Positions 1 through 64,000 of a stretch of 64,000 bases of DNA are shown piece by piece (position 1 is the first letter of the stretch; the number at the start of each line of letters is the position of its first letter). The notes under the pieces are model-generated. The model did not search any database. It was not told the DNA's origin and saw only the letters and a program-made list of their open reading frames with translations. Origin of the DNA: Fibrisoma limi BUZ 3 (GTDB taxonomy: Bacteria > Bacteroidota > Bacteroidia > Cytophagales > Spirosomataceae); assembly GCF_000296815.2 (NCBI RefSeq), contig NZ_CAIT01000009.1, positions 62,001 to 126,000 on the forward strand, written 5' to 3'. The translations under genes were made by a program, and so were the position numbers.

Positions 1-246
1 CGTTCCTTTCAGTAGAACGGTGCAACCGGCCAGCGCTTCGTTGGTAGTTGCATCGATGACCCGACCACTAACTGTTATATCGGCCGTCGGCTGATTAGGT
101 TGACTTGGTGTGTTCGCAGACTGATTCAGTACTGTATCGTTTGCCCATGCAGCAGCAGGCAGGATAGCTACCATGATCAAACCCAGCAGCAACCCCCATC
201 GAAACCGATCGGTCAGCCAATAGAGAGGATGATAAAAAAAATCCAT
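1..246 (-). CDS. N-terminus of carboxypeptidase-regulatory-domain protein (probable TonB-dependent receptor), cut by window edge
   Basis: Only the first 82 codons lie in the window; the gene continues beyond position 1. The protein starts at an ATG (246). A basic N-terminus is followed by a hydrophobic stretch (residues 18-34) ending in an AAAWA cleavage-like site, so it is exported. From about residue 57 it reads ITVSGRVIDATTNEALAGCT, the start of a carboxypeptidase-regulatory (CarboxypepD_reg-like) beta-sandwich. In Bacteroidota this module usually precedes a TonB plug and an outer-membrane barrel, so a SusC-like receptor is the likely identity, but the plug and barrel are not visible here. 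Another exported protein with the same leader module is possible. Confidence 0.7.
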   Translation of the reverse strand, partial: MDFFYHPLYWLTDRFRWGLLLGLIMVAILPAAAWANDTVLNQSANTPSQPNQPTADITVSGRVIDATTNEALAGCTVLLKGT

Positions 247-517
247 AGCAGGAAGTTTAAATTCAACGACAAATTTCCGGGTATGCTTCTTTAGTCGAAA
301 TGCATTGAGGGGGAATTAAAGAATTGATAATACGCTCGTTATTTATCTAATAGTTGACTTTAGCACTTTGTGAACTTTTCCAGTAATTAATTATAAATAC
401 TGCTATCCGTCAGAAGGTTGCCTGCAATAAAATTCAATTATTTCTGGTTCAACTACAAATTAATATTATGAGCGGATTAATTGATAGACGCCATTAACTA
501 AGATAATTTAACAAAAA
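247..517. other. gene-free AT-rich intergenic region
   Basis: This is AT-rich spacer between the divergently exported protein gene (start 246) and the terminator of the next minus-strand gene. It should hold the promoter and leader of the gene starting at 246. I see no clear TAnnTTTG box on the minus strand, no RNA gene and no convincing small ORF. Confidence 0.5.
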
Positions 518-562
518 GGGCCAGGGCACATGCAAGTCAATGACATGCATAGGCCCTGGCCC
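518..562 (-). terminator. intrinsic terminator of the DUF6069-like gene
   Basis: The arms 518-534 and 546-562 form a 17-bp stem with two mismatches and an 11-nt loop. Read on the minus strand it follows the stop codon at 582 by about 20 nt and ends in a TTTTTG run, as expected for Rho-independent termination. Confidence 0.8.
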
Positions 563-581
563 ATTATAGCTGTATGTGTGA

Positions 582-1001
582 TTAACTACGAGCGAAGCGA
601 TTAAAGGTGAACACCACTACCCCCGCTACCACAACATGCATTAATTCCAGAATAACGACCATGCCGATCGGTACGTTGGGGATGCTGAACGGTGAGAAAA
701 ACGACAGCAGAACGATAACAGCCGCAACGATATTGAATAGACGCAGCGGGTTCCTGGTGAATCGATTCAGGATAACCAGCACCAGGCCGGCTACTAAAGA
801 TGGCAGTAGCGACGCGATCAGTACCGGCACAGCGCTCAGGGGCTCACCGGCATTGGGAATGATCAGATCGCCGGGGATGGCCCCCGTGGCTAAGCCGATC
901 TGAAACAGTAAGACGTTAACAATAGCCGATATAACACCGGCGATGGCAGCCAGCGACAGCACCCTGCCGACACTGGGAGTAGATGAAATCCGGGTTTCCA
1001 T
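582..1001 (-). CDS. four-helix membrane protein, DUF6069-like
   Basis: This is a 139-residue integral membrane protein with four predicted helices: about 14-36, 55-78, 87-105 and 109-133. A conserved-looking PSLVAGLVL segment and a C-terminal VFTFNRFARS end are typical of the small DUF6069-type membrane proteins. No function is established for this family and none can be inferred from the neighbours. The start is the ATG at 1001. The gene stands alone, with a strong terminator after the stop codon. The family assignment is by overall pattern (length, four helices, loop composition) and is less certain than the membrane topology. Confidence 0.6.
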   Translation of the reverse strand: METRISSTPSVGRVLSLAAIAGVISAIVNVLLFQIGLATGAIPGDLIIPNAGEPLSAVPVLIASLLPSLVAGLVLVILNRFTRNPLRLFNIVAAVIVLLSFFSPFSIPNVPIGMVVILELMHVVVAGVVVFTFNRFARS

Positions 1002-1287
1002 ACAACAAACGAGTTAATTAATTAGCATTGATTTAGTGGTAAGTCCAGTGAGTTGCGCCGTCTGCTCCCAGACTATTCGCGCAGTTCATTATTCAGTAAG
1101 GCAGCCGATGATTAAATGGGTTTGCCTTTGCGGTTTATCAGCACCGATTGATTGGCCTTTGCATTTCGTCCGGTGGCGAACGTCGCTACTACCTGCTCGT
1201 GTTCTGCAGGGTTGAAGCAGCCGGTCAATCAAAGATCCAGTTTATATCGTCGCTTCATTTTATAACACTGTTTTTATCAAGCAAAAA

Positions 1288-1311
1288 ATAAAAGGCTCAT
1301 AAGCCTTTTAT
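1288..1311 (-). terminator. tetR terminator overlapping the stop codon
   Basis: A perfect 10-bp stem (1288-1297 with 1302-1311) has a 4-nt loop. On the minus strand it is followed by TTTTTTGC. The TGA stop codon of the TetR gene (1297-1299) falls at the loop, so the last codons of the gene form part of the terminator. Confidence 0.85.
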
Positions 1312-1875
1312 AAAACGGCCGATGGCGTCTTCTACTAATTGTTCAAAACGGCCAATCGCTTCCGGATGACAATCGTGATGGGCCATGGCAACAAACCCCT
1401 GTATCAGCGCAAACCAGTGCATAAGCACTGACTCAACATCATCGCTCGTTAATTGGCTCAAAACATTCCGTATGCTCTGCAAACCTTCTTCGGCTTCCTG
1501 AGCAGCATCGCTATGGCACACCGCACCGTCGAGGTTAAACATGAGCGCGTACCGTTCCGGATTCTCCTTAGCAAACCGCAGCATCGCCAGCGACACAGCT
1601 TTTAGTTGCTTTTTGGGTTTGTCGGGCCGCTCCGCCAAAGCGGCTAGCTGAGCATCGCGCAGTTGCCGAAAACCTTCCCGCTGCAACTCGGCCAGAATAG
1701 CCTCCTTCCCACCAAAATAATGATAAATAGCTGTCGTACTGGTCTGGAGCCGGTCAGCAATCTTGCGGGTGGATACGCCCGGCCAGCCTTCTTCGCCCGC
1801 CAGCGTGAGGGTCTGACGAAGAATATCCTGCTTGAGCGACTCCTGGTATTCTGCTTTCCGTGACATCTTAGCCAT
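1297..1875 (-). CDS. TetR/AcrR-family transcriptional regulator
   Basis: This 192-residue protein has an N-terminal helix-turn-helix (about residues 15-60). It contains the hallmark TSTTAIYHYFGGKEAILAEL, in which the YHYF(G)xK recognition-helix signature of TetR proteins is clear. The C-terminal half is helical and resembles the WHG/TetR_C_33-type ligand domain (MFNLDGA, then HWFALIQGFVAMAH). It is transcribed divergently from the flavoprotein gene at 2223. A 13-nt palindrome at 2156-2168 overlaps that gene's promoter, so repression of the flavoprotein is the likely role (inference). The start is the ATG at 1875; a second in-frame ATG lies three codons later. The ligand is unknown. Confidence 0.88.
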   Translation of the reverse strand: MAKMSRKAEYQESLKQDILRQTLTLAGEEGWPGVSTRKIADRLQTSTTAIYHYFGGKEAILAELQREGFRQLRDAQLAALAERPDKPKKQLKAVSLAMLRFAKENPERYALMFNLDGAVCHSDAAQEAEEGLQSIRNVLSQLTSDDVESVLMHWFALIQGFVAMAHHDCHPEAIGRFEQLVEDAIGRFIKGL

Positions 1876-2155
1876 ATAACGCTGTTACAAAATAAAAGTT
1901 CTGATTAGTTTTAGAAATATGTCTGCCTCTGAATTGTAGTCTCTCTGATCACTTTTTCTATGCTTAACCTGGTAAAAGGAACTCGCCTGTTTACAGTTAA
2001 ATCATCCAAGGTTTACATCTCGGAGCAGGCAGGGTCAAGGTAAAGAATCCTGACCAGTTCTCCTCACTCGCTTCTTGATTGATGTATTTTAAAGTCAATA
2101 AGCAAAACTATATATACGCTGGAAGTTACTGCATTTGGGTTTGCGCCCCACAAAC
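1876..2155. other. divergent promoter region between TetR and flavoprotein genes
   Basis: Together with the operator and promoter at 2156-2194 this makes a 347-nt gene-free stretch. On the minus strand a box one base short of consensus (TTATTTTG, 1888-1895) lies close to the TetR start and may be its -7 element. No RNA gene or conserved small ORF is seen. Confidence 0.45.
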
Positions 2156-2168
2156 GCAACAATGTTGC
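2156..2168. promoter_or_regulatory. palindrome GCAACA-A-TGTTGC, candidate TetR operator
   Basis: This perfect 6+1+6 inverted repeat overlaps the TTG at -33 of the promoter for the gene at 2223 and lies in the region shared with the divergent TetR gene. Its size and position fit a TetR-family operator. The assignment to this TetR is inference. Confidence 0.5.
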
Positions 2169-2194
2169 ATTTGACAATATTTTTATTAGCTTTG
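2165..2194 (+). promoter_or_regulatory. Bacteroidota-type promoter for the flavoprotein gene
   Basis: The -33 core TTG (2165-2167), a 19-nt spacer and TAGCTTTG (2187-2194) match the Bacteroidota -33 / TAnnTTTG pattern. The ATG lies 28 nt after the -7 box. Confidence 0.65.
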
Positions 2195-2222
2195 TAGCTT
2201 TCAAGGTCAACTACCACAGCCA

Positions 2223-3158
2223 ATGAATCCAACTAGCTCTTTTGACGTAATCATTATCGGTGGCAGCTACGCCGGGTTGAGTGCCGCCATGACTCTCGGT
2301 CGGTCGCTACGTACTGTCCTCATCATCGACAGTGGTAAGCCCTGCAACCGCCAGACACCCCATTCGCATGGTTTTCTGACCCGCGACGGCGAAACACCCG
2401 GCCAGATTGCCGCCATCGCCAGAGATCAGGTTCTGACCTACCCCACGGTTTCGTTTCTTTCCGATAAAGTCACACAGGCCCAGCCGAGCGACATTGGTTT
2501 CTCGGTAGAAACGCAGTCCGGGCATCTATACAAAAGCCGGAAACTGCTACTTGCAACCGGCCTTGAAGACATCATGCCCGACATTCCGGGATTTGCTGAA
2601 TGTTGGGGCCGCACAATACTGCACTGCCCCTACTGCCACGGCTACGAGGTGCATGGTCAGCCGCTGGGTATTCTGGCTAACGGCGACATGGCGCATGAAC
2701 TGGTGCGTTTAATCCAGAACTGGAGCCCCGATCTGACCCTGTTCACGAACGGTCCTGCTACGTTGACCGACGAGCAACGCCAGTTCATTGAGCAGTTGGG
2801 TGTTCCGGTAGATGAGCGGTCATTGACGCACCTTATTCACCAGAACGGACGCCTGGCGGCATTGGCGTTCACCGACGGATCGATTCATGAACTGAACGCT
2901 GTGTTCAGCCGCGTACCATTCCGACAGCATTCGGATCTGGCCGTGCAGTTGGGTTGTAAGCTGACCGAGATGGGATTGATTAAGGCGGGCGAAATGGGAC
3001 AAACCGACGTACCCGGCCTGTTTGTGGCCGGCGATAATAGTACGCCTTTCCGGCAGGTAGCGATCGCCACCGCCAACGGAGTGAAAGCCGGTGCCTGGAT
3101 GAACAAGGAAATGATTGAAGAAGATATTGCTCTGAAGTTCTCAGTGGTAAGCGGGTAA
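2223..3158 (+). CDS. thioredoxin-reductase-like FAD/NAD(P)-dependent oxidoreductase
   Basis: This 311-residue flavoprotein has the size of a bacterial thioredoxin reductase. It contains an N-terminal FAD-binding Rossmann motif (IIGGSYAGLSAA, residues 11-22), the ATG motif at 111-113, a redox CPYCHG motif (C135, C138) and a second FAD motif (GLFVAGDNS) near the C-terminus. The CPYCHGYE form differs from the CATC/CAVC of true TrxB and is typical of a side branch of the family, often annotated only as NAD(P)/FAD-dependent oxidoreductase. The expected activity is NAD(P)H-dependent disulfide reduction in the cytoplasm; the partner is unknown. The divergent TetR gene and shared operator suggest that expression is induced by a ligand. 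Confidence 0.85.
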   Translation: MNPTSSFDVIIIGGSYAGLSAAMTLGRSLRTVLIIDSGKPCNRQTPHSHGFLTRDGETPGQIAAIARDQVLTYPTVSFLSDKVTQAQPSDIGFSVETQSGHLYKSRKLLLATGLEDIMPDIPGFAECWGRTILHCPYCHGYEVHGQPLGILANGDMAHELVRLIQNWSPDLTLFTNGPATLTDEQRQFIEQLGVPVDERSLTHLIHQNGRLAALAFTDGSIHELNAVFSRVPFRQHSDLAVQLGCKLTEMGLIKAGEMGQTDVPGLFVAGDNSTPFRQVAIATANGVKAGAWMNKEMIEEDIALKFSVVSG

Positions 3159-3263
3159 GCGCCAGTAACGTTGCAGCCTGGTACCAGGAATGAAACTAGT
3201 GTCCAGAGAGGAAACAGGTTTTGTAACTGACTACTGGCATCGGGAGCGAGCGATCAAGAAGCA

Positions 3264-3299
3264 CAAATCCTGACCAGCCAAGTGGCTAGTCAGGATTTG
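3264..3299. terminator. bidirectional hairpin between convergent genes
   Basis: The arms 3264-3280 and 3283-3299 pair with a single mismatch and a 2-nt loop. The hairpin lies between the stops of the flavoprotein (3158, plus) and the phytase (3318, minus). There is no strong T-run on either strand. Confidence 0.65.
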
Positions 3300-3317
3300 G
3301 TATAACAGTCTTCTTTT

Positions 3318-4418
3318 CTACTTCTGCGCTATCTTCTTCAATTCCTTACCCATAATGTCCTCCCAACGGTAGAGCTGGAAGGTCCGGTCGTCGCTCATGG
3401 CAATGAACAGACCGTAGCGGAACTGGCTGTTCAGTGGGACCGATACTGTTTCAGAGCCGTCGCTTTGGTGGGCGCTGACGGTTACCACCTTAATCAGGTC
3501 ATGCTGGTTCGGATTCGCTACGGCTCCCTCCCGGCTGAAAATGTGGAACCGGTTGGCCCCCTGGTCCGACACCAGAATGTAGCCGGTCGTATCGGTCAGC
3601 TTATAAATCGAGATGCCTTCGTGATCTTCGGCAAAACCGGTGGATGCAAAAAGAGCCAGTTCCTGGTTACCCTTCTCCGGATCGGCGTAATACTTACGGA
3701 CTCCCTTGCCCTCGTCGGAGTAGTAGACGTAGCCCAGTTCGTCGTCAACGGCAACGGATTCAATCTCTTTCAGACCGCTGTATTGTCCGAATTTGCGAAC
3801 CAGCGTCGCTTTTACAGTACCCGACCCGTTGTCTTCCAGCAGGTACTGCCACAAGTACGTTCCATCGGTCGGTCCACTCTTACGGCCCACTACGGCGTAG
3901 ATCTGCCCGGCTTTGTTTTTGTATAAGGCAATCCCCATCAGGTCGCGGAAGGCGGTACCCGTTTCACCGACGAACATAGCAAGTCCTCCCCCATCGACCG
4001 GTTTCATATCCGGCAGTGAATAGATACGCAGCTTATGGGTAAATCGCTCGGTCGTTACGGCAATATCGGTGGGTTTACCGTTTAGCCTCAGACCGTATTC
4101 TACGTCCACATTGTCAGGGCGCTGCAACCCTTTTACAACCTTGTCGGCCTGAATTTTGCCGTTTAGATCAAAGACGTACAGACCGCCGTCCTGCTCTTTG
4201 TCCGTACCGATGATCAGGCTCCTGGCCGGGTCCTGCGGGTTAATCCATACCGCCGGATCATCCGAATCGTGCTGGACAGGATCGGTGATGACAACTGGCT
4301 TAACAATGGTTTCCCCGATCGGCGTTGTCGCAGCCGCCGTCTGGGCTTCAGTCCGGCAGCCCTGCTCCAGCACGGAGAGCAGCAGGCAACCGCTGAGGAT
4401 GAGTGTTGTAGAATTCAC
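3318..4418 (-). CDS. beta-propeller 3-phytase, exported
   Basis: This 366-residue protein matches the calcium-dependent beta-propeller phytases, which release phosphate from inositol hexakisphosphate. Seen in the sequence are the family signature HDSDDPAVWINPQDPARS (about residues 52-69), the IIGTDKEQDGGLYVFDL blade, and later DHEGISIY, ILVSDQGANRF and a C-terminal blade. The N-terminus is hydrophobic with cysteines at 11 and 21, so it may be a lipoprotein, although neither lipobox is ideal. The start is a GTG at 4418; an in-frame TAA two codons upstream rules out a longer form. It lies downstream of the beta-helix lipoprotein and the TonB-dependent receptor on the same strand, so the set probably scavenges organic phosphate (inference). 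Confidence 0.88.
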   Translation of the reverse strand: MNSTTLILSGCLLLSVLEQGCRTEAQTAAATTPIGETIVKPVVITDPVQHDSDDPAVWINPQDPARSLIIGTDKEQDGGLYVFDLNGKIQADKVVKGLQRPDNVDVEYGLRLNGKPTDIAVTTERFTHKLRIYSLPDMKPVDGGGLAMFVGETGTAFRDLMGIALYKNKAGQIYAVVGRKSGPTDGTYLWQYLLEDNGSGTVKATLVRKFGQYSGLKEIESVAVDDELGYVYYSDEGKGVRKYYADPEKGNQELALFASTGFAEDHEGISIYKLTDTTGYILVSDQGANRFHIFSREGAVANPNQHDLIKVVTVSAHQSDGSETVSVPLNSQFRYGLFIAMSDDRTFQLYRWEDIMGKELKKIAQK

Positions 4419-4445
4419 GGGCCGTTAAAGGTCAAAAACAATGAA

Positions 4446-4478
4446 AATCCCCGGTCCGGTCGGGCCAAACCGGGGATT
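4446..4478 (-). terminator. intercistronic hairpin between lipoprotein and phytase genes
   Basis: A perfect 10-bp stem (4446-4455 with 4469-4478) is followed on the minus strand by TTTTC. It lies between the lipoprotein stop (4490) and the phytase start (4418). It may be a partial terminator or an mRNA 3'-end stabiliser that lowers phytase expression relative to the upstream genes. Confidence 0.6.
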
Positions 4479-4489
4479 GTGAGTGTACT

Positions 4490-5749
4490 TTACTTCGTGC
4501 CGAAAGCACCGATGGTTGTTGTCGGCTCAGGCGACTTGTACGTTACGCCGTTGATGGTTAATCCGTTGGCGTAGTTACGCGTGAAACTGGTAGTTCCTTT
4601 GCCCAGCGTCGGCGAACCGGCCTGTACACTGAAGTCCCACGCCTGATTGAACGTAGCGTTCGTCATGGCAGTGTTCAGCGGGTAGTTGACGAATTTCGGA
4701 TCGTTGTCGCCGGCCGTTTTGCTGATGATGTCGTTGCTCCCCGCCAGAATTTCCGTCGACGGCTGGAACTGGTTGACGGCCTCCTGCGTGAAGGCGTAGT
4801 ACATGTTGTTGCTCACTTTTGAGCGGTTATCTTCCGGAGCACCTTTGTCGCGCTTGATACCGAACCGGTCGTTCACGAGCAGGTTGTTGTACAGATCGGC
4901 ACGGACGGTTTTTTCAAGCCAGATTGAACCACCTTTTGTGGTTGGTCGGCGCCAGCCAGCGTTTACAATCGTGTTATTATAGCCAACCACATACGCCTGC
5001 GGGCTGCGGTCGCCGGAGTTTGAGAGCTTCAGACCGTTGGTGTTCGGGCTGTAGATCAGGTTAAACGCTACGTCGGCCACAACGCCCGATTTGATGTTAA
5101 TCGCGTCGCCGTTGGCAATACCCGTCGTGTAGAATTTGTTGTTCGCGACGATCACCTTACCGCCTTCGAGGTAGAAACCGTCTTCGTAGAAATTACGAAC
5201 GGTGCTGCTGGTAACCACAAACTGACCGTTCACGTCCGGGTAGTAAATAGCCGGGATGCGTTCGCCGGCCGCGGCTTTGTACAAACCACCTTTTACGGAC
5301 GGCGACGTTTCCGTCGTGACGGCACCACCGTATTCCAGAACGGTGTTCTGCATGACAAATTCTGCACAGGTCGGTGCGGCTACGATACCACCCCACAGCG
5401 CGCCAAATTCATTTTTTACGGTTTTCCAGGCATCCGGAACCGTGAATTTCACCGGGTTCTGTGATGTACCGAGGCTGTACAGGTTACCGCGCACCACGAT
5501 CTCGGGTTTCACCGTCGAGTCGTTCATCAGAACCGTTACGCCCTCTTCAATGGTCAGGGTTTTGCCCGCCGGAACCTGGAGGTGGCCGGTGATCTTGTAG
5601 GTGCTTCCTTTCTTCCACACCCCGGATACTTCACCCGAAACAGCCTCCTGAACGACCGGCTGTGGTGTCGGATCGGTGGTGCTGGTTTCTTCCTTACAAC
5701 CCGTAAAGACGACGGTCGACAGCGCAGCGACGAATAATAACTTTTTCAT
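4490..5749 (-). CDS. lipoprotein with right-handed parallel beta-helix
   Basis: The 419-residue product starts with a clear lipoprotein signal (KKLLFVAALSTVVFTGC, Cys18) followed by a Pro/Thr linker. From about residue 50 it shows the repetitive hydrophobic pattern of a right-handed beta-helix (YKITGHLQVPAGKTLTIEEG, then successive NNKFY, NAINI, NNTIV and NNLLV turns). No catalytic residues of a polysaccharide lyase stand out. The gene directly follows the TonB-dependent receptor (43-nt gap) and precedes the phytase. It may be a surface-exposed partner of the receptor, in the position a SusD-like lipoprotein holds in other systems. That role is inference. Confidence 0.75.
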   Translation of the reverse strand: MKKLLFVAALSTVVFTGCKEETSTTDPTPQPVVQEAVSGEVSGVWKKGSTYKITGHLQVPAGKTLTIEEGVTVLMNDSTVKPEIVVRGNLYSLGTSQNPVKFTVPDAWKTVKNEFGALWGGIVAAPTCAEFVMQNTVLEYGGAVTTETSPSVKGGLYKAAAGERIPAIYYPDVNGQFVVTSSTVRNFYEDGFYLEGGKVIVANNKFYTTGIANGDAINIKSGVVADVAFNLIYSPNTNGLKLSNSGDRSPQAYVVGYNNTIVNAGWRRPTTKGGSIWLEKTVRADLYNNLLVNDRFGIKRDKGAPEDNRSKVSNNMYYAFTQEAVNQFQPSTEILAGSNDIISKTAGDNDPKFVNYPLNTAMTNATFNQAWDFSVQAGSPTLGKGTTSFTRNYANGLTINGVTYKSPEPTTTIGAFGTK

Positions 5750-5792
5750 GAGGTTTGCTTGTGATACGTGTTAATATGGTTGTCTATTAGTG

Positions 5793-8546
5793 CTATTGAA
5801 ATCGGTACCGGAGGCCAAGCAGATACGAGCGCTGATAGTAGTCCCGACGCACGAGCGTTTGACCCGGCTCCGACTGGAACGGAATACCTTCGTTCTTCGG
5901 GCTCGTGTTTTTGATGTACACTTCCAGGGGCGTATTGAGCAGGTTGTTGGCCTTGGCAAAGAAGCTGAAGCCTTTCCCGAACGTTTTCTCGACAGAAGCA
6001 TCCATTTGAACAAAACCCTTCTGCCACAGGTCATTGTCCACGAACTGCGAGACCGTATTGATCCGGTCGCCGGTATAATTCAGGGCCAGTTGTCCATCCC
6101 AGCCGCTCTCCGTGTTTTTGTACAGCAGCGACAGGTTCGCTACGTGCGCCGACTGCCCGTAGAGCGGTCGCGTTTGGTTCACGGTAATGGTTTCAAGGTC
6201 GCCGGTCTGGTTACGGATTCGCTTCGATTTGGCGGTCGTGATTCGGGAGTGCGTGTAGGTGTAGTTCGCCTTGATGCCCAACACGTTCAGGTACTTGATA
6301 AAATCGACCTCAAGGCCGTAGTTGTTGGCGTTGCCGAAATTCCCCGGCGAGTAGTACGTATCCTGCCCGCGAATGGCGTCGCGTTGCAGCGTGTATTCAA
6401 TCGGATTCTGTAGACGTTTGTAGAAAGCGCCCACCATGAACTGCTCCGATGGCCGTGGGAAAAATTCGTAGCGAAGGTCGATGTTATCGGCGATGGCCCG
6501 CTTCAGGTCCGGATTACCGCGCTCCTGGTATTCTTCCTGCACGATGCGGTACGGCACGATCTCGAAAAAGCCGGGCCGGTTGATCGACCGGAAGTACGAA
6601 GCCCGGAGGTTGGTCCGCTCCTGCGGTATGTACCGAACGTGCAGACTCGGCAGTACATCGGTGTACAGTTGCTTGCCCGTTGGCCGGTCTTCGCCAATCT
6701 GGAACCGCATCGCATACCCCTGATCGGTATTTTCGACGCGAACCCCACCCACAATCTCTGTCCGCTGCGTCTGGGTCTTAACTTGCAGGTACCCAGCCTT
6801 GATCACTTCGCTGGCGTCGTAGGTCAGGGCCGTCGCTACGGCACCGCGTGGGTTGATGACAGTCCAGGCAATGTCGGCGTAGTTGGTAAAATCAACCCCG
6901 TAGCGGGCCAGCAGATTCGTTGGCCGCAGTTGGTAGTTATTGTAGAAATTGGCACGTTGCTTGTCGCGGTACAGGCCACCCGCCATCCAGTCGACGGCAA
7001 CGCCAGCAATGGACGTCGTGTAGGTCAGGTTGAGGTAGCCCGCCAGATCCCGGTCGGAGTTATGCTCCCACCGGCGGGTTGCGTTGCCAACCGTCGTACG
7101 GGTCTCTACGTTGTTTTTGCGTTCGCCCAGCAGCGGAATCGTCGTGTTGTCGGGTACGTCGTTCGTAGCCTCTGAATACACCGCCGACCATTGCAGCCGC
7201 AGGTTGTCCTGCAACTTGTGCTCGCCCTGAAGCGTACTGGTGTAAATCTGCTGCTTAGTCAGCCGCGACCGCGTTGAGTAGCCCAACGTAGCGTTACCGA
7301 GTTCGAGATCATAGCCGCCAATGGTCAACTGAGTCGATTTGGTATCCCGCACCTGCGCATTGGTCAGACTCATGAAGGCATTGTACCACTGGAGTTTATG
7401 CCGTGGGCTCAGCCGGTAATCCAGCTTGGCATGGATACCGTAGCGGGTTTGCTGTTCGGAATAGAGCCGTTCGTTCTGCTCCGTGAGCGTTACGCCCCGC
7501 AAGGTATCGACCGTTTCAAAATCGAAGAACAGACTGTTGCTGCCTCGGTACGTGTTCTGATAGCTACCCGCCACGATCACGCCCAGCTTCCGGTTGAAGA
7601 ACCGGTTTCCGATCGACAGCCCACCCAGCAGGTTTGGGGCCGGGCGGCTGTTTGTATAGGTCGATGTGGCCTTCGAAAAATCATTGGCAGTGGCGTTATA
7701 TTGGCTCCCGAACAATTCATAAGGTGATTGTTTGCTCACCTGCCCGGTCTGGAATCGCATAAAATCCCGGTCGAAAAACAGTTCGCTGTAGCCCGTCGAG
7801 AGGTTGGCCACGATGGACGGGCTATCCGGCGCATCCTTCATGACCATGTTGACGGCACCGCCAACGGCATCACCTTCCATGCTGGGTGTGAGAGCTTTAT
7901 AAACCTCCAGCCGATCGAGCAGTTCAGACGGAAAAATATCGAGCGGGACGTATCGGTAACGGTTGTCGGGGCTTGGAATCTTCACACCGTTGACGAGCGT
8001 GTAGTTGTAGCGCTTGTCCATGCCGCGCAGAATGGCGTACTGGCCGTCGCCGTTGCTGTTTCGCTCGATGGAAATTCCGGAAACGCGTTGAATCACATTC
8101 GCTACGGTGAGATCGGGCGAAAGCTGGATGGTTTTACCCGACACGATGTTCATAACCTGGCTGGCATTCCGCTCCAGGTTGCGGGCGGTGTTATCGCTGG
8201 CACCATCGCGTTTCGCAACAATAGCCACTTCCTGAAGCATCCGGTCTTCGGCCGGTTCCATCGAAAAATTGATGGTGAGCGTTTCCTGATCGACGGTTAC
8301 CGACTTGACGATGGTTTTATAAGTAAGATAGCTGATTCGGATTCGGTACTGCCCCGGCGTTACGTTACGAATGACGTACGATCCATCCAGCCCCGACACG
8401 CTATGCAGCCTGTTGTCCTCAACGATGATGTTGGCCCCAATCACCGGCTCTCCGGTAGCCGACTCGACCACCCGGCCTTTGACCGTAGCCGCCATCGCCT
8501 GAAGCGAAACGAAGAGACCCACTAAGACCAGATACGCGTTTTTCAT
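5793..8546 (-). CDS. TonB-dependent outer-membrane receptor
   Basis: This 917-residue receptor has a signal peptide (1-19) and a carboxypeptidase-regulatory domain (about 20-105, TVKGRVVESATGEPVIGANI). The TonB plug (about 125-240) contains NVIQRVSGISIERNSNGDG and the AVGGAVNMVMK end. The 22-strand barrel runs to a terminal aromatic (LLGLRYRFQ). Barrels of this type import large nutrients or chelates using TonB energy. The neighbours on the same strand, a beta-helix lipoprotein and a phytase, suggest an organic-phosphate-related substrate (inference). It is divergent from the propeller sensor kinase at 9069; the region between them carries repeated GTTAACAAGC words that could be the regulator's sites. 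Confidence 0.92.
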   Translation of the reverse strand: MKNAYLVLVGLFVSLQAMAATVKGRVVESATGEPVIGANIIVEDNRLHSVSGLDGSYVIRNVTPGQYRIRISYLTYKTIVKSVTVDQETLTINFSMEPAEDRMLQEVAIVAKRDGASDNTARNLERNASQVMNIVSGKTIQLSPDLTVANVIQRVSGISIERNSNGDGQYAILRGMDKRYNYTLVNGVKIPSPDNRYRYVPLDIFPSELLDRLEVYKALTPSMEGDAVGGAVNMVMKDAPDSPSIVANLSTGYSELFFDRDFMRFQTGQVSKQSPYELFGSQYNATANDFSKATSTYTNSRPAPNLLGGLSIGNRFFNRKLGVIVAGSYQNTYRGSNSLFFDFETVDTLRGVTLTEQNERLYSEQQTRYGIHAKLDYRLSPRHKLQWYNAFMSLTNAQVRDTKSTQLTIGGYDLELGNATLGYSTRSRLTKQQIYTSTLQGEHKLQDNLRLQWSAVYSEATNDVPDNTTIPLLGERKNNVETRTTVGNATRRWEHNSDRDLAGYLNLTYTTSIAGVAVDWMAGGLYRDKQRANFYNNYQLRPTNLLARYGVDFTNYADIAWTVINPRGAVATALTYDASEVIKAGYLQVKTQTQRTEIVGGVRVENTDQGYAMRFQIGEDRPTGKQLYTDVLPSLHVRYIPQERTNLRASYFRSINRPGFFEIVPYRIVQEEYQERGNPDLKRAIADNIDLRYEFFPRPSEQFMVGAFYKRLQNPIEYTLQRDAIRGQDTYYSPGNFGNANNYGLEVDFIKYLNVLGIKANYTYTHSRITTAKSKRIRNQTGDLETITVNQTRPLYGQSAHVANLSLLYKNTESGWDGQLALNYTGDRINTVSQFVDNDLWQKGFVQMDASVEKTFGKGFSFFAKANNLLNTPLEVYIKNTSPKNEGIPFQSEPGQTLVRRDYYQRSYLLGLRYRFQ

Positions 8547-8684
8547 TGCCTGTTATAGTCTTTGTCGAAAGAGCCGCCAGCGAGTCACCATGGTCGTGCG
8601 TTCCGACTGGACAAAGGTCAGGGTAAATGAAGGAGGAGAGCAAAGCTGGCCTGTGAACAAAAAGGCAACAAGGCAACAAAGGGC

Positions 8685-8694
8685 GTTAACAAGC
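8685..8694 (+). repeat. GTTAACAAGC repeat, copy 1
   Basis: First of three exact copies of this 10-mer in 300 nt of intergenic DNA (8685-8694, 8775-8784, and inverted at 8972-8981). A degenerate inverted copy (ACTTGTTAAT) lies at 9051-9060. These are candidate operator half-sites for the neighbouring response regulator. Confidence 0.6.
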
Positions 8695-8774
8695 AGGCAA
8701 CAACGTAAACACAGAAAGATTAATCAACTGACTATCAAGCAAAATCAGCGTTACAACCAAGCCATTATCTTATT

Positions 8775-8784
8775 GTTAACAAGC
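8775..8784 (+). repeat. GTTAACAAGC repeat, copy 2
   Basis: Exact direct copy of the 10-mer at 8685-8694, lying 90 nt from it. Confidence 0.6.
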
Positions 8785-8829
8785 CGTTACGGCAATATGA
8801 AGTCTCATGACGGGATAGTTTTAAAACGA

Positions 8830-8879
8830 AGCGTCTGCTGTTGTCAAACCAGTATGGTAGTTTGGCAACAGCAGACGCT
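8830..8879. repeat. long inverted repeat / RNA hairpin
   Basis: Two 20-nt arms (8830-8849 and 8860-8879) pair along their length with one G-U-type position and a 10-nt loop. The hairpin lies about 190 nt upstream of the sensor-kinase start and about 280 nt upstream of the receptor start. It has no T-tract on the plus strand, so it is more likely a structured leader element or a transcription barrier between divergent units than a simple terminator. Confidence 0.7.
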
Positions 8880-8971
8880 TTCCTCAAAAAAGCAGGAGTT
8901 AGAAAAAAATGGTGTGGATAGAAATATATCTGTGGATAGAATAGAAAGCACACCTTTGGCCAAGCAGAATC

Positions 8972-8981
8972 GCTTGTTAAC
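8972..8981 (-). repeat. GTTAACAAGC repeat, inverted copy 3
   Basis: Exact reverse complement of the 10-mer at 8685 and 8775. It lies between the long hairpin and the leader terminator. Confidence 0.6.
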
Positions 8982-9016
8982 CGATGTAAATTTCCTGGCT
9001 TATCCGGGCGTAGCCT

Positions 9017-9040
9017 ATACCCCTAAAGGGGTATTTTTTT
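9017..9040 (+). terminator. intrinsic terminator in the leader of the sensor-kinase gene
   Basis: A perfect 7-bp stem ATACCCC/GGGGTAT has a 4-nt loop and is followed directly by six T residues. It ends only 28 nt before the ATG at 9069, on the same strand. It must either end a short upstream transcript or act as an attenuator for the kinase operon. Confidence 0.75.
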
Positions 9041-9068
9041 GTCACCACCTACTTGTTAATTTCATACC

Positions 9069-12000
9069 ATGATACCTTTCCCGTATCTCATGATTCGCAC
9101 GTGGTGGATAGCGCTGTGGTTGCTGCTTGTCGTTGCTGCATCAGGAAAAGCCCAGCCTACTCAGCTCCGGTTTGAACACCTCACGGTTAACCAGGGCCTT
9201 TCCAATCATTTAATCTATGCTATGCTCCAGGATAGCTACGGGTATCTATGGTTTGCTACCGACAATGGTCTCTATAAATACGACGGCTATACGCTGGTCA
9301 CGTACAAAAAGATTCCGGGCGATACCACCTCACTTGCCGGGAACTCGTTGCCCCAACTGATGGAAGACCGGGATGGTAATTTATGGATCGGTATGATGGG
9401 CCAGGGTATGTGTAAGTTCGATCGTCGGACGGAAACATTTACCTGCTATCCACCAACCCCGCTTACGCTTCGCCAGGGCAGCATCAATTCGCTTTGCGAA
9501 GACCAGGAAGGGTTTATCTGGGTTACCAACGGACAAGCCGAACTTCGGCGATTTGATAAAAAAACCGGCACCTATTCCCGCATCAACTATGCGTCTCTGC
9601 TGTCTGAGCCGTCGGCTGAGGGTAAACCCATCACTCCGATTATCAATACGATCTACCGCGATAAAACAGGGTACATATGGCTATGCAGTGACCGTGGCCT
9701 GTATCGAATGCAGGTAAGGACGAACGGCCAGGGTAAGCCCCCGCAAGTCAGTTTTACTACGTACCGCCACGACTCAACCAAACCGGGTAGCTTAAGCCAC
9801 GATAAAGTGTGGGAAGCCTATGAGGATCGAGCCGGTACGCTTTGGGTAAGCACTGAAAATGGAATAAACCGGTTTGATCGAAAAAGGGAGACCTTCACGA
9901 TTTTCCCGTATAGGCAGCCCCCTCCGCAGGTAAACAAAGCATCCATCAACAGGCATTTCCGCCACTTCGCGGAAGACCAGCAGGGGAATCTCTGGTTAGG
10001 CTGCGCCAGCGAGGGTCTGTTTCGGTTCGACACAAAACGCATGCAATTCGACCGCATTCGCCATAACCCGGTTGATCGATCCGGTCTAAGCAGCGATTGT
10101 GTGCTGTCTTTACTGGTCGACCGGTCCGGTTTGTTATGGGTTGGTACGTACGGCAAAGGAATCGACATTGTCAATCTCACCGAGCCGTTCCAGCACTACG
10201 AACCCCTACCCTATGATACGCGGTCGTTGCATAACGAATTTGTTCAGACCATTCTGGAAGACCGATCGGGTACCGTCTGGATTGGAACCGGTTTTGCGTT
10301 GAACCGGCTGGATCAGCGAACCGGTCAATTCGTGCAGTATCGCCACAGCCCCATTGATCCAACGAGTCTGCCCAATTGGAATGTTGAGGCCATGCTCGAA
10401 GATCGAGAGGGAAACTTGTGGGTGGCCAGCGGGGGCGAACTGGCCCTCTTCGACCCGAAAGCTGGAACGTTTACCTGTTTATCACGACAAACAAAGCGGT
10501 ATCCGGGGTTGAGTGGCCAGGCAGCAATTCTAACGCTGTATGAAGATCGGCAGGGCCTGCTCTGGCTGGGTACGACCTACGGCCTGAAGAGTTTTAATCC
10601 TAAAACAGGTCAGGTCGTTTACTACGCCCCTCAGCAAAAAAACGGAATCAGCGATGCCCATGCTACGTCTATACTGGAAGACGACCGGGGCAACTTGTGG
10701 ATCGGTACAGGGAGCGTTGCGTTGAATCGGTTAGACCGCAAGACGGGTCGTTTCACTTACTACCGACCCGATCGACACAAGCCCGGCAGCATTACGTCGG
10801 ATGGCGTTCCCTGCATCACTCAGGATTCGAAAGGAAATTTATGGTTCGGTACCCTGGGTGGCGGCCTGTGCCGGTTCGACTACCGGACGGAAACATTTCA
10901 GGCCTTTACGCAAGCCAACGGGCTGGCCGACAATACCATCTTTTCGATCACAGAGGATAATCAGGGTAATCTCTGGCTGGCCACCACGAAAGGACTTTCC
11001 CGGTTTTCGGCGAATCGCACCACCTTTTCCAATTACGATGTCAACGACGGGCTGCAAAGCAATGGCTTTCGACACGCTCATTGCAAAGCGAAAGATGGTA
11101 CATTGTACTTTGGTGGCAATAACGGCTTCACCGTATTCAACCCTCGCCAACTGACCATCAACCGGCATGTTCCGCCACTGGCCATAACCCAGATCAAGCT
11201 ATTTGATACCCCCCTGACCGGCAAAACAGGCACCGACACCATCGAACTGACCTACGACCAGAACTTCCTTTCCTTTGAGTTTGCCGCGATGGATTACACC
11301 AACCCGGCCAAAAATCAATACGCCTACAAACTGGACGGGCTTGAACCAGACTGGGTGCATAGCGGTTCGCGCCGGTACGTCAGCTACACCAATCTGGCTT
11401 CCGGTACGTACGTATTTCGGGTCAGGGGTTCAAACAACGATGGTGTCTGGAACGACAAAGGTGTGGCCCTGCAGGTTATCATCCACCCACCCTGGTGGCA
11501 AACCACCTGGTTCAGACTGCTGGCGGGTCTATGTTTCGTGCTGCTGGCTATCGCGTCGGTTCGGCTGTACACCAGGGCCCGGCTACGTCGGCAGCGGACT
11601 AATCTGAAGCGCGTACTACAGGCACAGGAGGAAGAACGTCAACGGCTGGCGGCCGATCTGCACGACGATTTAGGGGCAACATTATCGGTTATTAAAGGAC
11701 AGTTGCAAACGCTTCATCGAACCCATGAAGGATTGGAAGGGCCGATTCAATTAATGAAGAAAGCCATCATTGACCTGCGCCACATCTCTCATCACCTCAT
11801 GCCACCCGAGTTTGTCAGGCTCGGGCTGGTCGAAGCCATCCGGGAGATCGTCAGACGGGCCGAAGCGGGTTCCGACATCCGCTTTCTGTTTATCTCTTTC
11901 GGCCAGGAACGACGGCTTGATCACGAAACCGAGCTGACTATCTATCGCATTGCAGTTGAGCTTATTAACAACGCAATCAAACACGCGGGCGCGACTCAGA

Positions 12001-12203
12001 TCACAATACAATTGATTTTCTATCCTCAATACGTATCTTTATTAGTCGAAGATGATGGTCGGGGTTACGCAATTACGGCTCAGAACGAACAGTTTGGGAT
12101 TGGCCTGCGTAATATCCGCTCCCGAGTTGCCTATCTGAAGTCGAAACTGGCAGTCGATTCCGGCGAGGCAGGCACGACCATCACCTTAGAGGTGCCGTAT
12201 TAA
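9069..12203 (+). CDS. propeller-type periplasmic sensor histidine kinase (HisKA_3)
   Basis: This 1044-residue sensor has a signal peptide (1-29). A long series of two-component-regulator propeller repeats follows (about 35-720, each with the NLWIGT / GLWVGT turn), then a Y_Y_Y Ig-like domain (about 720-800). One membrane helix (about 812-834) leads to a HisKA_3 dimerisation domain with ADLHDDLGATLS (His at about 863) and a HATPase with ELINNAIKHAGA. The large periplasmic part is built like the sensor half of Bacteroidota hybrid two-component systems, but here the receiver and output are on the next gene. Signals for this class are often glycans or their breakdown products; the signal here is unknown. 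The leader carries a terminator hairpin and repeats. Confidence 0.93.
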   Translation: MIPFPYLMIRTWWIALWLLLVVAASGKAQPTQLRFEHLTVNQGLSNHLIYAMLQDSYGYLWFATDNGLYKYDGYTLVTYKKIPGDTTSLAGNSLPQLMEDRDGNLWIGMMGQGMCKFDRRTETFTCYPPTPLTLRQGSINSLCEDQEGFIWVTNGQAELRRFDKKTGTYSRINYASLLSEPSAEGKPITPIINTIYRDKTGYIWLCSDRGLYRMQVRTNGQGKPPQVSFTTYRHDSTKPGSLSHDKVWEAYEDRAGTLWVSTENGINRFDRKRETFTIFPYRQPPPQVNKASINRHFRHFAEDQQGNLWLGCASEGLFRFDTKRMQFDRIRHNPVDRSGLSSDCVLSLLVDRSGLLWVGTYGKGIDIVNLTEPFQHYEPLPYDTRSLHNEFVQTILEDRSGTVWIGTGFALNRLDQRTGQFVQYRHSPIDPTSLPNWNVEAMLEDREGNLWVASGGELALFDPKAGTFTCLSRQTKRYPGLSGQAAILTLYEDRQGLLWLGTTYGLKSFNPKTGQVVYYAPQQKNGISDAHATSILEDDRGNLWIGTGSVALNRLDRKTGRFTYYRPDRHKPGSITSDGVPCITQDSKGNLWFGTLGGGLCRFDYRTETFQAFTQANGLADNTIFSITEDNQGNLWLATTKGLSRFSANRTTFSNYDVNDGLQSNGFRHAHCKAKDGTLYFGGNNGFTVFNPRQLTINRHVPPLAITQIKLFDTPLTGKTGTDTIELTYDQNFLSFEFAAMDYTNPAKNQYAYKLDGLEPDWVHSGSRRYVSYTNLASGTYVFRVRGSNNDGVWNDKGVALQVIIHPPWWQTTWFRLLAGLCFVLLAIASVRLYTRARLRRQRTNLKRVLQAQEEERQRLAADLHDDLGATLSVIKGQLQTLHRTHEGLEGPIQLMKKAIIDLRHISHHLMPPEFVRLGLVEAIREIVRRAEAGSDIRFLFISFGQERRLDHETELTIYRIAVELINNAIKHAGATQITIQLIFYPQYVSLLVEDDGRGYAITAQNEQFGIGLRNIRSRVAYLKSKLAVDSGEAGTTITLEVPY

Positions 12204-12213
12204 TTCCTGAACC

Positions 12214-12858
12214 ATGATTTCCGGTATCAAGCCGACTACTGTTCTCATTGCTGACGATCATCAATTGTTTAACGAAGGTCTGCGCAACCTGCTTACCTTC
12301 GACGGAACTCCGTTCAGGGTTGTTGAGCAGGTTTACACCGGCTCAGACGTAATCCCCGCCATTCATACCTGGCGGCCGGATGTCGTGCTGCTGGATATCA
12401 ACCTGCCGCAACGTACCGGGCTTGACATTGCGCGGGAGGTGGTTCGGGAGTTTGCCAACGTTCGGGTGGTTATCGTTTCGATGTACAGCTACCAGAAATT
12501 CGTGGACGAACTAAAGGCAATCGGCGTAGCCGGCTATCTGCTGAAAAGCGCATCGCAGCAGGAGTTGATTTCCTGCCTGGATCATGTCATGCAGGGCGGC
12601 ACTTACTTTGATATTCGATTAGGCGGTAAAGCGGGTGATCTGCACCTGGAGGATGATTTTGTCAAGCGGTTCAAGCTTTCGCCCCGGGAGCTGGAAGTGA
12701 TCGTTCTGCTGAAAAACGGTCTGACAACGGCTGAGATTGCCCAGCGCCTGTTTCTGTCCGACGAAACGGTGAAGACCCACCGAAAGAACATTTATTACAA
12801 ACTCAATATCAACAGCCTCGCCGAATTGATCCGGTTTGCCAATGAACAGGGCCTGTGA
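12214..12858 (+). CDS. NarL/LuxR-family response regulator
   Basis: This 214-residue regulator has an N-terminal receiver domain (acidic pocket ADDHQ at 13-17, phosphoacceptor D61 in LLDINLP) and a C-terminal LuxR-type helix-turn-helix (about 148-208, LSPRELEVIVLLKNGLTTAEIAQRL, then DETVKTHRKNIYYKLNI). It begins 10 nt after the kinase stop, so the two are co-transcribed and form a cognate pair; HisKA_3 kinases typically pair with NarL-type regulators. The repeated GTTAACAAGC words upstream of the operon are the best candidate binding sites, which would make the pair autoregulated and/or a regulator of the divergent receptor operon (inference). Confidence 0.93.
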   Translation: MISGIKPTTVLIADDHQLFNEGLRNLLTFDGTPFRVVEQVYTGSDVIPAIHTWRPDVVLLDINLPQRTGLDIAREVVREFANVRVVIVSMYSYQKFVDELKAIGVAGYLLKSASQQELISCLDHVMQGGTYFDIRLGGKAGDLHLEDDFVKRFKLSPRELEVIVLLKNGLTTAEIAQRLFLSDETVKTHRKNIYYKLNINSLAELIRFANEQGL

Positions 12859-12916
12859 TCTACGGGCTGTACGTTCGTAACAGAGAGCAACCGCTTTCAG
12901 ACTGTACTGCTACGTT

Positions 12917-13615
12917 CTACAACAGATTCAGGCGATTCATCAATTCGGCTTTGTTTGCCCGGCTAATCGGAACTACTTTATTGGCAATCACCAGGTTGTT
13001 CTCCTCAATATCAACAATTTTGTCCAGGTGCACGATGTATGAACGATGCACCCGGAGAAACTCTCGTCCCAGCTTTTCCTCCAGCGATTTCATGGTCGTA
13101 TACACTACGAATGTCTGCTGATTCGTAATAATTTTTACGTAATCACCCATATTCTCAATGTACGAAATCGTTTCGTAGGGGATACGTATATAACGGCCGT
13201 CTGTCTTGACGTATATATCTTTCCGATGGTTGGCGGTAGCCTGAATGGTTTTGCTCCGGTTGCTCAGTTCCAGCACTTTTTCGACGGCCAGCTTGAACCG
13301 GGGAATGGCAATGGGTTTTTTCAGATAATCAGCGACCTGATACTGGAATGCATCAAACGCATACTCCGTCTTGGTTGTCGTTAAAACGACCTGCGGAGTT
13401 GCGGGGAGCCGCTCCAGCAGCTCAAAACCGGATAACCCCGGCATCTCGACATCCAGCCAGATCAGGTCTACTTCCTGTTCTGCCAACACCTTGAGCGCTT
13501 CGGTCGCATTTTCACAGACCGCTAGCAATTCCAGCGATTCGTGTTGCTCACAAAGCCTTTGAAGCGACTTTCGGGCCATAAGCTCGTCGTCGACAATGAT
13601 GCATTTAAGTATCAT
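12917..13615 (-). CDS. LytTR-family response regulator
   Basis: This 232-residue protein has a receiver domain (IIVDDE at 6-11, phosphoacceptor D55 in LIWLDVEMPG, K in YLKKPI) and a C-terminal LytTR DNA-binding domain (about 135-230, DIYVKTDGRYIRI, then FLRVHRSYIVHLDKI). I chose the ATG at 13615 rather than an upstream in-frame start because the protein then begins at the receiver domain. The upstream hybrid-kinase gene also ends there (TAG, one base, ATG), so the two are translationally linked. LytTR activators bind upstream of promoters; the 36-nt element shared by three promoters of the adjacent exopolysaccharide locus is a candidate target (inference). Confidence 0.92.
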   Translation of the reverse strand: MILKCIIVDDELMARKSLQRLCEQHESLELLAVCENATEALKVLAEQEVDLIWLDVEMPGLSGFELLERLPATPQVVLTTTKTEYAFDAFQYQVADYLKKPIAIPRFKLAVEKVLELSNRSKTIQATANHRKDIYVKTDGRYIRIPYETISYIENMGDYVKIITNQQTFVVYTTMKSLEEKLGREFLRVHRSYIVHLDKIVDIEENNLVIANKVVPISRANKAELMNRLNLL

Positions 13616-13616
13616 A

Positions 13617-15668
13617 CTAACTGGTAAGATAGTGTTGCCATTGTGCCTCAATCAGAGGTTTCTTATTTGTCAGTTCGGCGCAAAAGCCCTGCCAAAGATT
13701 CTGAATATCAATAACATCCGGGTCACCAGACGCCATTTCTTCCAAACGTGCCATAACCTTTTCGAGCTTCGGCAGGCCCACCATCCGCAGCGTAGGCTTT
13801 AACTTATGGGCCAGCTGGCGAACCTCGGCCCATTGCTGCTCACGAATAAGTGGCTCAAAGGCGTCGAACTCCGGCAGAATCTGTTCCAGAAATGTCTGAA
13901 ACATATCGGCCGCATACTCCATATCGTCGCCGTAGAGGTTGGTGAGCTGCTGCTGATCCAGCACTGTCAGGTCGATGACAGTTGTAGTCGGCACGATTTT
14001 AGCCGACGCGTATTTCTGAAGCAGCTCCAGGAGGGTTGCCGGGTAGAACGGTTTACCAAGGAACTCATTCATACCGGCTGCGTGCAAGCTTTCCTGATGG
14101 TCCAGCATGGCCGAAGCTGATAACGCCACGATGGGAACCTGCTGGTTTGGATTGGGCTTTGTTCGGATTGACCTGGCGGCTTCGTACCCATCCAGAACGG
14201 GCATCTGAATGTCCATCAGAATGAGATCAAACCTCGACCGCTGGGTCACGTCTACCGCTTCCCGACCATTCCTCGCTATCTGGTACGTTACCCCCCACTT
14301 CGTCAGCAATGCGCTGACGTACCGCTGGTTCATCAGATTATCTTCTACCACCAGTACGTTCATTTGACTAACGAGGGCGGCCGATTCTGGGGTACCGGGC
14401 TGACTGCTCGCTTTACGCTTCACATACGGCAGCGAAATGGTGAATACACTACCCTGCCCTACAGCGCTCTGCACGCTGATCTGCCCCCCCTGCAAGTCGA
14501 CCAGTCGTTTGGCAATGGTCAGGCCAATACCTACCCCCTTCTGTTTTTGACCGAGGTGGCTGATTTGCTGAAACTTCTCAAAAATCTGTTCCCGTTTGTC
14601 GTCCGGGATACCCATTCCGGTATCCGCAACGTCAAACTCGATCCAGGCTTTATTGCCTTCCTGCTTTTGCAACCTGGCCGAAAGCCGGATTAGCCCGGCT
14701 TCGGTAAACTTTTCGGCATTGCTCAGCAGGGTATACAGGATACGGCGTAATAGGGAACTATCACCGACGAAGCTATCCGAAAGCCCATTGCCAATAGCAA
14801 GCTCAAAGCTAACCGACGACTTCGCCAGCTTATCTCTGAACTCGTTCGCCAGGGTCTCGAGCAAACCAGCTACGTTGAACGGTTCGGGTTGAACGTCAAT
14901 CCGAGCGGAATCAATTTTAGCCATGTCCAGCAGGTCAGAAACCAGCTCATGCAGAAAATCGGCCGATGACCTTAACATGTCGAGGTATTCCTGCTGCTGA
15001 ACAGACGGGGATGTATCGTACAGCAAATTGGTCATGCCAATAATGGCATTGAGGGGTGTACGCATCTCATGGCTCATGTTGGCCAGAAACTGATTCTCGG
15101 CGATCCGGGCCTCCTCGGCTAAACTTCGGGCTGATTCCAGCTCCTGTTCCAGTTGTTTGCGCTCCGTGAGATTATAGTGAATACCGATTGAGCCAACAAC
15201 CTGCCCTTTTTCATTCGTGATCGGGACGCCACTGACGAGCGCCCAGACGGTATGTCCATTTTTATGCAAAAGGGGTAATTCGTAGGAACTTGACTGGCCG
15301 TGTTTCCGCTTTTCCTGCTGTCTCTCAAGCACATCGGCATTCCCCGGTTTTACAAAAAGCTCACTGGCGTTTTTCCCAAGCAGTTCGTCCTCGCGGTAGC
15401 CAATCATCTGACAGAAGCGGTCGTAGGCCCGAACAATGATCTGGTCGTTGTCTACTTCAAGCAGACCCAGATCCATGTTATTCATGATCCCCCGGTACTT
15501 CTCTTCGCTTTTACGCAGTTGGTCAAGGGTGGTACTCACCTGAAGCAACTGCTCTTTGAGCACAGAAAGCTCATTGGTGCGTTGTTCCAGCATTTTCTCA
15601 GCCTGCATACGGGCAGTCTGCTCCTGCGCAGCCGAGACAGCTTCCGTATCAAGCTTTTTACGATTCAT
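13617..15668 (-). CDS. PAS-containing hybrid histidine kinase with receiver and HPt domains
   Basis: This 683-residue soluble phosphorelay protein has an N-terminal coiled coil (about 15-55), a PAS domain (about 55-170), and HisKA with FLANMSHEMRTPLN (His200). It continues with an HATPase (NAEKF, DTGMGIP, GVGIGLTIAKRLV), a receiver domain (VLVVEDN, phosphoacceptor in LILMDIQMP) and a C-terminal HPt domain (LAHKLKPTLRMVGL). No membrane segment or signal peptide is seen, so it senses inside the cell, probably through PAS. The HPt domain provides the final phosphotransfer, most simply to the LytTR regulator encoded one base downstream. The start is the ATG at 15668; the TTG two codons upstream is less likely. 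Confidence 0.92.
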   Translation of the reverse strand: MNRKKLDTEAVSAAQEQTARMQAEKMLEQRTNELSVLKEQLLQVSTTLDQLRKSEEKYRGIMNNMDLGLLEVDNDQIIVRAYDRFCQMIGYREDELLGKNASELFVKPGNADVLERQQEKRKHGQSSSYELPLLHKNGHTVWALVSGVPITNEKGQVVGSIGIHYNLTERKQLEQELESARSLAEEARIAENQFLANMSHEMRTPLNAIIGMTNLLYDTSPSVQQQEYLDMLRSSADFLHELVSDLLDMAKIDSARIDVQPEPFNVAGLLETLANEFRDKLAKSSVSFELAIGNGLSDSFVGDSSLLRRILYTLLSNAEKFTEAGLIRLSARLQKQEGNKAWIEFDVADTGMGIPDDKREQIFEKFQQISHLGQKQKGVGIGLTIAKRLVDLQGGQISVQSAVGQGSVFTISLPYVKRKASSQPGTPESAALVSQMNVLVVEDNLMNQRYVSALLTKWGVTYQIARNGREAVDVTQRSRFDLILMDIQMPVLDGYEAARSIRTKPNPNQQVPIVALSASAMLDHQESLHAAGMNEFLGKPFYPATLLELLQKYASAKIVPTTTVIDLTVLDQQQLTNLYGDDMEYAADMFQTFLEQILPEFDAFEPLIREQQWAEVRQLAHKLKPTLRMVGLPKLEKVMARLEEMASGDPDVIDIQNLWQGFCAELTNKKPLIEAQWQHYLTS

Positions 15669-15854
15669 TATCAAGAAGTGAGTGAAATAGTGACAAAAAT
15701 GCCAATTTGATTTACTTGCTTTTACAAGCTCCTGCTTAATCGCATAAAAATAATGTCAAAATACCATACAATAAACGCGAGGTGCTTTATTGAGGCTTAT
15801 TTTTAATTTATATTTAGCCAATTTCAGTAACAATTTATTTTTCGGGGGAGAATC

Positions 15855-15890
15855 CTACCAAAAAACGGGTGAAACCAGCAGTTCATCGAA
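15855..15890 (+). promoter_or_regulatory. shared 36-nt upstream element, copy 1 (exporter gene)
   Basis: This element runs from CTACCAAAAAAC to CAGTTCATCGAA. The same 36-nt arrangement recurs at 18125-18160 and 26955-26990. It ends 29 nt before a perfect -7 box, TACCTTTG (15920-15927), which itself sits in a palindrome, GTCAAAG-TAC-CTTTGAC (15913-15929). No -33 TTG is seen in the gap, as expected of an activator-dependent promoter. Confidence 0.7.
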
Positions 15891-15919
15891 AAAGCCAGCC
15901 TTCCGGCGGGTCGTCAAAG

Positions 15920-15927
15920 TACCTTTG
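15920..15927 (+). promoter_or_regulatory. -7 promoter box TACCTTTG
   Basis: Full match to TAnnTTTG, 25 nt before the ATG at 15953, with the shared 36-nt element just upstream. Confidence 0.65.
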
Positions 15928-15952
15928 ACTCATCCTTTCAGCCTCAATTGAC

Positions 15953-17980
15953 ATGAAAAATCTTTTGCTTGTCTTCACCCTGTTACTGAGCCAGCTTACC
16001 TGGGCACAATCTGAACTGAAACCCGGTTTCGACCTGCTCGAAGCGGGCAAGTTTGCCGAAGGCGCTTCATTCTTCAAAACGTATCTGACCACCAAAGACT
16101 CGACCAACCGTACGGCCCTGCTGTGCTACGGCCGGGGTATTGGTCTGTCGGGTAATGTTGCTGAGGCACAACAGGTGTTTCAGAAACTCCAGCAGCGCTA
16201 CGCCGACGATTTTGAAATTGGGCTGAACTGGGCCGAATCGCTCATGTGGGCGAAACAGTACGCCGAAGCAAAAACCTACTACGAAAAATTACTGACCCAG
16301 CAGCCTACCAACTTTGCAGCTACCCTCGGCTACGCCAACGCCCTTTCATCCCTGCACAGCTACCGTCAGGCCCTGACGTATGTGGAGCGGGCGAATTTGC
16401 TGCAGGCCGGTAACGCCAGCGCCCGCATCAGCCGGAAATACATCAAACTCGGCTTAGCCGACCAGCTCTCAAAAAACCAACAATATGGTGAAGCCGCCCA
16501 GTTGCTGGAAACCATCTTACAGGACTTCGCTAACGATAAAGACGCCCTCTTCGCCAAGGCGCAGATCCTCGTTACGCAGGAGCGTTATGCAGACGCTCAG
16601 CGCGTTTACCAGACGCTGGTCGAAAAGCCGGAGAACCAACCGAACGCTTACTTAGGTCTGTCGTATCTGTCGTTTCTGCAAAAGAAAAAGCAACAGGCAC
16701 TTACCTACGCCAATCAGGCAATTGCGGCTGCCAACGCCTATCCCGAAACGCAGTTAAAAGCGCAACTGGGTCGCGTGAGTGCGCTGGGCTGGAACGAAAA
16801 GTTCAGGCAGGCGTTTGCCCTGCTGGACTCCCTCGACAGCCGCTACCCCAACAACGTGGACGTTACGGTTTCCCGCGCCACCTTGTCGGTCTGGAACAAG
16901 CAGTACGCGAAAGGAGCCGAATTGTACCAGCAGGCCCTGCAACTGAAGCCCTCTTCCTTCGACGGTAATTTGGGCTACGCTGACGCCCGCCACGCCGAAG
17001 GGAACGATGCGGAAGCCTACCGCTACGTTCGCAAGACCCTGGAATTTTACCCCAACCAGTTGGACGCTACGCGGTTCATGCAGCGGCTCGACCTGGCTCA
17101 TAAACCCACCGTAACAACACAAGCTTTCGTTAGCCGCGATAACGGCAACAACGTATCGACGAACTACAGCCTGAATGCCGCCTTTGATCTGAACACCAAC
17201 TTCCGGGTGAACGTGGGCTACCGCGAACGGTACGTCGGTACGGTCAGCGAAGGCAGAAACGCCAATGTTAAAACCATGACGGCTGGTTTTCGGACGCGGC
17301 TGGCTCCGTTCTGGACGGTATCCGGAAACGCCGGATTGATCCGGTTGCAGAAAGACAGCACCGTCAGCCACCTGAACGTTAACATCACGAATGAGTTTAA
17401 GATTGGCCGCTACCAGATGGCCGATATTCGCTACAACCGCGATGCGCAGAACTTTACGGCAGGGCTCGTTGGCTATAATATCACCTACCACAACCTGATT
17501 GGTACCTACAACCTGGCCACGCCATTTAAACTGGGCTTTTACTCGCAGTACATCCACACCCTGTATTCAGACGATAACCAGCAGAAATCACTTTTCGCAT
17601 CGCTGTACTACGACCTGAAATACGCGCCGGTCATCAAAGCGGGTGTCAACGTGCAGTTGATGAGTTTCGCTCAACAACGGCCGGAAGTTTACTTCAGCCC
17701 CTCGCAGTTTATGTCGGTCGAGAGTTTCTTTCACATTGAAAACCTGACCATGCCCAAGCAGAAACTGCTGTATCAGGTAGCGCTCGCGGGGGGGGTGCAA
17801 CGCATTGAACAGGAAGCCTGGCAGCCTACGTACCGCCTGTCGTTTCAGAGCGGCTACCGACCGGCTAAAAATATAGAGATCATGGCATACGTCCTCAAAA
17901 GCAATATCGCTACATCCTCCGTTACGGGTTATTCGTACTCTGAAGCGGGATTAAAAGGAAGATGGGTGATTGTTAAATAA
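15953..17980 (+). CDS. TPR protein with C-terminal outer-membrane beta-barrel (putative exopolysaccharide exporter)
   Basis: This 675-residue protein has a signal peptide (1-18). About ten TPR-like helical pairs follow (about 20-385, e.g. NWAESLMWAKQYAEAKTYYEKLL and the PSSFDGNLGYADARHAEGNDAEAYRYV unit). The C-terminal 280 residues show alternating beta strands typical of an outer-membrane barrel (YaiO-like), though the end (RWVIVK) is not aromatic. Periplasmic TPR plus barrel is the architecture of polysaccharide exporters such as BcsC, PgaA and PelB. No direct sequence relation to those is claimed. It is followed by a strong terminator and lies next to genes for a flippase and glycosyltransferases, so export of the glycan made by this locus is the likely job. 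Confidence 0.78.
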   Translation: MKNLLLVFTLLLSQLTWAQSELKPGFDLLEAGKFAEGASFFKTYLTTKDSTNRTALLCYGRGIGLSGNVAEAQQVFQKLQQRYADDFEIGLNWAESLMWAKQYAEAKTYYEKLLTQQPTNFAATLGYANALSSLHSYRQALTYVERANLLQAGNASARISRKYIKLGLADQLSKNQQYGEAAQLLETILQDFANDKDALFAKAQILVTQERYADAQRVYQTLVEKPENQPNAYLGLSYLSFLQKKKQQALTYANQAIAAANAYPETQLKAQLGRVSALGWNEKFRQAFALLDSLDSRYPNNVDVTVSRATLSVWNKQYAKGAELYQQALQLKPSSFDGNLGYADARHAEGNDAEAYRYVRKTLEFYPNQLDATRFMQRLDLAHKPTVTTQAFVSRDNGNNVSTNYSLNAAFDLNTNFRVNVGYRERYVGTVSEGRNANVKTMTAGFRTRLAPFWTVSGNAGLIRLQKDSTVSHLNVNITNEFKIGRYQMADIRYNRDAQNFTAGLVGYNITYHNLIGTYNLATPFKLGFYSQYIHTLYSDDNQQKSLFASLYYDLKYAPVIKAGVNVQLMSFAQQRPEVYFSPSQFMSVESFFHIENLTMPKQKLLYQVALAGGVQRIEQEAWQPTYRLSFQSGYRPAKNIEIMAYVLKSNIATSSVTGYSYSEAGLKGRWVIVK

Positions 17981-18007
17981 ATCGTTACCTACCGTTTACT
18001 TGGATCG

Positions 18008-18041
18008 GGGCCGCTGCAGCATTGCAGTGGCCCTTTGTTTT
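18008..18041 (+). terminator. intrinsic terminator of the TPR-barrel gene
   Basis: An 11-bp stem (18008-18018 with 18023-18033) has a 4-nt loop and is followed by TTTGTTTT. It ends the transcript that began at the -7 box at 15920, so this gene is monocistronic. Confidence 0.85.
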
Positions 18042-18124
18042 GGGAGTCGCGCCAACAACCCCTGAGCGTACCAGCATCTGTAGATACGTTTTATTGATAA
18101 TAGCTAACTAAAATCCCCGGAAAG

Positions 18125-18160
18125 TTTTCAAACACCCGCCGATTTCTGTCATTCATCGAA
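18125..18160 (+). promoter_or_regulatory. shared 36-nt upstream element, copy 2 (STAS-flippase operon)
   Basis: This copy shares the ACCCGCC-type centre, TTT, and the TTCATCGAA end with the copies at 15855 and 26955. It ends 28 nt before GACATTTG (18189-18196), one base from the -7 consensus, itself 19 nt before the ATG at 18216. Confidence 0.6.
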
Positions 18161-18188
18161 AAAGCCCCGTAAAAGGCCATATAAGGCT

Positions 18189-18196
18189 GACATTTG
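18189..18196 (+). promoter_or_regulatory. -7-like box GACATTTG
   Basis: Seven of eight positions fit TAnnTTTG, and the box keeps nearly the same spacing to the shared 36-nt element as at the other two promoters of the locus. Confidence 0.5.
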
Positions 18197-18215
18197 ACTA
18201 TAAATCAAAGCCATT

Positions 18216-18575
18216 ATGAAGACGGAAATGCTACGTAACCTGGAAGTCGAGAAAGACGTATTCGTATCCAACAATAACCTGACCCATGTTTTCCGGCTCA
18301 GCGGCCATCTGTGCTCTACGGATGCTCTTTGGCTAAAAGAAACCCTGCGCAGCTTCGAGTACTCCGAAACGATCCTGCTGGACCTCAGCAACGTCGTGAA
18401 AACGGATCTGATTGCTGTCAATGCGGTGGCGACAGGCCATAAAAAACACACACTCCGCGTTGTGATGCCCGCCAGCCCCGAAGCCGCCGAAATCTTCTAC
18501 CTGACCAAATTCACGCAGATTCTGAACCTGATTCCTTCGCTGCCTGTCGTTCATGAAAACGAAGTTTACGCTTAA
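18216..18575 (+). CDS. STAS-domain protein lacking the phosphorylatable serine
   Basis: This 119-residue protein covers a STAS-like fold: VFRLSGHLCSTDALWLKETL (about 25-45), ILLDLSNVVKTDLIAVNAV (54-72) and TLRVVMPASPEAAEIFYLTKF (79-99). In anti-sigma-factor antagonists the segment after LDLS carries the conserved D-S-S/G regulatory serine. Here it reads VVKTDLIAV, so the phosphosite is absent. It overlaps the flippase gene by 23 nt and shares its promoter, which suggests a regulatory or scaffold role in glycan assembly rather than stress signalling. Similarity is by pattern and short length, so the family call is moderate. Confidence 0.68.
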   Translation: MKTEMLRNLEVEKDVFVSNNNLTHVFRLSGHLCSTDALWLKETLRSFEYSETILLDLSNVVKTDLIAVNAVATGHKKHTLRVVMPASPEAAEIFYLTKFTQILNLIPSLPVVHENEVYA

Positions 18576-19821
18576 GAACGGCCAGTTGCTGGGCGATGGC
18601 GCGATCCTGATGATCAGCGCCCTGTTGGTCAACATCGGCAACTACGCCTTTAATCTGGTCGCGGGTCGGCTGGTGAACCCGGCGGTCTTTGGCGAGGTTA
18701 GTCTGCTGGTAACCATGCTGCTGGCGTTGTCGTTCGTTGCGATGGCGTTTCAGTTGACAGCCTCCCGATTTACGGACGCCCGTGCTTTTTTGATGCAGGC
18801 GGCCTGGCGAAGCGGCCTGGTGCTCGCGGTAGTCTTCATTGCGTTAGGTAGCGCCGTTCAGCGATTCTTCCAGTTATCGTCTTCTCTACCACTGGTTATC
18901 CTGGCCTTGTCGATTCCTGTATATTTCGCGATGAGTGTCGGACGGGGTTCGCTGCAAGGTAAGCTGAACTACCGCCGATTAGCCGGTACGTATCAGGTTG
19001 AGATGTGGGTACGGCTGGCGTTAGGGCTGGGTCTGATCGCCCTTGGCTGGGGCGGCATGGGCGTTTCGGTCGGCTTACTGGTTTCGCTGGTAGCCTGCTA
19101 CGTGTTAGCCCAATCGAATGCGACCCGCCAGTCGGCCGAGGAAACAACACCCTCCGAACGAAAACTGATCGGGGCGTTTTTCGCCACTACGCTGCTGTAC
19201 GAACTTAGCCAGATCCTGATCAACAACAGCGACGTTTTGCTGGTAAAACACTATTTCAACGGTCACGACGCCGGGCTGTATACGGCGCTGTCGATGATCG
19301 GTCGGGTGGTGTATTTTGGAACGTGGTCGGTCGTGATGGTGCTGTTTCCGAAAGTGGTTGAACAAAAACAGAAAGGCTTGCCCACCACTCATCTGTTCTG
19401 GGGTAGCCTTGGAATTGTCGGAATTATTTCCGCCCTCGTCGTGTTGGCCTGTCTGGTTCTGCCGACCCTGATCGTAACTGTTCTGTTTGGCGATCAATAC
19501 CTAACTGTTAGTCCGTATCTGTGGCGGTATGCCCTGGCCACGACCTTCTTTGCCCTGGCCAACGTGTTTGTGTATTACCACCTTTCGCTCGACCGCCGGA
19601 CGCCCGTCCTGCTTTCCGTACTGGCCGGTATGCTGCAAATCGGTTTGATCCTGATCTGGCATGAGTCCTTTACGCAGGTGGTCAATTGTCAGGTCGTTGC
19701 CATGCTGGTCCTGTTTCTGTCGCTGGTTGTGTATCACGCTATCGTCGCGCTTTCCGCTCGTTCAGCAGCCGCACAAAATGCAGATAGTACCAGTCTACAA
19801 TATCAGCCATCGGCAGCGTAA
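18553..19821 (+). CDS. polysaccharide flippase / polymerase-associated MOP-family transporter
   Basis: This 422-residue membrane protein has about twelve hydrophobic helices. It starts with MISALLVNIGNYAFNLVAGRLVNPAVFGE, the N-terminal helix and loop typical of Wzx/PST flippases of the MOP superfamily. Other support is the LYELSQILINNSDVLLVKHYF segment and the paired helices in the second half. Its role is to move a lipid-linked or growing glycan across the inner membrane. Its start overlaps the STAS gene (operon). Its 3' end overlaps the convergent GT4 gene by 83 bp; both C-termini look genuine. Cofunction with the GT4, GT2 and exporter of this locus is inferred from clustering and the shared promoter element. 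Confidence 0.88.
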   Translation: MKTKFTLKNGQLLGDGAILMISALLVNIGNYAFNLVAGRLVNPAVFGEVSLLVTMLLALSFVAMAFQLTASRFTDARAFLMQAAWRSGLVLAVVFIALGSAVQRFFQLSSSLPLVILALSIPVYFAMSVGRGSLQGKLNYRRLAGTYQVEMWVRLALGLGLIALGWGGMGVSVGLLVSLVACYVLAQSNATRQSAEETTPSERKLIGAFFATTLLYELSQILINNSDVLLVKHYFNGHDAGLYTALSMIGRVVYFGTWSVVMVLFPKVVEQKQKGLPTTHLFWGSLGIVGIISALVVLACLVLPTLIVTVLFGDQYLTVSPYLWRYALATTFFALANVFVYYHLSLDRRTPVLLSVLAGMLQIGLILIWHESFTQVVNCQVVAMLVLFLSLVVYHAIVALSARSAAAQNADSTSLQYQPSAA

Positions 19822-20941
19822 CCGACGCGAAATAGTTGTTGGTAGCCAGTTCCCGGCGGTACGTGTCATCTTCCAGCACCCGCTGAATGGCATCGGCCAG
19901 GCTTTCGACGTTGTCCGGCTCAAAAAATGCGCCATCGTAACCTTCTTCTTTCACCAGTTGGCCAAGGTCGCCGATGTTGGGCAGAATAGCCGCCCGCCCG
20001 TAGCTACCGGCCTGGTGCAACACGCCCGAGCTACCGGTAGTGCTGGTATACGGAAACACAACCACGGCGCTTTCCCCGAAAATGCGCGGCACGTCTTCTT
20101 CAGCCACGTAGCCCGTAAAGCGTAGTTGCGGTACGTGCGCGTATTTCTGCTTCATCTCGTCCAGATAACCGGCTTTGTTGGGGCTGTCCGTACCCGCAAT
20201 CACAATTTCCATATCCAGTGTAGTCCGGCTACGAACCAGTTCAACGGCTTCGATCATGGCTTCGACGCGCTTATACGTACCGAATTTGCCGAACGTCATG
20301 ACCTGCATCGGACCGGGCGGCAAGGCAAAATCCGGCATGGGCGGCAACTCAAAACTACCGTGCGGCACCAGGGCTACGTTTTTAGCATTGTATTTTTTCT
20401 CCAGCACCTGCACGTACTTGGCGATCGTTACCGTGACCAGATCGGCGCTCAGGATGAAGCGTGTCAGCATGGACCCAATAAACTGGTAAGCCGCCGAAAG
20501 GACCGGGTTTTTCGTAATCCCGGCCGCTCCGAGATCCACCTCCTCCAAAATGTTATGCAGCAGAACTACGGACGGATAGCCGGCTTTTTTGACCAGAAAC
20601 GGCGTCTGTAGACCCAGGGCGGCCGGTATTTTCTGATCGCCGAAAAACAGAAACTGAATATTGAACAACACCACATCCGGCTTCGTCCGCCGAACGGCCT
20701 GTAGGATATTGACGGGGTTCGACCAGTTGTTGAACTGCCAGACGGCCTCGACACGAATGGGGCATCCCTCATCGTCGAAGGTATAGTGCTGACCAGCGGG
20801 GAGTTTATCCGCAATCAGAATAACCTCTTTGACATCCGGGTTCCGGCGAAAATGCTGCACCAGATAAAAGCCGTATTCATTCAGGGTACCCTTGCCCGGT
20901 GGGTAGGTAGAGACGATGGCGACACGTAGCGGTTGTGACAT
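19739..20941 (-). CDS. GT4-type (GT-B fold) glycosyltransferase
   Basis: This 400-residue cytoplasmic glycosyltransferase has a GT-B fold. The N-terminal half starts VAIVSTYPPGKGTLNEYGFYL (acceptor side). The C-terminal half has VMTFGKFGTYKRVEAMIEAV (about 215-235), the FPYTSTTGSSGVLHQAGSYGRA donor-binding segment with its E-like position replaced by local residues, and LADAIQRVLEDD. It is the last gene of a four-gene minus-strand group (26849 to 19739) and begins 24 nt after the stop of the GH-A hydrolase gene. Sugar donor and acceptor are unknown. In this setting it would build or extend the repeating unit on the cytoplasmic side. Confidence 0.88.
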   Translation of the reverse strand: MSQPLRVAIVSTYPPGKGTLNEYGFYLVQHFRRNPDVKEVILIADKLPAGQHYTFDDEGCPIRVEAVWQFNNWSNPVNILQAVRRTKPDVVLFNIQFLFFGDQKIPAALGLQTPFLVKKAGYPSVVLLHNILEEVDLGAAGITKNPVLSAAYQFIGSMLTRFILSADLVTVTIAKYVQVLEKKYNAKNVALVPHGSFELPPMPDFALPPGPMQVMTFGKFGTYKRVEAMIEAVELVRSRTTLDMEIVIAGTDSPNKAGYLDEMKQKYAHVPQLRFTGYVAEEDVPRIFGESAVVVFPYTSTTGSSGVLHQAGSYGRAAILPNIGDLGQLVKEEGYDGAFFEPDNVESLADAIQRVLEDDTYRRELATNNYFASVTLPMADIVDWYYLHFVRLLNERKARR

Positions 20942-20965
20942 AGCGTGGTTGTTTTAAGGAGAAGT

Positions 20966-22543
20966 TTACGGTTTCAAGACGTTTACTACGGGTTTCGGCT
21001 GGCCATCCGCGCGTAGAATACCAAAATGTTTCTGCGGCTCCCGCTGCCAGGGCTTATTGCCGACAATATCTGGAGGTACTTCGGTGAAATCGTACAGTGT
21101 CCAGAGCAGATACGGAATGTTCCTGTTTCGCTTCAACACATCCCTTACCCGACTGACGTAGTTTTCCTGATCCGCTTCCGACTTCCCGAACGGCGCCCAC
21201 ACGCCCCGGTAGGTTGGCTGACCGAACTCTTCCAGCATGAGCTTCTTCTGCGGTACTTTCCGTCGCAGATCGGCAATGCCCTGTTCCAGTTGCTCCAGCG
21301 ACCGGTATGAGTGAAAGGACACAAAATCTACCTGATTGGCCAGCAGGTGCGCATTTTCAGGATACGCCCAGCCAATGGTGATCAGGTGATTGGGATCAAA
21401 CTGCCGGGCACGGCCCGCGATCCAGTTCAGCCATTCTTTTACGTCGTCGGGATCGTGGTGCTTAAAGTCCAGATCCGGTTCGTTTTTCAGGTCCCAGGCC
21501 AGCAACGCCGGGTGCCTGTTCAGTCGGGTCAGGATTTGTTCGAGCTGGCGATCCGTAGCGGTCAGGTTCAGCAGCCGGTAATCGCCCACGAAGTCAAACA
21601 GCGTAACAAGTACTTTCAGGTTTTGGTCGTCGGCCAGATCGAGCAGGTTTTCAAGCTGGTCGAGCCGTTCGGGAGGTACCTTGCCCTTGCCGAAGTCATG
21701 GAAGTTGACAAACACCCGTGCGGTATTCAGACCCAGCTCACGAATCCGGCGAAAATCCGCCTTGATCACCTTCGGGTCGTATTGCTTCCAGAACAGCGAC
21801 CAGGGCGATTTCTGTGGGTAATAATTCACCCCGGCTGGAAAGAAGGGCCGGCCATTGACCACAAACTGGTTTTCCTCCATTCGCACAAATCGGGCGCGAT
21901 CGGTGGGCTCAACCTGAGGGATACGTAACGGGGCCGCTTCCTGCCGAACCATATGTTTGATCCGCCAGTAGCCATCGTCGAGCAGCATCACGACCTGATA
22001 ATCAGCCACCGACTGGTCCGTATACAATTTCTCCTGCGTATCCGTTCGATACAGCCGTTGCTTCAGCAACAGGTGGTGGTCCGTAAAGGAAACAATCTGG
22101 CCATCAGCGGAATAAAAATGCAGTTGAAGGTAATGATCCACGTCGGTTTGGTGCAGCCGGTGGCCCTGTTGCGTCAGTTCGGTCACGGACGCCGTCGCTT
22201 TCGGTAGGGCGTCGGTGGTAAAGTATTCCTTCATGCCGATGGGCTTCCCCGCCAGGTAGCTCAGTTGCCACTGGTACCACGCCCGGACGTAATCGCCGAC
22301 GATTTGCTCCCGGGTAAAATCTTCCATCGGCCGACCCGTTGCGGAATCGTCGGGAAGCCAGACCACCCGAGGGGTGTGCGATTCGAGCATGACGGTGGTC
22401 AGGTTCAGGGCTTCTTCGCGCTTAGCACCACTGTTGACGTATACCCAAAATTGTCCCACAGCCGCGACGAGCAGCGCCACCACCGCCAGTCCCGACGACC
22501 CGATCAATACTCGTGAATACGGTTTACTGATAACCACAGGCAC
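20966..22543 (-). CDS. membrane-anchored GH-A clan glycoside hydrolase with NTF2-like N-domain
   Basis: This 525-residue protein has an uncleaved N-terminal helix (about 12-36), then an NTF2-like domain (about 60-200, ending VVMLLDDGYWRIKHMVRQ). A GH5/GH2-like TIM barrel follows (about 218-525) with ENQFVVNGRPFFPAGVNYYP, the acid/base in LKNEPD (E355) and the nucleophile in LMLEEFGQP (E439). Both catalytic glutamates are present, so an active periplasmic beta-glycosidase or transglycosidase is expected. Such enzymes in exopolysaccharide loci trim polymer or clear it from the periplasm, as PelA and BcsZ do. The start is a GTG (22543), 11 nt after the upstream gene's stop. Confidence 0.85.
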   Translation of the reverse strand: MPVVISKPYSRVLIGSSGLAVVALLVAAVGQFWVYVNSGAKREEALNLTTVMLESHTPRVVWLPDDSATGRPMEDFTREQIVGDYVRAWYQWQLSYLAGKPIGMKEYFTTDALPKATASVTELTQQGHRLHQTDVDHYLQLHFYSADGQIVSFTDHHLLLKQRLYRTDTQEKLYTDQSVADYQVVMLLDDGYWRIKHMVRQEAAPLRIPQVEPTDRARFVRMEENQFVVNGRPFFPAGVNYYPQKSPWSLFWKQYDPKVIKADFRRIRELGLNTARVFVNFHDFGKGKVPPERLDQLENLLDLADDQNLKVLVTLFDFVGDYRLLNLTATDRQLEQILTRLNRHPALLAWDLKNEPDLDFKHHDPDDVKEWLNWIAGRARQFDPNHLITIGWAYPENAHLLANQVDFVSFHSYRSLEQLEQGIADLRRKVPQKKLMLEEFGQPTYRGVWAPFGKSEADQENYVSRVRDVLKRNRNIPYLLWTLYDFTEVPPDIVGNKPWQREPQKHFGILRADGQPKPVVNVLKP

Positions 22544-22554
22544 TTCGTTCCAAA

Positions 22555-23760
22555 TTACTTTACATTAATAATCAACACTACCTTTCGGCCGCCAACGGTC
22601 AGTTCGACACTGTGCGGTCCGGTTGTCACACCGGTCAGGTCCGCTTCTGCATAGCCGCCAACCGTTTCAATCGCCAGGGGGTCCCGATCATCGATCTGGA
22701 CAGTAACCGCTGTACCATTCGGTACCAACTGGTCCAGGCTTTCGGTCAGTGGGCCTATCCGTAGCAGGCGTCGTTTCTGATCAACCTGCACCGGTATGCG
22801 CTTCAGATTCTCAGGAAACGAAAGCGTCAGTACGTTACTTTTTCCCGCCCCGAAAACTGACGCGCTTATACGCATAGAGCCCTCATAGCCGGGGTTTTCC
22901 AACGACACTTCGGCCACACCCCGTAGCGTGTAGCCCTTGACGATGCGAACGGTTTTGTTGGGGTCCAGGCACTGAAACCGGACCAACGTTCCGTCCGACA
23001 CCACATTGCCGTAGGAATCGGTCAACACATTTGTTCGCACCCGAAAGTTCTGACGCTGGTCAGCCAGCGGGGTGTAGTTCGATGCCTGGATGGTAAAATT
23101 GACCGGAAACCCGGGCACCTCCAGCAATTCTTTCTCCTTACCCGATACGTTCTCGGCCCGCACCCCGACAATAGTTTTCCCCGTACTGGTCTGCGCCGTA
23201 ATACGCTGATACGCTACCAAATGGTGCGTCTGCGCCATTCGTTCGTCACGTTGTCCATTCGGCCGCAGAAACCGAAACTGCACCGGCGTCGTAGCTTTTA
23301 CGGGGTTCCCCAGGCTATCCGTCGGGATGGCCGTAATCATAGACCAATGCTGCCCATCGGCCACAATCGACTTGGCGCCGAGGTAGAGGTCCAACGGCTG
23401 GGCGGTTTGCTGGGGAACAACCCGTACCGTTTGCGTCCCTACCAGGGTATTCCGATGCCAGACCCGTAGCACCTGAGCGCCCGAGCGGGCAGTCCAGGCA
23501 ACCGGCAAAGCCACGTTCAACGCGGCACCATCCACCGGCTGCGCCATTGTCTGCGTTCCCCATCCACCCTGCCAGGACAACATTATTGATTCCCCCAGAT
23601 TAATTCGCTGGGTTTTGATCTGAACTGTCAGCGGCTGACCGGCCACCACCGAATCGGGTACAAGCAGCGTCACCGAACCCGCAGCCACCTGCTGCGGAGG
23701 ATCATCGCAACCCGTCAGCAGGGCCACACACAGCCAACCGTATCTTGCGAATCGCTTCAT
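22555..23760 (-). CDS. lipoprotein with Ig-like repeats
   Basis: This 401-residue protein starts at the ATG 23760, whose ATGA overlaps the TGA of the upstream gene. The N-terminus (RYGWLCVALLTGC) is a lipoprotein signal with Cys18. The remainder is all-beta with recurring PVQFRFLRPNG, GTLVRFQCLDPNK and PGYEGSMRIS segments. These resemble bacterial Ig-like / invasin-type modules (about 100 residues each), ending in a domain with VTVQIDDRD and GPHSVELTVGG. No enzymatic motif is visible. The translational coupling suggests it works with the large membrane protein encoded just before it, for example as a periplasmic scaffold or outer-membrane accessory lipoprotein. The longer frame reaching 24000 is an overlap artefact. 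Confidence 0.75.
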   Translation of the reverse strand: MKRFARYGWLCVALLTGCDDPPQQVAAGSVTLLVPDSVVAGQPLTVQIKTQRINLGESIMLSWQGGWGTQTMAQPVDGAALNVALPVAWTARSGAQVLRVWHRNTLVGTQTVRVVPQQTAQPLDLYLGAKSIVADGQHWSMITAIPTDSLGNPVKATTPVQFRFLRPNGQRDERMAQTHHLVAYQRITAQTSTGKTIVGVRAENVSGKEKELLEVPGFPVNFTIQASNYTPLADQRQNFRVRTNVLTDSYGNVVSDGTLVRFQCLDPNKTVRIVKGYTLRGVAEVSLENPGYEGSMRISASVFGAGKSNVLTLSFPENLKRIPVQVDQKRRLLRIGPLTESLDQLVPNGTAVTVQIDDRDPLAIETVGGYAEADLTGVTTGPHSVELTVGGRKVVLIINVK

Positions 23761-26700
23761 TCCCCGATGTATGAGTTGACCACAAACTGAACAAAGCCGT
23801 GCAACGTTGGAATCAACTCCGATCGATCCGCGTTGGTATACGGCGGTCGGAACGTTTCCTGCGGCAGTCCATTCACGAAAAACTGCGACGATCGCCCTTC
23901 CTGAATACGTTCTATATGCTGAAGGTCCGGCAGCGGCATCGCAAACGTCTCCTTCCGCTGCGGCCGAACCCCTTCCTGCAAAAACCGGTGATCCACCCAT
24001 ATAATGCGCTGGGCACTGTCGTAAGTCGCCATCAGGATCTGCGGCACGCTGATTTCGAGCGTACCCTGGTTGCTGATCTGCCCCGTTGCGAGTTGCTGAT
24101 CTGATACTGATACCTGCTGAATTTCAGCATCGCGGTAGAGGTCTTTGTCGGCCACCACCGCCCGCGCAAAGACCTTGAACGTAACTGGCTTACGCTCAAA
24201 TTTGAACGCCGTAAATTCATTGGGATTGAACTGCCCGGGATTCTTGTCGTCTTCTTTAACCCAGGCCGTTTCCTCGAAATCAACCCGGAACGGAATAATT
24301 TCCTTGGGCAAGACCTTGTGCGACGTAGTGTATTTGGCGTTGTAGCTCACCAGCATCCGCCCCCGCCGATCAAACAATTGCGCTTCGATGGTAACGTGAG
24401 CCGGTACGTAGTCGGTGTTTTGTAGCTCACCAACAACAACGTAACGGTCCTGAAACCGCACCAGACTGGCCGACAGGATGTACATCTCCGGGCGATCCAT
24501 GATATCTTCGTGCAGGGTCGTGGCCGTCGTTACGGTTCGTTTACCCTGATTCCGCATGGCCGGTACGCCTTTGATCAGAAACTGATCGGGGGCCGTGGCT
24601 GCCGGGGGGGCCGACGGCATAATCCACCACTTGCCATCCCGCTCAACCAGTTCGTGTGGGGTTTCGACAATGTATTCATCCAGCGGAGTAACGTATTTCT
24701 GCGTAACGACCGCCTTGACCCGGTTTCCGATTCGCTCTTTCACGCGAACAGCCATCGAATCGAGCTTACTATACGATGCCACCAGGCCATCGCGAACGGA
24801 GAGCTGCAGGATGTATTCGTCGAAGCTCATCGTCGGCTCGAAGTAGTTGTATGCTTCGCGGAAGTATTTGAAATCAAGAGCGTTGTAATACGCTTTTAAG
24901 GTTGACTCGGGTGTTTTCTGCGGAAACGGCTCGGAGTTCTTCAGCCAGACAGCCGCCAGCAGCGCAACCACGCCCATCAGCCAGGTTATCCAGATGAGCC
25001 GCTTGCCCGGCAGGATACGGATCAACAACGTACTCATCAGATACGGCTGCTGTATCAATTTCCCGGCGCGTTTGCGCTCCCGGAGCAGATCGGCAAGGTA
25101 CGTCTGCGCCGGGAATCGGTACAGGCGACTTCGGAGCGAGGTATATACCCAGACAATCACCATCATGGCCAGCGCCGACAGGGGCAGGATGCCCCACATC
25201 AGTTTCTGATACTTCGGCATATCCTTGCTCGGCAGGAACGACGGCAACGGCGGTACGTCCTGTTTCTGCCAGACCAGAATACCATTTTCCAGCCGCTGCA
25301 CGCGCTCCCACCCGGCGAAATACAGCATGGGGTCATAGAACTTGTCGTTCGAAAAAATAAACTTGAGGTGGTATTTTTCCGGTACGGTCAGAAACTGCTG
25401 CAAGGAACCAATCCCCTGAATACCTTTGAATTTAGCGTTTTCGAGCCGCTCGATGGGTGTTACGGTCAATTCGATCACCCGACGGGCCGAGTGGTAGTTG
25501 CCGTCGATGGACAGGGCTGTAGTCTGCGCCGAGAGCCAGGCCATCTGGTCGCCAAAGCCGAGCGTCAGAAACCGCCAGCGGCTGTGCATGTCGCGGTCCA
25601 GAAAATTCAGAATTGGCTGTACGTCGATGGGTTTGGGTTGCAGCGGACGAATCCGGCCAAGATTGACAATAAGCACTGTGGTTAAACTGACCGCAGCAAT
25701 CAGACCTCCCAGCAGCAGCCGGTAGCGCCACCGTTGCCCGCGTTCGATCAGCGTTTGCCGCCAGTCGCCTTCCAGTAACCGCTGAAACAGTTCGCCCACG
25801 AACGGAATAGCCAGCACCGACGCCCAGAACGTAAAGCGATCGAGGGTCAGAATATCAAATGCGTTGGCCCCCAGAATCTTCTTCGGAATTGGGGTTGTGC
25901 CGCCCGTTCCCAGCAGCAGCAGCAAGGAAAACGACAGCGCCATGAACAGATTCCGACGGATGTAGAGCCGCCGGAATACGTACGGCAGCAACAGCAGCGT
26001 AGTGCCGAGTGGTATCAGGAAAAACATCAACCCCGACGATGGTACGTTGATGAACGAATCGCGTGACCCGTGCGGAATCGGCACCTGCGTAATCGGGTCG
26101 GTTTTCGACCAGTACCAGTACGGAAAGATAATCGTGACCATCAGCACGCCCACCCCAACGCCAAAAATGATCAGGTATTTGAGTCGTTTGAACACAATCC
26201 CGATCAGCCGCTGAACCACCTTAACCAAATTACCACTCGGCCCGACTTCGTCCAGCAGCGCCACACCAATCATTGGTACGATAAAGAATACCATTCCGAA
26301 GAGAGTGGTAACATGATGAGATGCTACGGTTACCCCCAGCAGCGACCAGGCCCGGAATAACCGTGGCCATTCGAGAGTACGAACGTAGGTGTAAACCTCG
26401 GGCAGAACGTTGGTGAGGCAGGCGATTCCGCACAGGGTTGGCAGTTGGCCGTAGATGTGAATCGTCTGAACGATGCTGGAGGCAAAAACCGCGAACAAGG
26501 CGGCATACCCAGCCGCCTGCTCCGACACCCACAGGCGTGAAAACCGGTAAATACCCAGCACGAAACCGCTCACGGCAAGCAGGACCACAATGGCAAACCC
26601 GAATTTAAGTCCACCGATAAAAGACAGTAAGGCAATGAGTTGATGTGCCAGGGGCGGGTAGCTTGTGATGGTAAAACCCGTATACCAGCGATACTCCCAG

Positions 26701-26849
26701 GGCTCGAACCACGACCGGGCGTAGTGATCGGCAAAGAAGATATGCACATATGCGTCGTAGGTTCCATCGAGCGTGAAGAACAACGCCGAGCCGTGGAAAC
26801 ACAGAACCAGCAATAAGGCAATCTTTACTAATGTGGTTGATTTGGGCAT
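23757..26849 (-). CDS. large GT-C-like membrane protein (PTPS-related/YfhO-type) with periplasmic C-terminal domains
   Basis: This 1030-residue protein has about 12 helices in the first 400 residues, plus helices near 555-575 and 625-645. The first periplasmic loop carries LDGTYDAYVHIFFADHY (D28 and D32), placed like the catalytic acidic pair of GT-C transferases. The fold resembles the 6-pyruvoyl-tetrahydropterin-synthase-related membrane family, whose name is historical and does not imply a pterin reaction. The C-terminal part holds an NTF2-like domain (about 650-745, STLKAYYNALDFKYFREAYNYF, then DGKWWIMPS) and an FxLYD-like beta domain (about 785-860). GT-C enzymes use polyprenyl-phosphate sugars, and the divergent gene at 27075 looks like the maker of such a donor. 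Confidence 0.75.
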   Translation of the reverse strand: MPKSTTLVKIALLLVLCFHGSALFFTLDGTYDAYVHIFFADHYARSWFEPWEYRWYTGFTITSYPPLAHQLIALLSFIGGLKFGFAIVVLLAVSGFVLGIYRFSRLWVSEQAAGYAALFAVFASSIVQTIHIYGQLPTLCGIACLTNVLPEVYTYVRTLEWPRLFRAWSLLGVTVASHHVTTLFGMVFFIVPMIGVALLDEVGPSGNLVKVVQRLIGIVFKRLKYLIIFGVGVGVLMVTIIFPYWYWSKTDPITQVPIPHGSRDSFINVPSSGLMFFLIPLGTTLLLLPYVFRRLYIRRNLFMALSFSLLLLLGTGGTTPIPKKILGANAFDILTLDRFTFWASVLAIPFVGELFQRLLEGDWRQTLIERGQRWRYRLLLGGLIAAVSLTTVLIVNLGRIRPLQPKPIDVQPILNFLDRDMHSRWRFLTLGFGDQMAWLSAQTTALSIDGNYHSARRVIELTVTPIERLENAKFKGIQGIGSLQQFLTVPEKYHLKFIFSNDKFYDPMLYFAGWERVQRLENGILVWQKQDVPPLPSFLPSKDMPKYQKLMWGILPLSALAMMVIVWVYTSLRSRLYRFPAQTYLADLLRERKRAGKLIQQPYLMSTLLIRILPGKRLIWITWLMGVVALLAAVWLKNSEPFPQKTPESTLKAYYNALDFKYFREAYNYFEPTMSFDEYILQLSVRDGLVASYSKLDSMAVRVKERIGNRVKAVVTQKYVTPLDEYIVETPHELVERDGKWWIMPSAPPAATAPDQFLIKGVPAMRNQGKRTVTTATTLHEDIMDRPEMYILSASLVRFQDRYVVVGELQNTDYVPAHVTIEAQLFDRRGRMLVSYNAKYTTSHKVLPKEIIPFRVDFEETAWVKEDDKNPGQFNPNEFTAFKFERKPVTFKVFARAVVADKDLYRDAEIQQVSVSDQQLATGQISNQGTLEISVPQILMATYDSAQRIIWVDHRFLQEGVRPQRKETFAMPLPDLQHIERIQEGRSSQFFVNGLPQETFRPPYTNADRSELIPTLHGFVQFVVNSYIGE

Positions 26850-26954
26850 TCGTCAGGTATCACCATTCTCCATCAGGTAGTGCAAAAATAGTGCTAAGCC
26901 ACGTAGCGCCGGCAAGTTACCAAAAACTGCGACCTGATTAACTCAAGACAAAAA
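26850..26954. other. divergent intergenic region of the exopolysaccharide locus
   Basis: This is the upstream region of the minus-strand operon starting at 26849. It holds a partial copy of the shared element's A-rich part (TTACCAAAAACTGCG at about 26915-26930). No separate promoter box for the minus strand is clear. Confidence 0.4.
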
Positions 26955-26990
26955 CTACCAAAAAACCGCCAGTTTACGCAGTTCATCGAA
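26955..26990 (+). promoter_or_regulatory. shared 36-nt upstream element, copy 3 (GT2 gene / divergent operon)
   Basis: CTACCAAAAAACCGCC starts this copy and CGCAGTTCATCGAA ends it. It matches copy 1 at both ends over exactly the same 36-nt length. It ends 29 nt before CAACTTTG (27020-27027), one base from the -7 consensus. It lies in the region shared with the divergent four-gene operon and could serve both. Confidence 0.7.
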
Positions 26991-27019
26991 TACTCGCCAT
27001 ACACCGGGCAAAACGAAGC

Positions 27020-27027
27020 CAACTTTG
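27020..27027 (+). promoter_or_regulatory. -7-like box CAACTTTG
   Basis: Seven of eight positions match TAnnTTTG. The distance to the shared element is identical to that at the exporter promoter. Confidence 0.5.
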
Positions 27028-27074
27028 TCTCAACGAAAACGCAGAAGAAACAAAACATTAGCCCATCTAACTCC

Positions 27075-27857
27075 ATGAAATTCGGTATCGTAATCCCCTG
27101 CTACAATGAAGCTAATCGGTTGAACGTCCAGGCTTTTACCGCTTTCGCTAACCAGAATCCAGACTACCAGCTCTGCTTCGTCAACGACGGCAGCCGCGAT
27201 AATACGCTGGAGGTCCTCGAATCCCTGCACCAAACCAACCCTGACCAGATTACAGTGTTCGACTGCCCCAGAAATGGTGGTAAGGCTGAAGCCGTTCGGC
27301 AGGGGGTACAATACCTGTACGACAACACGAACCTGAATTACATCGGTTTTCTGGACGCTGACCTGTCAGTAAGCCTGGAAGACTTTACCGAGCTGGCCGA
27401 AACCCTGGCCCGCGATAACAGTCTGAAAATCGTTTGCGGATCACGGGTGAAGCGGCTTGGTGCCGAAATCAGCCGGAACCTGAAACGCCACATCATCGGC
27501 CGGACGATGGCTACCCTCATCAGCACGCTGTTGCAGATGCCGTTCTACGACACGCAATGCGGTGCTAAAATTTTCCACCGCTCGCTGGTACCGGTTGCGT
27601 TTGGCGAGAAGTTCCAGAGCGCCTGGCTGTTCGACGTCGAGATGTTCTTCCGTATGAAGCAGTACTACGGCCTGAACCCAGCCATGAACATGATCTACGA
27701 ATTTCCCCTGCGTCGCTGGATTCACATGGAAGATTCAAAAATTGGCGCCAGTGATCTGTACAAAATTCCGGTTCATCTGCTGCGCATCGATTTCCACTAC
27801 CAGATTCGTCCCCGGCTGCAGGAGTTCCGTCTTCAACTGGTTCCCCAGGCTGTTTAA
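27075..27857 (+). CDS. family 2 glycosyltransferase, polyprenyl-phosphate-glucosyltransferase-like
   Basis: This 260-residue GT-A enzyme starts FGIVIPCYNEANRL. It has FVNDGSRDNT (about 36-45), the metal-binding DADLS motif (95-99), and the GSRVKRLGAEISRNLKRHIIGR and TQCGAKIFHRS segments. These are characteristic of dolichyl/undecaprenyl-phosphate glucosyl- and mannosyltransferases (ALG5/DPM1-like). No C-terminal membrane helices are present, unlike the GtrB type. The expected reaction is transfer of a hexose from a nucleotide sugar to undecaprenyl phosphate at the inner face of the membrane. The product would feed a GT-C enzyme, for which the divergent gene 23757-26849 is the obvious candidate (inference). 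It has the same promoter element as the exporter and flippase genes. Confidence 0.87.
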   Translation: MKFGIVIPCYNEANRLNVQAFTAFANQNPDYQLCFVNDGSRDNTLEVLESLHQTNPDQITVFDCPRNGGKAEAVRQGVQYLYDNTNLNYIGFLDADLSVSLEDFTELAETLARDNSLKIVCGSRVKRLGAEISRNLKRHIIGRTMATLISTLLQMPFYDTQCGAKIFHRSLVPVAFGEKFQSAWLFDVEMFFRMKQYYGLNPAMNMIYEFPLRRWIHMEDSKIGASDLYKIPVHLLRIDFHYQIRPRLQEFRLQLVPQAV

Positions 27858-27975
27858 TCCGTACACTTTACTACGTCTAAGAAACTGATTATTAATCCGG
27901 ATATTTCACAAATTCAGAAAGCAGACGATAGATAACTTTACTTCATCCCCCCAATTCATCCCGGCCATGCGGTTG

Positions 27976-29658
27976 CTAGACAAACCGCTGAATATACCCC
28001 GACAGCGATTCGCCTTCTGCCAAACCCAGTTTTTTGCGAAGACGATAGCGTGATACCCGCAGGCTGTCGGGCGAAATGGCCAGCATCGTTGCAATATCGG
28101 CTGAGCTCATATTCATCTTCAACAAAGCGATTAGTCGCAGGTCGGTAGCGGTCAGATCGGGGAAGTGACGGGTCAGGTTGCTGAAGAAGTTTGGGTGTAC
28201 CTGATCGAACGTAGTCCGGAAGTCGTCCCAGTTTTTATCCTGGCTGAAACTCTGCCCGATTTTTTGCACCAGTTGTTTAAGTTGTTTACGCTGGTCCCGT
28301 TTGTCGTCTTTCAGAATCGTATTAAGATCGCTTTTCAACTCTTCCAGTACCTGATTTTTCTGAATCAGATGCAGCGTATGCGAGGTTAATTCCTTGCCTT
28401 TCAATTCCAGTTGGTACCGCAGGTTTTCTTCCGCCAGTTGTTTATTGGTCAATTCAACCTGCATCAATTCGTTCTGGGTGCGAAATATCTCCTGATTCTG
28501 CTGATTCAGGGCCTGTTCATTCCGAATCTTGAGTCGCTGCCGACTGATAATCACCGCCCCCAGCACACCAATCAACACCAGTACCAGCACCGCCGTTACG
28601 GTCAGGATAACGTTCATACGCTTCTCGGCGCTTAGTCGGGCAATCTCGTTGTCCTTCTGCTCTACATCGTACAGCGTTTGCAGCAGCGCAATCTGCCGGT
28701 TATTATCGGTGGCGTAGATCTCGTCGGTCAGGTCGTGGCTTAGCTCGAAATAGTGATAGGCGCTATCGTGCCGGTTCATCAGTTGGTACGTTTTGCCCAG
28801 ATCGCGGTAGGCACCGTTCAACTGGTATTTTTCCCCTTTCTGCTCCGCCAGTTTCTTCACCTGATCATAAATATCCAGCGCCTGCCGATAGCGGCCGGTT
28901 TTCCGATACAGATCCCCCAGGTTATTGACAATTTCCAGCCGCCCAATTTCATCGCGGCTCTGGTCGCTCATCGTCAGGGCATTCTGGTAATAATACCGGG
29001 CCGAATCATACAGCGCCCGATCCTCGTAGATGCTTCCCAAGTTCTCGTAAATCTTCGATAGGCCAACCGGATCTTTTATGGCCTGGTAGTTGGCCAGCGC
29101 CAGTCGCTGATAATGGAACGCCTGGCTGAGGTCTCCTTTCTTTTCGTAAAGATGCCCGATGTTGCCATACGTCCGGGCCATGCCCTGCTGGCTGCGAATC
29201 TGCCGGTACATGGCCAGCGCTTCGTCAAATTGCTTACGGGCCAGGCTGCTCTGCCGATTGTAATAGTAGACCGTTCCGAGTTCGTTCAGGTTGCGGGCCA
29301 GCCGGTCGGGTACGTTGGCCGTCCGGAATATTTTCTGAGACTGCAACAGGTAGTTGATCGCCTGTGAGTAATTGCCCTGGTGGTAGAAAAGCAGGCCCAG
29401 TTGCTGAAGATAATCCCCTTCGGTCAGTCGGTCGTTCTCTGCGGCAGCCTTCGCCAGCGCCTGCTTGATCAGCAGATAGGCCGAATCCGGGCGCTGCCGC
29501 GCCAGTTGTTCAATCCGCGAAACGGTTGGTTCGGCGGTGGTAGCCTGCGCACTACCCGGCATGGCCTGCATGAGCCATACCAGCAAGATAAACCAGCGGC
29601 TAACGGGCACCTTGTTTAGCAGCGGATCTGCCGAAAAAATAGGGCAAAAGGGTCGCAT
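27976..29658 (-). CDS. membrane TPR regulator with LuxR-type C-terminal helix-turn-helix
   Basis: This 560-residue protein has a signal peptide or signal anchor (about 18-40) and periplasmic TPR repeats (about 60-330, including ANVPDRLARNLNELGTVYYYNRQ and the GRLEIVNNLGDLYRKTGRYRQAL units). A transmembrane helix (about 352-373) leads into a coiled coil (about 375-460). The C-terminal LuxR/GerE-like helix-turn-helix is TDLRLIALLKMNMSSADIATMLAI, then DSLRVSRYRLRKKLGL. This is a one-component membrane-spanning regulator common in Bacteroidota. It converges on the GT2 gene, so it is a second candidate regulator for the exopolysaccharide locus. Its targets and signal are unknown. Confidence 0.82.
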   Translation of the reverse strand: MRPFCPIFSADPLLNKVPVSRWFILLVWLMQAMPGSAQATTAEPTVSRIEQLARQRPDSAYLLIKQALAKAAAENDRLTEGDYLQQLGLLFYHQGNYSQAINYLLQSQKIFRTANVPDRLARNLNELGTVYYYNRQSSLARKQFDEALAMYRQIRSQQGMARTYGNIGHLYEKKGDLSQAFHYQRLALANYQAIKDPVGLSKIYENLGSIYEDRALYDSARYYYQNALTMSDQSRDEIGRLEIVNNLGDLYRKTGRYRQALDIYDQVKKLAEQKGEKYQLNGAYRDLGKTYQLMNRHDSAYHYFELSHDLTDEIYATDNNRQIALLQTLYDVEQKDNEIARLSAEKRMNVILTVTAVLVLVLIGVLGAVIISRQRLKIRNEQALNQQNQEIFRTQNELMQVELTNKQLAEENLRYQLELKGKELTSHTLHLIQKNQVLEELKSDLNTILKDDKRDQRKQLKQLVQKIGQSFSQDKNWDDFRTTFDQVHPNFFSNLTRHFPDLTATDLRLIALLKMNMSSADIATMLAISPDSLRVSRYRLRKKLGLAEGESLSGYIQRFV

Positions 29659-29873
29659 TGTACATTAATTCACTGCATGAAGATAGGCAGTAGCCGGGAT
29701 TTGGAACATGAAGTTTTTGTGAAGTCCACCCCATTGACCTGAGACGTGGGTAATGAAGCATTGACTGGAAATTTGATAATTCTCAGATACAATAGGCTCC
29801 ATTGCGGTTCGCATCCCTTAATTTTACAAGACGGTCTGCGTCCGGCGCGGGCCTCTTTGCTTTCCTGTATTGT

Positions 29874-31688
29874 ATGAAAAATCTGGCTTTTCTCTTCCTG
29901 CTCCTGGTCGGCTTACCGGCCCTTGCCCAGCGGCAGGCGCAGCAGCGCACTTACTGCAACCCGATGGATATCAGCTACCGGTATAATTTCGAGCAGTTGA
30001 ACGAGAAGATTTCCTATCGTTCCGGTGCCGACCCGGTCATCATCAACCACAAGAATGACTATTACCTCTTCGTGACCATACAAGGCGGCTGGTGGCACTC
30101 CAAGAACATGGTCGACTGGAAGTACATCGTTCCCAACAAATGGCCGATGGAGGATATGTGCGCCCCGGCAGCCCTGTCCGTTCGCGATACGTTGTATCTG
30201 TTTCAGTCGACGTTTGAACAGCGCCCCATCTTCATCTCTACCGAGCCCGAAAAAGGCAAGCTGATCTTTTATAATCGCTGGATGCCCCGGTTACCGAAAG
30301 ACATCGGCCCCTGGGACCCGGCACTCTTCCACGACCCCGACACGGATAAATGGTTTATGTACTGGGGGTCGTCGAACGTGTACCCCATCTTTGGGGCTGA
30401 ACTTGATAAAAGCCGGAATCTGACCTACGTCGGCAATAACCCGGCCGCGGCCTACAAAGCCATGTTCTGGCTTGACCCGTATCAGCACGGTTGGGAACGT
30501 TTCGGGCCGAACCACTCCGATCCCATCAAGCCCTTTACGGAAGGTGCCTGGATGACCAAGCATAACGGCAAATACTACCTGCAATACGGTGCGCCCGGTA
30601 CCGAATACAACGTCTACGCCAACGGCACCTACGTCGGCAAGGATCCGCTGGGACCGTTCGAATACGCGCCGTATAACCCAATTGCCTACAAACCCGGCGG
30701 CTACGCCACAGGCTGCGGCCACGGCAATACGTTTCAGGATAACTTCGGCAACTACTGGAATACCGGCACGACCTGGATCGGTGTTAACTGGGGTATGGAA
30801 CGGCGGATTGTGATGAACCCGGCCGGTTTCGATAAGGACGATCAGATGTACGTCAACACCCGCTTCGGCGACTTTCCGCACTTTTTGCCGACCCAAAAAG
30901 TAGATACCCGCCCTGGATTGGGCCGCCCTGGACAGTCAGAAAATGATCTGTTTACGGGCTGGATGCTGCTGAACTACAAGAAACCTGTGACGGCATCGTC
31001 GACGACCGATACGATGCGGGCCGAACTGGTGAACGATGAAAACCCGCGTACCTTCTGGGCGACGACCAAAAACAAACCCGGCGAAACCCTAACCGTTGAT
31101 TTGCAGCAGGAGTGTGACGTTCGGGCGGTGCAGGTCAACTACTTCGACTACAAGCAAACCATTTTCGACTCCGATTCGACGGTGTATACCCAGTTCAAAA
31201 TTCTGACCTCCCGCGACGGCAAAAAGTGGGACGTAGCCGCCGACCTGACGAAGGAGCCGAAACGAGACCATGCCTGTGCCTATGTCGAACTGGAAAAGCC
31301 CGCCCGCGCCCGCTACGTTCGCTACGAGCACGTGTATGTTGCCGGACCCACGCTGGCCATCAACGGGCTGCGTATCTTCGGAAACGGCAGCGGCAAAGCT
31401 CCGGCAACGCCCGGCAAATTAACCGTTAAGCGCCAGAAAGACCAGCGTAACGCCGATCTCGCGTGGGAGAAAGTGCCCGGGGCCGTAGGTTATAACATCC
31501 GGTGGGGCATTGCGCCCGACAAATTGTATCAGACGTACCAGTTCTGGAACGACCAGCCCAATACGTTCGAACTGCGGGCGCTCAACGTCGGGGTGCCGTA
31601 TTATTTCGCCATTGAGGCTTTCAACGAAAACGGCGTTTCAACTCTCAGTGCCGTCGTGGACGATCAGTCGGGGCTGGCCAAAAAGTAA
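29874..31688 (+). CDS. GH43-like secreted hydrolase with F5/8C-like and fibronectin III domains
   Basis: This 604-residue protein begins with a signal peptide (MKNLAFLFLLLVGLPALAQ); I chose the ATG at 29874, since the upstream extension in frame has no signal character. A five-bladed propeller follows with the family-43 acids: SGADPVIIN, GPWDPALFHDPDTDKW and FTEGAWMTKHNGKYY. Both aspartates and the glutamate are present. Next are a discoidin-like beta domain (about 365-495, LVNDENPRTFWAT) and a fibronectin III domain (about 505-600). The enzyme is periplasmic or extracellular and should cleave an arabinose-, xylose- or galactose-containing glycan; the exact specificity cannot be read from sequence. 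No receptor genes flank it. Confidence 0.8.
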   Translation: MKNLAFLFLLLVGLPALAQRQAQQRTYCNPMDISYRYNFEQLNEKISYRSGADPVIINHKNDYYLFVTIQGGWWHSKNMVDWKYIVPNKWPMEDMCAPAALSVRDTLYLFQSTFEQRPIFISTEPEKGKLIFYNRWMPRLPKDIGPWDPALFHDPDTDKWFMYWGSSNVYPIFGAELDKSRNLTYVGNNPAAAYKAMFWLDPYQHGWERFGPNHSDPIKPFTEGAWMTKHNGKYYLQYGAPGTEYNVYANGTYVGKDPLGPFEYAPYNPIAYKPGGYATGCGHGNTFQDNFGNYWNTGTTWIGVNWGMERRIVMNPAGFDKDDQMYVNTRFGDFPHFLPTQKVDTRPGLGRPGQSENDLFTGWMLLNYKKPVTASSTTDTMRAELVNDENPRTFWATTKNKPGETLTVDLQQECDVRAVQVNYFDYKQTIFDSDSTVYTQFKILTSRDGKKWDVAADLTKEPKRDHACAYVELEKPARARYVRYEHVYVAGPTLAINGLRIFGNGSGKAPATPGKLTVKRQKDQRNADLAWEKVPGAVGYNIRWGIAPDKLYQTYQFWNDQPNTFELRALNVGVPYYFAIEAFNENGVSTLSAVVDDQSGLAKK

Positions 31689-31695
31689 GGTTTGT

Positions 31696-31731
31696 AACGC
31701 GAACGGATCAAAACACAGGTCTGTTCGCGTT
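31696..31731 (+). terminator. hairpin after the GH43-like gene
   Basis: The arms around 31696-31704 and 31723-31731 (AACGCGAAC / GTTCGCGTT) pair perfectly and extend inward with a G-T and two further pairs. The hairpin starts 8 nt after the stop codon; the T-run is short. Confidence 0.65.
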
Positions 31732-31767
31732 TCTCACTACGTAATTTGTCCGGAAGCCAATCACCTT

Positions 31768-32259
31768 ATGCCATTCACATTCCGCAATGACCAACCCGAC
31801 GTAGCCCTTGCCGTGTTACGTGAGGTTGGCCAATGGCTCGTCGACAGCCAGCAAACCCTGTGGGAAATCGATACGCTCACCGCCGACAACCTGATTGATA
31901 CGTACACTGAGGGCAATTTCTACGTCATGTACAACGATGACGAGCCGGCCGCTGTGTTCATTCTTCAGTGGGAAGATCCCTTGTACTACGGCGACGTTCC
32001 GGCTGGTACGGCCGGATTCATTCACAAAGTGGCGATTCGGCGGCAGTTTGCCGGGCAGGGTCTGTTCGGTCCCATCATCGAGTTCTGCAAACGGCAGTGT
32101 CTGGACCGGGGCATTCGGGAGATCCAGTTAGAAACGGACGCAACCCGGCCCGCCCTGATGCAGTTTTATGAACGAAACGGGTTTCAGCCAACCCACCAGC
32201 GACCGGTCCAGGAATTTGGCCAGACGTTTCTGTGTCAGTATTACGTGCTCCGGTTTTAG
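31768..32259 (+). CDS. GNAT-family N-acetyltransferase
   Basis: This 163-residue protein shows the GNAT core: beta strands VFILQWEDP (about 55-63), then IHKVAIRRQFAGQGLFGPIIEFCK, which contains the acetyl-CoA-binding R/Q-x-x-G-x-G/L loop. IREIQLETDATRPALMQFYERNGFQ closes the fold. The substrate is unknown. The start is the ATG at 31768, which gives a protein beginning with the first GNAT strand region; the long upstream extension overlaps the GH43-like gene in another frame and is not credible. It sits 54 nt upstream of the MFS transporter gene, with a hairpin between them, so co-transcription is uncertain. Confidence 0.85.
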   Translation: MPFTFRNDQPDVALAVLREVGQWLVDSQQTLWEIDTLTADNLIDTYTEGNFYVMYNDDEPAAVFILQWEDPLYYGDVPAGTAGFIHKVAIRRQFAGQGLFGPIIEFCKRQCLDRGIREIQLETDATRPALMQFYERNGFQPTHQRPVQEFGQTFLCQYYVLRF

Positions 32260-32266
32260 TTCGTCA

Positions 32267-32289
32267 GCCAGACCGATTGGTGGTCTGGC
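32267..32289 (+). terminator. hairpin between GNAT and MFS genes
   Basis: An 8-bp perfect stem (GCCAGACC 32267-32274 with GGTCTGGC 32282-32289) is followed by a CTTTTTA stretch at about 32296. It is likely a weak intrinsic terminator. Confidence 0.6.
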
Positions 32290-32313
32290 CACTGCCTTTT
32301 TACAATCATCAAC

Positions 32314-33543
32314 ATGTTCAATGACCGCCGGTTACTGCTGATTTACACCATCGTTCTTATTGATGTCATTGTCGGCTCGGCCATTGGACCGATCATGCCG
32401 GAGTTTGTCAAGGGCCTGCCCAACCCGCAGTTGTGGCTCTCGGCCGGTACCGCCCTGTTTCTGGGGATGCAGTTGTTCTCGGCTCCCCTACTGGGTAAAC
32501 TCGCCGATGGCTACGGTCGACGGCCCATTGTCATCATCTCGGCCATCGGTACGTTTGCGGCCGATTGTCTGCTGCTGCCCGTCCGGGTTGGTTTCTACTT
32601 CGCCAATCGGCTGAGCGACGGAACCACCAACGGCATGTACGCGGCTGTCCGCTCGGCCATCACCGACATTTCACCGAAAGACCAGTTGTTCAAGAATCTG
32701 GGCATCGAAGGCGCGATCATCTCGCTCGGGTTTGTGGTGGGGCCAATGGCATCGGGTCTGCTGCTGACCACCTTCGACGTAGTGCCTAAAGACCAGGCTG
32801 CTTACGTGACGATCATGGCCGTAACGCTGTCGGGTATCAACATGCTGTTGAGCTGGGGCTTCCGCGAAACCCACGCCAATCCGCCCGGCATAAGTCGCCA
32901 GGCACTTAAAGGAGAGCTGATCAACGCCCTGAATGTCCAGCGGTTGTGGGCTCGGCTTTCTGAAAAAAGCCGGCGCTACCACGGGCTCAAACAACTGGTG
33001 CTGATGCAACTGGCCCTGACCTTCAGCACCGGCTACTACAACTATTTTGTAGCGTATCTGAGCGTTGGTCAGTTGCACATGGACGCTAAATCCATCTCAT
33101 ACACCTTCATTTATTTTGGCCTGCTGAGCATCGTTATCAACTACATTTTCTACACCTACATTGCCGACCGCATCAACCAGCGCCGGGCAATCTTCTGGTT
33201 TGCCGTGCTGGGCACCCCAACCCTGGCTGCTTACGGATTGGTCGGTACGTCGGAGGTGATGTTCTACGTAGTGCTCACGATCGATTGCCTGACCCTATCG
33301 CTGATTCAGGGGTTGATTGAAGGATTGATGGCGCAACTCACCACCGACGAAGATCGGGGCGAAATTTTCGGCATCAATCAGGCGATGCAGGGATTAGGTA
33401 GTTTCGCTACGACGCTTATCTTCGGAGCCATTTCGCTGATCGACCTGCGGCTGCCATTCGCGTGGTTTGCCGGCTGCCTGATGCTATTGACCTGGCTGGC
33501 CGCCCGGCAACTTAGACGCCCGGTTGCCCTACCAATTACCTGA
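32314..33543 (+). CDS. MFS transporter
   Basis: This 409-residue protein has twelve predicted helices. Motif A is GKLADGYGRRPIVI, between helices 2 and 3, and a second motif-like GLIEGLMAQLTTDEDRGEIFGI lies before helix 10. The overall layout resembles the TetA/DHA1-type antiporter group, but no substrate-determining residues can be named with confidence. It begins with FNDRRLLLIYTIVLIDVIVGSAIGP, the usual helix 1. It stands between the GNAT gene and the small metallopeptidase lipoprotein, all on the plus strand with short gaps. No drug-resistance partner is seen. Confidence 0.88.
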   Translation: MFNDRRLLLIYTIVLIDVIVGSAIGPIMPEFVKGLPNPQLWLSAGTALFLGMQLFSAPLLGKLADGYGRRPIVIISAIGTFAADCLLLPVRVGFYFANRLSDGTTNGMYAAVRSAITDISPKDQLFKNLGIEGAIISLGFVVGPMASGLLLTTFDVVPKDQAAYVTIMAVTLSGINMLLSWGFRETHANPPGISRQALKGELINALNVQRLWARLSEKSRRYHGLKQLVLMQLALTFSTGYYNYFVAYLSVGQLHMDAKSISYTFIYFGLLSIVINYIFYTYIADRINQRRAIFWFAVLGTPTLAAYGLVGTSEVMFYVVLTIDCLTLSLIQGLIEGLMAQLTTDEDRGEIFGINQAMQGLGSFATTLIFGAISLIDLRLPFAWFAGCLMLLTWLAARQLRRPVALPIT

Positions 33544-33577
33544 CTATAAACCTGTCTAACAACCCTGACCAATTGGT

Positions 33578-34111
33578 ATGCGCCCCTCTCTTTTCGTTAT
33601 TGGACTGGTATTGCTTGCGTTGAGTTGCCAGCCCGATCAGCCACCGGCCGAGCCACCACAGTACAACGTACCAACGGACATTGAACCGTTTGTTCAGGCG
33701 TTTCGGGACGAGGCCCGGCAACGCGGCCAATCCGTCGCGACGGACAACCTGATCATCCGGTTCGGGGCCGTTTCGGACAAGGATGTGTGCGGAGAATGCC
33801 TGCTACAGTCCAACAAAACGCCCGTTATTACGCTAAGCAACGATCCGCTCTGCTGGCAGCAGATGAATGCCCAGGAACGCGAATGCCTGGTGTTTCATGA
33901 ACTGGGGCACTGCGTGTTGAAGCGGTTGCACAAGACGGATCGCTTTCCGAACGGCGCCTTCGTGAGTCTGATGAACCTCAACGATGTCAGCGTGTATGCT
34001 ACCTGCCGGTACCCCATCGGCAACGATGACTGCGATAAACGCCCGCGCCGGTCGTACTACATCGACGAACTGTTCAACCCCAATACCCCTGCGCCGGCCT
34101 GGGCGAAGTGA
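33578..34111 (+). CDS. lipoprotein with HExxH zinc-peptidase motif
   Basis: This 177-residue protein starts with a lipoprotein signal (FVIGLVLLALSC, Cys17). The centre contains CLVFHELGHCVLKR with HELGH at 107-111, the two-histidine zincin motif with catalytic Glu108, followed by an Asn/Ser-rich segment and YIDELF. Six or more cysteines (e.g. CGECLL, DPLCW, HC, ATC, DDC) may form disulfides or an extra metal site. It resembles small putative metallopeptidases of Bacteroidota that lack a characterised member. The third zinc ligand is not evident, so activity is unproven. It ends 8 nt before the end of the convergent gene. Confidence 0.72.
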   Translation: MRPSLFVIGLVLLALSCQPDQPPAEPPQYNVPTDIEPFVQAFRDEARQRGQSVATDNLIIRFGAVSDKDVCGECLLQSNKTPVITLSNDPLCWQQMNAQERECLVFHELGHCVLKRLHKTDRFPNGAFVSLMNLNDVSVYATCRYPIGNDDCDKRPRRSYYIDELFNPNTPAPAWAK

Positions 34112-34119
34112 TTCTTGCC

Positions 34120-37100
34120 TTACTGCACCCGGATTTGCTGAACGCTGACAACCGGCTGCCCGTCGGTCGTTACGCCCTGGATTACGACCCGCAGGGTGCG
34201 TACTACGTCCGATACGGGAAACGCCAGCATAGCCCGCCCCTGTCGATCTGTCTGCACAATGGGCTTCCAGTACAGTACATCCCGGCGGTCGATGGGCGAC
34301 TCCTGATCTGTTGTAGTAGGCGGATCGGCAGGCAGGTCGTAGCGTGGTAGGTAGAATTCGCGCTGCACGGACGAAAACCCGAGCAAGGTCAGTGGCTGAG
34401 CCGACGATGATGTTGATGCGCTGGCCTGACCTGGACGCCAGCGTTTGGTATAGAACGCAATGACCCCATTGCCACCCCGAACGCCGTAGATACCGGTTGA
34501 CCCGCCGTTTTTCAAGACCTCGATACGTTCGATGTCGTTCGGATTAAAGCTGAGTAGTTCGGTTCCCTCCTCGCCAGTAACCGGTGTGCCATCGATCAGG
34601 AATAACGGCTGGTTACTCGACAGAAAGCTACCAATTCCGCGAATGATCACCGAATAACCGGCTCCCGCCGACACGGATTGGGTCTGGGAAACGGTCACAC
34701 CGGGCACCTGCCCCCGAAGCATCTCGTACAGGTTGGGGTAGCGCATAGAGTTGTCGTCGAACAGAATGGTAGCGTCGGCCGACCCGTGCAAACTTCGTCG
34801 TTTAATATCATCCGGTCGGTCCTCAATCTTTCTGGCCCGGATCGTTACTTCTTTCAATTGTCTTGCGGTTTTGTCGCGATACGTACCGGGATCAGCCCCC
34901 TGACGCAGCCGGGCCGCTTCGAGTTGCGACCGTAAGGTTGACCAGTTTGCTACGGTATCGCCCCCGCTTACAGGCCATTCCTTACCAACTCGTTCCAGAA
35001 TCAGTCTCGCTTCCTTAGCGGGCAATGGCTTCAACTGGCGGTCGGTGAGTTGAGCCACGACGCTGATCGTATCCGAAAAGACCATACCACCAACCCTAAA
35101 CTGCCCATGCTCATCGGCCCCCGCCGAGCGCACAAATGCCTGCCCTGGCCGGGTGGAAGCAACAACGATCTGCGTACCCGGAAGCGGTTGCCCCTTTGCC
35201 GAAACGACCCGTCCCACGACTGAAATACCACCGGGCTCCTGCCCAATGGGCGGAGGACTGCTCACTCGTCGCCAGCCCTGGGTCATCAACAGATCATCAA
35301 GTGCCCGGCGCGTGTCGGCCGACGTAGCCTTAAAATAAAACCCGGGCTGTTCTACCCGACCACGCAGATCGCCCGTGAGCAACAGATGCGCCCGTATGTC
35401 GGCCGTAGCCGTGTCGTCGGGGATCTGCGCCACATCCGTGATCGACGCCGACAATGCCGCTACGGCCGGCAAATCGGCATCGTCGGTTAGTTTCAGATTG
35501 AGCGCCAGCCGTTCTCTTGGCTGATAGCGACTTTTGTCAGTCGTTAGCTTCACCTGAATGGGCGGCAGGCGCTCGGGAATAAATACCAGCCGCTCGGCCT
35601 GCGCTTTGGCCTGCTCACTGAACAGCGTAATCTGGTTAAGCCCGGGCGGCAACGTCGCGGCAGGCACCACCAGTCGGGCCAGTCCCTGCTGCAACTGCAC
35701 TTTCTGACTATATACCAATTGCCCCCGGCTCTGGATTAATACGTAAACCGGTTCGGCTGCGTGGTTGCTCGTTCCGGCAATCTGTAGTGAAAGCCGACTG
35801 CTATCACTGACCACATCGGCCATCAGCGAAAACCCGTCGGGATCGACCGGCGGCAACGGTACACGCTGGGTTGAATGTACCGACTGAATTTCAGCCCGGT
35901 AGGTCTGTCCCGGAGCAGGCATGATCGACACGCTGCCCATCCCTAACCGGCTGGTCGTGAAACGGATTACTTCACGACCGGTTGAGTCCAGAATCCGGCC
36001 GGAAACGGCTTGCCCGTGCCCATCAGTACTAACCACTTTAATGCCCAAACGAGTAGATAACCCAGCCACCCAGCGCCCTCCTTCGGGCAAAAACTGTACA
36101 TCCGGAGCTTTGGGCAGGTTAGCCATAGTGGCTGGTACGTTCGGGCTCATCATCAGGTTATACACGGCCACCGACCGTTCGTAGGCCGGGCGGTGCTGCG
36201 TATCATCTTCATCCGTATAAGCCCGCAGTCGATACGTACCCGTTGCGAGCGAATCCGACAGGCGGAAATTACCGACAGCCCGACCATCGACGATACGTAT
36301 CCATTGATGCTGAACCACATTACCGGCCGGAGTGAGCAGGTCAACCTGTAGGGCCGCTTCGCCAACGGGCAGCCGTTGGGTCGCGGCATCGAACAGGTAG
36401 GCGCTGAACCAGATCCGATCGCCGGTGGCATAGAACGGCTTGTCGATGTGCAGAAACGCGCCCGGTGCCAGTGTCCGAAATTGCTCGTTGAACCGCTCGG
36501 TCAATCGGCCCAGCCTAGCATCGGGTGGCAACAACTGCCCCTGAGCAAGTTCGGCACCTTGAACAGCCCCCGCCGGTTGCGTTTTCTCCGGTTGCCAGTC
36601 GGCGGGCAGCAGCGTCGACAGCCGATCGTCGGCCAGCGACCCCTGAATCTCCATTCCCCGTGGTGACGTCACCCATCCATCAACGGTAATGTCCATCTGG
36701 CGATTTGGCAGCCAGAGTTGCGAATAAGCGTAACGGGCATCCCGATAAGGCGAATAAGGCGAGGTGTCTTTAGTGTATAAAATTGCCAGCGGCATCGACG
36801 ACACCAGCCGACGCTCAAACGACAGTTGCCCGGGTTGAATGAGTTCGTTTAGCTTCAGCGGCAGCAGATGCCGGTTAATTTCCCGGTATAGCGACGCAGG
36901 GCCGTTGATGGTCAGAATAGGCAGGTTTGGATTCTCCTGATACACCAGAAAACCCTCCTGTTCGTAGGTACCGGCCACCAGGCTGGTCAGCAGATGGCGC
37001 AGCGATCCGTCGTAGGCCCGCATCCGGTTGCGACGGTACCGGGTGGCCTGTCGTTCGTCGGTGGTCGGTAGTTCCTCGAATCGGGATGAACCACCGTAGT

Positions 37101-37692
37101 ACACACGTCCCTGGTGCGTATCGAAGTGGATCAGATCATAGCGCAGCCGATAACCAAGCGCCTGGTTCTCGATGATCAGTGGTTCGCTGGCGGTTGCTCT
37201 CAGATGGCCGTTTTCTTCCGTAAAACTGACGGCGTATTCGTTGGTGATCACGCACTGACTGGCAAACGGCTGGCCCAGCAATTCCTGCCGGAATCGACGG
37301 AACTGGCGCTGCCACTCCTTGTCGGTCCGCCGGGCTTTAACCGTTACGTCCGACAGCACCTGACCGGTACTTTTCAGGTCGAACTGAACCGTCACGGGCT
37401 GGTTATTATTGAGTCGGATGGTGCGCCGGATGGTTTCATACCCCACGTAGGAAGCTACCAGTTCGACGGTACCCAGCGGAAGATTTGACAGTTGGTACCT
37501 ACCCTGCTCATCGGTCGTTGTGCCGCGTGTACTGGCGTTCAGGTATACGTTGGCGAACGGCAGGGGCTTGCCCGTAGCGGCATCGGTAACACGGCCCGAC
37601 ACGGTTCCGGAAGGAGTCTGGGAATAGGCGATCTGGTAAAGCCCACCTATGAGCCAGACTACCAACGCCATCACGAATCTGGAGCACCGCAT
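34120..37692 (-). CDS. secreted MG2/TonB-plug protein without a beta-barrel
   Basis: This 1190-residue protein has a signal peptide (MRCSRFVMALVVWLIGGLYQIAYSQ; ATG 37692, with a GTG eight codons upstream as the weaker choice). A carboxypeptidase-regulatory domain follows (SGRVTDAATGKPLPFANVYL), then a long middle part with alpha-2-macroglobulin MG-type beta domains (FLHIDKPFYATGDRIWFSAYLFD, YRLRAYTDEDD), and another regulatory-like domain (ISVVGRVVSAKGQPLPGTQI). Near the C-terminus is a TonB plug (NLYEMLRGQVPGVTVSQ, then IERIEVLKNGGSTGIYGVRG). The expected 600-residue barrel is missing; about 100 residues of beta structure follow instead. Such proteins recur in Bacteroidota, but their function is not known to me. 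It converges on the metallopeptidase gene. Confidence 0.8.
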   Translation of the reverse strand: MRCSRFVMALVVWLIGGLYQIAYSQTPSGTVSGRVTDAATGKPLPFANVYLNASTRGTTTDEQGRYQLSNLPLGTVELVASYVGYETIRRTIRLNNNQPVTVQFDLKSTGQVLSDVTVKARRTDKEWQRQFRRFRQELLGQPFASQCVITNEYAVSFTEENGHLRATASEPLIIENQALGYRLRYDLIHFDTHQGRVYYGGSSRFEELPTTDERQATRYRRNRMRAYDGSLRHLLTSLVAGTYEQEGFLVYQENPNLPILTINGPASLYREINRHLLPLKLNELIQPGQLSFERRLVSSMPLAILYTKDTSPYSPYRDARYAYSQLWLPNRQMDITVDGWVTSPRGMEIQGSLADDRLSTLLPADWQPEKTQPAGAVQGAELAQGQLLPPDARLGRLTERFNEQFRTLAPGAFLHIDKPFYATGDRIWFSAYLFDAATQRLPVGEAALQVDLLTPAGNVVQHQWIRIVDGRAVGNFRLSDSLATGTYRLRAYTDEDDTQHRPAYERSVAVYNLMMSPNVPATMANLPKAPDVQFLPEGGRWVAGLSTRLGIKVVSTDGHGQAVSGRILDSTGREVIRFTTSRLGMGSVSIMPAPGQTYRAEIQSVHSTQRVPLPPVDPDGFSLMADVVSDSSRLSLQIAGTSNHAAEPVYVLIQSRGQLVYSQKVQLQQGLARLVVPAATLPPGLNQITLFSEQAKAQAERLVFIPERLPPIQVKLTTDKSRYQPRERLALNLKLTDDADLPAVAALSASITDVAQIPDDTATADIRAHLLLTGDLRGRVEQPGFYFKATSADTRRALDDLLMTQGWRRVSSPPPIGQEPGGISVVGRVVSAKGQPLPGTQIVVASTRPGQAFVRSAGADEHGQFRVGGMVFSDTISVVAQLTDRQLKPLPAKEARLILERVGKEWPVSGGDTVANWSTLRSQLEAARLRQGADPGTYRDKTARQLKEVTIRARKIEDRPDDIKRRSLHGSADATILFDDNSMRYPNLYEMLRGQVPGVTVSQTQSVSAGAGYSVIIRGIGSFLSSNQPLFLIDGTPVTGEEGTELLSFNPNDIERIEVLKNGGSTGIYGVRGGNGVIAFYTKRWRPGQASASTSSSAQPLTLLGFSSVQREFYLPRYDLPADPPTTTDQESPIDRRDVLYWKPIVQTDRQGRAMLAFPVSDVVRTLRVVIQGVTTDGQPVVSVQQIRVQ

Positions 37693-37753
37693 ACAGACAG
37701 AATCCCTTTGATTCACAAAGGCTTCGGGCGAATCAATTTACTGAAAAGTGGCC

Positions 37754-38047
37754 TTACACCTCTTCCAACTGCTCCATGGAGTAGGCAACGGCTCGTTCGG
37801 CGAACAGCGCTTTGGTAGCGGCCCAGGTGGTGCGAAACAGGTCACTCTGGCGGTAATTTTCCAGCGCATCCGGCGATTCCCACAGGCTGTAGGTAATGCG
37901 CACGTTCGGGTGATCCCAGTCGCGGAGGAGTTCAAGGTGCTCACAGCCCGGAAAACTCCGGATTTGCTCCTTCGAACTATCAAAAATCTGGTGAAAGTCA
38001 GGCAGCTTGTCGTCCTGAAAGGTCATGCGCACAAGGCGGATAAGCAT
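37754..38047 (-). CDS. ABM-family (antibiotic biosynthesis monooxygenase-like) small protein
   Basis: This 97-residue protein is a single dimeric alpha/beta-barrel domain. It starts IRLVRMTFQDDKLPDFHQIFD and contains SFPGCEHLELLRDWDHPNVRITYSLWESPDALENYRQSDLFR, the typical F-G-C/S, strand, W-x-S/N-x-x-A pattern of ABM proteins. Members include heme-degrading enzymes and quinol monooxygenases, but many have no known substrate, and no heme-degradation residue set (N-R-W) is obvious here. It lies between the plug protein and the aldo/keto reductase, all on the minus strand. Confidence 0.82.
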   Translation of the reverse strand: MLIRLVRMTFQDDKLPDFHQIFDSSKEQIRSFPGCEHLELLRDWDHPNVRITYSLWESPDALENYRQSDLFRTTWAATKALFAERAVAYSMEQLEEV

Positions 38048-38084
38048 ACGGCGGTACTAAAAGGCGATAAAACAATGGAGTAGA

Positions 38085-38124
38085 GTCGCTCCCCAACCTT
38101 CAGGTTAGCCGGTTGGGGAGTGAC
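38085..38124 (-). terminator. hairpin after the aldo/keto reductase gene
   Basis: Arms of 14 nt (38085-38098 and 38111-38124) pair with one wobble around a 12-nt loop, just after the stop at 38132. It separates this gene from the ABM gene downstream. Confidence 0.7.
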
Positions 38125-38131
38125 CCACTGA

Positions 38132-39124
38132 TTATACTAATTCCAGTTCGTCAAGTTCCTGATTGATAAACGAGATTTCGTCGGCCGACAGTTTTACATC
38201 GATGGCTTTGGCGTTCTGCGTGGCCTGATCTGCATTACGTGCTCCCACCAGCGCTACGGTAATACCCGGCCGGTCGATGGTCCAGCGAATGACGAGCTGG
38301 CTCAGCGACACATTCTTTTCGTCGGCCAGCGGCTTGATTCGTTGCAGGAAGTCGTTCGTTTCCGCGATGTTCGCTTCTTTGAAGAACCGGTAGTTAGCCC
38401 GGTGATCGCCCTCCGAAAACTGATGCCCCGGCTTAATCTTTCCCGTCAGCAAGCCGCGTTCCATGGGGCTGTAAGCCAGAATTGATTTCTTATGCTCAAT
38501 ACAATACGGCACCAGTTCGTCTTCGATGCCCCGGTTGATCATGCTGAACGGCACCTGGTTGGAGGCCAGTTTCAGCACCGTTTCGGCCTGTTGCATCTGA
38601 GCGACGTTGTAATTGCTAACGCCCGCCTGTCGGATTTTCCCCTGCTCAATCAGCCGCAGCACGGCCTCCATACTTTCCTCAATGGGCGTGGTTTTATTAG
38701 GCCAGTGCATCTGATACAGATCGATGTAATCCGTACCGAGCCGCTTCAGACTGTCTTCACACTCCTTGATGATGCTTTCTTTGGCAGCGTACCGGTAAAT
38801 ATCGATGTCGTTGCCGGCGTTGTCTTTGCTTTTAAAGGCAAAGTCGCCCTGGGTCAGATCCCAGCGCATCCCGTACTTGGTCAGGATCTGCACCTTGTCG
38901 CGGGGAATACCTTTGATGGCTTCACCCACGATTTCCTCGCTGGCCCCCTGTCCATAAACTGGGGCCGTATCGATGGAGGTTACGCCCAGATCATAGCTGG
39001 CCCGGATGGCGTTGATGGCATCACTACGCTCCGTGCCACCCCACATCCAGCCACCGGCCGCCCAGGCTCCAAATGTAATGGCCGATACGCGGACATCAGA
39101 CTCGCCCAAATTTCTGTATTCCAT
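38132..39124 (-). CDS. aldo/keto reductase
   Basis: This 330-residue TIM-barrel oxidoreductase has the AKR catalytic tetrad: D52 and Y57 in SIDTAPVYGQG, K83 in ILTKYG, and His in LYQMHWPN (about 139). The C-terminal NADPH-binding segment VALVGARNADQATQNAKAI is also present. The N-terminus MEYRNLGESDVRVSAITFGAW is typical of the YghZ/Tas/AKR11-13 group that reduces aldehydes with NADPH. The physiological substrate cannot be deduced. The gene is a single unit with a hairpin after its stop. Confidence 0.92.
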   Translation of the reverse strand: MEYRNLGESDVRVSAITFGAWAAGGWMWGGTERSDAINAIRASYDLGVTSIDTAPVYGQGASEEIVGEAIKGIPRDKVQILTKYGMRWDLTQGDFAFKSKDNAGNDIDIYRYAAKESIIKECEDSLKRLGTDYIDLYQMHWPNKTTPIEESMEAVLRLIEQGKIRQAGVSNYNVAQMQQAETVLKLASNQVPFSMINRGIEDELVPYCIEHKKSILAYSPMERGLLTGKIKPGHQFSEGDHRANYRFFKEANIAETNDFLQRIKPLADEKNVSLSQLVIRWTIDRPGITVALVGARNADQATQNAKAIDVKLSADEISFINQELDELELV

Positions 39125-39201
39125 ATGGCTGTGTAACTAATCAGTTTTTTAGAGTAAAGCCCTAACTTTCTTTTTTGTTGCGAAAATGCTGATCGATACC
39201 G

Positions 39202-39963
39202 TTAGTTCAGTTTTTTCTTCAACTGGGCCTGAATGGCTTTGCCCTTGCTCAGAATTTCCTGGTACTCTTCCAAAAGCTCTTCCCGCGTACTCTGCCGAAG
39301 CAGCATTACGTTCTTAAATTCTACTTCGCCGGTCACGGCGGCCAGGTTTACTGGCTTACTGTTCATTCCCCCGACCAACGGCAGGCGATTTACCACATAA
39401 GGGCCTGCTATCGCATTGGTGGCGTCCAGTTCAGCACTTTCGACCTGTTCGATTGATGCATAATGCCTGTAATAATCGAAGAGTGCTTTTTTCAGCGATG
39501 CATCCGTGATTAACTGCATATTACCGGTGCTTGTCAGATCGAGGAAAGTGGCATTCTCGGCTATAAATCGGGGACGCTTAAACACAAACCGAACATCATC
39601 CAGAATCCGGTTGTAATTAGCCGGCGCAGCAGCCTGCTGCTCGGTAAGACTTCCCAACAGGCTGGCTTTCTGAATAATCTGCTTTGTTTCGGCAATTACT
39701 TCATCGAGTTGATTAAGATCCGTAACTACATCATTCGTCAGGCTTTTCAGGTACGCCTGCTCAACTTCCTGCTTGCGATTCTTCTCTTTCCATTCATCAA
39801 AGGCAAATGAGAGCGTAATACTGAGGATGATAACAACTATTTCCAGCATGTATTCCGGCCAGCGTTCCCGAAGCAACGTACCAATTTGTTTAAAAGGCCC
39901 CGGTCGTTTTTTTGCCGATTCTACGGCTGGTTGTTGTGGAGTAGGCTCTTGCTGAATATCCAT
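39202..39963 (-). CDS. single-pass membrane protein, DUF6090-like
   Basis: This 253-residue protein starts at ATG 39963; a longer in-frame version would run through the upstream terminator and is rejected. An N-terminal Pro/Gln-rich cytoplasmic stretch is followed by one helix (about 39-57, EYMLEIVVIILSITLSFAFDEWKEKNRKQEVEQAYLKSL across the border). A long helical periplasmic part (about 60-250) follows. The helix-WKE/NRK boundary recalls the DUF6090 proteins common in Bacteroidota, whose function is unknown. No enzyme motif is present. Confidence 0.6.
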   Translation of the reverse strand: MDIQQEPTPQQPAVESAKKRPGPFKQIGTLLRERWPEYMLEIVVIILSITLSFAFDEWKEKNRKQEVEQAYLKSLTNDVVTDLNQLDEVIAETKQIIQKASLLGSLTEQQAAAPANYNRILDDVRFVFKRPRFIAENATFLDLTSTGNMQLITDASLKKALFDYYRHYASIEQVESAELDATNAIAGPYVVNRLPLVGGMNSKPVNLAAVTGEVEFKNVMLLRQSTREELLEEYQEILSKGKAIQAQLKKKLN

Positions 39964-40037
39964 GCCGTTATGAAAGCGCGCCGTAATACTAAGGAATCCA
40001 GCCGCTAAAGGAAAGTTGATAGTAACAACTACCTGAC

Positions 40038-40073
40038 AAAAAACCAGCTTACTGGAAAATAAGCTGGTTTTTT
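40038..40073 (-). terminator. strong bidirectional intrinsic terminator
   Basis: A 14-bp perfect stem (40038-40051 with 40060-40073) has A6 on one side and T6 on the other, with an 8-nt loop. It ends the subtilase/small-protein transcript on the minus strand. Confidence 0.9.
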
Positions 40074-40095
40074 GATTCAGCAAACCGATATAAAC

Positions 40096-40374
40096 CTATC
40101 GCTTGGGAGGTCGCTTCACCTGTGGGCGGGTCGATGGGATGGCGTAACGCGTTTCTCTTTTGACCGTCCAGTCGGGTAATTTACGGGCCAGTTCGTACGC
40201 TGTGGCCTCTTCCACTTCGATCAGCAGCGTTTTCCGGCCCGAATCCAGCACCTGCGACGTATCCCGAATAAGGCGAAGGTCGTCCAGCGGGAACGGGGGT
40301 GTTCCCTTAAAGTTCAGTACGTATCGAGCCTGAGCCATATCCTTGATTGTTATCTGGTTACGAATCGTTTGCAT
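40096..40374 (-). CDS. small protein resembling a subtilase propeptide / I9-type inhibitor
   Basis: This 92-residue protein (ATG 40374; ATG 40338 with an AAGGA just ahead is the alternative) is encoded 17 nt after the stop of the cytosolic subtilase and ends before a strong terminator. Its pattern is RYVLNFKGTPPF, then VLDSGRKTLLIEVEEATAYELARKLPDWTVKRETRYAIP. This mirrors the N-terminal 100 residues of the adjacent protease (VLDS...QQAVVLDTS...LIRLPESDLPELRAQLPGLRIVPEVFYFP) and the I9 propeptide fold. It may act in trans as an inhibitor or folding chaperone of the protease. That function is inference. Confidence 0.55.
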   Translation of the reverse strand: MQTIRNQITIKDMAQARYVLNFKGTPPFPLDDLRLIRDTSQVLDSGRKTLLIEVEEATAYELARKLPDWTVKRETRYAIPSTRPQVKRPPKR

Positions 40375-40390
40375 AGGTAGCAAACAAACT

Positions 40391-41878
40391 TTAGACAAAC
40401 AACATCCCGGTCCCCTCAAAAGTTGGCCCAAACCCCAGCGACTGCACGTTCGTGGCCAGCAGCCGGATCATCGCTTCGGCACGGGCCGCATTCCGGGGCA
40501 TGCTCAGAATGGCCGACTCGGCCGAGAGCAACCGGGCTGCTATGCCCGCAGCCATGGGACAGGCCATGGACGTACCACTGAAGGGGGCATACCCACTCGG
40601 CACCGTCGACACGATGCCGACACCCGGCGCAATGAAGTCAACCTCGGGACCAATGTTGGAAAAAGCCGCTACGAAATTCTTTTTGTCAGTACCAAACGGA
40701 GCCGCTACGTTCGGCGCATCGGTTGTGTTAGCCGGGAACGTTCCTTTCCGGCCCATAGCCCCCACAGCCAGCGACAGGGAGAACGAAGCCGGAAAGCTCA
40801 CCGGTTCGCGGCCGTCGTTGCCGGTAGCCACAAAGCAGATGGTACCGTTTTCGTGCGCGAACGTAATGGCGTCCTCAGTTGCGTCGTCGGGTGAGCCACC
40901 GCCAAGACTCATGTTAATAATGTCGCAGCCATCCGCTACGGCCTGCTCAATGGCTTTGATAATGGCGAAATTCGACGCGCCCTCACTGTCCCGCCCAAAT
41001 ACGCGGTACACATACAGGTCAACATCCGGTGCTACACCCCGCACACCCGTCGGGGGCGTTCCGCGGGCGGCAATGATCCCCGCTACGTGAGTACCGTGTT
41101 CGTCAACGTCGGCAAAATCGGCTGGGTCTTCGCCCGTTACGGTGCTGGCGCCCCCGGCAACCACCAGATCCGGGTGTGGCCCCGTTCCGGTATCAATTAC
41201 GCCTACTTTCACCCCTCGTCCGGCGGGTTCGTCCTCCGGTCCTGCCGGGTAGAAAAAACCTTTCGCATCCGGTACGTCGAGCTTAACCGGCTGTAGTTGG
41301 AGCACATCGTTATTTTTTAGCGTAATGTTCTTTCGCCAGAGACTCCACAGACCGGCCTTCGGATAAACGAAGAGTTGTTCAAGCGTACGATTGCCTACAT
41401 TTCTGAACCGCACTACGCCCTGTGCATCGGACGTAGCCTGTTCGCCTTCGCGCTGCTCGAAATCCGTAAACGCCACCACGATTGCGCCCGCTACCGGCCG
41501 ATTCGTACGAGCTTCCGTCAGCCGAATCCGTATGGATACCTGGGGCTGATTCGCCAGTGGGGTGGGTTTCCGATTAACTTCGTAACGCCACCGCTGCGGG
41601 AAGTAAAATACCTCCGGCACGATCCGCAACCCCGGTAGTTGTGCCCGGAGTTCAGGCAGGTCGCTTTCGGGCAGCCGAATCAGTTTCGCTCCCCGCGGAC
41701 CACTGGTATCCAGCACTACGGCCTGTTGGGGCAGGTCGCTGTCCAGTACGTCGTCCAGGTGCGTATCAATTTTTAACCTGGCCAGGGTAGATAATGTGGC
41801 TGACACCGATGGGTCATCAGGAAACCGTACACCTGTTCTGGGTAATAGAATGTAGTGTTGATACGTGCGTTTAGCCAT
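40391..41878 (-). CDS. S8-family serine peptidase without signal peptide, with inserted beta domain
   Basis: This 495-residue subtilase has a complete catalytic triad: D229 (VGVIDTGTG), H261 (DEHGTHVAG) and S437 (FSGTSMACP), with the oxyanion Asn in ATGNDG (N354). No signal peptide precedes it (MAKRTYQHYILLP), so it is probably cytosolic. Residues 1-100 look like a propeptide-like alpha/beta domain, and 110-200 form an Ig/regulatory-like beta domain (VSIRIRLTEARTNRPVAGAIVVAF). The catalytic domain fills the rest. The downstream small protein resembles the N-terminal domain. It may be a controlled intracellular protease, but substrate and trigger are unknown. Confidence 0.9.
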   Translation of the reverse strand: MAKRTYQHYILLPRTGVRFPDDPSVSATLSTLARLKIDTHLDDVLDSDLPQQAVVLDTSGPRGAKLIRLPESDLPELRAQLPGLRIVPEVFYFPQRWRYEVNRKPTPLANQPQVSIRIRLTEARTNRPVAGAIVVAFTDFEQREGEQATSDAQGVVRFRNVGNRTLEQLFVYPKAGLWSLWRKNITLKNNDVLQLQPVKLDVPDAKGFFYPAGPEDEPAGRGVKVGVIDTGTGPHPDLVVAGGASTVTGEDPADFADVDEHGTHVAGIIAARGTPPTGVRGVAPDVDLYVYRVFGRDSEGASNFAIIKAIEQAVADGCDIINMSLGGGSPDDATEDAITFAHENGTICFVATGNDGREPVSFPASFSLSLAVGAMGRKGTFPANTTDAPNVAAPFGTDKKNFVAAFSNIGPEVDFIAPGVGIVSTVPSGYAPFSGTSMACPMAAGIAARLLSAESAILSMPRNAARAEAMIRLLATNVQSLGFGPTFEGTGMLFV

Positions 41879-42040
41879 GTCAATACGTCTGATAGATGGG
41901 AGTGATGTTGCCTTTTTCTCGCCCCGAGAGAGTCATTGCTATGATAAGTAAACGATCCGTTTCATTCAGAACGAAACATTTGCCGGATTGTACACATACA
42001 TTAACTCATATGGACAGGCATTTGCTTCAACTTAGCCAAC

Positions 42041-42068
42041 AAAAAACCCCGTCCGATTACGAACGGGG
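42041..42068 (-). terminator. intrinsic terminator after the small exported protein gene
   Basis: A 6-bp CCCCGT/ACGGGG stem (42047-42052 with 42063-42068) and a 10-nt loop are followed on the minus strand by TTTTTTG. Confidence 0.8.
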
Positions 42069-42092
42069 TAAGGATTTAGGACCAACTTTCAA

Positions 42093-42491
42093 TTAATTCA
42101 TCGAAACTGTACGCACGGGTTCAACCGGCGTTTTGGTGGACAGCGTAACGTTCTTCGTAATGGTCTCAATCCCATTCGTCACTTCAACCAGGTACTCCCC
42201 ATCGGGCAGTTCACTTACATTCAGTTTTACGCGGAGCGTTGCCTCTTTTTTGCCAACGTGCTGGCTGTACAGTACCGTTCCGTCGGCTTCTTTCAGCCGG
42301 ATGTCGACGTGTCCGCCGGCAGCTTTATCGACGATGACATTCAAACGAGTGCCGTCAACAGAAGAAAACATACCGACCTGGTAGGTGGCAGGAGCCGTCG
42401 GGCGCGTCGGCGCTTTGATTTCGACAGGCTTGGCAAAGGTGGCTGTGCTTAAAGCAAGAGCAAGGGCGAAAGTGTTAATGAGCGTTTTCAT
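42093..42491 (-). CDS. small exported beta-sandwich protein
   Basis: This 132-residue protein starts at ATG 42491 with a signal peptide (MKTLINTFALALALSTATFA). The mature part is one all-beta domain (GTRLNVIVDKAAGGHVDIRLKEADGTVLYS, then LNVSELPDGEYLVEVTNG). This is the pattern of small Ig-like modules such as those in DUF3244-type or sorting-domain-like proteins of Bacteroidota, but it lacks a canonical T9SS sorting end. It is transcribed divergently from pgeF and has its own promoter box and terminator. The function is unknown. Confidence 0.65.
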   Translation of the reverse strand: MKTLINTFALALALSTATFAKPVEIKAPTRPTAPATYQVGMFSSVDGTRLNVIVDKAAGGHVDIRLKEADGTVLYSQHVGKKEATLRVKLNVSELPDGEYLVEVTNGIETITKNVTLSTKTPVEPVRTVSMN

Positions 42492-42563
42492 CGTATTTGT
42501 TGTGTAAGAAGGTTGAACATCAGTTGTTGAAATGGATCGGGCTTTTCTGCCTGATTGATGTAT

Positions 42564-42571
42564 CAAAGGTA
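42564..42571 (-). promoter_or_regulatory. -7 box TACCTTTG (minus strand)
   Basis: Full match to TAnnTTTG read on the minus strand, 73 nt upstream of the ATG of the small exported protein gene. Confidence 0.5.
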
Positions 42572-42715
42572 GAAGCAAAACCGGGTACCTTGCATTACAA
42601 ACTACCGGGACGGTCATCTGACTTGATAAACGGACGAAAGTCTGTATGCCTGAGCGAACGGTCTGCGGGTCATATTGCGTTGTATGGCCATCGACGTACT
42701 CAAACTCAGATATAC

Positions 42716-43486
42716 ATGTTGCCATCAACTGCCATCAACGGCTCTTTTTTTCGCGTTCCTGCCATCTTTGCCGCAACTAATACGGTTGTGGCGGCAGAGA
42801 GCACCCGACACGGGGGGGTTAGCCAGTGGCCGTTTGCTTCCCTGAACCTCGGCATCAACACAGCCGACGAGCCGGCCCATGTTGAGGAAAACCGCCGACG
42901 CTTTTTCGACGCACTGGGTGTCGATGCGAGCCGGTTTGCCTCGTCGCACCAGGTTCACGGCACGGAGGTGCTGCACGTAACCGAGCCTGGCCGCTATGAG
43001 GGCTACGATGCCCTGATCACCAATGAACCGGATCTGCTGTTGGGCGTGACCGTTGCCGACTGTGTTCCAATTCTGATCTATGACCTGGCAAATCAAGCCG
43101 TTGCGGCTATTCACGCCGGTTGGCGAGGTACCGTGGGCGGTATCGTTACCAAAACCCTGGAGACTATGCGCGCGGAGTTCGGTACGTCGGGCAGTACCTG
43201 CTACGCGTACGTAGGCACCTGCATCGATGAAACGGCCTTTGAAGTTGGCCCCGACGTAGCCGAGCAGTTTGCCGCCGAATTCAAGCGAATTGATCCGTAT
43301 ACGGAAAAGATTTATGTGAATCTGAAATCGGCCAATACCAAACCGTTGGTCGACTTCGGCATTCCCACCGCGCAGATCAGTATTTCTACGTTCTCGACGG
43401 TACTTAATAATGATGATTATTACTCATTTCGAGCGGAAAAAGGACAAACCGGCCGGATGCTCGCTGTAATTGGGCTACGGAACTAA
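42716..43486 (+). CDS. pgeF: PgeF/YlmD laccase-domain protein (purine nucleoside hydrolysis/phosphorolysis family)
   Basis: This 256-residue protein of the multicopper-oxidase-like laccase-domain family has the conserved zinc/metal residues in SSHQVHGTEV, TVADCVPIL and AIHAGWRGTVGGIV. Bacterial members act on purine nucleosides (adenosine phosphorylase/deaminase) and have been linked to peptidoglycan precursor editing; which activity applies here is unknown. I chose the ATG at 42716: the annotated domain starts soon after (PAIFAATNTVVAAESTRHGGVS), and the upstream in-frame stretch overlaps the divergent promoter region and is low in conservation-like features. Confidence 0.9.
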   Translation: MLPSTAINGSFFRVPAIFAATNTVVAAESTRHGGVSQWPFASLNLGINTADEPAHVEENRRRFFDALGVDASRFASSHQVHGTEVLHVTEPGRYEGYDALITNEPDLLLGVTVADCVPILIYDLANQAVAAIHAGWRGTVGGIVTKTLETMRAEFGTSGSTCYAYVGTCIDETAFEVGPDVAEQFAAEFKRIDPYTEKIYVNLKSANTKPLVDFGIPTAQISISTFSTVLNNDDYYSFRAEKGQTGRMLAVIGLRN

Positions 43487-43553
43487 AACAAAATTTAAAA
43501 AGACTGGTTGTATAGTGTGTTTTCAAACATGTTTCACTCAACGTTATACAATC

Positions 43554-43796
43554 ATGGGTATCTTAGTCTCAATCCTGGTAGGTGCCATTGCCGGCTGGCT
43601 GGCTGACCTCGTTTTCAAACGTTTTTCATTCTCACTGCTGGTTGAAATCCTGCTTGGTATCGCTGGTGGTTTCGTAGGTGGCTGGATCTTCGGCCGCTCA
43701 ACGGGTCTTCTGGACAATATTCTGACGTCGTTTGTAGGTGCCGTTATCATTCTCGGTATTGCCGCGCTGATAAAAGGTTCTCGCCGGACGGTGTAA
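43554..43796 (+). CDS. GlsB/YeaQ/YmgE-family small membrane protein
   Basis: This 80-residue protein is three closely packed hydrophobic helices rich in glycine: ILVGAIAGWLADLVF (about 6-20), LLVEILLGIAGGFVGGWIFG (about 28-47) and FVGAVIILGIAALIKG (about 60-75). These are the hallmarks of the transglycosylase-associated / GlsB stress-response family. Members are induced by envelope or general stress in several bacteria, but the molecular role is undefined. The start is the ATG at 43554. Directly after the stop lies a long hairpin that separates it from the convergent acyl-CoA dehydrogenase gene. Confidence 0.9.
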   Translation: MGILVSILVGAIAGWLADLVFKRFSFSLLVEILLGIAGGFVGGWIFGRSTGLLDNILTSFVGAVIILGIAALIKGSRRTV

Positions 43797-43806
43797 ATCA
43801 AGAATC

Positions 43807-43882
43807 AGAAAAGGAGGAGGGAGTAAGGGAGAAAAGGAACTAGTAAAATAGTCCTTACTCCTTTACTCGCTCCTCCTTTTCT
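43807..43882. terminator. long inverted repeat between convergent genes
   Basis: The outer arms 43807-43819 and 43870-43882 pair perfectly over 13 bp; pairing continues inward after one mismatch. It lies between the stops of the GlsB-like gene (43796) and acyl-CoA dehydrogenase (43888). It is most likely a bidirectional transcription stop, with a purine-rich plus strand. Confidence 0.75.
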
Positions 43883-43887
43883 GCTAT

Positions 43888-45039
43888 CTATTTTAAAATC
43901 TGCCGCGAAATCACCAGTTTCTGAATTTCGCTGGTTCCTTCGCCGATTGTGCAAAGCTTCGCATCGCGGTAAAACTTCTCCACCGGAAAATCCTTCACGT
44001 ACCCGTACCCCCCGAAAATCTGAACGGCTTCATTGGCCACTTTCACGGCCGTTTCGGACGCAAATAATTTGGCCATGGCCGATTCTTTCGTAGTGGTTTT
44101 TCCCTGATCTTTCAGATCGGCGGCCTGGAACGTCAGCAGCCGGGCCGCTTCGATATCGGTAGCCAGATCGGCAAGTTTAAACGCAATGGCCTGAAAGCTG
44201 GCAATTGGCTGGCCGAACTGCCTGCGCTCCTGCGCATACTGGAGAGCAGCTTCATACGCACCCTGGGCAATCCCTAAACTTAGAGCCGCAATGGAAATCC
44301 GGCCTCCGTCGAGTACTTTCAATGACTGCACAAACCCATCGCCGACTTCGCCCAGGCGCTGGCTATCCGGAATCCGGCAATCGTCGAACAACATCTCGGC
44401 CGTTTCGGATGCCCGCATACCGAGCTTATCTTCCTTACGTCCTCCCTCAAAGCCGGGTGTTCCCCGTTCGACCACAAACGCAGTGGCATTGTGAGACGTA
44501 TTGGGTTCACCCGTTCGGGCGATTACCACCGCTACATCGCCGGTTTTGCCGTGGGTGATGAAGTTTTTAGCTCCGTTCAGCACCCAGTGGTCGCCCTCGC
44601 GAACAGCCGTTGTGCGCATGTTGCCCGCATCGGAGCCGGTGTTGGGTTCGGTCAGTCCCCACGCGCCGATCCATTCGCCGGTGGCCAGGCGGGGCAGATA
44701 CGTTTGCTTCTGCGTTTCGTTACCGAATAATAAAATATGGTTGGTGCAAAGAGAGTTATGGGCTGCCATTGATAAGCCCACCGATCCGTCAACCCGGGCC
44801 AGTTCTGCAATGGCCGTTACATACTCACGGTAACCCAGGCCAGTACCACCGTAATTGACCGGCACCAGCATACCCATTAGCCCTTGCTCACCCAGATGCC
44901 GAAACAGATCAGCCGGAAAATGCTGTGCTTCGTCCCACTGCCGAACATTCGGCCGAATCAACCGTTCACTCAACTCTCGTACCGACTGAGCAATTAATTG
45001 TGTAGTGTCTACTTGGTTTTCTACAATTTCGCTAACCAT
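43888..45039 (-). CDS. acyl-CoA dehydrogenase
   Basis: This 383-residue FAD enzyme has the three ACAD domains. The N-terminal helical part includes [30 protein letters not shown]. The middle beta domain includes [20 protein letters not shown] (FAD/acyl binding) and [13 protein letters not shown]. The C-terminal helical domain ends with the catalytic-base segment [12 protein letters not shown] (Glu at about 366). Length and motifs fit short/branched-chain or butyryl-type dehydrogenases that introduce the alpha-beta double bond in fatty- or amino-acid catabolism, with electrons passed to ETF. The chain-length preference cannot be assigned. It is a single gene on the minus strand. Confidence 0.93.
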
Positions 45040-45342
45040 ATGTTTGACTTTCTGATGAAGTGATTTCCTTGTAAGTTCGTTTTTTTAGCGGTAAAATCCA
45101 ACCGCTTCTTACCTAACTTCTAATACGGATAAATGGGCGGCAAAGTTTTAAAATTCAGAGATTAACCGTCCAGAAAATTTTTCACCAAGCCAATTATTAA
45201 CATTTAAACAAAATCGGTAACTTTCGCAGACTTTCTTATCAGGCTATGGAGCCTGGTAAATCAACTTAGTTTTATAGGTATTGTGTCAGCTACCGGTGAG
45301 TCACTATTCGGGCAAATCCGTAGGCGCTTATTGAAAAACTCC
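45040..45342. other. divergent intergenic region, acyl-CoA dehydrogenase / ugd
   Basis: This AT-rich 377-nt spacer (to 45416) holds the leader of both divergent genes. A plausible -7 box for ugd lies at 45343-45350. I see no small RNA hairpin with a T-tract and no conserved ORF. Confidence 0.45.
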
Positions 45343-45350
45343 TATTTTTG
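45343..45350 (+). promoter_or_regulatory. -7 box TATTTTTG for ugd
   Basis: Full match to TAnnTTTG, 66 nt before the ugd ATG. A clear -33 TTG at the usual distance is not seen. Confidence 0.5.
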
Positions 45351-45416
45351 TAACATCTCCCTGGTTCGCCCGGGCATTATTTATCAACGATCGAAAGCTT
45401 TATCAAATAACTCTAT

Positions 45417-46748
45417 ATGAAATTAGCAGTCGTAGGAACCGGATACGTGGGGCTTGTCACTGGGACTTGTTTCGCGGAGACTGGCAATCAGGTTACGTGT
45501 GTCGACATCGACGAGCGTAAAGTCGAAAAACTGAACAACGGTATCATCCCCATTTACGAACCGGGTCTGGACGTACTGTTCCACCGCAACGTAGAAGAAG
45601 GTCGCCTTAAATTTACGACCGATCTGGCCGAGGGGATCAAAGGGGCCGAAGTGATCTTTCTGGCGCTGCCAACGCCCCCTGGCGAAGATGGCTCAGCCGA
45701 CCTGAAGTACATCCTGAAAGTATCCAGCGACCTGGGCCCGATCCTGAACCAGTACGTGGTGGTGGTCGACAAGAGCACGGTACCGGTCGGAACGGCCGAA
45801 AAGGTTCATGCCCACATTGCCGATAACGCCAAGGTTGAGTTCGACGTTGTCTCGAACCCGGAGTTCCTGCGCGAAGGTGTAGCCGTAGAAGATTTCATGA
45901 AACCCGACCGCGTTGTGATCGGTACTCGCTCTGAACGGGCTAAGGGTGTGATGAACCGGCTTTACGCTCCGCTGGTCCGCCAGGGTAACCCGGTCATCTT
46001 CATGGATGAGCGGTCGGCCGAAATGACCAAGTATGCCGCCAACGCTTTTCTCGCCACCAAGATCACGTTCATGAACGAGATCGCCAACCTGTGTGAGCGG
46101 GTAGGTGCAAACGTTGACGACATCCGTCGGGGTATTGGCACCGACAGCCGGATCGGCAAGCGGTTCCTGTTCGCAGGGATTGGTTACGGCGGAAGCTGCT
46201 TCCCGAAAGACGTACAGGCGCTGGCGAAAACGGCCGAGGACTACCAGTACGATTTCAAAGTGCTGAAGTCGGTAATGCAGGTGAACTACTCCCAGAAAAC
46301 GAAGCTGATCCCGCAGATTGTTGAGCACTTTGAAGGGAACCTGCGCGGCAAGACCATCGCCATATGGGGACTGGCCTTCAAGCCGTATACCGACGACATT
46401 CGTGAGGCTCCTGCGCTGGATAACATCAGAGCACTGCTCGAAGCGGGTGCAAAGGTGACAGCCTACGACCCCGAAGCAATGGACAACGTGCGAAATATTC
46501 TGGGTAACCAGATTACCTTTGCGCATACGTCATACGCAGCCCTCGACGATGCCGACGCACTGGTGATCATGACGGAGTGGCCGTTGTTCCGCACGCCGGA
46601 TTTTGATAAGATGAACCTGCTGCTGAAGAACAAGGTGATTTTCGACGGCCGGAACGTATACGAAGTTGACCAGATGCGCGAACTGGGCTATACGTACTAT
46701 AGCATCGGTCGTGAGGCCGTCAACGTATCGGTCGAACAGAAAGTATAA
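45417..46748 (+). CDS. ugd: UDP-glucose 6-dehydrogenase
   Basis: This 443-residue enzyme oxidises UDP-glucose to UDP-glucuronate with two NAD+. Seen are the N-terminal GxGxxG (VGTGYVGLVTGTCFAE, residues 6-21), LPTPPGEDGSADLKYI, the catalytic cysteine in GYGGSCFPKD (C261), and the C-terminal domain with WGLAFKPYTDDIREAPALD. The length is normal. The next gene, 106 nt downstream on the same strand, encodes a UDP-glucuronate decarboxylase-like enzyme, so the two form a UDP-glucose to UDP-xylose pathway. These sugars probably supply cell-surface glycans, possibly including the exopolysaccharide locus at 16-28 kb (inference). A 19-bp inverted repeat separates the genes. Confidence 0.95.
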   Translation: MKLAVVGTGYVGLVTGTCFAETGNQVTCVDIDERKVEKLNNGIIPIYEPGLDVLFHRNVEEGRLKFTTDLAEGIKGAEVIFLALPTPPGEDGSADLKYILKVSSDLGPILNQYVVVVDKSTVPVGTAEKVHAHIADNAKVEFDVVSNPEFLREGVAVEDFMKPDRVVIGTRSERAKGVMNRLYAPLVRQGNPVIFMDERSAEMTKYAANAFLATKITFMNEIANLCERVGANVDDIRRGIGTDSRIGKRFLFAGIGYGGSCFPKDVQALAKTAEDYQYDFKVLKSVMQVNYSQKTKLIPQIVEHFEGNLRGKTIAIWGLAFKPYTDDIREAPALDNIRALLEAGAKVTAYDPEAMDNVRNILGNQITFAHTSYAALDDADALVIMTEWPLFRTPDFDKMNLLLKNKVIFDGRNVYEVDQMRELGYTYYSIGREAVNVSVEQKV

Positions 46749-46760
46749 GCTATTACGGTC

Positions 46761-46824
46761 TACGGTATGCGGTTTACGGACGATGCTGCTCATTTAGGCT
46801 GCACACCGTAAACCGCATACCGTA
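46761..46824. repeat. 19-bp inverted repeat between ugd and the decarboxylase gene
   Basis: The perfect arms 46761-46779 and 46806-46824 flank a 26-nt loop. It starts 12 nt after the ugd stop. The plus-strand tail lacks a T-run, so it is more likely an mRNA processing or stabilising element, or a mobile hairpin, than a full terminator. The word GGTTTACGG recurs in the hairpin at 53787. Confidence 0.75.
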
Positions 46825-46854
46825 AACTGTATGTATGAACCATAAACCTAGTCA

Positions 46855-47835
46855 ATGAAGCGCGTTTTAATTACCGGCGGAGCCGGTTTTCTGGGTTCGC
46901 ACCTGTGCGACCGATTCATCAGGGAAGGGTACCACGTTATTGCGATGGATAACCTCATTACGGGCGATATCCGCAACATCGAGCACCTGTTCCACCTACC
47001 GAACTTCGAATTTTACCACCACGACGTTTCCAAGTTCATTCACGTTCCGGGCGAACTGGATTACATTCTGCATTTTGCTTCACCAGCCAGCCCCATCGAT
47101 TACCTAAAAATCCCGATTCAGACCCTGAAAGTCGGATCGCTGGGCATCCACAATTGCCTCGGTCTGGCACGCGTAAAAGGCGCTCGTGTCCTGATCGCGT
47201 CTACGTCGGAGGTGTACGGTGATCCAACGGTTCACCCCCAGAACGAAGACTATTGGGGTAACGTAAACCCGGTCGGCCCACGTGGCGTATACGACGAAGC
47301 GAAGCGGTTTCAGGAAGCCATGACGATGGCCTACCATACCTACCACGGGCTGGAAACCCGGATTGTCCGGATCTTTAACACCTACGGTCCCCGGATGCGG
47401 TTGAACGACGGCCGTGTGCTGCCGGCTTTCATTGGCCAGGCGCTACGGGGTGAAGACCTGACCGTATTCGGTGATGGTAGCCAGACGCGCTCCTTTTGCT
47501 ACGTTGATGATCTGGTTGAAGGAATTTACCGGCTGTTGCTCAGCGACTACCCCTACCCTGTCAACATCGGCAACCCGTCGGAGATTACGATCAAAGAATT
47601 TGGCGAAGAGATTATAAAGTTAACGGGCACCTCACAGAAGCTGGTGTTCAAGCCACTGCCGCAGGACGACCCCAAACAGCGACAACCGGACATTACCCGG
47701 GCTAAAGCTATCCTCGGCTGGGAGCCGCAGGTAGCGCGGGCGGAAGGGCTGCGCATCACGTACGACTACTTTAAAAGCCTGCCGGAAGAAGAGTTATACA
47801 GGGCTGCGTATCACCGTGAGTTTGTGAAGAAATAA
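46855..47835 (+). CDS. UDP-glucuronate decarboxylase (UDP-xylose synthase) type SDR
   Basis: This 326-residue extended SDR has the Rossmann motif [14 protein letters not shown] (6-19), the YxxxK pair Y146/K150 in [10 protein letters not shown], and the Ser/Thr of [33 protein letters not shown] is diagnostic of UXS enzymes, as is [18 protein letters not shown]. It should convert UDP-glucuronate, made by the upstream gene, to UDP-xylose with internal NAD+ recycling. dTDP-glucose dehydratases share the fold, but the SPASPIDY and [11 protein letters not shown] segments favour UXS. It is followed by a T-rich tail and terminator. Confidence 0.9.
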
Positions 47836-47865
47836 CCCAATTAGTGACGTTTTTGTAAAAAATTT

Positions 47866-47919
47866 TTGTACTTTTACAGCAGTAACTGCCTTGAGCAGTA
47901 CACCTTTAGCTGTCTGATG
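47866..47919 (+). other. possible small transcript start region
   Basis: TACTTTTA (47869-47876, one base off TAnnTTTG) is followed by a 5-bp hairpin (47885-47899) and then a strong terminator at 47920. Either this is the 3' UTR of the decarboxylase gene, or a separate RNA of about 75-80 nt starts here. No protein is credible. Confidence 0.3.
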
Positions 47920-47955
47920 AAAACCTGCGGGCCATGTTGTGCGCAGGTTTTTTTT
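47920..47955 (+). terminator. strong intrinsic terminator
   Basis: A 10-bp stem (47920-47929 with 47942-47951) has a 12-nt loop and a run of eight T residues (47948-47955). It ends the ugd-decarboxylase transcript or a small RNA. Confidence 0.9.
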
Positions 47956-47980
47956 GGTCCGTACAGTGCGTACGGACCAA
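47954..47980. repeat. second hairpin adjoining the terminator
   Basis: A perfect 11-bp inverted repeat (TTGGTCCGTAC / GTACGGACCAA) with a 5-nt loop shares the T-tract of the preceding terminator. It may act as a fail-safe stop between the convergent genes. Confidence 0.7.
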
Positions 47981-48020
47981 CCTACAAGTATTCACCCCTC
48001 TGTTACTATTTGCTCATCAA

Positions 48021-49169
48021 TCAGCTCAGCCGATCTTTGAAGCTTTCGTAGCCATACGAACGTACCAGTTGAAATGAATTGTTGGGTTTCCAGATACCAA
48101 TGGAAGGCAATCCTACTCCGTTGAACGTAGTGGTTTTCACCATTGTGTAATGAATCATGTCGTCGAAGATTAGCTTATCACCCACGGCCAACGGCTCGTC
48201 AAACGAGTAGTCGCCCATGAAGTCGCCTGCCAGACAGGTCATACCACCCAGCCGATACGTCGGTTTATCGGCCACCGGTTCGTGGTAGGCTCCAATGATC
48301 CGGGGTTTATACGGCATCTCGAGTGTATCGGGCATATGGGCCGCAAACGACGTATCAAGAATGGCTACGTCGATCCCCTGGCTGTTGAACGCGTCCAGCA
48401 CCGTCGAAACCAGTACACCCGTTTGCCAGGCAATGGCCGAACCGGGTTCCATGATGACGTGAACGTTGTATTTTTCCCGAAAGGCAGTCAGTAAGCCAAT
48501 CAGGTGATTGGTATCATAGCCTTCGCGGGTCATCAAATGCCCACCACCCAGATTCACCCATTTGGCCTGATGCAGCAGATCACCAAAACGACTTTCGAGG
48601 GCTTCGAGCGTGCGCTCAAGGGTATAGGAGTCGTTTTCACAGAGTGTATGAAAATGAATACCTTCCAGCCCCTCCGGCAACTGGTCGGGCAGGTGGTCGC
48701 GCGTAACACCGAGCCGCGACCCCGGTACGCAGGGATTATACATATCCGTGGCCACCTCGGAATATTGCGGATTGACACGAATGCCGCACGAAACCCCAGC
48801 CGCTACGGCCCGCGCCCCAAATCGCTCCCACTGGCTCCACGAGTTGAACGTAAGGTGACTGCTCCGCTCCAGTACGTCGTCAAACTCATCGTCGCGGTAA
48901 GCCGGGATGTACGTGTGTGCTTTCACACCCATGTACTCGTTGACGAGTTTGATCTCGTTCAGCGAACTGGCCGTTGCTCCGCTCAGGTATTCATGCACAA
49001 TCGGAAAGGCGCTGAACATGGAGAAGGCTTTGAGCGCCAGAATAATTTGTACACCGGCCGCCTGCTGTACGCCGTTGATTAAGTCAAGATTCTGGCGCAG
49101 CTTCGCTTCTTCGAGAACAAAACAGGGGGATGGAATTGTATGGACGTTTTCGCGTAAGATCGTATTCAT
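48021..49169 (-). CDS. nspC: carboxynorspermidine / carboxyspermidine decarboxylase
   Basis: This 382-residue PLP enzyme has an alanine-racemase-like fold. PLP lysine K47 lies in ILALKAFSMF; other motifs are HFHTLCE, VNLGGGHLMT, EPGSAIAWQTG and the C-terminal GGMTCLAGDFMGDY, with the conserved Cys-x-x-x-Asp specific to NspC. It decarboxylates the carboxy-polyamine made by the dehydrogenase encoded at 50535-51749. I chose the ATG at 49169; the only upstream in-frame start is a TTG. A perfect -7 box ends 5 nt before this ATG, so the gene may also have its own, essentially leaderless, transcript. Confidence 0.93.
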   Translation of the reverse strand: MNTILRENVHTIPSPCFVLEEAKLRQNLDLINGVQQAAGVQIILALKAFSMFSAFPIVHEYLSGATASSLNEIKLVNEYMGVKAHTYIPAYRDDEFDDVLERSSHLTFNSWSQWERFGARAVAAGVSCGIRVNPQYSEVATDMYNPCVPGSRLGVTRDHLPDQLPEGLEGIHFHTLCENDSYTLERTLEALESRFGDLLHQAKWVNLGGGHLMTREGYDTNHLIGLLTAFREKYNVHVIMEPGSAIAWQTGVLVSTVLDAFNSQGIDVAILDTSFAAHMPDTLEMPYKPRIIGAYHEPVADKPTYRLGGMTCLAGDFMGDYSFDEPLAVGDKLIFDDMIHYTMVKTTTFNGVGLPSIGIWKPNNSFQLVRSYGYESFKDRLS

Positions 49170-49173
49170 GCTG

Positions 49174-49181
49174 CAAAGGTA
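49174..49181 (-). promoter_or_regulatory. -7 box TACCTTTG immediately before nspC
   Basis: Full consensus on the minus strand, ending 4-5 nt before the ATG at 49169. If it is used, the transcript would begin at or within a base or two of the start codon. Confidence 0.45.
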
Positions 49182-49234
49182 CGGCCTTTCCCTTCCTCCC
49201 CCAACTGCAATAACCCTGCTGTTTGCCAAACCAA

Positions 49235-49669
49235 TTACTCCTGGCGGGCAGGAAAGTAAATGGGTAAATTATAACGTACCGCACAAACTTTTCCAGAGTT
49301 TGTTGCCGGCGTCCAACGCGGCATATGGCGGATCATTCGAACGGCCTCTTCATCGCATCCATACCCTAATCCTTTTAAAATCTTTATCGTGGATATCTCC
49401 ACAAAGCCGAGTGTATCAATAACAAATGACGCAAAAGCCCGTCCCCTAACGCCAGCTTGTTCGGCAGCTTTTGGATATCGTACCTGTTGACGCAGATAAT
49501 TGGCCAATGCTTTTTGTCCGACCGGAAACGCTGGTTCCTGTACCGTGTTAATAAACGTTTGGCCATGACTGGGCTGCGTCAGAATCCAGAGCAGGATACA
49601 GATCATAAGCTTCGCTTGGCTAATGCCCCCTACTGCTTTGGCCCTCTTTCGTGTGCTTATCCGTTTCAT
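49235..49669 (-). CDS. signal-peptide TonB C-terminal-domain protein (short TonB paralogue)
   Basis: This 144-residue protein carries an N-terminal signal (about 17-36, LMICILLWILTQPSHGQ) and then a single TonB C-terminal domain (about 47-144; QVRYPKAAEQAGVRGRAFASFVIDTLG, then GYGCDEEAVRMIRHMPRWTP). It lacks the membrane anchor and proline-rich spacer of a true TonB. It overlaps the full-length TonB gene by 4 nt (ATGA), and its domain aligns along its whole length with that protein's C-terminus, so it is a tandem partial duplicate. A periplasmic partner or modulator of TonB is possible. Confidence 0.83.
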   Translation of the reverse strand: MKRISTRKRAKAVGGISQAKLMICILLWILTQPSHGQTFINTVQEPAFPVGQKALANYLRQQVRYPKAAEQAGVRGRAFASFVIDTLGFVEISTIKILKGLGYGCDEEAVRMIRHMPRWTPATNSGKVCAVRYNLPIYFPARQE

Positions 49670-50475
49670 TCCAGCGCAAAGGCAATGGGCAGGTTGAACT
49701 TGACCCGTACCGTTCGGCCCGATTGCTTACCCGGCTTCCAGGGCGGCATCTGCTTCACCACCCGTAGCGCTTCTTCGTCGCAGCCGAATCCGATGCCTTT
49801 CAATACCTGTACATCCGTCAGGCTACCGTCGGTGTTGACCACAAAACTGACCACTACCCGCCCAGATATCCCCGACCGACTGGCCTGGGCCGGGTACCGG
49901 AGATTCTTTTCCAGAAAGCTTCGGAGCGATTCCAGCCCGCCGGGAAACTGCGGTTGCTGCTCAACGGAGATAAACGGCTCGTCGGATTTCACCTCCGCTT
50001 CAACGGCTTTTTCCACTACCGTTGGCGCATTACCTTCCGGTGGCTGAATTACCTCAACATCGCCAGTACCTTCGGCCGTCTGATCGCTGGGCGTAGCGTC
50101 GGCCAGTTCGTCGGTAGTTGGTGGCAATACGTCTTCCAAAACTTCAGCATCAGGCATAACTACGGGGGGTAAGTCACGTACCGTATTGACCGTCGGTGGT
50201 GCTTCGACGGGCGGCAATGGAATGGGTTTCTCAGCCGGTACGTCGGGCAATTTGGTGAGTTCCGCTTCAATCAGGGTAGGCTGATCGGTGATGATTCCAT
50301 CGGGCCACAGGTAGCCATACACTGTAGGCAGGCCCAATCCCAGTAAAAATAAACCGACGCCCAGTCCCAGTGCGCGGGTGAGCGTCGGTCGATACTGTCG
50401 GCGCAGATCAAACGCGCCATAAGCTTTCAGGCGATTTTCAAATACTAGTTCGTCGAGGGTAGAAGCTGTATACAT
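49666..50475 (-). CDS. energy transducer TonB
   Basis: This 269-residue TonB has a short cytoplasmic segment with DELVFENRLKAYGAFDLRRQYRPTL, typical of Bacteroidota TonBs, and one membrane helix (about 33-56). A proline/acid-rich spacer (about 75-165) leads to the C-terminal TonB domain (about 175-269, FPGGLESLRSFLEKNLRYPAQASRSGISGRVVVSFVV, then GFGCDEEALRVVKQMPPWKPG). It transmits proton-motive energy from ExbBD to outer-membrane receptors. No exbBD genes are nearby. The start is the ATG at 50475; the upstream codons to 50511 begin within a poor region. It lies between two polyamine genes, which is unusual. Confidence 0.92.
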   Translation of the reverse strand: MYTASTLDELVFENRLKAYGAFDLRRQYRPTLTRALGLGVGLFLLGLGLPTVYGYLWPDGIITDQPTLIEAELTKLPDVPAEKPIPLPPVEAPPTVNTVRDLPPVVMPDAEVLEDVLPPTTDELADATPSDQTAEGTGDVEVIQPPEGNAPTVVEKAVEAEVKSDEPFISVEQQPQFPGGLESLRSFLEKNLRYPAQASRSGISGRVVVSFVVNTDGSLTDVQVLKGIGFGCDEEALRVVKQMPPWKPGKQSGRTVRVKFNLPIAFALE

Positions 50476-50534
50476 GATATTGGCTGGTTTAGTTACAGCC
50501 AATGGATGCATAACTGCCTAAACTTCCACAAACC

Positions 50535-51749
50535 CTACGCCGGATACTCGTGCGGCAGCGGAATATCCACCCGCTCCTGCACCGGCAGGCCCTGCTTGTT
50601 CATCTGCTCAATAAACGGATCGGGATCGAGTTCCTCACAGTTCCAGACACCGGGCTTCATCCAGACGCCGGTCAGCATTAGCATCGCGCCGATCATGGCC
50701 GGTACGCCCGTTGTGTAGCTCACAGCCTGCCCGCGCACTTCCTTGTACGTTTCGGCGTGGTCGCAGTTATTCCAGATAAAATACGTCCGTTCGGCTCCGT
50801 CCTTCACGCCTTTGATCTGGCAGCCGATGGACGTCTGACCCGTGTAGTTTTCACCGAGCGTGTCGGGAGAGGGCAATACGGCCTTCAAAAACTCCAGCGG
50901 CACGATGTCCATGCCCTGAAATTTAACCGGGTCAATACGTGTCATCCCAACGTTCTGCAATACTTCCAGGTGCGTCAGGTACGCCTGACCGAAGGTCATC
51001 CAGAACCGCGCCCGCTTCAGGGTCGGGAAGTTTTTTACCAGCGATTCGAGTTCTTCGTGGTACAGCACGTACGATTCGCGGGGACCAATTTCGGGGTATT
51101 CAATGGGTTTGTGAATGCTCATGGCCGGAATCTCGATCCATTCGCCGTTCTCCCAGTAGCGACCCGGCTGGGTGATTTCGCGGATGTTGATCTCCGGATT
51201 GAAATTAGTTGCGAACGCCTTGCCGTGGTTACCCGCGTTGCAGTCAACGATATCGAGGTAATCCATCCGGTCGAAGTGATGTTTCGCAGCATAGGCCGTG
51301 AACACCTGCGTAGCACCGGGGTCGAAACCGCAGCCCAGCAGGGCCATCAGTTTTGCCTGCTCAAAGCGCTCTTTGTAGGCCCACTGCCAACTGTATTCAA
51401 ATTTGGCTACGTCTTTAGGTTCGTAGTTGGCCGTATCGAGGTAATGAACGCCGGCTTCGAGGCAGGCATCCATGATCGGCAGGTCCTGATAAGGCAGGGC
51501 CACGTTGATGACCATCACCGGGTTGAACTGACGGATCAGCGCGACGAGTTCCGGTACTACGTCAGCGTCGACCTGTGCGGTCTGGATCGTTACGCCGTGC
51601 ATCTCCTGAATCTCGGCCGCAATCCGGTCGCATTTCGATTTGGTTCGGCTGGCCAGCATAATCTCCGTAAAGACTTCACGGTTCAGCGCGCATTTATGCG
51701 CCACAACGCTGCCGACGCCCCCAGCTCCGATAATGAGCACTTTTGCCAT
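50535..51749 (-). CDS. carboxynorspermidine/carboxyspermidine dehydrogenase (saccharopine-dehydrogenase family)
   Basis: This 404-residue protein has an N-terminal NADPH Rossmann motif (VLIIGAGGVGSVVAHKCA). Family-typical segments are CLEAGVHYLDTANYE, LLGCGFDPGATQVFTAY and AGNHGKAFATNFNPEINIREI, plus PAMSIHKPIEYPEIGPRESYVLYHEELESL, which separate CANSDH from lysine-pathway enzymes. It condenses L-aspartate semialdehyde with diaminopropane or putrescine to give carboxynorspermidine or carboxyspermidine, the substrate of NspC. With nspC on the same strand, the region encodes spermidine or norspermidine synthesis independent of S-adenosylmethionine. A perfect -7 box (51784-51791) lies 34 nt upstream of the start. 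Confidence 0.93.
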   Translation of the reverse strand: MAKVLIIGAGGVGSVVAHKCALNREVFTEIMLASRTKSKCDRIAAEIQEMHGVTIQTAQVDADVVPELVALIRQFNPVMVINVALPYQDLPIMDACLEAGVHYLDTANYEPKDVAKFEYSWQWAYKERFEQAKLMALLGCGFDPGATQVFTAYAAKHHFDRMDYLDIVDCNAGNHGKAFATNFNPEINIREITQPGRYWENGEWIEIPAMSIHKPIEYPEIGPRESYVLYHEELESLVKNFPTLKRARFWMTFGQAYLTHLEVLQNVGMTRIDPVKFQGMDIVPLEFLKAVLPSPDTLGENYTGQTSIGCQIKGVKDGAERTYFIWNNCDHAETYKEVRGQAVSYTTGVPAMIGAMLMLTGVWMKPGVWNCEELDPDPFIEQMNKQGLPVQERVDIPLPHEYPA

Positions 51750-51783
51750 TTACTTGCTTGTTTGTCGTGATTAGATTTGGCCG

Positions 51784-51791
51784 CAAAGATA
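51784..51791 (-). promoter_or_regulatory. -7 box TATCTTTG for the polyamine operon
   Basis: Full match to TAnnTTTG on the minus strand, 34 nt upstream of the dehydrogenase start at 51749. No clear -33 TTG was found. Confidence 0.5.
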
Positions 51792-51922
51792 CGGAAACGC
51801 AGACAGCCTGAAACCGGCCATTCAGGATATAAACCAACTTCATGGTAATATTATACGTAGCGGTCTGCGTCGACAGGAGTAGCCCGGCAAAAACTTTAAT
51901 GCCGTGAAAAACAAATAAATAG

Positions 51923-51930
51923 TATATTTG
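51923..51930 (+). promoter_or_regulatory. -7 box TATATTTG for the first WapI-like gene
   Basis: Full match to TAnnTTTG, 39 nt before the ATG at 51970. Confidence 0.5.
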
Positions 51931-51969
51931 TTATATAGACCATAGACATCCGTCTCTTCTCTTTACGTT

Positions 51970-52401
51970 ATGAAGTTTATATCTCCTACGGGCTCATTCG
52001 AATTGTCTATTCTGGGATACGGAAACACCAGTGCTAACTGGCGTGACCGCAACAACCTACGCTGCCGGATTTCAACCATCTGGCGACAGAACATGGATAC
52101 GCAGTCGGCACCGCTACAAACCTGGGAAATCGGCCGTCTGCTGGATGGATTACGTTCGCTGCGAAACAGAGTGGTCAACCACCTGGTGCTTTCGTTTTCT
52201 GAACCGGGCCTGAGCGTGGAAGCCACTGCTTTACCCAACGACCAATACCGGCTTCAGATTCAGTTGGACCATAACCTGACACCGTCCTGGCATACTTACC
52301 CGGACTTTCCGGTTGAAATGGACCTTTTACTGACCCGGAGTCAGTTACAGGAAGCTATTCACGATCTATCCGGTGAGCTGGCCAGCTACCCGGAACGTTG
52401 A
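51970..52401 (+). CDS. WapI-like immunity-family protein, copy 1
   Basis: This 143-residue cytoplasmic protein has no signal. Its order of features matches the small WapI / DUF6228-type proteins: an N-terminal strand FELSILGYG, a central NLRCRISTIW, then LQTWEIGRLLDGLRSL, LSFSEPGLSVEA and RLQIQLDHNLTPSW, ending LQEAIHDLSGELASYPER. The SEPGLS(F/V)E and W-E-I/x-x-L-L/x-x-L words are the best anchors. Members are often immunity proteins of polymorphic toxins, but many are solitary. A paralogue follows at 52547. No toxin gene is near, so the immunity role is only a family-level suggestion. Confidence 0.6.
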   Translation: MKFISPTGSFELSILGYGNTSANWRDRNNLRCRISTIWRQNMDTQSAPLQTWEIGRLLDGLRSLRNRVVNHLVLSFSEPGLSVEATALPNDQYRLQIQLDHNLTPSWHTYPDFPVEMDLLLTRSQLQEAIHDLSGELASYPER

Positions 52402-52416
52402 TCGCAAAAGGTATTC

Positions 52417-52453
52417 AAAACCCGGTATGGTAGGGCTTACTATACCGGGTTTT
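52417..52453 (+). terminator. intrinsic terminator after WapI-like copy 1
   Basis: A 16-bp stem (52417-52432 with 52438-52453), with one G-T pair, ends in TTTT. It indicates that the two paralogues are separate transcription units. Confidence 0.85.
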
Positions 52454-52546
52454 GCATTTCATAATATTGTCGCTAACTTACCAACGTATATTGATAGCGT
52501 ATTGTCAGCGACTGCCTGATTACTTAATCCGTTATTGACCTACTCG

Positions 52547-52990
52547 ATGTTACTGAACGGCCAGCGCAGCTATTTCGAGCTTAACCTCCTTGACTACGAA
52601 CACCCGCAAACGGCTCCCTCGTCGGCGGATCGGAATCTGTTGTGGGTTGCCGTTCGGACAGGCTGGCAGCATCACCAGTCGACTGCAACGGCTGCCATTC
52701 TCCACACGTACGAAATTGAACGATTAATCCACTGGCTTCGTCACCTCTGCACAACGGGCCGCCCTTTGCCCCGTCTGCTGTTTTCAGAGCCCTGCCTGAG
52801 TTTTGAATGCATATCGGCTGATACCGATGAATTTCTGCTACAAATTAAACTAGCTTTTGAAGTAGCACCTGACTGGCATTACGATCCATTTACTCCTTTC
52901 TGGCTCCCAGTCGTCATCAACAAGCATAAGCTGTCGGAAGCCATTCATCAACTGGAACAGCAATTTTCGAATTTTCCAGTTCGCGGCTAA
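52547..52990 (+). CDS. WapI-like immunity-family protein, copy 2
   Basis: This 147-residue paralogue of the preceding gene starts at ATG 52547. I prefer this to the TTG at 52535 because MLLNGQRSYFELNLL then aligns with the paralogue's start. It has DRNLLWVAVRTGW, ILHTYEIERLIHWLRHL, LLFSEPCLSFECI, LLQIKLAFEVAPDW and LSEAIHQLEQQFSNFPVRG. The same four anchors as copy 1 (Y/W-E-I-x-R-L-I, SEPxLSFE, a hydrophobic strand, and the C-terminal FPxR) are conserved while the rest has diverged. The function is unknown; it is orphaned from any recognisable toxin in the window. Confidence 0.6.
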   Translation: MLLNGQRSYFELNLLDYEHPQTAPSSADRNLLWVAVRTGWQHHQSTATAAILHTYEIERLIHWLRHLCTTGRPLPRLLFSEPCLSFECISADTDEFLLQIKLAFEVAPDWHYDPFTPFWLPVVINKHKLSEAIHQLEQQFSNFPVRG

Positions 52991-53069
52991 GGTTACCGCT
53001 TGGTAACAAGTTGAAAAGTAACCATATTTGTGCACTTCCTATAATTCCCTACCGAATTACTGGGGGGTA

Positions 53070-53084
53070 CTAACACGTTGTTAG
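53070..53084. promoter_or_regulatory. palindrome CTAACA-CGT-TGTTAG, candidate TetR operator
   Basis: This perfect 6+3+6 palindrome (15 nt) lies 44 nt upstream of the TetR start at 53129. A second inverted repeat, GTTACC-N4-GGTAAC, lies further upstream at 52992-53007. Size and position fit TetR autoregulation (inference). Confidence 0.5.
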
Positions 53085-53128
53085 TTAATGCACTGCACGC
53101 CTAATTCTTAAACACAAAATTCAGTATC

Positions 53129-53779
53129 ATGAAGGTTATCAAGCGTAGAAATCGTCAAATGACCATGGAGCGAATCCTTCGGGCAATGGGCGATGTCATG
53201 GCTGAACGCGGCACCGAAAAAGCAGGCATCAACGCTGTGGCCGAACGGGCCGGCGTTAACAAGGTGCTTATCTACCGCTACTTTGGCGGCTGGAATGGGT
53301 TGCTGGAAGCGTATGTTCAACGAGGCTTCTTCCTCTCGATGTTTAACGAGAAATTTCTGGAAGCCGTACCGGAGCAGCTCGCATCGGAAAACCGGAGTAA
53401 AGTCTGGTCGGAGTACACGATTCAGTTCATGCGCGAATTCCGGGCTCGTAAATCCTCCCAGGAACTGGTACGTTGGGAAATGTCGCATGGCGAAACGGAA
53501 CTAGCCCGCCGACTGGCTGCTTTCCGCGACGATTCGTACAAAAAACTGGTCGATAAACTCGCTCCTCACTACGATTTTGATCCGCTGGCTATCACCAGCC
53601 TGATGGTATCCGCCGTTACGTACATGGTCCTCATGAGCAGCCAACGGGATCAGATCGTGGGCATCGACCTACGCTCCGACGAAGGCTGGGAACGCATTGA
53701 GAAGGCCGTTCGCCGAATTTACACCGGTCTTAACCTCGCCCTGGAACGGGAAGATTCAAAAAAAGCCGAAGTAAAATAA
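53129..53779 (+). CDS. TetR/AcrR-family transcriptional regulator
   Basis: This 216-residue regulator has an N-terminal helix-turn-helix (about 12-60, ERILRAMGDVMAERGTEKAGINAVAERAGVNKVLIYRYFGG), the classic TetR signature with VLIYRYF. The C-terminal ligand/dimer domain includes SQELVRWEMSHGETELARRLAAFRDD and MVSAVTYMVLMSSQRDQ. The ligand is unknown. There is no obvious target gene in the same orientation; the next gene (PepP) is convergent, across a bidirectional hairpin. Palindromes upstream of its own start suggest autorepression. Confidence 0.9.
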   Translation: MKVIKRRNRQMTMERILRAMGDVMAERGTEKAGINAVAERAGVNKVLIYRYFGGWNGLLEAYVQRGFFLSMFNEKFLEAVPEQLASENRSKVWSEYTIQFMREFRARKSSQELVRWEMSHGETELARRLAAFRDDSYKKLVDKLAPHYDFDPLAITSLMVSAVTYMVLMSSQRDQIVGIDLRSDEGWERIEKAVRRIYTGLNLALEREDSKKAEVK

Positions 53780-53786
53780 GTGATGG

Positions 53787-53825
53787 GTTTACGGTTTTCG
53801 GCCACCCAAACCGAAAACCGTAAAC
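53787..53825. terminator. bidirectional hairpin between tetR and pepP
   Basis: Perfect 15-bp arms (53787-53801 and 53811-53825) have a 9-nt loop. It lies between the convergent stops at 53779 and 53839 and shares the word GGTTTACGG with the hairpin at 46761. Confidence 0.75.
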
Positions 53826-53838
53826 AATAAGCCATCCT

Positions 53839-55134
53839 CTACCGATTCATCAAGTCTTCAATCTCGTCGGCTTCGAGTGGGATGTTGGCCATCAGGTCTA
53901 TGTTCCCGTCTTCTGTAATCAGTACGTTATTTTCCAGCCGGATCCCCAGCCCTTCTTCGCGGATGTAAATGCCCGGCTCAACCGTAAACACCATTCCTGG
54001 CTCAAATCGCCGGTATTTGTTGCCTACGTCGTGGACGTCGAGTCCCAGGAAATGCGACGTGCCGTGCATGAAGTATTTTTTATACAACGGTGCATCGGGA
54101 TTTTGTTGCTGCACGGCATCCTGATCCAGCAGGCCCAATCCAATTAATTCCGACTCCATCACCTTACCCACTTCGCGGTGGTAGTCGTCCCAGAGATTTC
54201 CGGGTCTTAGCATCTGTTTGGCTTCTTTCATCACCCGGAGTACGGCATCATACACCGCCCGCTGCCGTGCCGTAAAGCGACCGTTGACCGGTACCGATCG
54301 GGTCATATCGGCGTTATAATTGGCGTATTCCGCACCAATGTCGAGCAGGATTACGTCGCCGTCTTTGCACTGCTTGTTGTTGTCGATGTAGTGCAGCACG
54401 CAGGCACTTGGCCCGGACGCAATGATCGACGAATAGGCAGGCCCCCGCGACCGATTCCGCAGGAACTCGTGGTACACCTCAGCTTCGATTTCGTATTCCC
54501 AGACGCCCGGTTTGATGAATGTCAGCAGCCGCCGGAACATCCGTTCGGTGATGTTGATGGCCGTCTGGATCAACTGCACTTCCTGTGGCAGTTTCGTGGC
54601 CCGGAGGTAGTGCATCAAAGGAGCAAGCCGCTCCAGCCGGTGCAAGGGGTATTGCTGTTTGAACTCCTCAATAAAGCGGGCGTCGCGGGTTTGCACCTGC
54701 ACGCCGGCCCGGGTGTGCTCGTTCGTGTTCAGATAGACCTGCTCGGCCTCGAAAATCATCTGCTGAAACACAAAATCAAACTCCTGTATCCAGTAAATCT
54801 GCTTCTCGGGCAGCCCTGACACCTGGCTGGCTTCTTCTTTGGTTAATTTGTGACCTTCCCAGATCTCGATCAGTTCACTGGTTTCGCGCAGGAACAAAGC
54901 AGCCCGAAATTTCTCGTCCGGGTGATCGGGAAAAAGCACCAGGCGCGTTTCTTCCTGATCGACGCCCGTCAGGTAAAACAGATCATTGTTTTGCCGAAAA
55001 CTCATGGTGCCGTCGGCGTTGGTGGGCATAATGTCGTTGGCGTTCAGAACCACCAGCGACTTGGGTTTTAGCAACGCATTCAATCGTTGGCGGTTCTGAA
55101 CGAAAAGTTGAGCATCTATCGGTTCGTAGCGCAT
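53839..55134 (-). CDS. pepP: Xaa-Pro aminopeptidase P
   Basis: This 431-residue pita-bread metallopeptidase has an N-terminal creatinase-like domain (about 5-150) and a C-terminal catalytic domain. The dinuclear metal ligands are visible: two Asp in LLDIGAEYANYNADMTRSVPVNG, His in HGTSHFLGLDVHDVG, Glu in TVEPGIYI and Glu in IRLENNVLI. It removes an N-terminal residue preceding proline in the cytoplasm. I chose ATG 55134, which gives the family-typical start (RYEPIDAQLFVQNRQRL); a longer form would add nine residues of poor quality. It is divergent from the secreted subtilase. Confidence 0.93.
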   Translation of the reverse strand: MRYEPIDAQLFVQNRQRLNALLKPKSLVVLNANDIMPTNADGTMSFRQNNDLFYLTGVDQEETRLVLFPDHPDEKFRAALFLRETSELIEIWEGHKLTKEEASQVSGLPEKQIYWIQEFDFVFQQMIFEAEQVYLNTNEHTRAGVQVQTRDARFIEEFKQQYPLHRLERLAPLMHYLRATKLPQEVQLIQTAINITERMFRRLLTFIKPGVWEYEIEAEVYHEFLRNRSRGPAYSSIIASGPSACVLHYIDNNKQCKDGDVILLDIGAEYANYNADMTRSVPVNGRFTARQRAVYDAVLRVMKEAKQMLRPGNLWDDYHREVGKVMESELIGLGLLDQDAVQQQNPDAPLYKKYFMHGTSHFLGLDVHDVGNKYRRFEPGMVFTVEPGIYIREEGLGIRLENNVLITEDGNIDLMANIPLEADEIEDLMNR

Positions 55135-55452
55135 ACCTGATGTTATCAATGAGAGTCGCAAAGAAAACCATTTTTGCGGATCAGCTTTTCCCTACGTTAC
55201 GTTTTAGCCAATTTCTCTTGGCTACGATAAATTCAAGCTCCTGTTCCCGGCAAAAGTCGGTTCGCTGTTTCTGCAAGTTCGGGAGCTTGCCGTTACGCCT
55301 GTTAAGCGCTTTTTGACGAAGATCGGAAATCTCAGATTTAGAAAGCCGACTCCGGTCACGTCAAAACAACTTCCTGCGACCGTTACATGTAATTTTTGGA
55401 ACATTGTCTTTACTTTTAGTTTGGCAATTGCAGATTCTTTGTAAATTCCTGA
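55135..55452. other. divergent intergenic region pepP / secreted subtilase
   Basis: This 318-nt region holds the leaders of two divergent genes. A near-consensus box (TAGTTTG, about 55420) lies close to the subtilase start. An ORF on the minus strand overlapping this region has no recognisable features. I see nothing else. Confidence 0.4.
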
Positions 55453-57024
55453 ATGAAAAATTTTCTGATCCTCACGTTTTGCCTGTTCACTACGTTCGTG
55501 CAGGCGCAGGTAAATACGGTATCCACGGGTGCCGGTTCGTCCAAGTACTGGATTCTTTTTACCGACAAGGATCAATCAACAGCGCCTGCCATCTCCCCCA
55601 CGACTCTCGAACGTCGGCGGCTCCAGAACCTGCCCGTCGATGAGTCGGATCAGCCGGTAACGGGTCAATACATCAGCCAACTGCAACAGGCAGGCATCCG
55701 GCCCGAGTGCCGTTCCCGCTGGCTTAACGGCGTTTCGGCCCGCCTGACACCCCAGCAGTACGCTCAGGTATCAGCCCTGCCCTTTGTATGGACCATCCAG
55801 CCCATCGATCCGAACATCATTATCACCAGCACCGCATCGGCCCTGAAAACGTTCGATCAGATTAATCCGCAGATGGCCCCCGTAATGGCCCAGATTCAGG
55901 CACCTGAGTTTGCGCAGGCCGGTCTGACGGGCCGCTTCGTGAACATTGGGGTAATCGACGCGGGCTTCTTCGGAGCCGATTCGGTTGGGGCGCTTCGGCA
56001 TATCTTCAAACGAGAAGGTGTCAAACAGGTACGGGATTACGTCAACGCCAAAAAAACGCAGAATAATCTGTTCCGAACACTCGAAACCATGTCCGACTTC
56101 CACGGCACGGAGGTATTGGCCGCCATCGCCGGCAACGATCCGGCCGAGAACGTCCAGTATGGTCTGGCTACCGACGCTACGTTCTACCTCGCCCGCACGG
56201 ACCAGGGAAACCGCGAGTTTCGGGGTGAGGAAGACAACTGGGTCGCGGCTATGGAGTGGATGGACAGTCTCGGTGTACGGCTCATCAACACCTCGCTCGG
56301 CTACGCTAAAGGCATGAGCAACCCGAAAGAAAACTACGAACCCAAGCAGATGGATGGCCATACCAGCCTCATCAGCCGGGCTGCCCAGATAGCTGCCGAC
56401 AAAAAAGGCATCCTGATCATCGTGTCGGCGGGTAATGAAGGCGACGACCGGAGCTGGCGTATCATCAGTACCCCGGCCGATGCCAAGGGTGTATTGGCCA
56501 TCGGCGCTACCAACGCCAAACTGTGGAATCGCATTGGCTACAGCAGCATCGGCCCCGAAGAGTTGCCTTATCTGAAGCCGAACGTATCGTGTTTTTCACT
56601 CTACGGCACATCGCTATCGGCCCCGGTCATTACGGGTTTTGCGGCCTGTATCATGCAGGCCAACCCCAAACTGACCAACAAGCAGGTGATGGACATTATC
56701 GAAAAGTCATCGCACCTGTATCCCTACGGCAACAACTACGTCGGCTACGGCGTACCCCTGGCGTCGCGGGCGCTGGCCTTGCTGAAGAACCAGCCGCTGC
56801 CCGAAACGACCCGGTCGGTAAAGGCCACCGGCAAATCAATCACACTGCCCGTATCGACCTCGGAATCCGTTGTGTCGGTCTTCCGGAAAAAGAACGCCAT
56901 GCACGTACTAAGCCAGGATGCGCTGCACGTCGCGGACGGCAAACTGGTGATACGTCGGGCTAACGGCGAAAAGCAGACGACAGTGGACCTGAAAAAAGAA
57001 GTGATTGAAGTGATCTGGGAATAA
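55453..57024 (+). CDS. secreted S8-family serine peptidase
   Basis: This 523-residue subtilase has a signal peptide (1-19) and a propeptide-like segment (about 20-130, QLQQAGIRPECRSRWLNGVSARLTPQQYAQVSALPFV). The catalytic domain has D169 (VNIGVIDAGF), H217 (SDFHGTEV), oxyanion N327 (SAGNEGDD) and S386 (SLYGTSLSAP). The variant HGTEV in place of HGTHV is seen in a Bacteroidota subgroup. A C-terminal beta domain (about 440-523) follows, but no canonical T9SS sorting signal is evident. The protein should be periplasmic or surface-located. It is unrelated in architecture to the cytosolic subtilase at 40391. Confidence 0.9.
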   Translation: MKNFLILTFCLFTTFVQAQVNTVSTGAGSSKYWILFTDKDQSTAPAISPTTLERRRLQNLPVDESDQPVTGQYISQLQQAGIRPECRSRWLNGVSARLTPQQYAQVSALPFVWTIQPIDPNIIITSTASALKTFDQINPQMAPVMAQIQAPEFAQAGLTGRFVNIGVIDAGFFGADSVGALRHIFKREGVKQVRDYVNAKKTQNNLFRTLETMSDFHGTEVLAAIAGNDPAENVQYGLATDATFYLARTDQGNREFRGEEDNWVAAMEWMDSLGVRLINTSLGYAKGMSNPKENYEPKQMDGHTSLISRAAQIAADKKGILIIVSAGNEGDDRSWRIISTPADAKGVLAIGATNAKLWNRIGYSSIGPEELPYLKPNVSCFSLYGTSLSAPVITGFAACIMQANPKLTNKQVMDIIEKSSHLYPYGNNYVGYGVPLASRALALLKNQPLPETTRSVKATGKSITLPVSTSESVVSVFRKKNAMHVLSQDALHVADGKLVIRRANGEKQTTVDLKKEVIEVIWE

Positions 57025-57030
57025 GCGGTC

Positions 57031-57996
57031 TTAATAATACCGCTTCCCGATCAGGTAATTCTGCACGTAATCGGTGATGCCTTCTTCGAGCGACTGGAAC
57101 GGCCGTTCGTAGCCGATGGACCGCAGCTTGGCCATATTGGCCTGGGTGAAATACTGGTATTTGTCGCGAATATCAGCCGGAGTATCCACGAAGGCGATGT
57201 GTGGCTCCTGCCCCAGCGCCCGGAACGTACTGTTGGCCAGGTCGAGGAAGGTACGGGCCTTGCCGCTGCCCAGGTTATAGATGCCGGAATTACGCCGGTG
57301 GTGCATCAGAAACGAACAGACCTCTACTACATCTTTGACGTACACGAAATCGCGCATCTGCTCACCGTCGTTGAAGTTCGGATTGTGCGACCGGAACAGC
57401 TTTACTTCCCCTGACTGACAAATCTGGTTATACGCGTGAAAAACCACGGATGCCATGCGACCTTTGTGGTATTCGTTGGGGCCGTACACATTGAAGAATT
57501 TTAGCCCAGCCCAGAAGAATGGCTTTCGGTCCTGCTCCAGCGCCCAGATGTCGAATTCATTTTTCGACTCGCCGTAGGGATTCAGTGGCTTTAGTTGCGG
57601 AATCTGCGATTCGTTGTCATCATAGCCGAGTTCGCCTAGCCCATACGTAGCGGCCGATGATGCATAGACCAGTGGTATTTGATAATCAATGCACTTGTAC
57701 CAGATCTGCTTGGAATACTCAACATTCAGATGATCGAAGATGGCGTAATCCTGTTCGGTTGTATCGGTCCGGGCACCGATGTGGAAGATGAATTCGACTT
57801 CCTGATAGTTCTGGTCGAGCCACTGGAAAAACTGCTCCCGATGAACCCGTTCCTGAATGCGCTTACCAACGAGATTAGGCTCTTTTTCGGGAGTTGAAAA
57901 ATCATCAACAGCGATGATGAAATTGAAATTTTCCTGATTAAGCTTACTTATTAAACAGCTCCCTATAAAACCAGCGGCTCCCGTGACAATGATCAT
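57031..57996 (-). CDS. hldD: ADP-L-glycero-D-manno-heptose 6-epimerase
   Basis: This 321-residue extended SDR starts MIIVTGAAGFIGSCL. It has Y141/K145 in PYGESKNEFD, SSAATYGLGELGY, FHIGARTDTTE, FFNVYGPNEYHKGRMASV and MRDFVYVKDVV, all typical of HldD/RfaD. It epimerises ADP-D-glycero-D-manno-heptose to the L-glycero form for lipopolysaccharide core assembly. It fits the nearby lpxB as an envelope-biosynthesis neighbour, though not in an operon with it. It converges on the secreted subtilase with only 6 nt between stops. Confidence 0.92.
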   Translation of the reverse strand: MIIVTGAAGFIGSCLISKLNQENFNFIIAVDDFSTPEKEPNLVGKRIQERVHREQFFQWLDQNYQEVEFIFHIGARTDTTEQDYAIFDHLNVEYSKQIWYKCIDYQIPLVYASSAATYGLGELGYDDNESQIPQLKPLNPYGESKNEFDIWALEQDRKPFFWAGLKFFNVYGPNEYHKGRMASVVFHAYNQICQSGEVKLFRSHNPNFNDGEQMRDFVYVKDVVEVCSFLMHHRRNSGIYNLGSGKARTFLDLANSTFRALGQEPHIAFVDTPADIRDKYQYFTQANMAKLRSIGYERPFQSLEEGITDYVQNYLIGKRYY

Positions 57997-58206
57997 AAAT
58001 TGGTAGTCGTAAACGTGTTCAGTATAAAAAAGAGGTTTAGCTTCGGTTCTGAGAAGTGAAATTGAGCGTAAAGTTAGTGCTTTTGACCTAAAGAAATGAA
58101 TAGCGTATTTTATGAATAAATTGCACTTTTCTTATATGCCATACTAATTCAACGGATTAAAACCACTGACTTTCAACCCGCATTTCTGTTCCAGTAAAAA
58201 GGTCCG

Positions 58207-58214
58207 TACTTTTG
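58207..58214 (+). promoter_or_regulatory. -7 box TACTTTTG for queD
   Basis: Full match to TAnnTTTG, 50 nt before the ATG at 58265; TCTG at 58185-58188 lies 18 nt upstream as a weak -33 candidate. Confidence 0.55.
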
Positions 58215-58264
58215 CACTCTTTATTCACCGGCGTTTCTGGCAACCGCCTTAAATAAACCAGATT

Positions 58265-58681
58265 ATGGTCTATATTAATCGAATTGAACATTTCAACGCG
58301 GCTCACCGGCTCTATAATCCGGCCTGGTCCGACGAAAAAAATAAGGAGGTTTTTGGCCCCTGTGCTAATCATAATTGGCACGGCCACAATTTTGAACTGA
58401 TCGTTACGGTCAAAGGCGAGCCGGACCCGGATACGGGATTCGTGATTGATCTGAAACTACTGGGCGACATCATTCGGCGCGAGGTTATTGAAAAAGTCGA
58501 TCATAAAAACCTGAACCTGGATGTCGACTTTATGCAGGGGAAGATGGCCAGTTGCGAGATTTTTATCATGGAAATCTGGAAAATTCTGGAACGTGCGCTG
58601 GCTCCGGTCACGGAGGCTCACCTCCATCAGATCCGGCTTTACGAGACGCCCAAAAACTTCGTTGATTACTTCGGGGAATAA
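58265..58681 (+). CDS. queD: 6-carboxytetrahydropterin synthase (QueD family)
   Basis: This 138-residue tunnelling-fold enzyme has the zinc-binding histidines H14 (FNAAHRL), H39 and H41 (NWHGHNFEL) and the catalytic cysteine C33 (GPCANHN). It also has VIDLKLLGDIIRREVIEKVDHKNLN and the C-terminal LYETPKNFVDY with the pterin-anchoring glutamate. It converts dihydroneopterin triphosphate into 6-carboxytetrahydropterin for queuosine synthesis; a PTPS role is less likely in this lineage. It is upstream of lpxB on the same strand, 85 nt apart. Unlike the GT-C-like protein at 23757, it really is a pterin enzyme. Confidence 0.93.
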   Translation: MVYINRIEHFNAAHRLYNPAWSDEKNKEVFGPCANHNWHGHNFELIVTVKGEPDPDTGFVIDLKLLGDIIRREVIEKVDHKNLNLDVDFMQGKMASCEIFIMEIWKILERALAPVTEAHLHQIRLYETPKNFVDYFGE

Positions 58682-58766
58682 AAGGATGATAGAGGAAGTT
58701 AGGGTAATGGGTTACACGTAGCTCCTGCCCTTAACTCGACCTCCTTTTACACCTCGTACCTACCCT

Positions 58767-59888
58767 ATGACCTATTACCTGATTGCCGGCGAACGTTCGG
58801 GAGATTTGCACGGCGCAAACCTGATTCGGGCCATTCAGCAGCACGACCCGCAGGCCAGCTTCCGGGCATACGGCGGAGAACAAATGCAGGCAGCCGGGGC
58901 TACGCTCGTCCGGCATTACCGCGAGATGGCCTTCATGGGTTTCTGGGAGGTCGCTAAAAACCTGGGCACCATCCGGCGCATCCTGCGCGAATGTCAGGCC
59001 GATCTGCTGGCTAACCGCCCCGACGCTCTCATTCTGATCGACTACGCCGGGTTTAACCTGCGGATGGCCCGCTTTGCCAAACAGCACGGCATCCGGGTGT
59101 TTTATTACATTTCACCCAAAGTCTGGGCCTGGAATCAGCGACGGGCGCTTAAAATAAAAGCAAGTGTTGATCGGCTGTTTACGATTCTGCCCTTCGAAAC
59201 CGCCTTTTTCGCCCGGTTTGGCTACGACGTCGATTACGTTGGCAATCCCCTGCTCGATGCTCTGGCCGATTTTCAGCCCGATCCGTTGTTCCATGACCGC
59301 GCCGGTCTGACGGATAAACCTGTCATTGCGCTACTGCCCGGCAGTCGGCTACAGGAAGTTACGTCCATCCTGCCGGTTATGTTGACGGTAGTCGAGCGGT
59401 TTTCGAACTATCAGTTTGTTGTCGGTACGGTCAGCAATCTTCCCACGGCGGTTTACGATCAACTGCTGGCAAAGTACCCCACGGTGAAACGCGTAGCCGA
59501 TGCGGCTTATGATCTGCTTCAGGTGTCAACGGCCGCGTTGGTGACGTCTGGTACCGCAACGCTCGAAACGGCCCTGCTGAACGTACCGCAGGTGGTTTGC
59601 TATAAAACCGGGTTCGTATCCTACGAAATCGCCCGGCGCCTGATAGCCGTCCCGTACATTTCGCTGGTGAATCTGATTGCCGACCGCGCCGTGGTGACAG
59701 AGCTGATCCAGCATGACCTGACCACTGATCGTACGGCCGCTGAACTACAGGCGGTGCTGCCCGACGGCTCCCGACGCACGGATGTACTGGCTGGGTATGC
59801 GGAGATTAAAGAAAAGATGGGTGGCCCGGGTGCTTCTGAGCGGGCTGGTAAACGGATGGTAGCCTTAACACAGTCAGACGGATTGTGA
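58767..59888 (+). CDS. lpxB: lipid-A-disaccharide synthase
   Basis: This 373-residue GT19 enzyme starts YYLIAGERSGDLHGANL. It has the conserved AGERSGD, FRAYGGEQMQAAG, MAFMGFWEV, IDYAGFNLRMARFAK, FYYISPKVWAWNQRR and LPGSRLQEV segments, and the C-terminal SGTATLETALLNVPQVVCYKTGF. It joins UDP-2,3-diacylglucosamine and lipid X to make the tetraacyl disaccharide of lipid A at the inner membrane. The length is normal. Its last 15 nt overlap the end of the convergent acyltransferase gene. Confidence 0.95.
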   Translation: MTYYLIAGERSGDLHGANLIRAIQQHDPQASFRAYGGEQMQAAGATLVRHYREMAFMGFWEVAKNLGTIRRILRECQADLLANRPDALILIDYAGFNLRMARFAKQHGIRVFYYISPKVWAWNQRRALKIKASVDRLFTILPFETAFFARFGYDVDYVGNPLLDALADFQPDPLFHDRAGLTDKPVIALLPGSRLQEVTSILPVMLTVVERFSNYQFVVGTVSNLPTAVYDQLLAKYPTVKRVADAAYDLLQVSTAALVTSGTATLETALLNVPQVVCYKTGFVSYEIARRLIAVPYISLVNLIADRAVVTELIQHDLTTDRTAAELQAVLPDGSRRTDVLAGYAEIKEKMGGPGASERAGKRMVALTQSDGL

Positions 59889-60470
59889 GCGACTGGTGGT
59901 TGGAATGGGAATGACTCCCGTTTTTTCCCACTCGGTCAACCACTGTTTCTTCTTGCCGTGCACCTGCGAGAAAAACTGGTAGACAGGCAACATATCCTCT
60001 TCATAATTGCCGGTCATGTGTATAGGTTCACTCAGGATAACCAGCTTGCGGGGCCAGTCGAAACCAGTCAGAACGAGCGGTACGTTGGCTTTGAGAGCGA
60101 TGTAATAAAACCCCGTTTTCAGCTTACCAACGTCCGAACGGGTCCCTTCGGGCGCGATGCAGACGTGGAGCCGTTCGTTCTGACTGAACACGTTTACAAC
60201 GGCATCGACCAGGTTGTGCGATTTGTCGCGGTAAACGGGTTTGCCCCCCAGCGCCCGGAAAAGCCAGCCCGCATACCAGGTGAACAGTGAGCTTTTAGCG
60301 AGGTATTGAATCCAGACGCGAGTAGCGGCCCGGGCACCCACACCGACCGGAAAATCCCAGTTTGTTGTGTGCGGAGCGACCACCCAGATACTTTTAGGCA
60401 CAGTTGGCACAGGACCGGCCAGCCGCCAGCCGGCGGTTGTAAACAGCCATCGGGCCAGTGCACTTAACAT
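59874..60470 (-). CDS. lysophospholipid acyltransferase family protein (PlsC-like)
   Basis: This 198-residue acyltransferase has the H-x4-D motif in APHTTNWDF (H34, D39), the phosphate-binding EGTR in CIAPEGTRSDVG, and the acyl-binding ALKANVPLVLTGFD segment. The N-terminus is hydrophobic (LSALARWLFTTAGWRLAG). It transfers an acyl group to a lysophosphatidic-acid-like acceptor or related lipid at the inner membrane. The short length and the VGVGARAATRVWIQYLAKSSLF context place it in the small PlsC-like group found in Bacteroidota rather than the main PlsC. It overlaps lpxB tail to tail by 15 nt. Confidence 0.88.
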   Translation of the reverse strand: MLSALARWLFTTAGWRLAGPVPTVPKSIWVVAPHTTNWDFPVGVGARAATRVWIQYLAKSSLFTWYAGWLFRALGGKPVYRDKSHNLVDAVVNVFSQNERLHVCIAPEGTRSDVGKLKTGFYYIALKANVPLVLTGFDWPRKLVILSEPIHMTGNYEEDMLPVYQFFSQVHGKKKQWLTEWEKTGVIPIPTTSRSQSV

Positions 60471-60501
60471 ACGCTGAACTGAAAGAGAAATTGTGAAAAG
60501 T

Positions 60502-60547
60502 TGACGTCCGACATTTGCGAACGGAAAGATTCGAACGTCGGACGTCA
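60502..60547 (-). terminator. hairpin after the micropeptide gene
   Basis: A perfect 11-bp outer stem (60502-60512 with 60537-60547) encloses a partly paired loop and is followed on the minus strand by AACTTTTC. It begins 7 nt after the micropeptide stop at 60555. Confidence 0.75.
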
Positions 60548-60554
60548 GCCTTAC

Positions 60555-60656
60555 TTAATAGTTACGCTCCTTGCGCTCCAGCCAGCGACCGGTCAGGAAC
60601 GATGCCGTCAGCAGAACAACGTAGAACAATAGTGTCAGAGGAGTTGATAAATCCAT
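60555..60656 (-). CDS. 33-residue single-helix membrane micropeptide
   Basis: This ORF (ATG at 60656, TAA at 60555) encodes MDLSTPLTLLFYV followed by VLLTASFLTGRWLERKERNY. One hydrophobic helix (about residues 5-24) and a strongly basic, hydrophilic tail give a clear membrane topology with the C-terminus probably cytoplasmic. It has its own perfect -7 box with a -33 TTG upstream and a hairpin terminator just after the stop, forming a compact unit of about 180 nt. I do not recognise the family. It lies between hisB and the acyltransferase gene on the same strand. It may be a small subunit or regulator of a membrane complex. Confidence 0.65.
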   Translation of the reverse strand: MDLSTPLTLLFYVVLLTASFLTGRWLERKERNY

Positions 60657-60680
60657 GTCTGTAATAAATTGAATCGTTGG

Positions 60681-60711
60681 CAAAAGTACGATGCAAAACG
60701 TCTGCTACCAA
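60681..60711 (-). promoter_or_regulatory. promoter of the micropeptide gene
   Basis: Read on the minus strand: a TTG core (60709-60711), a 20-nt spacer, then TACTTTTG (60681-60688), a full TAnnTTTG match. The ATG at 60656 lies 24 nt after the box. Confidence 0.65.
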
Positions 60712-60730
60712 CAGCAGCCGCCAGTTTGTC

Positions 60731-61879
60731 TTATAGAACACCTTTTGTACTGGGCAGGTTATCAAGCTCCCGGATGTCACGCCGAACGGCCATCCTGATC
60801 GACTTGGCAAACGCCTTGAAAATAGCCTCAATCTTATGGTGTTCATTATCGCCCTCTACCTTGATGTTCAGGTTACAGAGCGCCGTATCGGAGAAAGACT
60901 TGAAGAAATGGAAGAACATTTCGGTCGGCATGTCACCCACTTTTTCCCGGCGGAATTCGGCCTGCCAGACCAGCCACGGCCGACCCGAGAAATCAATCGC
61001 TACCTGTGCCAGCGCTTCGTCCATCGGCAGCAGGAAACCGTACCGACTGATACCGCGCTTATCACCCAACGCCCGGCGATACGCTTCGCCCAGCGCGAGG
61101 GCCGTATCTTCGATGGTGTGATGCTCGTCGATATGCAGGTCGCCGTTGACGCGAATGCTCAGGTCGGCGCCGGAATGTTTGGCTACCTGATCGAGCATAT
61201 GGTCAAAAAAACCAAGGCCCGTGTGAATATCCGCCCGACCACTACCATCCAGATTCAGGTCGATGCGAATCTGTGTTTCCTTCGTGTTACGCTCCACCGT
61301 AGCCGTACGGGCGGGCAGGCGCAGGAATTCGTAAATCTGATCCCACTTTTCGGTAGTCAGCGCAATGGTCTGCTGCATTACGTCGGTCGGCCCGCCGATG
61401 TCGGCGATCTGCACGGCCGGTACGGCGTTGGGCGGCACAAACAGAATGGCTTTAGCCCCCAGGTTCACGGCCAGTTGCACATCGGTCATTCGGTCGCCGA
61501 TAACGTAGCTGTTGGCCAGATCGTATTCATCCGAAAAGTACCGGGTCAGCATGCCGATGCCCGGTTTGCGGGTCGGCGCATTATCACGAGGAAAATGACG
61601 GTCGATATGTACGGCCTCGAAGTGAACATCTTCGCCCGCAAAGGTCGCCAGCATCCTGTTATGCGCAGGCCAGAACGTATCTTCCGGAAAGGAGGCCGTT
61701 CCAAGCCCATCCTGGTTTGTCACTATGACTAATTCATAATCAGTTTCCTGCGCAATTTTTCGCAGGGCTGAAATAGCATTGGGAATAAATTCGAGCTTGG
61801 CCAGCGAATCGACCTGCTGATCAGGCTGCGGTTCCACGATCAGGGTTCCATCGCGGTCTATAAACAAAACTTTTCGCAT
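60731..61879 (-). CDS. hisB: bifunctional histidinol-phosphatase / imidazoleglycerol-phosphate dehydratase
   Basis: This 382-residue fusion has an N-terminal HAD-type histidinol-phosphate phosphatase (about 1-165; FIDRDGTLI with D8 and D10, VTNQDGLG, and [11 protein letters not shown]). The C-terminal IGP dehydratase (about 190-382) has [44 protein letters not shown] and [16 protein letters not shown]. It catalyses the sixth and eighth steps of histidine biosynthesis. I chose ATG 61879, which gives the usual short lead before FIDRDG; a TTG six codons earlier is possible. No other his genes are in view. Confidence 0.93.
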
Positions 61880-62158
61880 ATCGGGCTTGTTATTCAACTG
61901 GTAAAGATACCATACTGCCCTATTACGTAAGAGAATTGTATTAATTTTACGGCGTTATTTGATAGTACCACTTTCTTAGTTCTATCGTCTGTTACGTAGC
62001 CTCCATACCATACTTATTAATATCTTTTGTAAAAGCATAGTAAAAACTTGATTTTACGCAAACCGATAGATCCATCGTACCTGGAAAGAATCAAAAATCA
62101 GTAACACCCCCGTTGGAGTACAAGAAAATAAATTAGCGTACATAAACCATAGTAACAC

Positions 62159-63163
62159 ATGCCCGGAACTCCCTCCAGATTAACCCGTATTGGGGTTTTC
62201 TATGATGGTAATTATTTCCTACACGTAAGTAACTATTACAATTATTCACATGAACGTCGCAGCCGGATCAGCATTTCCGGTCTGCACGAATTTATTCGTC
62301 GTCAGGTAGCCGAAGAAGAAAACGTAGACGTTCGGCTGTGTCAGATTGTCGATGCCCACTACTTCCGGGGTCGTCTGAACGCGCACGAGGCTAACCAGCG
62401 CGGCAATCAACTATTTTACGACCGGCTGTTTGATGATATCCTGATGTCGGAGGGCGTCGTGACGCATTACCTTCCGGTAAAAACCTACCAGGGATACCGC
62501 CAGGAAAAAGGGATTGACGTATGGCTCGCCCTCGAAGCGTTTGAACTGGCGCTCCATAAAAAGTTTGACGTAGTGGTGCTGATCACCTCCGACGGCGACT
62601 ACGTACCACTCATTCGGAAACTGAATACACTGGGCTCCCGCGTGATGGTTCTGAGCTGGGACTTTGAGTTCCTGAACGACGAAGGTGAAAAGCAGGTCAC
62701 CCGCACCTCGCAGGATCTGCTCGAAGACGTATCGTATCCGGTCGGTATGCACGAGTTGATCGACACCCGGCTGCGGAAAAACGACGCGGTCATCCAGAAT
62801 CTGTTCGTTAAGCAGCAACCCCGCCCAACGTTCACGGCCGTGAACGGGAACGGTAGCTATTCGAACGGCAACGGCTTTGGCAGCGGCCCGGCGTACGGTA
62901 ACTACCAGATCGACGACGAGCCCAACTACAACGTAGCCGACATAGATACCGACCCGGAAGGTCGGAAAGTGAGTACGATCCGCAGCCTGAAAACCGGCTA
63001 TGGCTTTATCAACTACCCGCCTAATAACCTGTTTTTCCACTATACGAGCCTGCTCGATGTAGACTTCAACGAACTACAGATCGACGACGAGGTAGAGTTC
63101 ACCCTTGGCAAAAACGCCGAAGGGAAGGACATTGCCGTTGAGGTTCGGTTGCTCCAACAATAA
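62159..63163 (+). CDS. NYN-domain ribonuclease-like protein fused to a cold-shock-like domain
   Basis: This 334-residue cytoplasmic protein has an N-terminal NYN (LabA/DUF88, PIN-like) domain (about 8-205) with the acidic site residues in GVFYDGNYF (D17), QEKGIDVWLALEAF and LITSDGDYVPLIRKLNTLGSRVMVLSW. A low-complexity Asn/Gly linker (about 225-255) follows. The C-terminal OB/cold-shock-like domain (about 262-334) has RKVSTIRSLKTGYGFINYPPNNLFFHYTSLLDVDFNELQIDDEVEFTLG. The combination indicates RNA cleavage or processing with an added RNA-binding module. The target RNA is unknown. It is directly followed by pabB with no spacer (TAA then ATG), so the two are co-transcribed. Confidence 0.88.
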   Translation: MPGTPSRLTRIGVFYDGNYFLHVSNYYNYSHERRSRISISGLHEFIRRQVAEEENVDVRLCQIVDAHYFRGRLNAHEANQRGNQLFYDRLFDDILMSEGVVTHYLPVKTYQGYRQEKGIDVWLALEAFELALHKKFDVVVLITSDGDYVPLIRKLNTLGSRVMVLSWDFEFLNDEGEKQVTRTSQDLLEDVSYPVGMHELIDTRLRKNDAVIQNLFVKQQPRPTFTAVNGNGSYSNGNGFGSGPAYGNYQIDDEPNYNVADIDTDPEGRKVSTIRSLKTGYGFINYPPNNLFFHYTSLLDVDFNELQIDDEVEFTLGKNAEGKDIAVEVRLLQQ

Positions 63164-64000
63164 ATGAATGCAGTCCGTTTTGCGGTCGACGACACCGAAT
63201 CGTGGCGCTGGCAAGCCCTTCGCTGGGCTGCCAGTCAATACGCATACGTAGCGTGGTTCGCCAGCAACGGCCTTGAATACCCTGATAACCCGTTTCCCAA
63301 CCGACTCTGCATCGGTGCGAAACGGGTTGTTTCGTTTTCGGACGGTGACGCGTTTTCAGCCCTATTCCGGACCCATCAGCAGAAGCCAACTTTCCTGGTC
63401 GGTTATTTCGGCTATGATCTTAAAAATCAACTTGAAGCGCTGAGCAGCCGCCATCCGGACCGGCTGGGCTTCCCGGATGTTTACTTTGCCGAGCCGGAGT
63501 GGGTCATTGATGTTAATCCTGCTGGTGTAGTGACGGTCTGGGGTGATGGCGATGTACAGGCACTACGTACGGCCATTGATCAGCACCAGTCCCAACCCGC
63601 TCCGCCGATCTTCACTACGGTACAAAGCCGGGTTTCGCGGGATGACTACCTAGGGAACGTTGAGCGTATCCGGCAGTATATCAGAGAGGGCGAGGTGTAT
63701 GAATTAAACTACTGCGTTGAGTTTTTTGCCGAAAACGCTATCCTCGATCCGGTCGCTACGTACGAAGCCCTGACCAGGCGGTCACCCATGCCATTCTCAA
63801 CATTTTTGAAGCTGGATGATCGCTACCTGATGGGTGCTTCGCCGGAGCGGTTTCTGAAAAAAGAGGGCCATCGACTCATCTCGCAGCCTATCAAGGGTAC
63901 GATTCGACGGGGGCAGTCGCCGGAGGAAGACGAGCGGCTTCGCACCCAGTTACTGAACAGCGAAAAGGAGCGCGCCGAGAATCTCATGATTGTTGATTTA
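63164..64000 (+). CDS. pabB: aminodeoxychorismate synthase component I (PabB-like), truncated by window end
   Basis: The first 279 codons are present, and the gene continues past 64000. The chorismate-binding domain is recognised by IREGEVYELNYCVEF, FLKLDDRYLMGASPERFLKK, ISQPIKGTIRRGQSPEED and SEKERAENLMIVDL. The N-terminal part (about 1-145) is a variable beta domain. It should form 4-amino-4-deoxychorismate from chorismate and glutamine-derived ammonia for folate synthesis. Anthranilate synthase component I (TrpE) shares these motifs; PIKGTIRRG and the short N-terminal domain favour PabB. The start is the ATG immediately after the stop of the NYN gene. Confidence 0.82.
   Translation, partial: MNAVRFAVDDTESWRWQALRWAASQYAYVAWFASNGLEYPDNPFPNRLCIGAKRVVSFSDGDAFSALFRTHQQKPTFLVGYFGYDLKNQLEALSSRHPDRLGFPDVYFAEPEWVIDVNPAGVVTVWGDGDVQALRTAIDQHQSQPAPPIFTTVQSRVSRDDYLGNVERIRQYIREGEVYELNYCVEFFAENAILDPVATYEALTRRSPMPFSTFLKLDDRYLMGASPERFLKKEGHRLISQPIKGTIRRGQSPEEDERLRTQLLNSEKERAENLMIVDL

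Follow-up and report, generated by a model that had tools for sequence, protein, structure and literature searches.

The window, the whole stretch of 64 000 nucleotides of Fibrisoma limi BUZ 3 DNA that was analysed, carries eight reading frames which an initial annotation had assigned to a candidate exopolysaccharide assembly and export system. All eight were confirmed, at the positions given below, and the gene for a hybrid histidine kinase is divergent from the exporter gene.

13617..15674, minus strand: hybrid histidine kinase (Pfam, PAS-HisKA-HATPase-REC-Hpt)
15953..17980, plus strand: exporter with a periplasmic TPR superhelix and a 16-strand outer-membrane beta-barrel
18216..18575, plus strand: STAS-domain protein (Pfam STAS, E 0.0031, sub-threshold)
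18553..19821, plus strand: MOP-superfamily flippase (Pfam Polysacc_synt_3, E 6e-12)
19739..20941, minus strand: GT4 glycosyltransferase (Pfam GT4 domains)
20966..22543, minus strand: membrane-anchored hydrolase with a single hydrophobic segment at the N-terminus, followed in the description by a conserved N-terminal domain and a GH5/GH-A barrel
22555..23760, minus strand: Ig-like (invasin/Big_1-like) lipoprotein (Invasin_D3 and Big_1 matches below cut-off)
23757..26849, minus strand: predicted GT-C-fold membrane glycosyltransferase of 1030 residues, with an NTF2-like domain at about 641-749 and a beta-rich C-terminus
27075..27857, plus strand: GT2 enzyme, a putative polyprenyl-phosphate-sugar synthase, here without a receiver domain

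Properties of the encoded proteins

Pfam matched TPR repeats in the exporter, and its structural model consists of a TPR superhelix followed by a 16-strand barrel (pLDDT 92.5). The best structural matches were PelB, on top, tied with PgaA and BcsC, and the sequence matched the PgaA model at E 1e-18, below the cut-off. The TPR and beta-barrel assignment was thus borne out and, judged from the predicted structure, the protein is of the TPR-barrel polysaccharide exporter type. The membrane-anchored GH-A hydrolase was likewise recovered from its GH5/GH-A match and N-terminal hydrophobic segment; its Pfam matches were to GH5, GH2_C and GH42 only, and among the 60 of 80 PDB profile matches that were listed are GH5, GH2-type and GH158 enzymes. 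Glu355 and Glu439 are invariant in the 20 of 20 aligned hydrolases. The GT4 has the highest mean column identity of the cassette-family alignments (66%, 21 sequences). The lipoprotein gene starts at 23760, its start and the GT-C stop overlapping in an ATGA; PDB sequence searches returned no relatives of the lipoprotein or of the flippase at E 0.1, and none of the GT-C protein at E 1.

In Pfam the 1030-residue protein gave a weak PTPS_related match; an FxLYD match was also weak, reaching 19.6 bits where 23 would be the cut-off. The structural model is middling (pLDDT 62, pTM 0.49), and Foldseek alone was uninformative at the top, where unrelated beta proteins were returned and AftA stood at rank 24; the GT-C likeness appeared only in a second structure comparison, in which the protein aligned with the GT-C enzymes STT3, PglB, ArnT and AftA. 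An NTF2-like domain is present and the C-terminal beta region spans about 790-1030. The assignment as a GT-C protein with an NTF2-like domain is thus supported by structure comparison, on a middling model, while the FxLYD-like domain of the initial annotation stays below cut-off. The best GT-C structural match was to an oligosaccharyltransferase, an enzyme class that uses lipid-diphosphate oligosaccharides.

A simple hydropathy scan of the GT2 enzyme (260 residues) showed no hydrophobic membrane segment. The enzyme's best NCBIfam match was poly-GlcNAc synthase PgaC/IcaA, at 59 bits of a 422-bit cut-off over residues 4-123, followed by further sub-cut-off matches to PpgS, PgfS and ArnC; PDB matches included sll0501, which we take to be a lipid-phosphate-sugar enzyme, ArnC and chondroitin synthase. 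On these matches the enzyme is a candidate polyprenyl-phosphate-sugar synthase. The GT2 plus GT-C arm of the initial annotation is present (Pfam; structure comparison). The loaded hexose is perhaps mannose, judging from neighbour genes in related genera: a phosphomannose isomerase-like family (one member checked in Pfam) adjoins the GT2 gene or its short neighbour in 14/80 loci, and a mannose-1-phosphate guanylyltransferase-like gene lies between GT2 and GT-C in locus L035. A GT2 mutant, of fpgA, is the subject of a study of Flavobacterium psychrophilum, as far as the accessible part of that paper goes (PMC4293000).

Recurrence of the gene set in Bacteroidota

Two peptide patterns gave at least 528 matching stretches, from which 80 loci were kept for counting; the counts of 80 and 69 used here include L038, L039, L041 and L042, which repeat genomes L029, L024, L032 and L026. 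The cassette recurs in Spirosomaceae, Chitinophagaceae and Flavobacteriaceae. All seven large genes are present in 63 of the 69 named loci with enough flank; flippase and exporter are absent from the fetched stretch in the other six, as is the GT4 in three of these. The Ig-like lipoprotein has a homologue in 79/80 loci, and STAS homologues were detected in 52/80. When the eight proteins were compared by tblastn with 13 relative loci, all eight were found in L025, L026, L029 and L031. In L027, L028, L030 and L032 STAS was undetected by tblastn and the exporter is interrupted by, or lies past, the end of the locus, and fewer cassette genes were found in L024, in the truncated L036 and in the divergent L033-L035.

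The GT-C, flippase, GT4 and hydrolase subfamilies, the four families scored, occurred in an identical 10 of 296 sampled genomes with zero discordance (at most 2, 6, 6 and 5 candidates, respectively, were scored per genome, and the figures are scan tallies, with 30 of the 296 rows listed singly). Distance matrices for six genes correlated at r 0.85-0.955, a value that still includes shared species history, and the GT2 matrix correlated with the others at only 0.39-0.48; both comparisons used the window and the 56 loci left after dropping the four repeats and loci lacking single copies of all seven genes.

A clustering of unrelated neighbours, by chance or by the general grouping of envelope genes, was rejected on the tblastn loci, the 63/69 loci and the exact co-occurrence in 10/296 genomes; the correlated distance matrices also speak against it. 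Nothing in its favour was found beyond the six loci in which the set is incomplete in the fetched stretch, and its probability is negligible. The genes stay together as a unit. The proposal that they belong together, for which the initial annotation had suggested a survey of co-occurrence, is thus confirmed by their occurrence together elsewhere, and was even understated.

No description of the cassette was found in the portion of the open-access PMC literature consulted, and the accessible part of a Cytophagaceae genome paper contains neither 'exopolysaccharide' nor 'nitric oxide' (PMC6258284). A scan of viral contigs with the GT-C protein found no relative.

Relation to Pel and other glycan systems

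The Pel system (PelABCDEFG) of Pseudomonas aeruginosa and others includes PelF, a GT4 with a DUF3492 domain, the hydrolase/deacetylase PelA, the c-di-GMP receptor PelD and PelG, which is thought to move the chain across the inner membrane. The initial annotation had proposed a Pel-analogous hybrid. Spelled out, such a model has the GT4 polymerising in the cytoplasm, the MOP protein carrying the chain over the inner membrane, GT2 and GT-C confined to decoration, trimming by the hydrolase and export through the TPR barrel. The parts list does mirror Pel, with a TPR-barrel exporter, a GT4, a MOP-type membrane protein, a periplasmic hydrolase and a lipoprotein, and PelB shares the top of the exporter's structural matches. 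In addition, a single reading frame holds both flippase and exporter in L040 (one draft genome), and likewise hydrolase and GT4 in L026, and the cargo of the MOP protein may be larger than a lipid-sugar.

However, the family-level evidence does not follow Pel. For 20 cassette flippases 11 families were listed (E up to 10, where HMMER's filters drop most matches above 0.1), PelG (PF16933) not being one of them, and PelG gave no match in the window's genome with a positive control in Thermotoga maritima. The window GT4 has generic GT4 domains without the PelF-type N-terminal domain (Pfam, E 0.01), the window hydrolase has no match to the PelA-type hydrolase/deacetylase and is GH5/GH-A-like instead, and no PelD-type c-di-GMP receptor domain was matched by Pfam in the eight cassette proteins. 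The cassette also differs from Pel in its extra GT2 and GT-C arm, in having STAS and receiver/nitric-oxide genes in place of the c-di-GMP receptor, and in a flippase that is apparently replaceable by GtrA. Membership of Pel was therefore rejected.

The replacement is seen in three family members in which a GtrA-type protein adjoins the GT4 (L033 by Pfam, L034 and L035 by sequence reading). The cassette MOP protein was not found in their whole genomes at E 1e-10, GT4, GT-C and GT2 are retained in all three, and the exporter was present in the fetched locus of two. The hydrolase barrel is missing in this variant, with the anchored N-terminal domain retained. The presence of GtrA instead of MOP together with the loss of the hydrolase domain suggests periplasmic assembly from a supply of lipid-sugar, and makes it doubtful that the MOP protein, whose family assignment stands, moves a finished chain. 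Of the Pel-analogous hybrid, the grouping of the genes, the exporter type and the GT2 plus GT-C arm have held and the specific kinship with Pel has not; as a whole we consider it unlikely. A comparison of the two naturally occurring variants, one with MOP and the hydrolase and one with GtrA and no hydrolase, could show what the flippase carries.

The initial annotation had also noted the lack of Wzy, Wza/Wzc, BcsA and an initiating phosphoglycosyltransferase, and Pfam matched none of these among the eight proteins. Unlike PgaABCD and BcsABCZ, which make PNAG and cellulose, the cassette has no GT2 synthase with multiple membrane spans, its GT2 being without a predicted membrane segment. The cassette also resembles three-component extracytoplasmic glycosylation (GtrA/GtrB/Gtr, CsbB/GtcA/YfhO, GT136), with which it shares a GT2, a flippase, a GT-C protein with extra periplasmic domains and, in the three relatives, GtrA-type proteins; on its predicted structure, the 1030-residue protein has the GT-C fold of these systems. 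They provide a precedent for GT-C enzymes and, in the part of the source available, for the most part attach side groups to a polymer that originates elsewhere (PMC11127046), whereas the cassette set comes with an exporter, a hydrolase and a GT4 of its own. A GtrA/GtrB pair is required for a glucan, according to the accessible part of another report (PMC7117936). The 'MATE' transporter of GT136 was dropped as a precedent for MOP flipping since it was modelled as a four-helix protein in the available text (PMC11127046), while the cassette has a MOP flippase.

Another explanation is that the STT3/PglB-like GT-C protein transfers an oligosaccharide or sugar to surface proteins or lipids and that the TPR barrel secretes the product. 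Against it stand an exporter that best matches polysaccharide exporters and a conserved glycoside hydrolase with both Glu residues. The neighbouring family that bears on this explanation was seen only in flavobacterial loci, in a view limited by the locus ends. Such glycan transfer appears quite improbable.

Regulatory genes and proposed mechanism

The GT2 enzyme is fused to a receiver domain (REC-GT2) in 57/80 loci. Of 64 REC-GT2 proteins, 54 satisfied a strict motif filter, and 8 of the 10 misses read by eye (L082 and L099 were left out) all carry DD, D-x-N-M/L and K. Of the 12 family relatives examined, 11 have H-NOX and/or FIST (NosP-type) sensors next to the cassette; in the remaining one, G127, neither was found in the fetched stretch. 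G035, with a contig that stops within the cassette, is not part of this count. Among the named loci, the fetched flank contains an H-NOX or FIST gene in only 6/80. The sensor genes lie beside kinases, some of them hybrid with Hpt domains, and His104 and YxSxR at 133, the motif of heme-type H-NOX, are present in 9/9 H-NOX proteins inspected (the flavobacterial ones are outside this set). The REC-GT2 fusion that most relatives have and the neighbouring nitric-oxide sensors are new here; neither featured in the initial annotation.

No H-NOX was detected in the genome of the window organism, which has one FIST (NosP-type) gene with a kinase ∼0.52 Mb from the cassette. Since both the receiver and H-NOX are lacking there, the regulatory reading applies to the relatives. 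Kinases 42-44% identical to the window's hybrid kinase lie near the exporter in L025, L119, L120 and L121, and this kinase probably belongs to the cassette system. The occurrence of adjacent nitric-oxide sensors, or of a receiver domain on the enzyme itself, in many relatives suggests direct control of one enzyme as the switch for the polymer, with a phosphorelay probably acting on the lipid-sugar step. The syp polysaccharide locus of Vibrio fischeri, as generally described, similarly combines a STAS protein with phosphorelay control. H-NOX or FIST genes beside kinases are also found in known H-NOX/NosP systems, where, in the part of the source available, the sensor bound to nitric oxide inhibits the kinase (PMC6769237) and the outputs are c-di-GMP enzymes or quorum-sensing relays; in the cassette relatives, by contrast, the receiver is fused to a glycosyltransferase.

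The mechanism that we propose is as follows. GT2 would load a hexose, perhaps mannose, onto polyprenyl phosphate, and the flippase (MOP here, GtrA in the variant lineage) would turn the lipid-sugar towards the periplasm. There the GT-C protein may add the sugar to a glycan or polymerise the glycan, with a primer or backbone from GT4; the anchored hydrolase would trim the chain, the Ig-like lipoprotein may help in its handover, and the TPR barrel would secrete it. In relatives, a phosphorelay from H-NOX or NosP through a hybrid kinase to REC-GT2 would gate the lipid-sugar step post-translationally, a control that would be reduced in the window organism, which has a related kinase next to the cassette and a GT2 that bears no receiver. 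That the genes form a self-contained exopolysaccharide assembly-and-secretion cassette of Bacteroidota, working in this way, is fairly probable. A stronger form of the proposal is tentative and rather doubtful: that this is a distinct route, neither Wzx/Wzy nor ABC nor synthase, which joins periplasmic GT-C polymerisation from polyprenyl-phosphate-sugar to a PelB-type exporter, and in which nitric oxide gates supply through phosphorylation of REC-GT2, bypassing c-di-GMP.

The cassette combines a known exporter type with an unusual set of synthesis enzymes. Marine and freshwater Bacteroidota shape particles and biofilms through the slime they make, and Wzx/Wzy loci are the usual place to look for the genes behind it. 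For the strong slime producer Zunongwangia profunda, the accessible part of its description gives two polysaccharide clusters, one Wza/Wzc-type and one LPS-type (PMC4332637); two other Zunongwangia species carry the cassette (L060, L061). If the proposed mechanism is correct, many species, probably hundreds, would possess an unrecognised export machine, and REC-GT2 with nearby nitric-oxide sensors would provide many relatives with a short path from gas sensing to polymer synthesis.

The cassette and its conservation

All eight genes of the cassette (a PelB/PgaA/BcsC-type exporter, a STAS protein, a MOP flippase, a GT4, an anchored hydrolase, an Ig-like lipoprotein, a 1030-residue GT-C protein and a GT2) were found where the initial annotation had placed them in the window (G000:C6:62001-126000, in a genome of 7.6 Mb), and its family assignments of the eight proteins were broadly confirmed. 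The lipoprotein starts at 23760, and an ATGA overlap couples it to the GT-C gene. In STAS proteins a phospho-serine is usual after the conserved Asp; in the window's STAS protein (18216-18575) and several relatives (alignment A8) this Asp is followed by hydrophobic residues, thus a serine-phosphorylation switch may be absent from these proteins. Elsewhere in the window, a phytase gene and a TonB-dependent receptor gene lie close together, separated by an unassigned frame (3318-8546), and a one-piece sensor combining two-component propeller repeats with a histidine kinase is followed by a LuxR-type response regulator (9069-12858). Downstream of the cassette lies a gene for a GH43 hydrolase that also has an F5/8 type C domain (29802-31688); it was not seen among the cassette's recurrent neighbours.

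The cassette is a conserved unit. Strong GT-C matches were found in 14 of 150 Spirosomataceae genomes, the window's own included, with two further genomes giving weak matches only (E 2e-4 to 3e-4), and in 13 relative loci tblastn recovered the remaining cassette genes, the set being complete or almost complete in eight. When named genomes were scanned with two peptide patterns, at least 528 stretches were found to encode a relative, and 80 distinct loci were kept from these (the named loci). The GT2, GT-C, lipoprotein, hydrolase, GT4, flippase and exporter were all present in 63 of the 69 named loci with sufficient flank, and the STAS protein was detected in 52 of the 80. Across 296 genomes forming a fixed sample of the phylum, the GT-C, flippase subfamily and hydrolase (cut-off E 1e-30) and the GT4 subfamily (E 1e-40) each occurred in the identical 10 genomes and in no others. 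No published description of the cassette was found in the literature, as covered by open-access PMC.

Natural fusions link parts of the cassette physically. A GT2 is present in 77 of the 80 named loci and carries an N-terminal receiver domain (REC-GT2) in 57, one of which was scanned with Pfam. Two fusions are each known from a single example: hydrolase and GT4 form one 971-aa frame in a single genome (L026:6594-9506; L042 is the same genome), and flippase and exporter form one 1086-aa frame in a draft genome (L040:19152-22409), which may be a sequencing artefact.

Other genes recur beside the cassette in relatives. A short second GT2-like frame of 136-174 aa lies immediately beside REC-GT2 in 20 flavobacterial loci (e.g. 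L064:8102-8581, L070:8081-8569). Another family occurs near the exporter in 29 loci (e.g. L069:16376-18481, L088:12131-14149), the one member scanned having a type IX secretion C-terminal domain. A DUF4184 (phospholipase C-like) gene, of a family seen in 12 loci, adjoins the exporter or REC-GT2 gene (L025:7275-8108, L026:13029-13775, L034:2206-2952 and others).

Gene histories and the GtrA variant

Across 56 loci plus the window, the distance matrices of six genes correlate at 0.85-0.955, whereas that of the GT2 correlates with the others at only 0.39-0.48, as exchange of REC-fused and plain forms would give. The window's copy clusters with L029, L031, L037 (Foetidibacter) and L043 in the GT-C and GT4 trees, and joins the family members L029 and L031 first in the flippase tree. 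The distribution is patchy, the GT-C not being found in the second genome of the window's own genus, and the cassette may have been transferred between lineages.

A variant is present in three of the 150 family genomes (L033, L034 and L035), where the GT-C of L033 and that of L035 each share 67% identity with the L034 protein. A search of these whole genomes at E 1e-10 found no cassette MOP; three control genomes of the same family gave one each. In the variant loci a GtrA-type protein adjoins the GT4 (by Pfam in L033, by sequence reading in L034 and L035). None of the genes in the 80 named loci was labelled by the one GtrA query used. The variant hydrolase is the anchored N-terminal domain alone (profile match E 2.4e-10). 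The variant also has a short Ig lipoprotein (E 1.8e-8), and its exporter, observed in two of the loci, is a homologue (E 3.5e-41). Most simply, MOP and GtrA would occupy the same slot, that of a lipid-sugar flippase; this falls short of proof because the polymer made by the variant may be a different one.

That the cassette is a polysaccharide secretion system with PelB-type export is well supported. For chain synthesis, a Pel-like route, in line with the Pel-analogous hybrid of the initial annotation, is less favoured; we prefer assembly in the periplasm, which would be fed by lipid-sugar, with the GT4 supplying primer or backbone.

Nitric-oxide sensors beside the cassette

Genes for the nitric-oxide sensors H-NOX and/or FIST (NosP-type), with kinases, adjoin the cassette in 11 of the 12 examinable family relatives (sensors identified by Pfam for some, by BLAST for the rest). 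Neither sensor was found in the stretch fetched around the cassette of G127, and G035 was left out of the count as its contig is too short.

Kinase and sensor genes beside the cassette
Window:13617-15674 (-), kinase related to the relatives' cassette-side kinases
G010, G058, G092, G021, G022, G034, G049, G094, G017, G038, G019, relatives with H-NOX/FIST

The order exporter, H-NOX, kinase, FIST, kinase is found in four loci (L025, L119, L120, L121), and in L026 the exporter is followed in turn by H-NOX, kinase and FIST, the gaps measured from the stop codons being 12, -1 and 0 bases. His104 and YxSxR at 133 were present in all nine H-NOX proteins inspected. Since only 6 of the 80 named loci have H-NOX or FIST inside the fetched flank, the link is strongest in the window's family; an Hpt-like gene lies inside the flank in 13 of the 80. 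H-NOX was not found in the window's genome, and its single FIST gene (G000:C6, about 604,970-607,640; L118:6970-9645) is unlinked, about 0.52 Mb from the cassette, with a kinase frame starting 9 bases past its stop.

In the known systems covered in PMC6769237, the kinase is inhibited by its H-NOX or NosP when nitric-oxide-bound, and FIST is described in PMC12570481 as the domain used by NosP. For the relatives, domain fusion and gene order suggest a regulatory reading.
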